A DNA stretch of 29,562 nt, from IMG/VR virus record IMGVR_UViG_3300021599_001169, positions 1-29,562 of that record, one strand, 5' to 3'. Below are positions 1 through 29,562 of the stretch, piece by piece; position 1 is the first letter of the stretch; each line of letters begins with the position of its first letter. The position numbers and the translations under genes are program-made. The notes beneath the pieces are model-generated. The model worked only from the letters and a program-made list of their open reading frames with translations. It did not search any database and had not been told where the DNA came from. The stretch is from a virus.

Positions 1-803
1 GTAATAGACCAATATTGAGTGGTGGTTTCATATCAGCGGCGACAGGGGATTTAAATGTCGATTTATGGGGAATATCTGAAGATTATTACCCATCACATGG
101 AACTGCGGCGAATGCTTGGGGTATTAGATGGAGTGGTGATACTAACGACATTCAATTTGTTGGTGGAGGTTCAAATAGATTTATATTTGATTTAGATAAT
201 GGTAATTTGACCGCTGGAGGTACACTTAATGGTTTAACAGTATCTTCTGGTACTATTAGTACAGGTACATGGAATGGTACGGCAATAGGAGATTCATACA
301 TTAGTTCCGCATCAAATTGGAATACTGCATATAATAAGAGACCATCATCTTTAGGATTTACAAGTTCAACGGTAACGCTAACACTTGGAGATGCTTCAAC
401 AATTACAGCATCAGTTCCAACATTTAATCAAAATACCACAGGTACTGCGAGTAATATTACGGCATATACAATCAATCAAAACGTTGGTAGTGGTAATTCA
501 CCAACATTTACAGGTTTAGCACTTGGAGATGGTGTTTATACATATAATGATACAAATAGAGATGCGGGCGCTGCAGCATATTATCCAAATGCATGGACAA
601 GAGGATTTAGATTTAGTTTCGCAAACGCATCATCAACATCCACTGCAGGTAATTATTCTGGGGTTCTACATTTACATCCTTGGGTGGTTTATGATAATAA
701 TGATGAAATGTTTTGGCCATCTACAATCGTAACAACAAGTGTAAATGTGGTTACGATAACATTTACAACTAACAGAACCGGTAGGGTTGTAATTATCGGA
801 TAA
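1..803 (+). CDS. Tail fibre-like protein, C-terminal part (5' end outside window)
   Basis: The reading frame is open from the first bases of the window, so the gene begins upstream; the first possible start inside (TTG at 15) is probably not the real one. The visible ~266 residues are rich in Gly, Ser, Thr and Asn. They contain a segment with WGIRWSGDTNDIQFVGG, then fibre-like stretches (GTWNGTAIGDSYIS, WNTAY) and low-complexity beta-type sequence (TGTASNITAY), ending in a hydrophobic strand RVVIIG. This is the usual look of the distal part of phage tail fibres or other receptor-binding shaft proteins. It lies 17 bases before the first of three fibre-like paralogs, which supports a virion role. 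No catalytic motif is visible. A baseplate or neck fibre is also possible. Confidence 0.7.
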   Translation, partial: NRPILSGGFISAATGDLNVDLWGISEDYYPSHGTAANAWGIRWSGDTNDIQFVGGGSNRFIFDLDNGNLTAGGTLNGLTVSSGTISTGTWNGTAIGDSYISSASNWNTAYNKRPSSLGFTSSTVTLTLGDASTITASVPTFNQNTTGTASNITAYTINQNVGSGNSPTFTGLALGDGVYTYNDTNRDAGAAAYYPNAWTRGFRFSFANASSTSTAGNYSGVLHLHPWVVYDNNDEMFWPSTIVTTSVNVVTITFTTNRTGRVVIIG

Positions 804-817
804 AATCGGTATATTTT
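787..817 (+). promoter_or_regulatory. Promoter-like site (TTG-N20-TATATTTT)
   Basis: TTG at 787-789 and TATATTTT at 810-817 are separated by 20 bases, the same layout as other sites in the window. The -33 part lies inside the end of the upstream gene. The -7 box ends only 3 bases before the ATG at 821, so a transcript from here would be nearly leaderless for that gene. This makes the call weak. Confidence 0.3.
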
Positions 818-820
818 AGT

Positions 821-1954
821 ATGTTAAGAGAAAATGTAATTGTTAGTGGATCTTTAGATGTTAGTGGACAATATATCATACCTAGAGGACCTAGAGCTAA
901 TAGACCATCAAGCCCAGAAATAGGTTCACTTTATTTAGAAGAATCAAGTAGCGGAAGTTTTGTTGTAACATACACAGCAGCATCAAATAGAGATGATGGT
1001 TGGGAGCCGGTCGGTTCACAAAATACTGATAGAATTGGATTTTTATACAGACAAATAATTAATTTTTCATATTTGGCTGGCGGTTATAAGGATTCGTCAC
1101 CATGGAAAAACGTACATAGAACAACAAATGCAACAGACCAGACGGTTCACTTAGGTGAATTAATGGACTATCCCGCATCATATACTTCTGGGGCTTGTAG
1201 CAAATCGATATTATTTATTTGGTCAACTAATACAGATGGATTATGGAAATCAGCAACACAAATACACTCAACCTGGACCACTGGTGTTCACATGGTTAAT
1301 GAAACAGCATATGCTCATCAATCTAAATGGGATTTAGCAAATGCAAGAGATGATTTAGGTACTTTATTCCAAGAAACTGAATTTGCATGGGTGTTTGGTG
1401 GTGGTGTTGCAACTGTTGAAAAGTTTAATTTAACCAATGAGACAATGTATAGTGTATATTATCCTAATATGCAGCCATACTTAACATTAAAAACGTCTAT
1501 CACCAGTTCACTAGGTTGTTCTGGATTTTCTGATGAAAATTATGGATATGGTTATGGATCTGAAAGTGGTAATAAACTATTTTTTGCCACAGATACATTC
1601 ACAAATAACCAACAATGGGGGGCTAGCGGTCAGCAAAAAGGTATTAGTTCCAAATGGGGAAAAGGATATGCGGGTAATGAGGGGAATTATAATGGTGGAT
1701 ACAACTTGAGAAGATGGAATGTGTTTAATGAAACCAATATTGGTAATGTCGCAAAACCACACGGAAACTGTGGAGAAGAAAATTTTACTATGGGTCAAGA
1801 CCACCAGTATATGTTGGGAAACTATGACGGTTTGCAAAATAACACAAGTTGGAAATTTATCTATGCTACTGATACCGGAACTGTTAACCCATCTGGTTTA
1901 GCGCCAGGTGTTAACGGTGGAACATCTTCTGGGCATTGTGGTTGGAGAAATTAA
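821..1954 (+). CDS. Fibre/adhesin-like structural protein, copy 1 of 3
   Basis: This 377-residue protein is the first of three tandem paralogs. An N-terminal module of about 70 residues (SGSLDVSG, PRGPRANRP, GSLYLEE, DDGWE) is followed by a larger C-terminal domain with GYKDSSPWKNVH, SYTSGACSKSI, NCGEENFTMGQDHQYMLG and a final SSGHCGWRN. Conserved cysteines sit in the last three motifs. The composition (Gly, Asn, Ser, Trp, Tyr) and the position after a tail-fibre gene suggest a virion surface protein. The N-terminal part may be an attachment module and the rest a receptor-binding domain; this is inference. Compared with copy 3 it carries a short extra stretch around residues 210-225 (YYPNMQPYLTLK). 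I do not recognise the family by name. Confidence 0.65.
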   Translation: MLRENVIVSGSLDVSGQYIIPRGPRANRPSSPEIGSLYLEESSSGSFVVTYTAASNRDDGWEPVGSQNTDRIGFLYRQIINFSYLAGGYKDSSPWKNVHRTTNATDQTVHLGELMDYPASYTSGACSKSILFIWSTNTDGLWKSATQIHSTWTTGVHMVNETAYAHQSKWDLANARDDLGTLFQETEFAWVFGGGVATVEKFNLTNETMYSVYYPNMQPYLTLKTSITSSLGCSGFSDENYGYGYGSESGNKLFFATDTFTNNQQWGASGQQKGISSKWGKGYAGNEGNYNGGYNLRRWNVFNETNIGNVAKPHGNCGEENFTMGQDHQYMLGNYDGLQNNTSWKFIYATDTGTVNPSGLAPGVNGGTSSGHCGWRN

Positions 1955-1966
1955 AAAATATATTTA
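1936..1966 (+). promoter_or_regulatory. Promoter-like site (TTG-N20-TATATTTA)
   Basis: TTG at 1936-1938 is followed after exactly 20 bases by TATATTTA at 1959-1966, just before fibre copy 2. The TTG lies in the coding sequence of the last residues of copy 1. The overlapping TATAAAAT (1965-1972) also resembles a T4-type late promoter (TATAAATA), so the element class is uncertain. Confidence 0.35.
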
Positions 1967-1972
1967 TAAAAT

Positions 1973-2812
1973 ATGCGTCACGATAACATAGAAATTAGTG
2001 GTAGTTTAAGAGTTCAAGGTGTATCTAAACCACCTAGGGGTTCTAGGGCAAATAGACCGGCAAACCCTGTTACCGGTTCACTATATCTTGAAGAGGCTGC
2101 CAGTGGTAGATTTTTGATGCTATATACTGGATTACACAAAACAATTAATTCAACAGATCAAACCTCACATATTGGTGAATTACTAGATTTCCCCGCTTCG
2201 TATACATCAGGTGCGTGTAGTAGATATATTTTCTTTGTATGGTCTGTTAATACTGATAATACATTTAAAGGCCCATCAGATGTACATAGCACAAGAACTT
2301 CAGCAATTAATATGGCAAATGATACTAACTATGCACACCAGGCTAAATTTAATATTAGTTCAAACCGAAGTGACTTAGGCACAATGCATAAAGAAACAGA
2401 ATTTGCTTATATGTTTACAGGTGGTAGCTCAACAGTAGAAAAATTTGATTTAAGTAATGAAACAATAATGACCGGATTCAATTTAACAACTATTGATGGT
2501 GGCGATGGTGGTTCAGCATTTTCAGATGAAAACTTTGGTTATGGTTGGACATCAGCAGCAGGAATTAAATTTAGTTTTGCTTCTGAAACATTTACATCTA
2601 CAGGCATGTGGGGTGCTCACTCGCAACAAAAAGGAATTAGTTCTAAGGTAGGTAAAGGTTATGCTGGGAATGAAGGTAGTTATTCTGGTGGGTATAATTT
2701 AAGAAGATGGAGTAATGCAAATGATACAAACATTGGTAATGTCGCAAAACCACACCCTAACTGTGGCGAGGAAAACTTTACAATGGGTCAGGACCACCAG
2801 TATAGATCATAA
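1973..2812 (+). CDS. Fibre/adhesin-like structural protein, copy 2 of 3, shortened
   Basis: This 279-residue paralog keeps the N-terminal module (SGSLRVQG, PRGSRANRP, GSLYLEE) and the core of the C-terminal domain (SYTSGACSR, NCGEENFTMGQDHQY). Two pieces present in copies 1 and 3 are missing. The first is about 45 residues between LYTG and the HKTINSTDQ region, covering DDGWE through GYKDSSPWKNVH; the frame is kept. The second is the last ~48 residues: after GQDHQY the frame ends with RS and a stop, so the SSGHCGWR tail is absent. It may be a degraded copy, a shorter functional variant, or a mis-assembly between repeats. Location between the two full copies suggests recombination among them. 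The start follows an AT-rich spacer of 18 bases. Confidence 0.6.
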   Translation: MRHDNIEISGSLRVQGVSKPPRGSRANRPANPVTGSLYLEEAASGRFLMLYTGLHKTINSTDQTSHIGELLDFPASYTSGACSRYIFFVWSVNTDNTFKGPSDVHSTRTSAINMANDTNYAHQAKFNISSNRSDLGTMHKETEFAYMFTGGSSTVEKFDLSNETIMTGFNLTTIDGGDGGSAFSDENFGYGWTSAAGIKFSFASETFTSTGMWGAHSQQKGISSKVGKGYAGNEGSYSGGYNLRRWSNANDTNIGNVAKPHPNCGEENFTMGQDHQYRS

Positions 2813-2826
2813 AATAATTATATAAA

Positions 2827-3942
2827 ATGATATACGAGAATTTAGAAGTTAGTGGTAGTTTAAGATCCGATAGAGTAGTTAATAGACCTCCTAGAGGTAC
2901 TAGAGCTAACAGACCTAGTAATCCTAGATCGGGATCATTGTACCTAGAAACTTCCACCAGTGGAAGTAGCTATTTGATGTTGTATACAGGAATATCAAAT
3001 ATTGATGACGGTTGGGAAAGGATTGCAGCGCAAGAACCACAACCCACAGCATTTAGATACAGACAGATTATAAATTATTCTTATTTAGCTGGAGGCTATA
3101 AAGATTCGTCTCCATGGAAAAACGTTCACAAAGTTACCAACTTAACCGATCAAACAACACATATTGGAGAATTATTGGATTTTCCAGCATCGTATACATC
3201 TGGTGCTTGTAGTAAGTCTATTTTCTTTGTATGGTCTGTTAATGATGATAATGCGTGGAAGGGGCCAGATAATATTCATGGTACCAGAACATCCGCTATT
3301 AATATGCTTACAGACACAAAATATACACATCAAACAAAATTTAATACAGGTATTGCTAGAAGTGATGTTGCAACTATGCAAAAAGAAACTGAGTTAGCTT
3401 ATCTAATTTCTGGTGGTTCAACAACTATAGAAAAATTTAATCTATCTAATGAAAGTTATGTTAGTGGATTTGCTGTAACATCTATAAGCGGAAACGACGG
3501 TGGTGGTGCGTTTTATGATGAAAGTTTTGGTTATGCTTGGACAAGTAGCGCCGGGATTAAGTTTAATTTTTCAAATGAAACACCAAGTTCTTCCACACAT
3601 TGGAGTGCACACGCTCAACAAAAAGGTATCCCTTCAAAATATGGGAAAGGTTATTGTGGGAACGAGGGATCATATAACGGCGGTTACAACTTAAGAAGAT
3701 GGAGTAATTCAAACGACACAAACATTGGTAACGTAGCAAAACCACACGTAAACTGTGGTGAAGAGAATTTTACAATGGGTCAAGATTGGCAATACATGTT
3801 AGGTTGTTATGATGGTAGTGGTCAAAATAATGTAAGCTGGAAATTTTATTATGCAACTGATAGTGGTTCTAGTAGTGTAACCGGTTTAAATCCGGCGGTA
3901 AATGCTGGTACATCTTCAGGACATTGTGGTTGGAGACAATAG
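2827..3942 (+). CDS. Fibre/adhesin-like structural protein, copy 3 of 3
   Basis: This 371-residue protein is the full-length third paralog. It has the N-terminal module (SGSLRSDR, PRGTRANRP, GSLYLET, DDGWE) and the complete C-terminal domain (GYKDSSPWKNVH, SYTSGACSKSI, NCGEENFTMGQDWQYMLG, SSGHCGWRQ). It matches copy 2 closely through much of the shared core (for example GGSxTxEKFxLSNE) and copy 1 at the C-terminus, as expected after duplication and divergence. Three neighbouring versions of one surface protein could widen host range or form a hetero-oligomer; that is inference. Its upstream spacer is only 14 bases and lacks the TTG-N20 element seen before copies 1 and 2. Confidence 0.65.
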   Translation: MIYENLEVSGSLRSDRVVNRPPRGTRANRPSNPRSGSLYLETSTSGSSYLMLYTGISNIDDGWERIAAQEPQPTAFRYRQIINYSYLAGGYKDSSPWKNVHKVTNLTDQTTHIGELLDFPASYTSGACSKSIFFVWSVNDDNAWKGPDNIHGTRTSAINMLTDTKYTHQTKFNTGIARSDVATMQKETELAYLISGGSTTIEKFNLSNESYVSGFAVTSISGNDGGGAFYDESFGYAWTSSAGIKFNFSNETPSSSTHWSAHAQQKGIPSKYGKGYCGNEGSYNGGYNLRRWSNSNDTNIGNVAKPHVNCGEENFTMGQDWQYMLGCYDGSGQNNVSWKFYYATDSGSSSVTGLNPAVNAGTSSGHCGWRQ

Positions 3943-3973
3943 TTGATAATTTAAAATATTTTACTTATATTAG
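3943..3973 (+). promoter_or_regulatory. Promoter-like site (TTG-N20-TATATTAG)
   Basis: TTG at 3943-3945 begins just after the stop of fibre copy 3 and is followed by 20 bases and TATATTAG at 3966-3973. The start at 3993 lies 19 bases further on. It is one of the clearest examples of the shared element and would drive the operon at 3993-8184. Confidence 0.45.
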
Positions 3974-3992
3974 AACAAAAAGAATTTTATTT

Positions 3993-4754
3993 ATGGAAGG
4001 TTACAAATATGAAAGATCAGAGAATTTAAATAATCCATTCGATAACAAATTGATGGAAATTTCAGAAAACATGTCATTTGCTCTACCAAAGTACAAAGCA
4101 TATAATTTTGTTGGTGGGGCTCAGATAACTCCATACGCAAAATTAAAACAGTGGTTGCTAGAGTTAAGAGGTAGAGAAGATGCGGTACAGCATCTTGAAT
4201 ATACAGTAAGAAAGGCAGAACTTGAAATTCAGATGGATGAAGAAAGTAAGGAATTTATTACTGATCCTAAAAGAAAAGAGATGATCAACTTAACTGTTGC
4301 CGATAAACACATCGACTTAAGAAAGTTTAAAAGAAATCTTAAAGACGCGTACAGAGAAAGACAAGGTTTCATCGATTTGATTAAAGAATTTTTAGAATCA
4401 GAAGATGCTATTTTACCAGATGGAACAAAATTGATTGATGTATTTGGGAATCCTGAATTGGAAGAGAAGTATGAACATGAATATTGGACTGTACGTATGG
4501 CTAAACAAGCAATGCTTGATATGATTTCTTATGGTAGAATCGGAACGGGTAATCTAGATTCAATTTTAATGATGGAACCAGAACAACAAAAACAAGTTCT
4601 ATCTTTAGCATCAGCATATACAATATCGATTGATAGAAATATTAATCAATTGATGACACAAGCAACAACAAATCATTTTACAATTGAAGAATCATTAAAG
4701 AATCAATTAAAATTAGATGAATCAAATAAAATAGAAACTGAAAAATTATTATAA
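3993..4754 (+). CDS. Helical phage protein of unknown function
   Basis: A 253-residue, highly charged protein that looks mostly alpha-helical (long Glu/Lys/Leu/Asp runs, e.g. residues 70-130 and the C-terminal third). No signal peptide, membrane segment or catalytic motif is visible. The frame extends upstream to 3924, but that would overlap the end of the fibre gene; the ATG at 3993 (MEGYKYERSE) is preferred because it follows a promoter-like site. Its stop overlaps the next start (TAATG), suggesting translational coupling. Position after the fibre genes would fit a virion, assembly or chaperone role, but nothing in the sequence proves it. Confidence 0.7.
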   Translation: MEGYKYERSENLNNPFDNKLMEISENMSFALPKYKAYNFVGGAQITPYAKLKQWLLELRGREDAVQHLEYTVRKAELEIQMDEESKEFITDPKRKEMINLTVADKHIDLRKFKRNLKDAYRERQGFIDLIKEFLESEDAILPDGTKLIDVFGNPELEEKYEHEYWTVRMAKQAMLDMISYGRIGTGNLDSILMMEPEQQKQVLSLASAYTISIDRNINQLMTQATTNHFTIEESLKNQLKLDESNKIETEKLL

Positions 4755-5494
4755 TGACACATATTATTTTTAAATTACAAGGTAATGTCCCTGGGTACGT
4801 TCAAATCATAGGTATGTATTTAAACTACAACTATGGTAGAATTGCGGATGAATATAATGACATGAGGGTGGAACTCAATCGTTTAGGAGCGAGCGTCATT
4901 CCTGCAGAAGTTGCCAAGGGATTTGTTTTTGCTGACATCTATAAAGATTATATTAGTGTGAGAACAAACTCACACATTATGGATGAGATTCCTCAGCTAG
5001 CTGAATCTGGAGAAACTGACGAACAAAAAGTAAAACACTTTTTAACTGATGAAGATAAAGCGGCCGGAGTTGCGTTTAACAAAGCCGTTATGAAAAAAGT
5101 TGTTGCTGACAGATTTTCTGAAAGATATAAAGAGTTAATGGTTGACGCATCTATCTTAGAAAAAGATACTTGGGAAGAACAAAAGAGAGAAGCATTTGGT
5201 TGGATGGCAGATAATGATTACCAAACTCCAATTATCGATATTTTGTCTGCAGGAAGAAATATTGATAAGGCAACATTTGTTCAGAAAATTATTAATAATG
5301 TAACAATATACAATACAAAACTAGCAAACTTATTATTAGAACAACAATTGTTAGAAGAAAGAATTAAAGCTTGCCAAACAATTGCTGATTGCCACAGACT
5401 AAAACACGAGAAATTTGGTGTGGCAATGAGTAAGCAACAAAAAGAAGACGAAAACGTAGAAACAACACCACTCACATTGAAAATGGATTTTTAA
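4754..5494 (+). CDS. Phage protein of unknown function, coupled to radical SAM gene
   Basis: A 246-residue protein with a mixed N-terminal region (HIIFKLQGNVPGYVQ) and a helical C-terminal half, including a Leu/Glu-rich stretch near residues 195-215 (LANLLLEQQLLEERIK) that could form a coiled coil. Cysteines occur only in the segment KACQTIADCHR. Start and stop overlap both neighbours by one base (TAATG), so it is likely made in step with the helical protein before it and the radical SAM protein after it. I do not recognise a family. A structural or assembly protein, or a partner or substrate of the radical SAM enzyme, are open possibilities. Confidence 0.7.
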   Translation: MTHIIFKLQGNVPGYVQIIGMYLNYNYGRIADEYNDMRVELNRLGASVIPAEVAKGFVFADIYKDYISVRTNSHIMDEIPQLAESGETDEQKVKHFLTDEDKAAGVAFNKAVMKKVVADRFSERYKELMVDASILEKDTWEEQKREAFGWMADNDYQTPIIDILSAGRNIDKATFVQKIINNVTIYNTKLANLLLEQQLLEERIKACQTIADCHRLKHEKFGVAMSKQQKEDENVETTPLTLKMDF

Positions 5495-6495
5495 TGAATC
5501 TAGCAATTAACGGAACGTGTGCCAAAGGATGTTCATTCTGTTTTACAAAAGAAGACGCAAGATTAAAACACACATTAGGTAACATGACAATAGAAATGGT
5601 TGATAAGATTATCAACCATTACGGTTTATATAAACCCCAAGAAGAAATAACAATACTTGGTGGTGAACCCACACAACATCCAAACTTTACCGACATTTTA
5701 GATTATATCTTTAGTAAAAACATAAAGGTAAATCTTGTCAGTAATTTTTTATTTGGTAAAACAACTAGGGAATATATTATCAATAATATAAAAAACATTA
5801 GATGGTGTTTCCCCAATGCTGCGGAATTGAATGAAAAGAATAGGATGGTTATTTTCAAAAAGAACTACCTGGAAATTTATAAGGCTTACGCCAACACATG
5901 GGGGTTTGATACCAACCCAAGACTTTATTTGGCAATAACCATGTCAAAGGATTGGAAAGACAAAAATTTTTATGAATATGTCAAATGGTTGTATCATGAA
6001 TTAGATGGTAACGTAAATGCGATTAGAGTTGGTTTAGATCTTACTGGTACGTATCTAATTAATAATAAGGAAATGGGTTCCGAAATTAGTAAGATCCTTA
6101 AATTCGGCTTATATAATGGTATTAGGATCACCTCAGATTGCCAGGTCCCACCATGTTTATGGGAGGGTAAAACAAAGAAAGCTGTGCTAGAGAATTCTTT
6201 GAACTTTGCCACATTTAAAATACCAGAATATGAAACTATATGTGGTTTTATGCCACTAGACATTTTCCCTGACGGAAGTTCAATTCATTGCTACCCACTA
6301 CAAGACAAAGTAAAGATTGATAATGTTTTGGAAATCTCAGGGAAAAATGGTATATTAGACCTAAGGGACAAATTCGATGAATTGTACAGTATAAATCATA
6401 AAAATTATACAATACCACAAGGTTGCCTAGATTGTGTTTTCTATAAGACAGAGTGTAATGGAATATGTGGTGGTTGCTTAGAAGGTAGCAAATGA
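5494..6495 (+). CDS. Radical SAM protein with SPASM-like C-terminal cysteines
   Basis: The 333-residue protein opens with C9-x3-C13-x2-C16 (GTCAKGCSFCF), the motif that binds the 4Fe-4S cluster used to cleave S-adenosylmethionine. GGEPT follows at residues 56-60, a typical SAM-contact motif. Near the C-terminus comes PDGSSIHC and then a cysteine cluster at 311, 314, 321, 325 and 328 (CLDC, CNGICGGC), as in SPASM/twitch domains holding auxiliary Fe-S clusters. Family members mostly modify peptides or proteins, although some act on small molecules. It overlaps the preceding gene by one base and the next by four (ATGA). The nearby fibre proteins are possible substrates, purely by position. No precursor-peptide gene was recognised. 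Confidence 0.85.
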   Translation: MNLAINGTCAKGCSFCFTKEDARLKHTLGNMTIEMVDKIINHYGLYKPQEEITILGGEPTQHPNFTDILDYIFSKNIKVNLVSNFLFGKTTREYIINNIKNIRWCFPNAAELNEKNRMVIFKKNYLEIYKAYANTWGFDTNPRLYLAITMSKDWKDKNFYEYVKWLYHELDGNVNAIRVGLDLTGTYLINNKEMGSEISKILKFGLYNGIRITSDCQVPPCLWEGKTKKAVLENSLNFATFKIPEYETICGFMPLDIFPDGSSIHCYPLQDKVKIDNVLEISGKNGILDLRDKFDELYSINHKNYTIPQGCLDCVFYKTECNGICGGCLEGSK

Positions 6496-7532
6496 TGAAA
6501 AAAATATTTTCAATACCATTTAATCCAATGCTTTCCGAAGAAGCATTTATAAATAAATTTTATCCATTCTTAGAAAGAAATAAAGAATGGATATATGATG
6601 TGTACTTCACATGTAGAATACCGCCTTTTACACAAGATGCGATGGGGTCAACATTCTCTGATGAGTTCAGAGATGCGGTATTCGATAATGCAATGATTGT
6701 TCAAAAGGCTTTAGGCATAACTGTAAGTGCAACATTTAATAACGTAAATGTTTCTCCTAAGTTTGATAACTATAAGTTATTTGTTGACAATTTAAAACCT
6801 TTATATGAGAAAGGTTTGAGATGCATGACGATACCACATGGTCATTGGGTTGCGATGGGATTAAAGAAACATTTTCCTGAGATGGAAATTAAAAACACAA
6901 TTCTAAGAAAGGTTGCCACTGGACAAGACTTTTGGTACAACGCCGATCAAGGATTTGATTACATAAATCTCGATAGAATTTTAATGCGTGATGTTGAAGA
7001 ACTTAAAAATATTAAGCGTGCACAATTAAAATACTATGAAGAGAAGGGTAGGTATGTGAAACTATCTTTACTTGTTAATGAAGGTTGCTTAGGTAGATGC
7101 CCAGTTATGGATGAACATTATTCATACAATAATCTAAGAACAAATAATGAGTTACCATATTTTCATCATGAGATATCCAAAGTTACATGTGAATATAAAT
7201 GGGAAAAAGAAATTAATGCGTTCTTTTTTAAAGCTGCAACCATACCACCATTTAAAGAAGAGTTTGATGAGTTTCTACAATACATCGATGTATTCAAGAT
7301 GCATGGCAGAGATAGTTTTAATCGATTAGATGAAACTATGGAAATTGTTGACTCATATGTTGCTAGTAATGAAGTGTTAGCCAAATCATCTGAATTGTAT
7401 TTGGATGGTATTCCTCATGAAGAATTAAAAGGTTGGAGAAATAAAATAAAGAAATGTAAGTTTCAATGCTGGGACTGTAATTACTGTGATATTGTTGCCG
7501 ATCATAAGAAAAAAACATATGGACTTAATTAA
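6492..7532 (+). CDS. Cysteine-rich protein resembling the U32 peptidase / UbiU-UbiV fold
   Basis: A 346-residue protein, probably a TIM-barrel type by its alternating strand/helix pattern. The region INLDRILMRDVEELKNIK followed by LVNEGCLGRCPVMDEH recalls the core of U32-family proteins, some of which (UbiU, UbiV) bind a 4Fe-4S cluster. Cysteines at 199, 203 and 233, and a C-terminal set at 322, 326, 329 and 332 (CKFQCWDCNYC), suggest one or two Fe-S clusters. The start overlaps the radical SAM stop (ATGA); a second ATG lies at 6495. Tight coupling suggests joint function with the radical SAM protein, for example in protein modification or hydroxylation. The family assignment comes from motif resemblance only and may be wrong. 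Confidence 0.55.
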   Translation: MMKKIFSIPFNPMLSEEAFINKFYPFLERNKEWIYDVYFTCRIPPFTQDAMGSTFSDEFRDAVFDNAMIVQKALGITVSATFNNVNVSPKFDNYKLFVDNLKPLYEKGLRCMTIPHGHWVAMGLKKHFPEMEIKNTILRKVATGQDFWYNADQGFDYINLDRILMRDVEELKNIKRAQLKYYEEKGRYVKLSLLVNEGCLGRCPVMDEHYSYNNLRTNNELPYFHHEISKVTCEYKWEKEINAFFFKAATIPPFKEEFDEFLQYIDVFKMHGRDSFNRLDETMEIVDSYVASNEVLAKSSELYLDGIPHEELKGWRNKIKKCKFQCWDCNYCDIVADHKKKTYGLN

Positions 7533-8184
7533 ACATATTGACGATTCAATTGAATGGGGTAAACTAGAAGTGTCTAAATTAACACAAGATATTTTAGATA
7601 TTCATGGAATCACTAGTAATAAAGTTAGATCTTTTCTAAATAACATTTGCGACATCGATGGCGCAACCTATCTAGAGATAGGTGTTTTTCGTGGTGCAAC
7701 ATTTTGTTCTGCGATCTATGGTAATGATATCTATTCAATAGCGATTGATAATTTTATGTCACCTAATCTAACACCACGCGGGGTTAGCCAAAAAATGGGG
7801 AACTATTATAAACATAATATCGATGTGTTACCACAAGAAGAATTCTTATCTAACGTAAAAAAATTTGGAGACGTTGATAAAATATCTGTTTATAAAACTG
7901 ACTATCAATTGTTTGATTTTAAAACACTACCAAATCCTGATATTATTTTTTATGATGGTGAAACTAAATTTCATGATCAATACATTGCTTTAAAAAACAT
8001 TCTACCAATCATATCAAAAGAAACAATCATAATAATGGATGATTGGAACTGGGATAGTGGTGCGTTTGAAAAGTTTATTGAGGAAAATAATTTATTCATT
8101 TTACATTCTAGACAACTGTTCACTTCTGGTGAAGATCCGGAAGATTTTTGGAATGGATTGGGGATATTTTTAGTGGGCAAATAA
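7519..8184 (+). CDS. Class I SAM-dependent methyltransferase
   Basis: The 221-residue protein carries YLEIGVFRGATF at residues 51-62, a glycine-rich motif I of class I methyltransferases, an acidic residue after the next strand (IAIDNF), and a late IIFYDGETK...IIIMDDW segment. The paired acidic residues resemble metal-dependent O-methyltransferases of the TylF/CmcI type. The frame opens at 7486, but the ATG at 7519 is preferred, overlapping the previous gene by 14 bases. It ends the operon that contains the radical SAM and U32-like genes, so it may act on the same substrate. A small molecule, sugar or protein target cannot be chosen from sequence. Confidence 0.75.
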   Translation: MDLIKHIDDSIEWGKLEVSKLTQDILDIHGITSNKVRSFLNNICDIDGATYLEIGVFRGATFCSAIYGNDIYSIAIDNFMSPNLTPRGVSQKMGNYYKHNIDVLPQEEFLSNVKKFGDVDKISVYKTDYQLFDFKTLPNPDIIFYDGETKFHDQYIALKNILPIISKETIIIMDDWNWDSGAFEKFIEENNLFILHSRQLFTSGEDPEDFWNGLGIFLVGK

Positions 8185-8185
8185 G

Positions 8186-8216
8186 TTGTCTTTTTCATCT
8201 TTTTTGTTTATATTAA
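8186..8216 (+). promoter_or_regulatory. Promoter-like site (TTG-N20-TATATTAA)
   Basis: TTG at 8186-8188 and TATATTAA at 8209-8216 are 20 bases apart in the 65-base gap before the envelope gene pair. The start codon lies 33 bases downstream, leaving room for an A-rich leader without a Shine-Dalgarno motif. Confidence 0.45.
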
Positions 8217-8249
8217 AGTAATAATAAACTTTTCTTAAGCAAAAAACAA

Positions 8250-9134
8250 ATGAGAAAAACAAGTCAAACACTATCGCTAATGTTAGTGTTATTGTTGACT
8301 ACCACTATGTCATTTGGACAGTATAGTAGTAGCGCAATTCAGAAAGGTTCAGAACAATCCTTAAAAGTTCAAACGGACAGTGTCCCTAATCAATTACAAG
8401 AGATCGTTGTTACAGCAAAGAAAGTACCATTGATGACCAAAGTTGGTCCTTATGGTCAACCACTTTGGACAACGATGAGAATGTTCGCATCCACAAGAGT
8501 TTATGTAATGAACCCTCCAGGTACAGCGATGTATGAGAAGTGGTTTGATATTAGACAAAGAAGAAATGGCCCAGCTCAAATCAGAATGAGAGATGAGTTT
8601 ACATTTGGTTTAGGTAAACGATTACAATTAGATCTTTATTCACACACAGTTTATGATGGTAAGGATGGTGATAAAACATTTAGATGGAGAGGATTCTCTT
8701 GGGAGTTCCGTTATGCGTTAGCTGACTGGGGTAAATTGTGGGGTAATCCTACATTGTATTGGGAAACCAAAATGTTAGATGGTCGCTGGGGCATTGAGCC
8801 AAAATTATTACTTGGTGACAGAATTGGTAAGAGTGGTATATGGGGTTTCAATGCGATCTACGAAGGTAATCTAGCAGATAAAAAAGAACTTCGTGAAGAT
8901 GAGTATGCATATACAGCATCTTATGCAAACATCATTAATAACGATTTAACACTAGGTGTTTCACACATGTTTAGATATAATGATTTTGATGGTGGTTCAC
9001 AAGAATGGTATCTTGGGCCACTACTACAATATCGATTTAATAACAAGGCGTATTTGAATGTTGAACACATGTTAGGTCTTAATCAAGACGCAAAACAATC
9101 AAGAACCACAATTATATTTGCATGGAGATTTTAA
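8250..9134 (+). CDS. Secreted outer-membrane beta-barrel protein
   Basis: The 294-residue protein begins with a clear signal peptide (MRKTSQ, then a Leu/Val/Thr core, cleavage near SFGQ at about residue 24). After it comes LQEIVVTAKK (about residues 48-57), which resembles the TonB-box region of Bacteroidota outer-membrane receptors. The rest alternates aromatic and polar residues in beta-strand style (YWETKMLDGRWGIEPKLLLG, QEWYLGPLLQYRF) and ends in IIFAWRF; a terminal aromatic residue is the usual barrel-insertion signal. Without a plug domain it is far too short for a TonB receptor, so a small barrel or porin-like protein is likelier. It overlaps the next membrane-protein gene by 13 bases. 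A host-derived gene for transport or superinfection exclusion is a reasonable guess. Confidence 0.75.
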   Translation: MRKTSQTLSLMLVLLLTTTMSFGQYSSSAIQKGSEQSLKVQTDSVPNQLQEIVVTAKKVPLMTKVGPYGQPLWTTMRMFASTRVYVMNPPGTAMYEKWFDIRQRRNGPAQIRMRDEFTFGLGKRLQLDLYSHTVYDGKDGDKTFRWRGFSWEFRYALADWGKLWGNPTLYWETKMLDGRWGIEPKLLLGDRIGKSGIWGFNAIYEGNLADKKELREDEYAYTASYANIINNDLTLGVSHMFRYNDFDGGSQEWYLGPLLQYRFNNKAYLNVEHMLGLNQDAKQSRTTIIFAWRF

Positions 9135-10129
9135 TCAAAGGACAAGAGTTCCTTGTCTATTTAATATTCATTATGTTCGTAACAGGTATCCTCAAAGAAA
9201 GAGGATACCTTATGGACATCTTTAGATTACTGGAACAAAAAGTTAAATCTAAAAAGATGGTAGTATTCTTAGTATCACTATTCGGTGGTATTCTACCTAT
9301 ACCTGGTCGCGTAGCATTATCAGCATCTATGTTGAATAGTATTGCACCAGTTGATAATAAGAAACGTAAGAAGTTTGGTATCATCGATTACCTCGCTACA
9401 CATCATTATTATCTATGGTCTCCATTGGAGAAGACGGTGATCATACCTATGGCTGTACTAGGTTTAACTTATGTGCAGTTTATGTCATATATCTGGCCGT
9501 TGTTATTAATCTCAGGATTATACATCAGTTATTATATTCTATCATTAGATGATGATGAGATTGATATTGAAGTTAAAGACAATCCAATTAACTGGAATAA
9601 CATATATCTTGTGGTTATACCATTCTTGGCTACCATTATGATGTGTGTATTCTTTACTGATTATTATTTTGGATTCTTTACTGGGTTCACATTATGGTTA
9701 GTGTATCATTCTAAGAGTTGGGGTAAGTTGATGAGTTATGTTAACTGGGAATTGATCTGGATCGTTGCGTTAGTTATCATTCTCGGTAACTTGGTTGGTT
9801 CATACTATTCACAAATAGAAACATTAATTAAAGAATACAGTACACCATCCAATATCCTGATCGTTTCTGTATTAGGGTTTGTAGCGTCATTCCTGCTTGG
9901 ATCATCAGCAAAATATGCTGGAATCGTTAGTTTATTAACAAGTGTGTTTGGTATGCAGTACTTTGTTTTATTCTTTACATTAGAGTATTCTGCATATCTA
10001 ATATCACCGTCACATAAGTGTTTACCAATAGGTCAAAAGTATTTCCATACCGGATTTTTAACATACCTAAAGGCCCTGATTATATGGATATCATTTATGC
10101 TAACTTATGCTATTTTAACAGTTTTATAA
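9122..10129 (+). CDS. Polytopic membrane protein, DUF401-like (putative transporter)
   Basis: A 335-residue protein with about nine or ten hydrophobic segments. After the second segment it shows GGILPIPGRVALSASML, followed by ATHHYYLWSPLEKTVIIP, which resembles the conserved core of the DUF401 family of the ion-transporter superfamily (anion/carboxylate permease-like). Known members are poorly characterised. The start at 9122 lies inside the end of the outer-membrane gene (13-base overlap), so the two are probably made together: one for the outer, one for the inner membrane. Such a large host-type permease in a phage is unusual. Two inverted repeats sit just after the start. The substrate cannot be inferred. 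Confidence 0.7.
   Translation: MEILIKGQEFLVYLIFIMFVTGILKERGYLMDIFRLLEQKVKSKKMVVFLVSLFGGILPIPGRVALSASMLNSIAPVDNKKRKKFGIIDYLATHHYYLWSPLEKTVIIPMAVLGLTYVQFMSYIWPLLLISGLYISYYILSLDDDEIDIEVKDNPINWNNIYLVVIPFLATIMMCVFFTDYYFGFFTGFTLWLVYHSKSWGKLMSYVNWELIWIVALVIILGNLVGSYYSQIETLIKEYSTPSNILIVSVLGFVASFLLGSSAKYAGIVSLLTSVFGMQYFVLFFTLEYSAYLISPSHKCLPIGQKYFHTGFLTYLKALIIWISFMLTYAILTVL
9141..9210 (+). promoter_or_regulatory. Two hairpins at the start of the membrane-protein gene
   Basis: GACAAG (9141-9146) pairs with CTTGTC (9152-9157). A second, stronger repeat has AGGTATCCTC (9184-9193) pairing perfectly with GAGGATACCT (9201-9210) around a 7-base loop. Both lie in coding sequence within 90 bases of the start codon. 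No T-run follows, so this is not a standard terminator. It could affect translation or transcript stability, or be chance. Confidence 0.35.
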
Positions 10130-10131
10130 GC

Positions 10132-10162
10132 TTGATTTTTTAAAATAAAGTACTTATTATTA
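10132..10162 (+). promoter_or_regulatory. Promoter-like site (TTG-N20-TATTATTA)
   Basis: TTG at 10132-10134, just after the upstream stop codon, and TATTATTA at 10155-10162 are 20 bases apart. The start at 10183 follows 20 bases later. The surrounding TACTTATTATTAG resembles the sequence before 22631. Confidence 0.4.
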
Positions 10163-10182
10163 GTAATAAGAAATTTAAAAAT

Positions 10183-10554
10183 ATGGAAAAAATAACATTA
10201 AAATTGGGAGAAGTTTTACAGCTCGAAAGTGAAATAAACGGGTTTACTAACCAAGAAACAGGTAAGGTTGTTTACCAAGGTTTTATCAAACAAAATCTTT
10301 CTATTTTATTAAAATATGAACTAACTGAATTGTCTGAAACTCTTTCAAAAGAAAGAAAAACTATTGATGGTCTCAGAGATGAGTTAATTAAGAAATATGG
10401 TGAAGATGATGGTAAAGGTGGTATCATAGTTAAAATGTTTAATGAGGTGGTAGATGATGAAGGAAATGTAACTAGCAGAACATTTAATGAGAGCTACTTA
10501 AAATTTGATGAGGAATATTCTAAACTTTTAAACAATGAAAAGGAAATTGAATAA
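10183..10554 (+). CDS. Small acidic phage protein of unknown function
   Basis: A 123-residue, mostly helical, charged protein (MEKITLKLGEVLQLESEING; ELTELSETLSKERKT) without membrane segment, signal peptide or recognisable motif. It has its own promoter-like site and A-rich leader. Its last 35 bases overlap the end of the oppositely oriented glycosyltransferase gene, so the two transcripts are convergent and partly complementary. This is the last plus-strand gene before the glycan block. Regular codon structure and a clean start support a real gene. Function unknown. Confidence 0.65.
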   Translation: MEKITLKLGEVLQLESEINGFTNQETGKVVYQGFIKQNLSILLKYELTELSETLSKERKTIDGLRDELIKKYGEDDGKGGIIVKMFNEVVDDEGNVTSRTFNESYLKFDEEYSKLLNNEKEIE

Positions 10555-11575
10555 AAAGATAAATGTCTTCATCATTGAATGGTTGTTTTTCATAAATCAT
10601 AACATCCACAACATCTGTCAATAAAAACTTAGATCTTAAATCATATCTTGTTCTTGGTTGCTCATTTAGAATGTAGTCTTCTGGAATCTCACCAATATTA
10701 ATTTTATCAAAGTATGGTTCAACTTCATAAATGCGACTTCTGTTATTTGTTGTTAACCCCATTGAAAATGTTTTATATTTGAATACCTCATCTTCCCAAT
10801 AACGTAATTCATTAAATGCCATGATCGGTATTCCCCACTTTCTAACAAAATTTCTATTGGAAGAAATTTCAATTGTCATTCTATCTTTTTTAAAGTCATC
10901 ACCAAATCTAGATGTTTGAGACACAAAATGATAAACCACTGCACACTCAGTTGTTTTTAATTGATAACCTTTTAACTTAGCTCTAATCAAAAAATCATCG
11001 TCTTCGCAAAATGCTGGAACAAAACTAAACCCATCAAACCCACCAACATCATCAAACATTTTTTTAGATCCGGACATAAAGAATGTTGCACCATCGTATA
11101 ATGAACAATTATCTTTCATTTGATTGACGATAGAGTCAAATTGATATTTATTAAAATTATCAAACCCAGATCCCAGATCAATCAATATTTTACCAGGTCT
11201 TCTATGTCCCTTGAATATCGGTGGCTCAATCGTTGTGTATGATAATAGTGTATTTGGATTCTGATCAAGTAGCGTTGACAAATTTTCTAAAAATCTTTCA
11301 CCAATAACCATGTCATTATGAATCAATACTAAGTTATCTGTGTCAACCAGTTTAATACCAGTATTATAGTTTTCAGAAAATGTTAATTTGTCATCATCAT
11401 GAATATAAGATAGATATTCATCACTCAGTGACTCTAACCATTCTTTTGTACCATCAGAAGATCCGCCGCTACTAATTACCAATGGAGCATCTGGATATAT
11501 CTCACGAACTCTCTGATAACAACTTTGTGTTAAATCCAATTTATTGTATACCGCTAGAACAAAAGTTATATTCAT
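10520..11575 (-). CDS. Glycosyltransferase, family 2-like (GT-A fold)
   Basis: The 351-residue protein starts with the GT-A nucleotide-binding pattern (TFVLAVYNKLDL, then VISSGGSSDGTKEWL). It has HNDMVIG in place of the usual DxD-type motif and a later FCEDDDFLIRAKLKGYQL, the acidic ED segment typical of family 2 enzymes. A C-terminal extension of about 100 residues is unassigned. It is the last gene of the minus-strand block, and its start overlaps the preceding gene by 4 bases (ATGA). It would transfer a sugar from a nucleotide donor, probably in the cytoplasm; donor and acceptor are unknown. Confidence 0.8.
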   Translation of the reverse strand: MNITFVLAVYNKLDLTQSCYQRVREIYPDAPLVISSGGSSDGTKEWLESLSDEYLSYIHDDDKLTFSENYNTGIKLVDTDNLVLIHNDMVIGERFLENLSTLLDQNPNTLLSYTTIEPPIFKGHRRPGKILIDLGSGFDNFNKYQFDSIVNQMKDNCSLYDGATFFMSGSKKMFDDVGGFDGFSFVPAFCEDDDFLIRAKLKGYQLKTTECAVVYHFVSQTSRFGDDFKKDRMTIEISSNRNFVRKWGIPIMAFNELRYWEDEVFKYKTFSMGLTTNNRSRIYEVEPYFDKINIGEIPEDYILNEQPRTRYDLRSKFLLTDVVDVMIYEKQPFNDEDIYLFIQFPFHCLKV

Positions 11576-12312
11576 CGTTTCATATCATTTGTTATAAACA
11601 TCCTGTCTGTATTATCTTTCCAAACAAGATTATCACTATTGTTTGATTTCACTTGTGAAACTAAACCACTGTATTCACATGGTCCCCAAACGGAAAACAT
11701 TTTATTATATATCGCCATATCAAGTCCAGATGTTTGTGGTGCTGGATAAAACAATCCATGATCAACAAATGCTTTTCTTGAGTATGTAACTTGAGATGAA
11801 TCTACTCTACCAGCACAATTAATTGGGGTTTTATGAACATTAGTAAAATAACTAAAATCCATCCTATTAACACCGGATTGATAATCTTCTCTTAGAGAAT
11901 CATATAAAACCATATTATGATAAAAATAGTTTTTATTTATATTCTCTTCTTTATTTAAAAATATATTAAGTTTTGTTAAGAAGTGTGGAAATATTGCATC
12001 GTCATCACATAGTATTATCACATGATCAGCATTACTTTCGTTTATTGCTTTGTTTAAATATCTACCATGTATACTGCCACCTTGTTCTTTTTTTTGTTCG
12101 ATTGTATTATCTATGTAATCAAATTTAAATTTATCTATTATAGATGAACACACTTCTCTGACAATTGGTTCGCCACGATTAACCGATCCATCATCAATGA
12201 AGTGAACTTCAAATTCTGGATATGTTATATCTAATATCGAATTTAAAGAATTCAATACTATTTTTGGTCTTTCATAGTAAGCCAAAATAATTAAAAATTT
12301 ATTCATTTTCAT
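11572..12312 (-). CDS. Glycosyltransferase, family 2
   Basis: A 246-residue GT-A protein. The N-terminus (FLIILAYYERPKIV), VHFIDDGSVNRGE and the DxD-type motif LCDDDAIFP give a standard family 2 catalytic core. Conserved Asp later (SGLDMAIYNKMF) could complete the acceptor site. The start at 12312 overlaps the SDR gene by 14 bases; an in-frame ATG at 12306 is equally possible. It is compact, with no membrane segments, so it should be soluble. It probably works with the neighbouring sugar-modifying enzymes. Confidence 0.8.
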   Translation of the reverse strand: MKMNKFLIILAYYERPKIVLNSLNSILDITYPEFEVHFIDDGSVNRGEPIVREVCSSIIDKFKFDYIDNTIEQKKEQGGSIHGRYLNKAINESNADHVIILCDDDAIFPHFLTKLNIFLNKEENINKNYFYHNMVLYDSLREDYQSGVNRMDFSYFTNVHKTPINCAGRVDSSQVTYSRKAFVDHGLFYPAPQTSGLDMAIYNKMFSVWGPCEYSGLVSQVKSNNSDNLVWKDNTDRMFITNDMKR

Positions 12313-12943
12313 AACCGCCTGTGATTGAAATATTTGTACCGTTTATATATTCAGTTTCTATTATTGTTTTTATTAAGTTAGACATCTCTGATACATAACC
12401 TAACCTTTTTAATGGAATGCTTTTTAAGACATTTGATAAAACATCTTCAGGAACCCTTTCGGTTAATCCACCATCAAAATAACCCAATTGAATTGAGTTG
12501 GCTGTTATACCATATTTAGAATTCTCTAGAGAATATGTTTTTATTAAATTATCACAAAATGCTTTTGATGCTGAATATATACCAGTACCCCTAATAGGAT
12601 TTTTTGAAAGCACAGACGAGATATAGATAATCCTACCAAATTTATTTGCCCGCATCTTCTCTGTTGAATGTCTTATAACGTTTATAAAACCATTTAAATT
12701 AACATCTAATTGTTTTGTTACGTTGTCCAATGTTTGTTTATGAATTAAACCGTCGATGTTCTTTACTGACAAATAAATGATAATATCAAAATCTGTTTTA
12801 TTAATAAATTCTTTAACAGAATTATCATTAGTTACATCACAAATTTTAGATCCAATAGAAACACACTCATATTCTGTTGAGAGCAAATTAACTAGTTGCG
12901 ATCCTAAACCACCAGTACCACCAAATAATAATATTCTTTTCAT
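12299..12943 (-). CDS. Short-chain dehydrogenase/reductase, FabG-like
   Basis: The 214-residue protein (counted from ATG at 12943) has the Rossmann motif GGTGGLG at residues 8-14, the catalytic serine in YISSVLS (109/110) and Y123-S-A-S-K127, so the active site is intact. The C-terminal NGTNISITGGYENE resembles the end of FabG-type 3-oxoacyl-ACP reductases. Its start shares one base with the stop of the ketoacyl synthase gene (TAATG); a start at 12955 would add four residues. Direct coupling to a FabH-like synthase makes reduction of a 3-oxoacyl chain the best guess; a sugar-nucleotide reductase is the alternative. Confidence 0.75.
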   Translation of the reverse strand: MKRILLFGGTGGLGSQLVNLLSTEYECVSIGSKICDVTNDNSVKEFINKTDFDIIIYLSVKNIDGLIHKQTLDNVTKQLDVNLNGFINVIRHSTEKMRANKFGRIIYISSVLSKNPIRGTGIYSASKAFCDNLIKTYSLENSKYGITANSIQLGYFDGGLTERVPEDVLSNVLKSIPLKRLGYVSEMSNLIKTIIETEYINGTNISITGGYENE

Positions 12944-13872
12944 TATTTTGACCATTTAATTAAACCACTTCCCCAAACCCAACCAGAGCCAATTGTTGTT
13001 AACAAAACTAATTGATTATTTTTTAATTTACCACTTTTATATAACAAATCTAATGTTACTGGTATTGAGGCGCCCGCTGTGTTTGCATATCGTTCCATGG
13101 AAAGCGCAAATTTATTAAAGTCAATGCCCAAAATTTCTGCAGTCTTTTCCAAAATCTTGATACTTGGTTGGTGTGGAACAACGTGATCGATTCGGTTTTT
13201 ATCAATACCAGTTCTTTTCAATAATTTAAGTATTGAATCTGGCAACTTTGTTATCCCCCCATTATATATTTCTTTACCAATCATAGAAAATTTTTGACCG
13301 TGATGAACGGTAAACGCTTCTTTACCCCTACCATCAGCATATAAGTCTATTTCGCAATAATTTGATTCGTCTTTTTGGAGTACAACGGCGCCGGACCCAT
13401 CTCCAAAAAACACACAATCTCTTCTATCCCAATCAGTTATCTTAGAGTAAGTTTCAGAAGCAACTAATAAAATATTCTTATATTGATTTAAAGATAACAA
13501 ACCTTTCGCAATTTGTAAACCATAAAGAAACCCAGGACAAACCGCATTAACATCAACACACGCTGCATTAAAAGCGCCTATTTTTTCTTGTAATAAACAT
13601 GCTGTTGATGGAGAGATTCTATCTGGTGAAGATGTTGCCATTATTATGAAATCAATATCTTCCACAGATAACCCAGCGTCTTTTATTGCGGATAAAGAAG
13701 AGTTAACTGCTAAATCTGAACTGAACTCGTTGTCTTTAGATATCCTTCTCTCAGTAATGCCTAGAGTATTTTTAACCCATTCATCTGATGTTGATACTGA
13801 TTTAGATATTTCGTGATTAGTTAAAATGTGCTCTGGAACATACGATCCTATACCAATAATCTTTAATGACAT
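12943..13872 (-). CDS. Beta-ketoacyl-ACP synthase III-like protein (FabH family)
   Basis: This 309-residue thiolase-fold enzyme has the full KAS III triad: C112 in VNAVCPGFLYG, H234 in VVPHQPSIKI and N264 in RYANTAGAS. Other FabH landmarks are present (DEWVKNTLGITERR, FFGDGSGAVVLQ, TTIGSGWVWGSGLI). FabH-type enzymes condense an acyl-CoA with malonyl-ACP to a 3-oxoacyl-ACP. The length is normal. The neighbours, a FabG-like reductase one base downstream and a dioxygenase two bases upstream, suggest formation of a short hydroxyacyl group for a sugar, as with VioS/VioR in Pseudomonas syringae flagellin glycan, rather than membrane lipid synthesis. No carrier protein gene is visible, so the host ACP would be used. 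A KAS III in a phage is unusual. Confidence 0.85.
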   Translation of the reverse strand: MSLKIIGIGSYVPEHILTNHEISKSVSTSDEWVKNTLGITERRISKDNEFSSDLAVNSSLSAIKDAGLSVEDIDFIIMATSSPDRISPSTACLLQEKIGAFNAACVDVNAVCPGFLYGLQIAKGLLSLNQYKNILLVASETYSKITDWDRRDCVFFGDGSGAVVLQKDESNYCEIDLYADGRGKEAFTVHHGQKFSMIGKEIYNGGITKLPDSILKLLKRTGIDKNRIDHVVPHQPSIKILEKTAEILGIDFNKFALSMERYANTAGASIPVTLDLLYKSGKLKNNQLVLLTTIGSGWVWGSGLIKWSK

Positions 13873-13874
13873 TA

Positions 13875-14759
13875 TTATTTATGTTTGTATTCTCTAATGT
13901 TTTTTGTTGTTAAATCCTTCTCTTTAAATTCCCCCTTCCACGCTTCAGAGAACATTGGTGAATAATACACATCACAATCATCATAGTAGTAGTGTGTCAC
14001 TTGTGAATATCTAGTGCTATTTGGGTCTCTAATAACATCTCCGCCATGAATTAAATTGGCAGACCAAACAAATGCTTGACCTTTTTTGCAAACTAATGGC
14101 TTCACCTCTAACTCATTCACTTCGACAAGTTGTCTAACAAACTCTTCATATTCAGCATAACTATCAAATTGTTTACCATACTCTGGTACTTTAACTTTCA
14201 TATCATAAAAATCAAAGATTGGCAACTTATGGGATTTCGGAACATATAATAATGAACCATTTTGATCTGTCATATCTTCTAAAGCCACCCATACAGCTGT
14301 TAACCATCTATGTGGTAGAGAATCAAAATGTATAAGGTCACTATGTAAAGGTTGATTAGAACCATAATTAAATGTTATTGTTTGAAATGGATATGGCTCT
14401 CTCTTATACAACATTTTAAGTGTATTAATAACGTGTGGATTTAATGACAAAGATTGTAACATCTCACTTTCTCTCCACCCCTCAAATATTCTCTTACCTT
14501 TTGAATAATGATACCCACCCTCTTGTGTTTTGGTATCATCTTTTGAATTTAAAAAATCAATTTCTTTTCTGAAATTATTAATTTGTTCATCAGACAACCC
14601 TAAATCTAAAACAACATAACCATCATTATTAAATTTTATGGCAAGTTCTTTTTCTTCATCAGTTAAATTCTGATGCTTTATCAACTCATTAAAAAATGGT
14701 GATTCGACCCATGGCCAATTCATTTCTTCATGATTTTCTTTAAAATTTCTCATATTCAT
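13875..14759 (-). CDS. PhyH-type Fe(II)/2-oxoglutarate dioxygenase
   Basis: The 294-residue protein has the iron-binding facial triad H139-x-D141 (PLHSDLIHF) and H238 (NLIHGGD), plus R250 (NSTRYSQVTHYY), which would bind 2-oxoglutarate. VPKSHKLP and the strand pattern match the phytanoyl-CoA dioxygenase family, which hydroxylates small molecules and some acyl or sugar-linked substrates. Start at 14759 or 14753. It lies between the acyltransferase and KAS III genes, so it may hydroxylate the acyl group or the amino sugar; this is inferred from position only. Confidence 0.8.
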   Translation of the reverse strand: MNMRNFKENHEEMNWPWVESPFFNELIKHQNLTDEEKELAIKFNNDGYVVLDLGLSDEQINNFRKEIDFLNSKDDTKTQEGGYHYSKGKRIFEGWRESEMLQSLSLNPHVINTLKMLYKREPYPFQTITFNYGSNQPLHSDLIHFDSLPHRWLTAVWVALEDMTDQNGSLLYVPKSHKLPIFDFYDMKVKVPEYGKQFDSYAEYEEFVRQLVEVNELEVKPLVCKKGQAFVWSANLIHGGDVIRDPNSTRYSQVTHYYYDDCDVYYSPMFSEAWKGEFKEKDLTTKNIREYKHK

Positions 14760-14778
14760 AAATATTTTAAATGGTACC

Positions 14779-15345
14779 TCATCTTTGTTTTATAAAATTT
14801 GGATCTTCAGATAATTTTATAACATTTTCTTTGTTTCTCGGCTTATGAAATTGTAATGGACTACCCAAATAAACAGACCACTCTTTTAATTCATTTTTAG
14901 AATATACAAAACTTTTGGCGCCAACGGTACAACCTTCCGGAAATGTAACACCTGGTAAAACCATCACATCTGACGCGATACCAGAGTAATCTTTAAATGT
15001 TATATCACCCCTGAATATTTTATTATTACCCCAATATTCATTTACAGGGCCAAATTCTCCACTATAATCTTCAGACGCACAAAATAATTTAGAACCATAA
15101 CCAATAAAATTCCATTTACCTAAAGTTATCTTGTGTTGGGCACCACCACCTAAAACTGCATGTGAACAAATCTGAGCATAACTACCAACTTCTAATTCTG
15201 TTGTAATTAAACAAAATGGATCTATTCTCACATTGTCCCCTAAAATAACTTTTTTTGGATTTGTAAAAATTACATTATGACCAATCACAACATTATTCCC
15301 ACAGTAACCCAACTCTTTTTTTATTTCTTCATTCCAACCTATCAT
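14779..15345 (-). CDS. Hexapeptide-repeat acyltransferase
   Basis: A 188-residue left-handed beta-helix protein. Hexapeptide-like turns run from about residue 18 to 150 (VVIGHNVIF, VILGDNVRID, GIASDVMVLPG, CTVGAKSFV), with the usual end GSPLQFHKPR. H62 or H71 are candidates for the catalytic base in an extended loop region (CSHAVLGGGAQHK). Such enzymes acylate sugars or amino sugars using acyl-CoA or acyl-ACP. It overlaps the methyltransferase gene by 4 bases. With KAS III and aminotransferase genes close by, N-acylation of an amino sugar is plausible; simple O-acetylation is the alternative. Confidence 0.8.
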   Translation of the reverse strand: MIGWNEEIKKELGYCGNNVVIGHNVIFTNPKKVILGDNVRIDPFCLITTELEVGSYAQICSHAVLGGGAQHKITLGKWNFIGYGSKLFCASEDYSGEFGPVNEYWGNNKIFRGDITFKDYSGIASDVMVLPGVTFPEGCTVGAKSFVYSKNELKEWSVYLGSPLQFHKPRNKENVIKLSEDPNFIKQR

Positions 15346-16295
15346 ATTTTTTCACATATTATATAATTCCAGCTTGCTGTAAAGCTGTTGTTATTATTAA
15401 AAATTATATTGATTGCCTCTTCCATAATATCTAACCTATTTTGAATATCTGTTAGATTCGAAAGATCACCACTTACTTTATGAACACCGCCTATCCAACC
15501 AAGAATACCTTCATCGTAAACTTTTAAAAAATCAAACCATTCCTTAATATTAGACTTAACATCTATTGTTTTTATTTCATTTACAACAAACCCATTTCTA
15601 TATAGGCTATCTATGTAGTAATCAATATTCCGTATTGGTAAAAAATATTTGTCTTTAAGCTTAGCATATTTTTCTAAGTACGCGACATCAGAAAGTTTAC
15701 TCAAATATTGATGGTAGGATTTATTATTCTTAACAATATCAAAAGATAGTTTAAAAATATCATTTACGGTTTGATCTATTAAAACAGATGTTGGTGTTTT
15801 CATTCTAGGATTATCAATATTACCAGAATTGATTAACAACTTACCACCTTTTTTTAAAAGATTGTTCCAACCAATGATCGTCTCATCTATTGTTGGGTAT
15901 AAATGAATTGCATTTGCACAAATAATTCCATCTAGTTTTTGATTCAAATCATCAACAATAGAATCATTTATTTTCTTTTTCAAATCCAATAGTCTGAACG
16001 AATATGATTGTTCTTCTTTAAATTTTTCATAAGCCAACCTTAGATATTTTAAAGATGCATCTACCATTAAAAGAGATGGATTCAAGCCACTTTGTTTTAA
16101 TCTTTCACAAAAAATACCTGTCCCACATGAATAGTCCATAATCAGACTATTGTTTGAAAAAAAATCATTAGACAGTTTAACTAAGTAATCTAAATTATTA
16201 TACCAGTCATGATGTTTAACTTCATCATATCCCAATGCAAACTCTGTAATTGGAGAGTTTTTAATTTTTTCATCATATATTTTTTCAATTACCAT
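15342..16295 (-). CDS. Class I SAM-dependent methyltransferase
   Basis: The 317-residue protein shows motif I as IMDYSCGTGIF (residues 52-62), an acidic residue ending strand 2 (MVDAS, D79), and GIICANAIHLYP then GKLLINSG further on, the order of a class I methyltransferase fold. The C-terminal ~100 residues are not assigned. It overlaps the aminotransferase gene by 7 bases and the acyltransferase gene by 4, so it belongs to the sugar-modification operon. An O- or N-methylation of the sugar product is likely, but the site cannot be told. Confidence 0.75.
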   Translation of the reverse strand: MVIEKIYDEKIKNSPITEFALGYDEVKHHDWYNNLDYLVKLSNDFFSNNSLIMDYSCGTGIFCERLKQSGLNPSLLMVDASLKYLRLAYEKFKEEQSYSFRLLDLKKKINDSIVDDLNQKLDGIICANAIHLYPTIDETIIGWNNLLKKGGKLLINSGNIDNPRMKTPTSVLIDQTVNDIFKLSFDIVKNNKSYHQYLSKLSDVAYLEKYAKLKDKYFLPIRNIDYYIDSLYRNGFVVNEIKTIDVKSNIKEWFDFLKVYDEGILGWIGGVHKVSGDLSNLTDIQNRLDIMEEAINIIFNNNNSFTASWNYIICEKI

Positions 16296-17470
16296 CCTTG
16301 TTTAATGCAGTCTACAATATATTGTCTATCATCATTATTAACCCACCATCCGATTGGGATTGAAATTACCTTACCAATCGTTCTATCTAAATTTGGTAAC
16401 AGAGAACGATGCTCTTTTACACAAGTATGAATATCGTTTCTTTCATGTACTTGTGAAACTGCGATACCACAATCTTTCATATGTTTCATGAAATCATTTT
16501 TTCTTTCAACTTTCATAGAATATATCCAGAAAGAACTGTCCATATCAGGATTTCTTTCTAACAAAGTTATACCTGCAACATTTTTTAATTCTTTATCATA
16601 AAACTTAGCATTATCCCTGTGCTTAGCAATAATTTCATCAACGTGTTTAAAATTCTCCATACCGATTGCAGCATTAACATCATTCATATGAAATTTAAAA
16701 CCCCACTCTTCGATATCGGCTTCACAACGGAAATCTTTTCTTGGTGAATCCCTATCAATACCATACCACCTTAATAAACGAGCTCTTCTATTCAACTCTT
16801 GATGCGGCACAAATAATAAACCACCATCAACAGACGTAATGTGTTTAATCGCTTGCAATGAGAATGTACAAATGTTACCGTGTGTCCCAATTAACTTACC
16901 CTTATACTTACTTCCCATTGCGTGAGCACAATCCTCAATAACTGCTGGCTTAAACCCATATAATCTCATTGATTTTTCTTGAATTAATCTTAACCTTTCA
17001 AGATCAACAGGATAACCACCCCAATGAACTACCATGATAGCTTTTGTTTTACGGGTTATCTTTCTTTCTAAATCATCTAAATCCATATTCAATGTATTTG
17101 GATCGATATCTACCCATTTAATTTTGAAATTATTAGCTAAAATAGGCCAATTAGTTGCTGTACATGTTAGTGGCGTTGTCAATACCTCATCACCATCTTC
17201 CATACCATTCCATATATTTTCTCTAATACCATAGCCATCAGCCTTGGTGAACGTGAATGGTTTTTTAATTAAGTGTAATGCTAAATGTTCAGCAGAAGTT
17301 GCTGCATTCATTGTTGAAATATAATCATGTTGAAAATAATTTCTTAAAACAGATTCAAATTCATCTACAACCGGGCCCTGACCAATAAATCCGCTATTAA
17401 GGACTTTTGCAACTTTTTCGGCGGCAGTATCTGCCATAAAAACCTTAAATAAGGGTATTTCTCGTTTCAT
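16289..17470 (-). CDS. DegT/DnrJ/EryC1/StrS-type sugar aminotransferase
   Basis: A 393-residue PLP enzyme of normal family length. It has NAATSAEHLAL (cofactor phosphate region), VIEDCAHAMGSKYKGK, and FSLQAIKHITSVDGG, where K209 should form the internal aldimine. The family transfers an amino group to keto-sugars bound to nucleotides, giving amino sugars for glycans. The start follows a promoter-like site in a 47-base gap, the largest gap in the core of this block. Downstream genes overlap or nearly touch, consistent with one operon running to 10520. Its keto-sugar substrate may come from the host or another phage gene; no 4,6-dehydratase is identifiable here. Confidence 0.85.
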   Translation of the reverse strand: MKREIPLFKVFMADTAAEKVAKVLNSGFIGQGPVVDEFESVLRNYFQHDYISTMNAATSAEHLALHLIKKPFTFTKADGYGIRENIWNGMEDGDEVLTTPLTCTATNWPILANNFKIKWVDIDPNTLNMDLDDLERKITRKTKAIMVVHWGGYPVDLERLRLIQEKSMRLYGFKPAVIEDCAHAMGSKYKGKLIGTHGNICTFSLQAIKHITSVDGGLLFVPHQELNRRARLLRWYGIDRDSPRKDFRCEADIEEWGFKFHMNDVNAAIGMENFKHVDEIIAKHRDNAKFYDKELKNVAGITLLERNPDMDSSFWIYSMKVERKNDFMKHMKDCGIAVSQVHERNDIHTCVKEHRSLLPNLDRTIGKVISIPIGWWVNNDDRQYIVDCIKQGW

Positions 17471-17484
17471 GTTCGTTTTTTTTA

Positions 17485-17515
17485 ATAATATAATTGTTTT
17501 TTATTGGAAAAACAA
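17485..17515 (-). promoter_or_regulatory. Promoter-like site (TTG-N20-TATATTAT)
   Basis: Read on the minus strand, TTG at 17515-17513 and TATATTAT at 17492-17485 are 20 bases apart. They lie in the short gap between the epimerase and aminotransferase genes and could start a transcript for the aminotransferase-to-glycosyltransferase operon. Confidence 0.45.
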
Positions 17516-17517
17516 CA

Positions 17518-18366
17518 TTATAAGCTTAAAATATAATGATTTAATTTATCCTTAGGGGACCAATTAAGTATTTTAAGCGAGTCGTCATTCTCTCTTTTAG
17601 TTACTCTATAATTTCCGGGTTGATCTGGCACATAAACACAACTTATGTTTGGGAACCTATTCTGAAACATTTTGTATACTTCGTTTATTGAATAGTTGAC
17701 CCCAGTACCAAATTCCCAAGCGTCTTCATGACTTAAATTGGAAACACCCACTTTATATAATCCATCCACAATGTCATCTACGTGAGTAAAATCTCTACGC
17801 TGCTCTCCATCGCCAACAATCGTGATTGGTTCACCATCCATCACCTGTCTTCTCCATATACCAATTACTGCAGCCCAATCACCATCAAGAATTTCCTTTG
17901 GCCCATAAACATTATAAAAGCGGCATATTTCTGCTTTAAGCCCATAAGCTTTTTTATATAATTTAAAAATTTCTTCGCCCATATGTTTAAAGCAAGCATA
18001 TGGTGATTGATATGGGTTGTGCCACCTTGAAGATGAACCCGAATAAATAACTTTAATATTATTTTTCTTTGCCCATTCAGCGACAGCAATACAACCCGAC
18101 GTGTTGACTCTGTATGTTTCCGATGGATTTTTAAAGGATGGTTGTATTCTAGATAATGCGGCCAAATGATATACCAAACCAAAGTCTTTATCCATTAAAT
18201 GTATTGACTCTATGTCACCCGATATGTAATTACAACCACCAACATGATTATTCTGGCTACCACTATCGTAGTTATCCAATGAATGAACATCATGACCTTC
18301 CCTGATTAATTTTTCAATTAGATTGCTACCAACAAACCCCGCACCACCTGTTACTAATATTTTCAT
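17518..18366 (-). CDS. NAD-dependent nucleotide-sugar epimerase/dehydratase-like protein
   Basis: The 282-residue extended SDR protein has GGAGFVGS at residues 7-14, HLAALSR, a serine-rich YSGSSS (S111-113) and Y123-A-C-F-K127, the full catalytic Y-x3-K pair. GDGEQRRDFTHVDDI and RFYNVYGP are typical of UDP-glucose/GlcNAc 4-epimerase relatives. Lengths of epimerases are usually near 310-340, so this one is somewhat short. It overlaps the upstream glycosyltransferase by 4 bases. It could supply or isomerise the sugar used by the aminotransferase; the exact reaction cannot be fixed. Confidence 0.8.
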   Translation of the reverse strand: MKILVTGGAGFVGSNLIEKLIREGHDVHSLDNYDSGSQNNHVGGCNYISGDIESIHLMDKDFGLVYHLAALSRIQPSFKNPSETYRVNTSGCIAVAEWAKKNNIKVIYSGSSSRWHNPYQSPYACFKHMGEEIFKLYKKAYGLKAEICRFYNVYGPKEILDGDWAAVIGIWRRQVMDGEPITIVGDGEQRRDFTHVDDIVDGLYKVGVSNLSHEDAWEFGTGVNYSINEVYKMFQNRFPNISCVYVPDQPGNYRVTKRENDDSLKILNWSPKDKLNHYILSL

Positions 18367-18986
18367 AGAGTACTGTAGTATGTGTTTTGTTTTTCTTGTT
18401 TTTTAATGTCTTTATAATGAAGGATACAAAAATCATCATCATCTTCCGGTAGTATTGAATAAAACTTACCACCAACAATTCTTTCATGAACTTTACCTTC
18501 CCACATTAACCCCTTTTTATAGAGTCTACCTTGATAGTCGGGAAAGTTGATTCTATTTTTATTATCTACCTTCCATCTCCATTGCTTTATATGTTCTTCT
18601 GTTATCCCGTTAACAGTATTAATTCTTGGAAAATAAAATAAATCGATCTCATCATTTAATTTAATCACCTCATCAATGTTTTTTACCAACGATTCACTAA
18701 GCATTTCATCAGCATCTAGTTGGAAAATATAATCACCACCACAATAATCATTTAATTTATTCTTCCAGTCTGCAAAATTATTATCGAAATCAAATGATCT
18801 CCATGTTTGAACATTAGGCAGTTTATTAAATTCTAATAGAAAGTTGAGGACTCTTTCATCTCCATTTTTACTATCATATAAAATGACAATCTCATCATTA
18901 ATTCTTTTGTTCTTAATTAAGAATGGGACCAATCGCATTATTTCCTCATATTCATTACATACTGTGATTGCAAAACTAATTTTCAT
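18363..18986 (-). CDS. Glycosyltransferase, family 2 (WaaE-like)
   Basis: A 207-residue protein starting MKISFAITVCNEYEE with FQLDADEML as the DxD-type motif and VHERIVGG later, as in WaaE/KdtX-like family 2 enzymes. The frame continues upstream to 19181, but that part overlaps a convincing small gene and looks non-coding, so the ATG at 18986 is chosen. It overlaps the small gene by 11 bases and the epimerase by 4. Probably soluble and part of the glycan pathway. Confidence 0.8.
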   Translation of the reverse strand: MKISFAITVCNEYEEIMRLVPFLIKNKRINDEIVILYDSKNGDERVLNFLLEFNKLPNVQTWRSFDFDNNFADWKNKLNDYCGGDYIFQLDADEMLSESLVKNIDEVIKLNDEIDLFYFPRINTVNGITEEHIKQWRWKVDNKNRINFPDYQGRLYKKGLMWEGKVHERIVGGKFYSILPEDDDDFCILHYKDIKKQEKQNTYYSTL

Positions 18987-19275
18987 TTTTTTCTCTTGTG
19001 AATATTTTAAATTCTTTACCTGTTTTAGTGTCTTTAAAGACGATATTTGTGTTTGTTTGATTTGTAAGTGTGAAACTAATCTTAGCATCATTACCACTGT
19101 AATATTCTCTCGTTGATGCAAATACATGTGGTTCATTATCATCAAACTGAAAACACCATTCGCAGTGTTTGAATGTACCATTATTGGGGGTAATAAATAA
19201 ACTACTGCTTGATGGAGGCGATAATCTTAGTATTGGGTCTAGAGTTGTAGATTTATTTTTTTTAGACTTAGCCAT
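18976..19275 (-). CDS. Small protein of unknown function within the glycosyltransferase block
   Basis: A 99-residue protein with a basic start (MAKSKKNKS), a Pro/Ser stretch, then beta-type sequence (AKISFTLTNQTNTNIVF) and two cysteines in HCEWC. No signal peptide or membrane segment. It begins 15 bases after the upstream glycosyltransferase stop and overlaps the next gene by 11. A small virion or decoration protein is conceivable, as is an accessory of the glycosyltransferases. I do not recognise it. Confidence 0.65.
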   Translation of the reverse strand: MAKSKKNKSTTLDPILRLSPPSSSSLFITPNNGTFKHCEWCFQFDDNEPHVFASTREYYSGNDAKISFTLTNQTNTNIVFKDTKTGKEFKIFTREKNEN

Positions 19276-19290
19276 TTTATTTAATTTTAT

Positions 19291-20331
19291 TTAGTTTAGG
19301 TAAAATAATTTCTTTTTGCTTCGGTTGCTCAACAACATATGGTTTAATGATTTCTTGACACCAATCATAATTGCTTTATCCATTGGTAAGAAATCTTTAT
19401 GTCCAGACCAATTAGATGCAATCACAGGCTTACCAGTCATCGTGAATTCTAATAATGGTCTTCCAAATCCTTCACCCTTTGTTAAAGAAACCATTGCTTT
19501 TATTTTTGGATGATTATATAATTCATTCATCTCAGAATTTGATAACTCACCAAATAACAAATAAACCGTTGGTGGGGTTTTTATATCGTTAACAACATCT
19601 TTTATCTTTTTACTTAATTCTTCTCTTTGTTTAATTGAGAAAGTTGCTGCAGATGTTTTCAAAACAAGAGCTGGTTTGTTTTCGTAGTTAGAAAACGCTT
19701 GACAAAAAGATCTGATTAACATACCAACATCTTTTCTGTCCTGCCCGATATTTCCTTTTAACCAATGCCCAACAAATAAAAACGCAAAGTCTTCTTTAAT
19801 ATCTAAATCTATTCCATTGTATTGATTATTAAAAATTTTATCATCAACACCTTCGAATAGAACTGAAACAGGTTTAACAATTCTGTGTTGTGTAATTAGT
19901 TTACCAGTATTTTTTTCATTCTCATTGTAAACTGTTGATAATAAAACATTTGCAGAAAATTCAGATGTTGTGATTATTAAATCCATTTTATTACAACCAT
20001 CAATCCATTCTTTAGGAGCAACAGTTGTTTCAATACCAGCTGTTATTCCTATGTTAAATTTACCAACTCTTTGAAATTCATTTGGGACTGTTACCTGAAC
20101 ATAAACATCTGGCGTTCCAGCTAGTGATGTTACTATATTTGATTCAATCCACTTATGAAATAGATTATCATTTTCTAATGCTGTTAATGGTGTTGACCCC
20201 CAACCACAGCTATCTATTTTTATATCAAACAAATCCATTTGATACAATGCTTCTAATAAATCTCTTGAGTGGGAACCATATCCACTTCTAGTTTTTACTG
20301 GTCCTCTAAATAATAAAAACGGTTTACTCAT
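19291..20331 (-). CDS. Glycosyltransferase, GT4-like (GT-B), possibly frameshifted at the C-terminus
   Basis: The 346-residue protein has a GT-B layout: an N-terminal domain with GPVKTRSGYGSHSRDLLEAL, and a C-terminal domain with FLFVGHW and KGEGFGRPLLEF...GKPVIASNWSGH, the E-x7-E nucleotide-binding region of retaining family 4 enzymes. After KAIMIG the sequence becomes an unusual basic tail (SLNHMLLSNRSKKKLF). The -1 frame is open from 19375 to a stop at 19277 and gives a Pro/Glu/Lys-rich tail (PYVVEQPKQKEIILPKL) that looks more like real coding sequence and ends two bases from the next ATG. A frameshift or small deletion near 19345-19375 is likely. The core motifs are unaffected. It overlaps the upstream glycosyltransferase by 4 bases. 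Confidence 0.75.
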   Translation of the reverse strand: MSKPFLLFRGPVKTRSGYGSHSRDLLEALYQMDLFDIKIDSCGWGSTPLTALENDNLFHKWIESNIVTSLAGTPDVYVQVTVPNEFQRVGKFNIGITAGIETTVAPKEWIDGCNKMDLIITTSEFSANVLLSTVYNENEKNTGKLITQHRIVKPVSVLFEGVDDKIFNNQYNGIDLDIKEDFAFLFVGHWLKGNIGQDRKDVGMLIRSFCQAFSNYENKPALVLKTSAATFSIKQREELSKKIKDVVNDIKTPPTVYLLFGELSNSEMNELYNHPKIKAMVSLTKGEGFGRPLLEFTMTGKPVIASNWSGHKDFLPMDKAIMIGVKKSLNHMLLSNRSKKKLFYLN

Positions 20332-21686
20332 ACAATTTTATATAAATCAAATCTTTTTCTTGGGGTCCAATTATTAAACACTTCTTCGATACCCTCAATC
20401 ATTTTATCACACATTATTTTATTAGATAGGTTACTCAACATGAATTCCCTACCCTTCAAACCAATTTGTTTTCTTTTCTTCTTGGTAAATGAATACATTT
20501 TACCAATAGCTGTTGCCACTTCTTCATCATTTACACGATCATCAAAGATGTATGGTGTTGGGACAGATCCATTTAAATTAATCGCTGCTGGCCAAATAGG
20601 GATAACCCATTCACCATGTTTAGTTGCCCCATGAATTCTTCTGTTGTGTAATGTCCCAAAAGAAATATAACTATTTTCATCATAACCAAACCCCATTTGA
20701 TCTTGTAAACCACCAGTAACATTCGCAATGATCGGCGTACCAGCCATCAATGATTCGGCAGTCGTTAACCCAAACCCTTCGTTATTTGCAATATTGATTG
20801 TACAATCAACAAGATTATAAATTTCATTTAATTTATCTTGCTCGAGTTTAAGCCCGGTAAACTTAACATCGTATGGGCAAACTGCTTCAATTACCGCCGG
20901 TAGGTCAGTACCATTCTCATCAACAGCGGCAGTATGCATTAATAACAAACACCTATCTGCTTTTTCTTTTGGTAAACTATCACAGAAAAGTTTGAAAGAA
21001 TAAATTACATCTGATGGTTGTTTTCTTCTTATGTTCCTATTATTATAGAATAAAATAAAATCATATTCTTTTTCACCATAAACAATTTTCTTTACATCAT
21101 CAGACACTTTATCCAAAGGTTTGAAAGTTTCTGGATTAATCCCGTGAGGAACATATTTTATCTGCCAATCCTCTAGTGGCTTCCATGTAGAACCATTCTC
21201 CATTTTACCAACCCTGTGAACAATACCATATGTTTGTTTAGATATACAGCCTAACCAATCACAACTTTCATAATAATTTCTATTGTATTTTGGATCTGGT
21301 AAATCATCCCATATATGATAAAATAATATTGGTACCTGTTGTCTAATTTCATGTTCATTTTCATAAAGCCACTGCCAATAATGTGGGTCTGTGAAATGAA
21401 GAATCGCATCTGGCTCTTCGTCGGCAATCAGTTTTCTTAAAATGCCAATATCACCATAACCGTTGTAAGGGATAACCTTTAGGTTTGCATCTAATACTCC
21501 AGTCCTTTTTCTAATATCGTCATTGATATCAACAATTTTACCAATCTCTGGATGTTTGATTGCTGCACCTAATTGTACCCAATCATATTTGTGAACTGTA
21601 CCTAAGACAATTTCTTTTGACATTGTAGCAATTCCACTTGTCATCCTTAAATCATCTGACAATAATAATATTTTCTTTTTTTTCAT
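20328..21686 (-). CDS. Glycosyltransferase, family 4 (GT-B)
   Basis: A 452-residue protein. LLLSDDLRMTSGIATMSKEI near the start and a second domain with FILFYNNRNIRRKQP and NNEGFGLTTAESLMAGTPII show a family 4 retaining glycosyltransferase, with the two glutamates of the donor-binding motif. A charged C-terminus ends in FDLYKIV. It lies 3 bases after the small RHH-like gene and overlaps the next glycosyltransferase by 4, so the two GT-B enzymes are co-expressed and perhaps act in sequence. Donor and acceptor are unknown. Confidence 0.85.
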   Translation of the reverse strand: MKKKKILLLSDDLRMTSGIATMSKEIVLGTVHKYDWVQLGAAIKHPEIGKIVDINDDIRKRTGVLDANLKVIPYNGYGDIGILRKLIADEEPDAILHFTDPHYWQWLYENEHEIRQQVPILFYHIWDDLPDPKYNRNYYESCDWLGCISKQTYGIVHRVGKMENGSTWKPLEDWQIKYVPHGINPETFKPLDKVSDDVKKIVYGEKEYDFILFYNNRNIRRKQPSDVIYSFKLFCDSLPKEKADRCLLLMHTAAVDENGTDLPAVIEAVCPYDVKFTGLKLEQDKLNEIYNLVDCTINIANNEGFGLTTAESLMAGTPIIANVTGGLQDQMGFGYDENSYISFGTLHNRRIHGATKHGEWVIPIWPAAINLNGSVPTPYIFDDRVNDEEVATAIGKMYSFTKKKRKQIGLKGREFMLSNLSNKIMCDKMIEGIEEVFNNWTPRKRFDLYKIV

Positions 21687-21689
21687 TAA

Positions 21690-21887
21690 TTAAAACTTTG
21701 ATCCAGTATGCGCCAATCCGCTATGATTATTAATCTTTTCTCTAAACTCTTCATTTTTGTTATAAAGGTCCATAGTTCTATTAACCAGCTTTTGAAAATT
21801 CATGGAACCATCAATTGTGGTAATTTTGAATTTTTTGTAAACGTCTTCCAATACCGTTACACTTGTAAGTTTTGTGTTTGTTTTCAT
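21690..21887 (-). CDS. Small ribbon-helix-helix-like protein
   Basis: A 65-residue protein: a short strand (TKLTSVTVLE), then two predicted helices (DVYKKFKITT and NFQKLVNRTMDLY), the order of ribbon-helix-helix DNA-binding proteins. It is the first gene of the glycosyltransferase block after a hairpin, where a small regulator would fit. The sequence upstream contains TATAAATA (21909-21902), which matches the T4 late promoter but also arises often by chance in AT-rich DNA. The fold is inferred from pattern alone. Confidence 0.6.
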   Translation of the reverse strand: MKTNTKLTSVTVLEDVYKKFKITTIDGSMNFQKLVNRTMDLYNKNEEFREKINNHSGLAHTGSKF

Positions 21888-21928
21888 TTTAAATATTTAT
21901 TTATTTATATATATACTGATAACCAATA

Positions 21929-21966
21929 AAAATATCGGACTTTTAAAAAATTATGTCCGATATTTT
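21929..21966 (-). terminator. Perfect 12-bp inverted repeat, probable terminator
   Basis: AAAATATCGGAC (21929-21940) is an exact inverted copy of GTCCGATATTTT (21955-21966), with a 14-base AT loop. On the minus strand it starts two bases after the stop of the small gene at 21968, and the stem ends in a T-run. This is the only strong intergenic hairpin in the window and separates the small-gene transcript from the glycosyltransferase block. Confidence 0.65.
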
Positions 21967-21967
21967 A

Positions 21968-22132
21968 TTATAATTCCTTTTTCTCAATCATCTCTCGAAG
22001 CTGAATTGCCACTTGTACAATTTGCTCTTGCGCCTGCTCTTGCAATTGTTGATTAGCTTGTTCCGTCTGAGTTGTTTGTGAAGTTGTTGTTTGAGTCGTT
22101 TCAGTGTTCTTTTTTTTGCAACCGCATCCCAT
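21968..22132 (-). CDS. Small Cys/Lys-headed, Gln/Thr-rich protein
   Basis: A 54-residue gene. The protein starts MGCGCKKKN, continues with a Thr/Gln-rich stretch and ends in a helix (VQVAIQLREMIEKKEL). It has a promoter-like site upstream, a clear start and a hairpin directly after the stop, so it looks like its own transcription unit. The CxC followed by lysines might bind metal. I recall similar short proteins in other phages but cannot verify it. Confidence 0.65.
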   Translation of the reverse strand: MGCGCKKKNTETTQTTTSQTTQTEQANQQLQEQAQEQIVQVAIQLREMIEKKEL

Positions 22133-22176
22133 GTGAATATCTTTTTAAATAAATAGTTTATTACTGCTAATTTTGA

Positions 22177-22207
22177 ATAATATAAATTTTTTTTTCATAA
22201 AAACAAA
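22177..22207 (-). promoter_or_regulatory. Promoter-like site (TTTG-N19-TATATTAT)
   Basis: On the minus strand TTTG at 22207-22204 and TATATTAT at 22184-22177 are 19 bases apart, a good fit to the Bacteroidota -33/-7 pattern. It lies directly after the DUF192 stop and 44 bases before the start at 22132. Confidence 0.5.
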
Positions 22208-22209
22208 GT

Positions 22210-22566
22210 CTAAACTGGATTATATTTCGTACCCAGGTAAAGATTCGCTTGGTCACCTTCTTTAAAACTTTCACAAGTCCCAGAAGGAAACTCAAAAACG
22301 TGGTCAGCAGCCCCATGATAACGCTTACAGTTATCCCCAGAGCAGGGTTGGCAATCTCTATGGATTTTATTTATTCGTCCATTTAGAACAAAAACAATAT
22401 CCAGTGGAATTAAACAATCTTTCATCCAGAAAGTATGATTACCTCTCTTTAATTTAAATCCCATACAACCATCTAAACTATCTCTACCTTGCATACCTCT
22501 TTGAATGTCTTCAGGGGAAGACATCAGTTCAACAGGGAATTTTTGACCATTTACACTTAGTTGCAT
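22210..22566 (-). CDS. DUF192 family protein
   Basis: The 118-residue protein matches the DUF192 pattern: RGMQGRDSLDGCMGF, then NHTFWMKDCLIPLDIVFV and a Gly-Arg-Ile turn, ending with FEFPSGTCESF and GDQANLYLG. Proteins of this family are small beta-rich domains of unclear function, found in bacteria and in many marine phages. Members are often secreted; here there is no signal peptide, so it should stay in the cytoplasm or virion. Several cysteines (CQPCSGDNC) are extra. It faces away from the gene at 22631. Confidence 0.8.
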   Translation of the reverse strand: MQLSVNGQKFPVELMSSPEDIQRGMQGRDSLDGCMGFKLKRGNHTFWMKDCLIPLDIVFVLNGRINKIHRDCQPCSGDNCKRYHGAADHVFEFPSGTCESFKEGDQANLYLGTKYNPV

Positions 22567-22582
22567 AATAATAAATACTTTG

Positions 22583-22614
22583 TTTGTTTTTTTGGTTTTT
22601 TTTACTTATTATTG
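22583..22614 (+). promoter_or_regulatory. Promoter-like site (TTTG-N20-TATTATTG)
   Basis: In the 64-base divergent gap, TTTG at 22583-22586 and TATTATTG at 22607-22614 are 20 bases apart; the -7 box differs at one position from TAnnTTTG. The start at 22631 follows 16 bases later. It would drive the 22631-25792 group. Confidence 0.4.
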
Positions 22615-22630
22615 AATAAAACTTCTGAAT

Positions 22631-22921
22631 ATGGATTTAACAGCAGAAATAGTAAATTACAATAAAGTAAAGGATATTGTCCTAAACAAACTAGTGGAAG
22701 AAGAATTACTAGATGAATCTGACGCAGAAGAGTTTCGCGAAAGATGCCAAGTACTTGTTTACAAAGGAAAATGGTTTAATAAATGGTTTGACAAGAATGT
22801 TAAAGCCGAACAACCGGATGCTGACGCCAATAGTTATTATATCCGCATGATAGAACTAAAAGAGCGTGAAGACGACGTTGATAAACTTTTAAGAAGAACA
22901 ACAGGAAATTATGACGAATAA
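22631..22921 (+). CDS. Small acidic protein of unknown function
   Basis: A 96-residue charged, helical protein (VKDIVLNKLVEEELLDESDAEEF), with a central YKGKWFNKWFDKN and a charged C-terminal helix (IELKEREDDVDKLLRR). No membrane segment. It opens the plus-strand group of small genes and overlaps the following gene by 11 bases. Function unknown. Confidence 0.65.
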   Translation: MDLTAEIVNYNKVKDIVLNKLVEEELLDESDAEEFRERCQVLVYKGKWFNKWFDKNVKAEQPDADANSYYIRMIELKEREDDVDKLLRRTTGNYDE

Positions 22922-23126
22922 AGAACCAAAATATTTAACAGACTTCTTTGTATATAAAAAGAAATTTCACTGGTTTTTATTACCAACAATTGTTTTTTTT
23001 TACAGAGAAGATGTTTTTTTTGAAACAGGAATCACATCACCAGCGATTGGAATATCATTTCGTTGGTTAATATTTTTTGCAGGTATACAAATTCAAAAAA
23101 ACATTTATTACACAAATGGAAAATAA
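22911..23126 (+). CDS. Small hydrophobic protein of unknown function
   Basis: A 71-residue protein with two hydrophobic stretches (FHWFLLPTIVFFY and ISFRWLIFFAGIQIQ), suggesting membrane association. Start and end overlap its neighbours by 11 bases each, as expected in this compact group. It could be an envelope or lysis-related protein; there is no decisive motif. Confidence 0.6.
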   Translation: MTNKEPKYLTDFFVYKKKFHWFLLPTIVFFYREDVFFETGITSPAIGISFRWLIFFAGIQIQKNIYYTNGK

Positions 23127-23481
23127 GGACACAAGCATTAGACTTATTATTGGTGCGGCTATAATCATAGTCTTAACAATTATTGCAATCCGCAAACCAA
23201 ATGATATAATTGCACCACAGCCCCATTATGTTTGTAAAGAAGATTCATTACATAAAGTAATTGATTCTTTACAAACCGAAATCTTTTATTTGGAGGACGG
23301 ATTTGACGATAAAGAACATCGTTATGAGAACGTGATAAGCGAATATGAAATTGGGTTATCTTATTTAAAAGATTATCATCCAGACGCGTATAAAGATTTC
23401 CATAGAATAATTGGAATGAAAGAGAGATACACCCGTGAGTTGGATAGGGAAAATAAAAAAAGACTGAAAAGTAATTATTAA
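23116..23481 (+). CDS. Single-pass membrane protein with charged outer domain
   Basis: The 121-residue protein has a short N-terminus, one membrane segment (LIIGAAIIIVLTIIAI, about residues 9-24) and a long charged, helical domain that would lie outside the cytoplasm. This N-in, single-anchor, helical layout resembles an inner-membrane spanin, but there is no proof. The ATG at 23116 is chosen over an earlier start at 23077 because it puts the membrane segment at the N-terminus. Confidence 0.65.
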   Translation: MENKDTSIRLIIGAAIIIVLTIIAIRKPNDIIAPQPHYVCKEDSLHKVIDSLQTEIFYLEDGFDDKEHRYENVISEYEIGLSYLKDYHPDAYKDFHRIIGMKERYTRELDRENKKRLKSNY

Positions 23482-23483
23482 TA

Positions 23484-24122
23484 ATGAATACTTTATGGTC
23501 CTTTGGTGATAGTTTTTCCACCCCATACGGCGAAAAGCCATATAATGCGGCTGAGCAATACATCGAATACAAAGGTTATGAACCAAAAATTTTCACTAAT
23601 ATTGTTGCGGAAAAATTAGAAATGGAATGTGTTATAAATGCTAAAGGTGGTTTAGATAACTATTCCATTTTGGAGAACGTTTGTAACATAGCTGATAAAG
23701 TAAAAGATGGTGATATTATCATAATTGGTTGGTCGCATATTAATAGATTTAGAATAGTGAGAAAAAATGGTGAATGGTTATCAATACTCCCATTTTTAAG
23801 ATTGGGTAAGTTTGAACAGATGAATATGGATTTACTTGATATGCTTGCGGTGAATAGATTAGATTTTGAAAAAAATTATACTGAAGAAGTTAATTCATGG
23901 ATTAAATTAATTAATAGATCTTTTTCAAAAAACATTGTAATTCATTGGTCTGCATTTTACAAATCAAAAATCAATGCGATGAGATTCAGAAATATTACAA
24001 CCATTAGAATGGAAACAAGAAATTCTGTGGATGATGGGCACTACGGTGAGATGGGTCATATTGAGTTGTCTAATGTATTTTTGAATTTAATATATAAAAA
24101 AAATATAAGTAATTTATTATGA
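23484..24122 (+). CDS. SGNH/GDSL-type hydrolase-like protein
   Basis: The 212-residue protein begins WSFGDSFSTPYG, with the GDSF block whose Ser10 is the expected nucleophile, then AKGGLDNYS (oxyanion-type Gly/Asn), IIIGWSHINR and a late DDGHYGEMGH, which would supply the catalytic Asp and His. Family members are esterases or deacetylases on sugars and lipids; phage versions are often of unknown role. It begins 2 bases after the previous stop and overlaps the thymidylate synthase gene by 4. It could de-acylate a glycan. Confidence 0.75.
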   Translation: MNTLWSFGDSFSTPYGEKPYNAAEQYIEYKGYEPKIFTNIVAEKLEMECVINAKGGLDNYSILENVCNIADKVKDGDIIIIGWSHINRFRIVRKNGEWLSILPFLRLGKFEQMNMDLLDMLAVNRLDFEKNYTEEVNSWIKLINRSFSKNIVIHWSAFYKSKINAMRFRNITTIRMETRNSVDDGHYGEMGHIELSNVFLNLIYKKNISNLL

Positions 24123-25121
24123 ATAATATAGATAAACAATACCAACAACTCTTACAAGATATTCTTGATAATGGAATAGTAAAAAAAGATAGAACAGGTA
24201 CCGGCACTCTTTCAGTGTTTGGTAGGCAAATTCGTCATAAAATGAGTGAAGGGTTTCCATTACTCACAACAAAGAAGATGGCCTGGAACGTAATGATTGC
24301 CGAACTTCTATGGTTTCTTCGTGGAGATACTAATATCAAGTTCTTATTAGATTATGATTGTCACATTTGGGATGGTGATGCGTATAAGAATTATACTAAA
24401 AAAATTGAAGATGTTATTGATGGTTACAAATCTGGTGACATTATGGGTATGCAACCACATATGGAAAAATGGTATAGTGATTCAGATAAACTCACACCAC
24501 TAACAAAGGAAGAATTTATTCATAACATCAAAACCGATGATGAGTTTGCAGAACAATGGGGTGAGTTAGGACCAATCTATGGTAAACAATGGAGAAGTTG
24601 GGGTGAAAGAAAACACGACTCAATTAGTAACGAATACTTCATTGGGATAGACCAAATCACAAACCTAATCAACGAACTCAAAACAAATCCCGATAGTAGA
24701 AGATTGCATGGGATTCGAAACATATCAACATACAATACCAACCCGAGCAATCTCTTTAATGTGGAATCAACGTTCGATTGATACCTTTTTAGGGTTACCA
24801 TTTAACATTGCATCTTATGGATTACTATTGGAGATTATTGCAAAGGAAGTGAATATGGTTCCCGATGAATTGATTGGTAATTTAGGAGATGTTCATTTAT
24901 ACAAAAACCATATTGAACAAGCAAAGGAACAGATATTAAGAACCCCATATGAATTACCAACAGTTCAAATAACAGAAAGAAATTGGTACTTGCATGAAGC
25001 TGTTAAAAAACATCTTGGTGAAAAGAATCTTGACGAAAAATTAAAAAGTTATAGACCTGATTGTTTTGAGTTAATAAACTACCAGTCTCATGTCAAAATT
25101 AAAGCGCCACTATCAAATTAA
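24119..25121 (+). pseudogene. thyA: Thymidylate synthase (ThyA), broken by a deletion/frameshift
   Basis: Two overlapping frames make one ThyA. The first (24119 to a stop at 24781) matches the N-terminal two thirds: DRTGTGTLSVFGRQ, FPLLTTKKM, LGPIYGKQWRSWG and NPDSRRL. The second, shifted by +1 (homologous from about 24708 to 25121), has LMWNQRSIDTFLGLPFNIASYG and GDVHLYKNH. Between RRL (ends 24706) and the next aligned residues, the segment that normally holds SAWNV and the catalytic P-C-H loop is missing, roughly 50 bases, so neither frame can be active. Only a short stretch of 37 bases separates the two conserved blocks RRL and RAISL. The enzyme makes dTMP from dUMP. Assembly error is a real alternative to gene decay. 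Confidence 0.85.
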
Positions 25122-25122
25122 A

Positions 25123-25428
25123 ATGAAAAAACAAACTCAGAAGATTTATAAAGAATGGAAAGATGCAACTTGGTTAGAGATCTGGGAAGGTATTAGAGAT
25201 AATTTCACCTTCGGATTTATTGGTGCTACACTAGTGGTCTTTATCGCAACCAGGACAGATGTTGCGGTATTGACTGGCTATTTAACCTATTATTTTTTTA
25301 TGGGTAAGATTGTTAACAGACCAAAATATGTTACCGATCTTGGTAAATTAATAGTATTTCCAATCCCATCCGCACTAGGTGCATTTACTGGTTATAAATT
25401 ATCATATTATTTATTAACTTTATTATGA
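25123..25428 (+). CDS. Small membrane protein, about two to three spans
   Basis: A 101-residue protein with a charged amphipathic start (KKQTQKIYKEWKDATWLEIW), hydrophobic stretches (FIGATLVVFIAT, VLTGYLTYYFFMG) and a final one (PSALGAFTGYKLSYYLLTLL). The ATG at 25123, two bases after the thyA stop, is preferred over an earlier start at 25090 that overlaps it. Function unknown; a holin is possible from size and topology. Confidence 0.65.
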   Translation: MKKQTQKIYKEWKDATWLEIWEGIRDNFTFGFIGATLVVFIATRTDVAVLTGYLTYYFFMGKIVNRPKYVTDLGKLIVFPIPSALGAFTGYKLSYYLLTLL

Positions 25429-25664
25429 CAATCCATATACCCATAACAGATCTGGAACCAAGAGTTAGAAAATTATACCTGGAAGATAAATTAATTGGCG
25501 GGTTATCAATTGATTATGCCCCAAACGCATTAGTTAGTTGGTATGATGGTAAAGAAGTTATTGTGTTTAACTTCGATAGGATTTGTAAAATGGATAATCG
25601 TTATTCCGGATATCAGATACATAAAAATAAAACAGAAATTATAATTGAAATAACAGGACTATGA
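25425..25664 (+). CDS. Small protein of unknown function
   Basis: A 79-residue soluble protein (ITDLEPRVRKLYLEDKLIGG; VFNFDRICKMDN) with mixed strands and helices. Overlaps both neighbours by 4 bases (ATGA), supporting a real gene in this cluster. No motif recognised. Confidence 0.6.
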   Translation: MTIHIPITDLEPRVRKLYLEDKLIGGLSIDYAPNALVSWYDGKEVIVFNFDRICKMDNRYSGYQIHKNKTEIIIEITGL

Positions 25665-25792
25665 ATCTAAGTGAAGAAAACAAAAAAAATCTTAAGAATG
25701 AGCTTTTAAAACTCAAACTAAAGAATACTAATACCCCACAAGAGAAACACAGGATACAAACCCTACAACAAATATTGTTTGGGGATCAATAA
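25661..25792 (+). CDS. Very small helical protein
   Basis: This 43-residue gene starts at an ATGA overlap with the previous gene. The protein has a charged helix (LSEENKKNLKNELLKLKLK) and ends TLQQILFGDQ. It meets the opposite gene at 25794 with only one base between the stop codons. Size makes the call uncertain. Confidence 0.5.
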   Translation: MNLSEENKKNLKNELLKLKLKNTNTPQEKHRIQTLQQILFGDQ

Positions 25793-25793
25793 T

Positions 25794-25922
25794 TTATCTA
25801 CCCTGACCCCTGTATTTCTTAGGTTTTTGGTCCTTTGGCCCATAACCTTTTCTTGCTTTACCTGATCTTTTTTTACCGAAGCTGATTTTTTTTGATTCAG
25901 CACCACCTTTTCCTTTAGCCAT
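25794..25922 (-). CDS. Very small basic protein (KKYRGQGR end)
   Basis: A 42-residue, strongly basic Gly/Lys protein: MAKGKGGAESKKISFGKKR, then KGYGPKDQKPKKYRGQGR. The longer minus-strand frame across this region is less likely, as only this one has a coherent, low-complexity basic character. I recall similar short tails in Bacteroidota phage proteins, unverified. A nucleic-acid-binding or virion-packaging role is possible. Confidence 0.6.
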   Translation of the reverse strand: MAKGKGGAESKKISFGKKRSGKARKGYGPKDQKPKKYRGQGR

Positions 25923-25963
25923 AAAATTTTCTTTAATATTTTATAATTATCAAGAATTTTGTT

Positions 25964-25971
25964 TATATTTG
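25964..25971 (+). promoter_or_regulatory. -7-type box TATATTTG
   Basis: TATATTTG exactly matches TAnnTTTG. No good TTG lies at the expected spacing upstream (TTA at 25941-25943 instead), so this is a partial match. The start at 25998 follows after 26 bases. Confidence 0.35.
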
Positions 25972-25997
25972 TTTTAAAATAATAAATCACAAAATCG

Positions 25998-27938
25998 ATG
26001 AAAAAAGTAATTTTATCTCAACGCATCCAATATTACGAAATCGAACCATTTAAAGACTATTGTCTGGTTAGTGACAGGGAAGACAACATCATCCACCAAG
26101 ATCTAGATCTTAAATTGGATAATATAGATTTTTTCTATCCAGAGGTCGCTGTGACGGAATTGGTTGGAGATGAAGAGGTTGTCAAAACTGTGCGGAAAAT
26201 TCTAAAGAGTAAGTTCAATATAAAATTACCCAATAAAAATGAACTTAAGAAAAAGAATACAAAGTATCTTTATAGTGATAAGCCTGAAGGTGAAATGATG
26301 AGATTAGACCATTGGTCAGATAAAAACCGTACATTTTACACCACAAAAGAAAGACATTTACTAAAACATTTTGGAAGACCACTTAGTTCAGTAGGAACGG
26401 AAATACGAGAAAGAAGCTTAACCGTTGATGACGAAACATTGTCTGTTAGACTCTATATTCATAAAAAATATAGAACAGTTAACTCCAAATTTTTTAAAAA
26501 AACTAGAAGGGCTATCGGGTTCAAAATAAATTTTAGAACCGGAAATATCATAAGTTATGAGGGTGGCGAAAGGCCAAAAATGAGACAAAATAATTTCGAG
26601 CATTTGGAAACCGTTATCAAATCCTTTTTCGGATACACCAACGGTTGTCTAATAAATCAATTTGCTGAAGATAATGGTGAACACCATCCGTTAAATAAAC
26701 AAGCTAGAATCATCTTTGATGACCAAGTGTTTATTAAATCATTATCACACACATTGTTGTCCAAATTTCCACACAACAAAAACATTATATTAAATGAAGA
26801 ACGTTCTATTGTTAAGAAGGTTTTATCAATGACAATGGAGACATTTGTTTCCATGAATAAAATTGGGGTCCCTAATGATTATGAACACCTACTTAAAGTA
26901 CTGTATCCAACAAAAGTGTTCTTAAAGAAAAACGACAACAAGTTAGTCGCATCAGTTTTGGATAGGTTAGGTATTAAGTCTAAAAGCACAATAAAACTAC
27001 TGCATCAAATACCCCATATTAATATCGGTAGATTATTGTTGCTAGCAAAATATTTTGGTTATCAGAACCTACATAAGTATATTCATAACATCAATAAGAA
27101 TTTTTTTATTCTACCCTCGGATAGAGATGAAACTAGTTTTTATGGTATTGACTTGTACCAGCAAATGCAAAAAAAATTTGAATATGATATTAAAGACTCC
27201 GAAAGAAAGTGTTTATTAAAGCTACTAAATGAATTCTTGAATGAGTTAGATAATTCTAATGACGATGAAAAAGATAAAATGCCCTTAAATAATGTAGTTA
27301 GGAATCAAAATGTAGTCAGGAATCAACTTGCGACGTTTAACGACCATTTGAATATTTTAATTAAAATAAGAAATCATATACCTGACACAGAAATGCGTGC
27401 ATCAACTCTTAAAGAGTTTCATAATGAACATTTAGAGTTTTCAAAATTAGATAGGGCTATTAAGAAAGGTTATAGTATTGAGTATCGTTTTGATAACAAA
27501 CTACTAAAACATGTTGAAGAACCAATTTATTTTAAAGATGAATTTGGTGAACTACTCCAAACTTATTACCCAGTAATTTTAAAAATTGATTCTGAGTATA
27601 CTGAAGAAGGTTCCCATATGCATCATTGTGTGGCCTCTTATGCGGATAAAGAACGTTCAATTATTGTCTCATTGAGAGAGGGTGATCAAAGAGCCCATGA
27701 AAGAGTAACTTGTGAATTTAACGTTGCTGACAAGTCTTGTATTCAATCAAAATATTTTTGTAATGCCGCCCCACCAGAAAGGTTTGAGTTCGCATTAGAA
27801 AAATTAAAACATAGAATAAAAATCTTTAAAGGTTCAATTAAATCTATTTCAAAAGAAAAAATCCCGCTAGTCATTAATGGTGTGACAATAGAAGCAAAAG
27901 AAGAATCCTTATTCGAAAATATTTTCGGAGATTTTTAG
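25998..27938 (+). CDS. PcfJ-like protein
   Basis: The 646-residue protein has a C-terminal domain with EEGSHMHHCVASYADKER (H542, H543, C544), followed by IIVSLREG and an ERVTCEFN strand, which is the signature of the PcfJ-like family known from plasmids and phages; its biochemical role is not established. The long N-terminal part (about 500 residues) is charged and contains VLDRLGIKSKSTIKLLHQIP and NIGRLLLLAKYFGYQN, shared with the following gene. A Glu/Asp/Asn-rich linker near residues 415-445 includes a duplicated NVVRNQ. The start follows a promoter-like box. It has no membrane segment. Confidence 0.7.
   Translation: MKKVILSQRIQYYEIEPFKDYCLVSDREDNIIHQDLDLKLDNIDFFYPEVAVTELVGDEEVVKTVRKILKSKFNIKLPNKNELKKKNTKYLYSDKPEGEMMRLDHWSDKNRTFYTTKERHLLKHFGRPLSSVGTEIRERSLTVDDETLSVRLYIHKKYRTVNSKFFKKTRRAIGFKINFRTGNIISYEGGERPKMRQNNFEHLETVIKSFFGYTNGCLINQFAEDNGEHHPLNKQARIIFDDQVFIKSLSHTLLSKFPHNKNIILNEERSIVKKVLSMTMETFVSMNKIGVPNDYEHLLKVLYPTKVFLKKNDNKLVASVLDRLGIKSKSTIKLLHQIPHINIGRLLLLAKYFGYQNLHKYIHNINKNFFILPSDRDETSFYGIDLYQQMQKKFEYDIKDSERKCLLKLLNEFLNELDNSNDDEKDKMPLNNVVRNQNVVRNQLATFNDHLNILIKIRNHIPDTEMRASTLKEFHNEHLEFSKLDRAIKKGYSIEYRFDNKLLKHVEEPIYFKDEFGELLQTYYPVILKIDSEYTEEGSHMHHCVASYADKERSIIVSLREGDQRAHERVTCEFNVADKSCIQSKYFCNAAPPERFEFALEKLKHRIKIFKGSIKSISKEKIPLVINGVTIEAKEESLFENIFGDF
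27291..27326 (+). repeat. Tandem 18-bp repeat inside the PcfJ-like gene
   Basis: Two 18-base units (27291-27308 and 27309-27326) differ at one position (AATGTAGTTAGG versus AATGTAGTCAGG) and encode NVVRNQ twice. They sit in a charged linker, so length changes would be tolerated. Confidence 0.75.
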
Positions 27939-27988
27939 GGTTTATTAATTGATAATTTCCATCTATATTTTAGAAAACTATTATGTAG

Positions 27989-29362
27989 ATGGAAATTTTA
28001 TATTATTACCAACAAGAAAAATATGAAAAAACTAAAAATTTAAAGAACGAATGCAAGTTAAAATTATCTAGTGATGATAATTTTATAAATTATATTGCTG
28101 AGTACGATATTGAATATATGCGATTTGGTCGAATAAACTTTGTAAAATATGAACACGCTTTAAGTTACAATATCAAAAACGGGGACTTTTCTGTTATCTA
28201 TAGAATTATAAACAAAAAAGAGAATACTTACAATTTATACAAAACCCACACAAATATAAAGAAAAACAACTTTGAGTTGTTATTGGATTTAACCCATAGT
28301 GGATTTTACTCTGGCCAAAAGAGGTATAATTTCTGGGGTGTAAAATATAAAAAAGCGTGTATTGATATCTTAAAACTAATCGCGAAAGAATTAGATTATA
28401 CATTTAAAGAACAAGAAAAGGATCACGTTATTAATCCATTATACGATATGTTGTTAGAACACCATCTAACAACAAAAAAAATAAAATGGCACAACAATGT
28501 GTATAATGATATTTGTCAAATTTATCCAAAAAAGAAATGGTTAAAATTAAATGACAATAAGTTTTTACCAGCCGCTTTGGATAGTATGGGAATAAAATCC
28601 AGATTATTAATTGGCGCGCTATCTAATGTAGATAAAAAAGTAAACATGAGATCCTTAAAGTTCTTATGTGGTTTATTTGGAAACAATTATGTTGATTATT
28701 TCCACGAAATAAACTGGCTGCCGCTGGTCTGTGATCCAATGATCAAAACAAAAAAATATGTTTGTGAAGATGAGTCGGAAAAGAGAGCAATATTAAAATC
28801 TTTACAAACATATAGTGAAGTTGATAATGTTTTAAATGATGGGCCACTAACTCTAATTTCTCAAATATATTCATTGAAAGATTTTTTAAATCAAAAGGGG
28901 TTATCATTAAAAGTTAAATCAAAATCATTTAATGATCTAGTTGCTCTAAAAGATCTCTGGGAATCACATAAAAAACACTTTAGATTAGGTTATAAGGTCA
29001 TGCATACACTTCCAGAACAAATGATTTTAGATGTTCAAGCACCGATACAAATTGGCGACAAAATATATCAACCAAAATTTATTCTAACTGAAGATGAATA
29101 CAGAATAGAAGGTATGATCATGAAGAACTGTATGGGTAAACAATTTGGTGTTGGTGGTTTATATATACACATGTCCCTATCAATCGGTAAAAAAAGAATT
29201 AATTTACAATATAGACGCGGGTCATTAAACCAATCTAAGGGCAAAGCAAACACAAATACACCCAAAGAGTTTAAAGAAGCTATTGAAATACTAAATCAAA
29301 GAATGATAAATTACAAAGAGATTTCACCTAAAAGAACTTCTTATGCGTTTATAAATAATTGA
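27989..29362 (+). CDS. Divergent paralog of the PcfJ-like protein
   Basis: The 457-residue protein aligns with the preceding one over the C-terminal two thirds: LDSMGIKSRLLIGALSNV matches LDRLGIKSKSTIKLLHQI, and EDEYRIEGMIMKNCMGKQ matches the E-x-GSHMHHCVASY region. The cysteine is kept (C381), but the two histidines are replaced by K and N. The N-terminal part is shorter and unrelated in appearance. The start follows TATATTTTAG at 27963-27972. Being next to the first, it arose by duplication; loss of the histidines suggests a changed or lost function. Confidence 0.6.
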   Translation: MEILYYYQQEKYEKTKNLKNECKLKLSSDDNFINYIAEYDIEYMRFGRINFVKYEHALSYNIKNGDFSVIYRIINKKENTYNLYKTHTNIKKNNFELLLDLTHSGFYSGQKRYNFWGVKYKKACIDILKLIAKELDYTFKEQEKDHVINPLYDMLLEHHLTTKKIKWHNNVYNDICQIYPKKKWLKLNDNKFLPAALDSMGIKSRLLIGALSNVDKKVNMRSLKFLCGLFGNNYVDYFHEINWLPLVCDPMIKTKKYVCEDESEKRAILKSLQTYSEVDNVLNDGPLTLISQIYSLKDFLNQKGLSLKVKSKSFNDLVALKDLWESHKKHFRLGYKVMHTLPEQMILDVQAPIQIGDKIYQPKFILTEDEYRIEGMIMKNCMGKQFGVGGLYIHMSLSIGKKRINLQYRRGSLNQSKGKANTNTPKEFKEAIEILNQRMINYKEISPKRTSYAFINN

Positions 29363-29446
29363 TAATCAATCAGTTAAAAAAATTACAAATTTTTTTTGGA
29401 ATATTGAAAATTGAAATGTAATTTAGTGGTCTCAAAACAATTTACT

Positions 29447-29562
29447 ATGGGACTAAAATATGACCAAAGAACTTTAAATCGGGTTCTAAAACACATCAAA
29501 GAAAGAAGATCTAATCTTGAGATCAGCAAATGGGGGTTTAAAAAAGAAAGTAAACGATATCT
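29447..29562 (+). CDS. Start of a further gene, cut by the window end
   Basis: ATG at 29447 opens a frame that stays open to the last base (38 codons), beginning MGLKYDQRTLNRVLKHIKE and rich in Lys and Arg. It follows 84 bases of AT-rich non-coding sequence that shows no clear promoter or hairpin. Too short to identify; a third member of the PcfJ-like set or an unrelated small protein are both possible. Confidence 0.5.
   Translation, partial: MGLKYDQRTLNRVLKHIKERRSNLEISKWGFKKESKRY

Follow-up and report, generated by a model that had tools for sequence, protein, structure and literature searches.

A phage glycan island with a candidate pathway for an N-acylated 4-amino sugar

Descriptions of phage glycan islands usually centre on sugar and glycosyltransferase genes, but the locus studied here carries acyl-chain enzymes as well, raising the question of what such a gene set would build and where the product would go. 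The window, by which we mean the whole stretch of 29,562 nucleotides analysed (positions 1 to 29,562 of IMG/VR record IMGVR_UViG_3300021599_001169), had initially been annotated with a phage-borne pathway for an acylated, modified amino sugar at 10520-18986. We found that this span holds the core genes but falls short of the true reach of the island, which extends to 21686 because two GT4 genes (19291-20331 and 20328-21686) belong to it. At 10520 the boundary probably reflects the assembly or a deletion, since the near-identical contig L002 carries 198 extra bases at the 3′ end of GT2a, encoding a 369-aa product. The named genes all match their given place and strand and follow one another in near-continuous overlap, and Pfam and NCBIfam searches of each protein returned all the named enzyme classes. 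The island thus occupies 10520-21686 on the minus strand, with two GT4 and three GT2 glycosyltransferases together with an epimerase, a DegT aminotransferase, a methyltransferase, an acyltransferase (HEX), a PhyH dioxygenase, KAS III and a FabG-like reductase (SDR):

20328..21686, minus strand: GT4b, GT4-type glycosyltransferase, first island gene (Pfam PF00534, 2.2e-7)
19291..20331, minus strand: GT4a, GT4-type glycosyltransferase (Pfam PF00534, 5e-7)
18976..19275, minus strand: small open reading frame, 99 aa, motif CEWCFQFDDNEPHVFAS; family at the same place in relatives
18363..18986, minus strand: GT2c, GT2-like glycosyltransferase (Pfam PF00535, 2.6e-5)
17518..18366, minus strand: NAD-dependent sugar epimerase-like SDR, YxxxK at 123-127 (Pfam PF01370, 2e-45)
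16289..17470, minus strand: DegT/DnrJ/EryC1 sugar aminotransferase, PLP lysine K209 (Pfam, 1e-73)
15342..16295, minus strand: SAM methyltransferase (Pfam, 5e-8)
14779..15345, minus strand: HEX, left-handed beta-helix (hexapeptide) acyltransferase, putative sugar 4-N-acyltransferase (Pfam, 3e-14)
13875..14759, minus strand: PhyH-type Fe(II)/2-oxoglutarate dioxygenase, H139-x-D141...H238, R250 (Pfam, 2e-19)
12943..13872, minus strand: KAS III, FabH-like ketosynthase, C112/H234/N264 (NCBIfam TIGR00747)
12299..12955, minus strand: FabG-like short-chain reductase (SDR), S113/Y127/K131 (Pfam, 5e-24)
11572..12312, minus strand: GT2b, GT2 glycosyltransferase (Pfam, 1e-11)
10520..11575, minus strand: GT2a, GT2 glycosyltransferase, 3′ end lost to a 198-base deletion relative to L002 (Pfam, 5e-12)

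The catalytic residues of the island are intact and its genes are under purifying selection. Re-counting the active sites confirmed K209 of DegT, C112/H234/N264 of KAS III, H139/D141/H238 of PhyH and S113/Y127/K131 of the SDR, and pN/pS lies between 0.07 and 0.27 across HEX (0.07), DegT, PhyH, KAS III and SDR; the methyltransferase, at 0.46, is less conserved than any other enzyme here. Furthermore, many other viral contigs repeat both the gene set and its order, which argues against a chance assembly. A search of viral contigs with KAS III as the sole query returned 58 loci; an acyltransferase (HEX or GNAT) lies nearby in 50 of them, at most three genes away in 49, and in six of the eight without one the locus breaks off within 1.2 kb. 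In close relatives that lack HEX, its place is taken by a GNAT acyltransferase. A lack of co-occurrence in related phages had been named as grounds for dropping the pathway; instead, the gene set strongly co-occurs.

The glycosyltransferases share in this conservation of place, GT2c keeping its position in most close relatives and GT2b its placement after the SDR. GT4b also matches a PHROG glycosyltransferase family (9e-17), and GT4a, at 346 aa against 415-421 aa in relatives, probably has a shortened 3′ part in the window. The epimerase slot is variable, with other genes replacing it in relatives; the nearest solved structure is a UDP-glucose 4-epimerase (4zrm, 121 bits). A Pfam search with the 99-aa small reading frame gave no match, and PADLOC returned no defence system. 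A thymidylate synthase gene in the window keeps its FNIASYG motif and is broken here.

Which sugar the island would make can be approached through the two enzymes expected to act on its amino group. Against solved DegT enzymes, the aminotransferase scored 410 bits with the AtmS13 type and 385 bits with CalS13, the next reaching 123 bits; we take PDB 4zwv and 4xau to be AtmS13, and CalS13 and AtmS13 to be 4-amino sugar enzymes. This closest solved similarity points to a predicted C4 sugar aminotransferase of the CalS13/AtmS13 type, whose defining reaction is equatorial C4 amination of dTDP-4-keto-6-deoxyglucose. Among solved hexapeptide transferases, HEX matched PDB 3vbi-3vbp with 78 bits (next 29), a group that is presumably AntD, again a 4-amino sugar enzyme, so that two independent matches indicate the same sugar class. 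Bacterial DegT relatives (39-45%) lie in other sugar loci, none beside a KAS III; a second DegT adjoins in four of the five. The window holds no clear dedicated 4,6-dehydratase, and a GDP-mannose 4,6-dehydratase is phage-encoded in relatives with another layout.

Collectively, the enzyme classes, their conservation in phages and a Bacteroidota counterpart agree with the acylated amino sugar first proposed, and the island probably functions as a phage-encoded route to an N-acylated 4-amino-4,6-dideoxyhexose, attached most likely to a virion protein. We infer the substrates, the order of steps, the use of a host ACP and the acceptor as follows. DegT would aminate an NDP-4-keto-6-deoxyhexose taken from the host, or, in the relatives with another layout, made via the phage dehydratase. 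KAS III would condense malonyl carried by host ACP with a short acyl-CoA, the SDR would convert the product to a 3-hydroxyacyl thioester, and HEX would join the 3-hydroxyacyl group to the sugar amine as an amide. PhyH may hydroxylate either the sugar or its acyl chain, a hydroxyl would be capped by the methyltransferase, and the cytoplasmic, soluble GT2 and GT4 enzymes would then transfer the product to its acceptor. A linear scheme from KAS III through SDR to HEX is not fixed, because some loci (L012, L013, L020-L023) keep HEX-PhyH-SDR without KAS III and about half of the KAS III clusters lack the SDR. Since the SDR occurs with PhyH in KAS III-free clusters, it is not solely the partner of KAS III.

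Next we consider where the sugar would be attached. We searched 14 viral records (942 kb, fragments) and two bacterial genomes for ACP, flippase and initiating transferase genes. ACP (PF00550) was absent from the 14 viral records and found in both bacterial genomes; candidates from an ACP motif scan were false hits only, all belonging to one small-ORF family. Flippase and initiating transferase (PF13440, PF01943, PF02397) were likewise absent from these viral records, which are fragments, and found in the two bacterial genomes. These absences suggest a host ACP and an acceptor that is not lipid-linked. They favour a protein over lipid-linked LPS, so that a virion protein is the likelier acceptor than host LPS. 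The same sugar could nevertheless be placed on the host surface (LPS or capsule) and block superinfection, a possible though unlikely destination. Polysaccharide clusters of jumbo cyanophages have been interpreted in this way (PMC7824862), such sugars are typical of O-antigens, and the Bacteroidota counterpart L185 adjoins a flippase, but the phages kept the cytoplasmic enzymes alone, without the flippase and initiating transferase in the 14 records.

H139, D141, H238 and R250 are invariant across 11 aligned PhyH homologues, and the model (pLDDT 76) has the double-stranded beta-helix fold, with Foldseek matches to SnoN, SnoK and PHYH (E about 1e-12 or better) and also to EctD that resolve the general superfamily only. 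A SyrB2-type halogenase, which needs Gly or Ala at the position of the Asp ligand, was rejected because D141 is present in all 11. The initial annotation regarded the dioxygenase as an addition to a known gene set; it is indeed present, yet it recurs often in the phage version of the set. Among INPHARED phage records PhyH had no match, and a search without positive control of 79 genomes of one family gave no hit at E 1e-40. A cellular origin via PhyH was rejected, as none of 16 bacterial homologues lies beside other core pathway genes; bacterial relatives reach 29-43% to the window PhyH.

T4-like phages glycosylate DNA, and the island could in principle yield a DNA-linked product, with sugars on modified bases, or a diffusible secondary metabolite. 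PhyH, KAS III and a carbamoyltransferase neighbouring one related locus (L011) recall a second, secondary-metabolite-like cluster of jumbo cyanophages (PMC7824862). Five glycosyltransferases in one island and a broken thymidylate synthase as the sole nucleotide-modifying gene found in the window make this very improbable.

Phe87 is the gate of housekeeping, acetyl-CoA-using FabH, a substrate feature and not part of the fold. KAS III exceeds the TIGR00747 fabH cut-off (303.5 against 292.1 bits) and, where aligned FabH has Phe, carries Ser87, a pocket expected to tolerate acyl chains longer than acetyl; across 46 phage homologues this position is Ser in 42, Ala in 3, Leu in 1 and Phe in none, and the Cys-His-Asn triad is retained in all 46. 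A branch (99/99) sets the phage KAS IIIs apart on one side. The nearest solved relatives of the SDR are FabG and acetoacetyl-CoA reductase. The two enzymes are FabH/FabG-like, and the best hits to unrelated pathways that had been named as grounds for dropping the reading did not occur. Even less probable is that the two serve host fatty-acid synthesis during infection, their place in a glycan island being incidental: KAS III does lie above the fabH subfamily cut-off, but the acyltransferase found at most three genes away in 49 of the 58 loci, the separate branch without Phe87 (0/46) and the optional presence of KAS III within otherwise conserved islands argue against it. Most of the closer bacterial KAS III copies (L171-L174) are found outside glycan loci, and three of these adjoin an apparent enoyl-ACP reductase gene. 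INPHARED matches to KAS III (≤42%) come for the most part from records that are unannotated or fragmentary and from entries for phages of Helicobacter, Listeria or Staphylococcus, and were taken as likely bacterial sequence.

The acyl-chain enzymes of the island are thus intact and widespread in uncultured phages; KAS III and PhyH match no PHROG family, and a literature search for a phage combining 3-oxoacyl, DegT, phytanoyl and glycosyltransferase genes found no paper. A more speculative and rather doubtful extension of the virion-protein reading is that KAS III and PhyH constitute a phage-specific lineage for short-chain acyl synthesis that serves to coat virions in a hydroxylated acyl-amino sugar, with small proteins of the islands as acceptors or adaptors. 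Some of these small proteins include a fragment of the Gp23 capsid protein. Long matches to Gp23, the major capsid protein of T4-like myoviruses, were found in three related contigs (G004, G012, G013), in a search that covered contigs other than the window, itself a fragment. For the capsid of one related contig the closest matches are Immutovirus (Flavobacterium) and a Microcystis phage (~41%), and a fibre-like protein of the window has cyanophage matches (29%).

How does the island compare with known systems? Polysaccharide clusters of P-SSM2-type cyanophages share phage-borne epimerases, glycosyltransferases and 2OG oxygenases, but KAS III is not reported there (PMC7824862), and neither KAS III nor PhyH matched a cyanophage in our INPHARED search. 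Flavobacterium phage immuto (NC_055915) matches DegT (58%), GT4b (49%), GT2c (47%) and the epimerase (43%), but the 31 kb region examined has no match to KAS III, PhyH, HEX or the FabG-like SDR. Mimivirus has a pathway for 2-O-methyl-4-acetamido-viosamine, carried on virion fibrils, and so offers a virus-encoded acylated and methylated 4-amino-4,6-dideoxyglucose; it is however a eukaryotic virus, with acetyl only and no ketosynthase pathway described (PMC9614988).

Among bacteria, the Pseudomonas syringae viosamine island (vioA, vioM, vioT, vioS, vioB, vioR, acp) makes 2-O-methyl-4-(3-hydroxybutyryl)amido-4,6-dideoxyglucose on flagellin (PMC3927599). The analogy drawn initially with VioA, VioB, VioM, VioR, VioS and VioT holds for enzyme classes only (aminotransferase, methyltransferase, KAS III, acyltransferase, ketoacyl reductase, glycosyltransferase); the viosamine island is bacterial, includes an acp gene, of which none was found here, and has no PhyH among its seven genes. 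The O-antigen R-group genes wfpC-wfpG of F. psychrophilum, as far as the text searched describes them, are proposed to attach 3,5-dihydroxyhexanoyl to a 4-amino sugar, and resemble the island in their KAS enzymes, ketoacyl reductase, PglD-like acyltransferase and Bacteroidota host (PMC6519341). They differ, in that same text, by two KAS genes, a dedicated ACP, UDP-Qui2NAc4N and the Wzx/Wzy pathway, and no hydroxylase is named in it (PMC6519341). One bacterial locus (L170) reads GNAT-KAS III-SDR-flippase-GT. The search of Bacteroidota glycan loci called for by the initial annotation did yield a counterpart, L185 (G436:C92), which on a 6.6 kb contig carries a flippase after the GT2 and no PhyH or methyltransferase, with a DegT outside the close type of the window (116 bits against the phage profile), but keeps DegT-HEX-KAS III-SDR-GT2 in the order of the window. 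The island gives rise to concrete predictions about a chemically unusual phage glycan, and it suggests the presence in phages of an O-antigen-like acyl-amino-sugar operon that lacks the genes for lipid-linked export.

The gene set noticed in the initial annotation is real, and the catalytic residues that it listed for the enzymes proved correct on re-count; the FabG-like reductase (SDR) likewise has its Ser-Tyr-Lys. Within the 29,562-base virus record, the relevant features are:

21686 down to 10520, minus strand: near-continuous glycan gene island, in the order (by family assignment) GT4b, GT4a, small ORF, GT2c, epimerase, DegT aminotransferase, methyltransferase (MT), hexapeptide acyltransferase (HEX), PhyH, KAS III, FabG-like SDR, GT2b, GT2a (GT, glycosyltransferase)
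about 1-3942, left part: fibre-like repeats, one protein of which shows a match of about 29% to cyanophage proteins

We compared the island enzymes with solved proteins. DegT scores 410 and 385 bits to AtmS13 (4zwv, 4xau) and CalS13 (4zas), with the next solved enzyme at 123. The product of CalS13 is TDP-4-amino-4,6-dideoxyglucose; since AtmS13 belongs to an aminopentose pathway, the choice between hexose and pentose is not fully settled by these matches. HEX scores 78 bits to PDB 3vbi-3vbp, deposited under another name, which we take to be AntD, the anthrose N-acyltransferase (next solved protein, 29 bits). KAS III is FabH-like by sequence comparison, but the Phe that the aligned FabHs have at residue 87 is replaced by Ser in the window, and 45 of the 46 homologues also have Ser or Ala there, a change that would widen the acyl pocket. 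The SDR is nearest to FabG and acetoacetyl-CoA reductase. Together, these four matches predict a 4-(3-hydroxyacyl)amido-4,6-dideoxyhexose as the island product. Overall, the initial interpretation is partly supported and also extended.

PhyH is a hydroxylase-type enzyme, with the acyl chain or the sugar as candidate substrates: all 11 homologues compared share H139-x-D141...H238 and R250, and the predicted structure, which is of moderate confidence (pLDDT 76), resembles SnoN, SnoK, human PHYH and EctD. A halogenase is excluded, as D141 of this motif is kept in all 11.

Next, we examined conservation across viral contigs. PhyH as sole query retrieved 20 viral loci, most with the order DegT-MT-HEX-(u247)-PhyH-KAS III-SDR-GT2b-GT2a, where u247 is a 247-aa family (L006:9249-9992 and relatives) found beside PhyH in many islands, absent from the window and lacking any Pfam match. 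Between the window and the related locus L006, pN/pS is 0.07 for HEX, 0.12 for DegT and PhyH, 0.22 for KAS III, 0.27 for the SDR and 0.46 for the methyltransferase, values that are rough because synonymous sites are near saturation. A search with KAS III yielded 58 viral loci, 50 with an acyltransferase, which in 49 lies at most 3 genes from KAS III; in 6 of the 8 others the locus ends less than 1.2 kb from KAS III. After removal of near-copies (47 contig groups), HEX or a GNAT is present in 40, PhyH in 32 and the SDR in 26, and C112/H234/N264 are kept in 46/46 compared phage KAS IIIs.

The gene most regularly found with KAS III is the acyltransferase. The islands come in four layouts: the window's own, with a full DegT; KAS III-(SDR)-HEX-PhyH-short DegT (about 195 aa)-GDP-mannose dehydratase; one with a GNAT replacing HEX and more divergent KAS III and SDR; and HEX-PhyH-SDR-GT2b without KAS III, where the SDR must have another role or another acyl source. 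Normal DegT enzymes have 360-390 aa; the half-length form, found at L003:12386-12973 and in some 20 further loci ahead of the dehydratase, is conserved and keeps a SFQYQKHLSLGRGG lysine motif. A carbamoyltransferase gene near the island of a 269-kb contig (L011:17529-19199) is another possible sugar modification.

A separate record, L002, is essentially the same virus. At 10520-10554 the window is without 198 bases found in L002, which cuts the 3′ ends of the convergent GT2a and a 123-aa ORF; conversely, L002 (9559-9672) misses about 74 codons of a DUF401-like gene, a gap again of about 200 bases. Nine Synechococcus phage records contain relatives of this membrane protein (window 9122-10129) at 37-39%. 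Thymidylate synthase (24119-25121) is split over two frames; its halves lie about 190 bases apart in the relatives L186-L188, so the window lacks, through a deletion or an assembly error, a stretch expected to contain the catalytic Cys region. At 5494-8184 stand, in a row, a radical SAM protein with no match among INPHARED phages, a 346-aa Cys-containing neighbour and a Methyltransf_24 protein.

The window and 13 related viral records, which together span about 942 kb and count the 269-kb record among them, contain no flippase (PF13440, PF01943), initiating transferase (PF02397) or ACP (PF00550), an absence that is only suggestive because these records are fragments; all four families are present in two bacterial genomes searched alongside. 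We infer that the host supplies ACP and that a protein acceptor may be glycosylated in the cytoplasm. Gp23-type capsid genes in three related contigs indicate that at least some carriers are T4-like. Short ORFs between GT4a and GT2c (L011:4137-4523, L006:4892-5179, L016:5165-5518) carry a piece of this T4 major capsid family; that of L011 matches PF07068 positions 148-214 (E 5.5e-16) and, over 50 residues, shares 58% identity with the capsid protein encoded on its own contig.

Finally, we searched for bacterial counterparts in a sample of 394 genomes from the phylum to which a Thermochlorobacter genome belongs, taken as Bacteroidota. A close KAS III (45-47%) occurs in 5, and a profile search added one, for a total of six. 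Two are in glycan loci: DegT-HEX-KAS III-SDR-GT2-flippase (L185), which keeps the order seen in the window but has no MT or PhyH, and GNAT-KAS III-SDR-flippase-GT (L170). A tree of these six bacterial KAS IIIs with 35 from phages places the phage sequences on one side of a branch (support 99/99), which shows a distinct phage lineage; with six comparators and no outgroup, the tree does not give the direction of transfer. The same enzyme classes as in the phage island have bacterial precedents in the viosamine island of P. syringae (PMC3927599) and the R-group genes of the F. psychrophilum O-antigen (PMC6519341).
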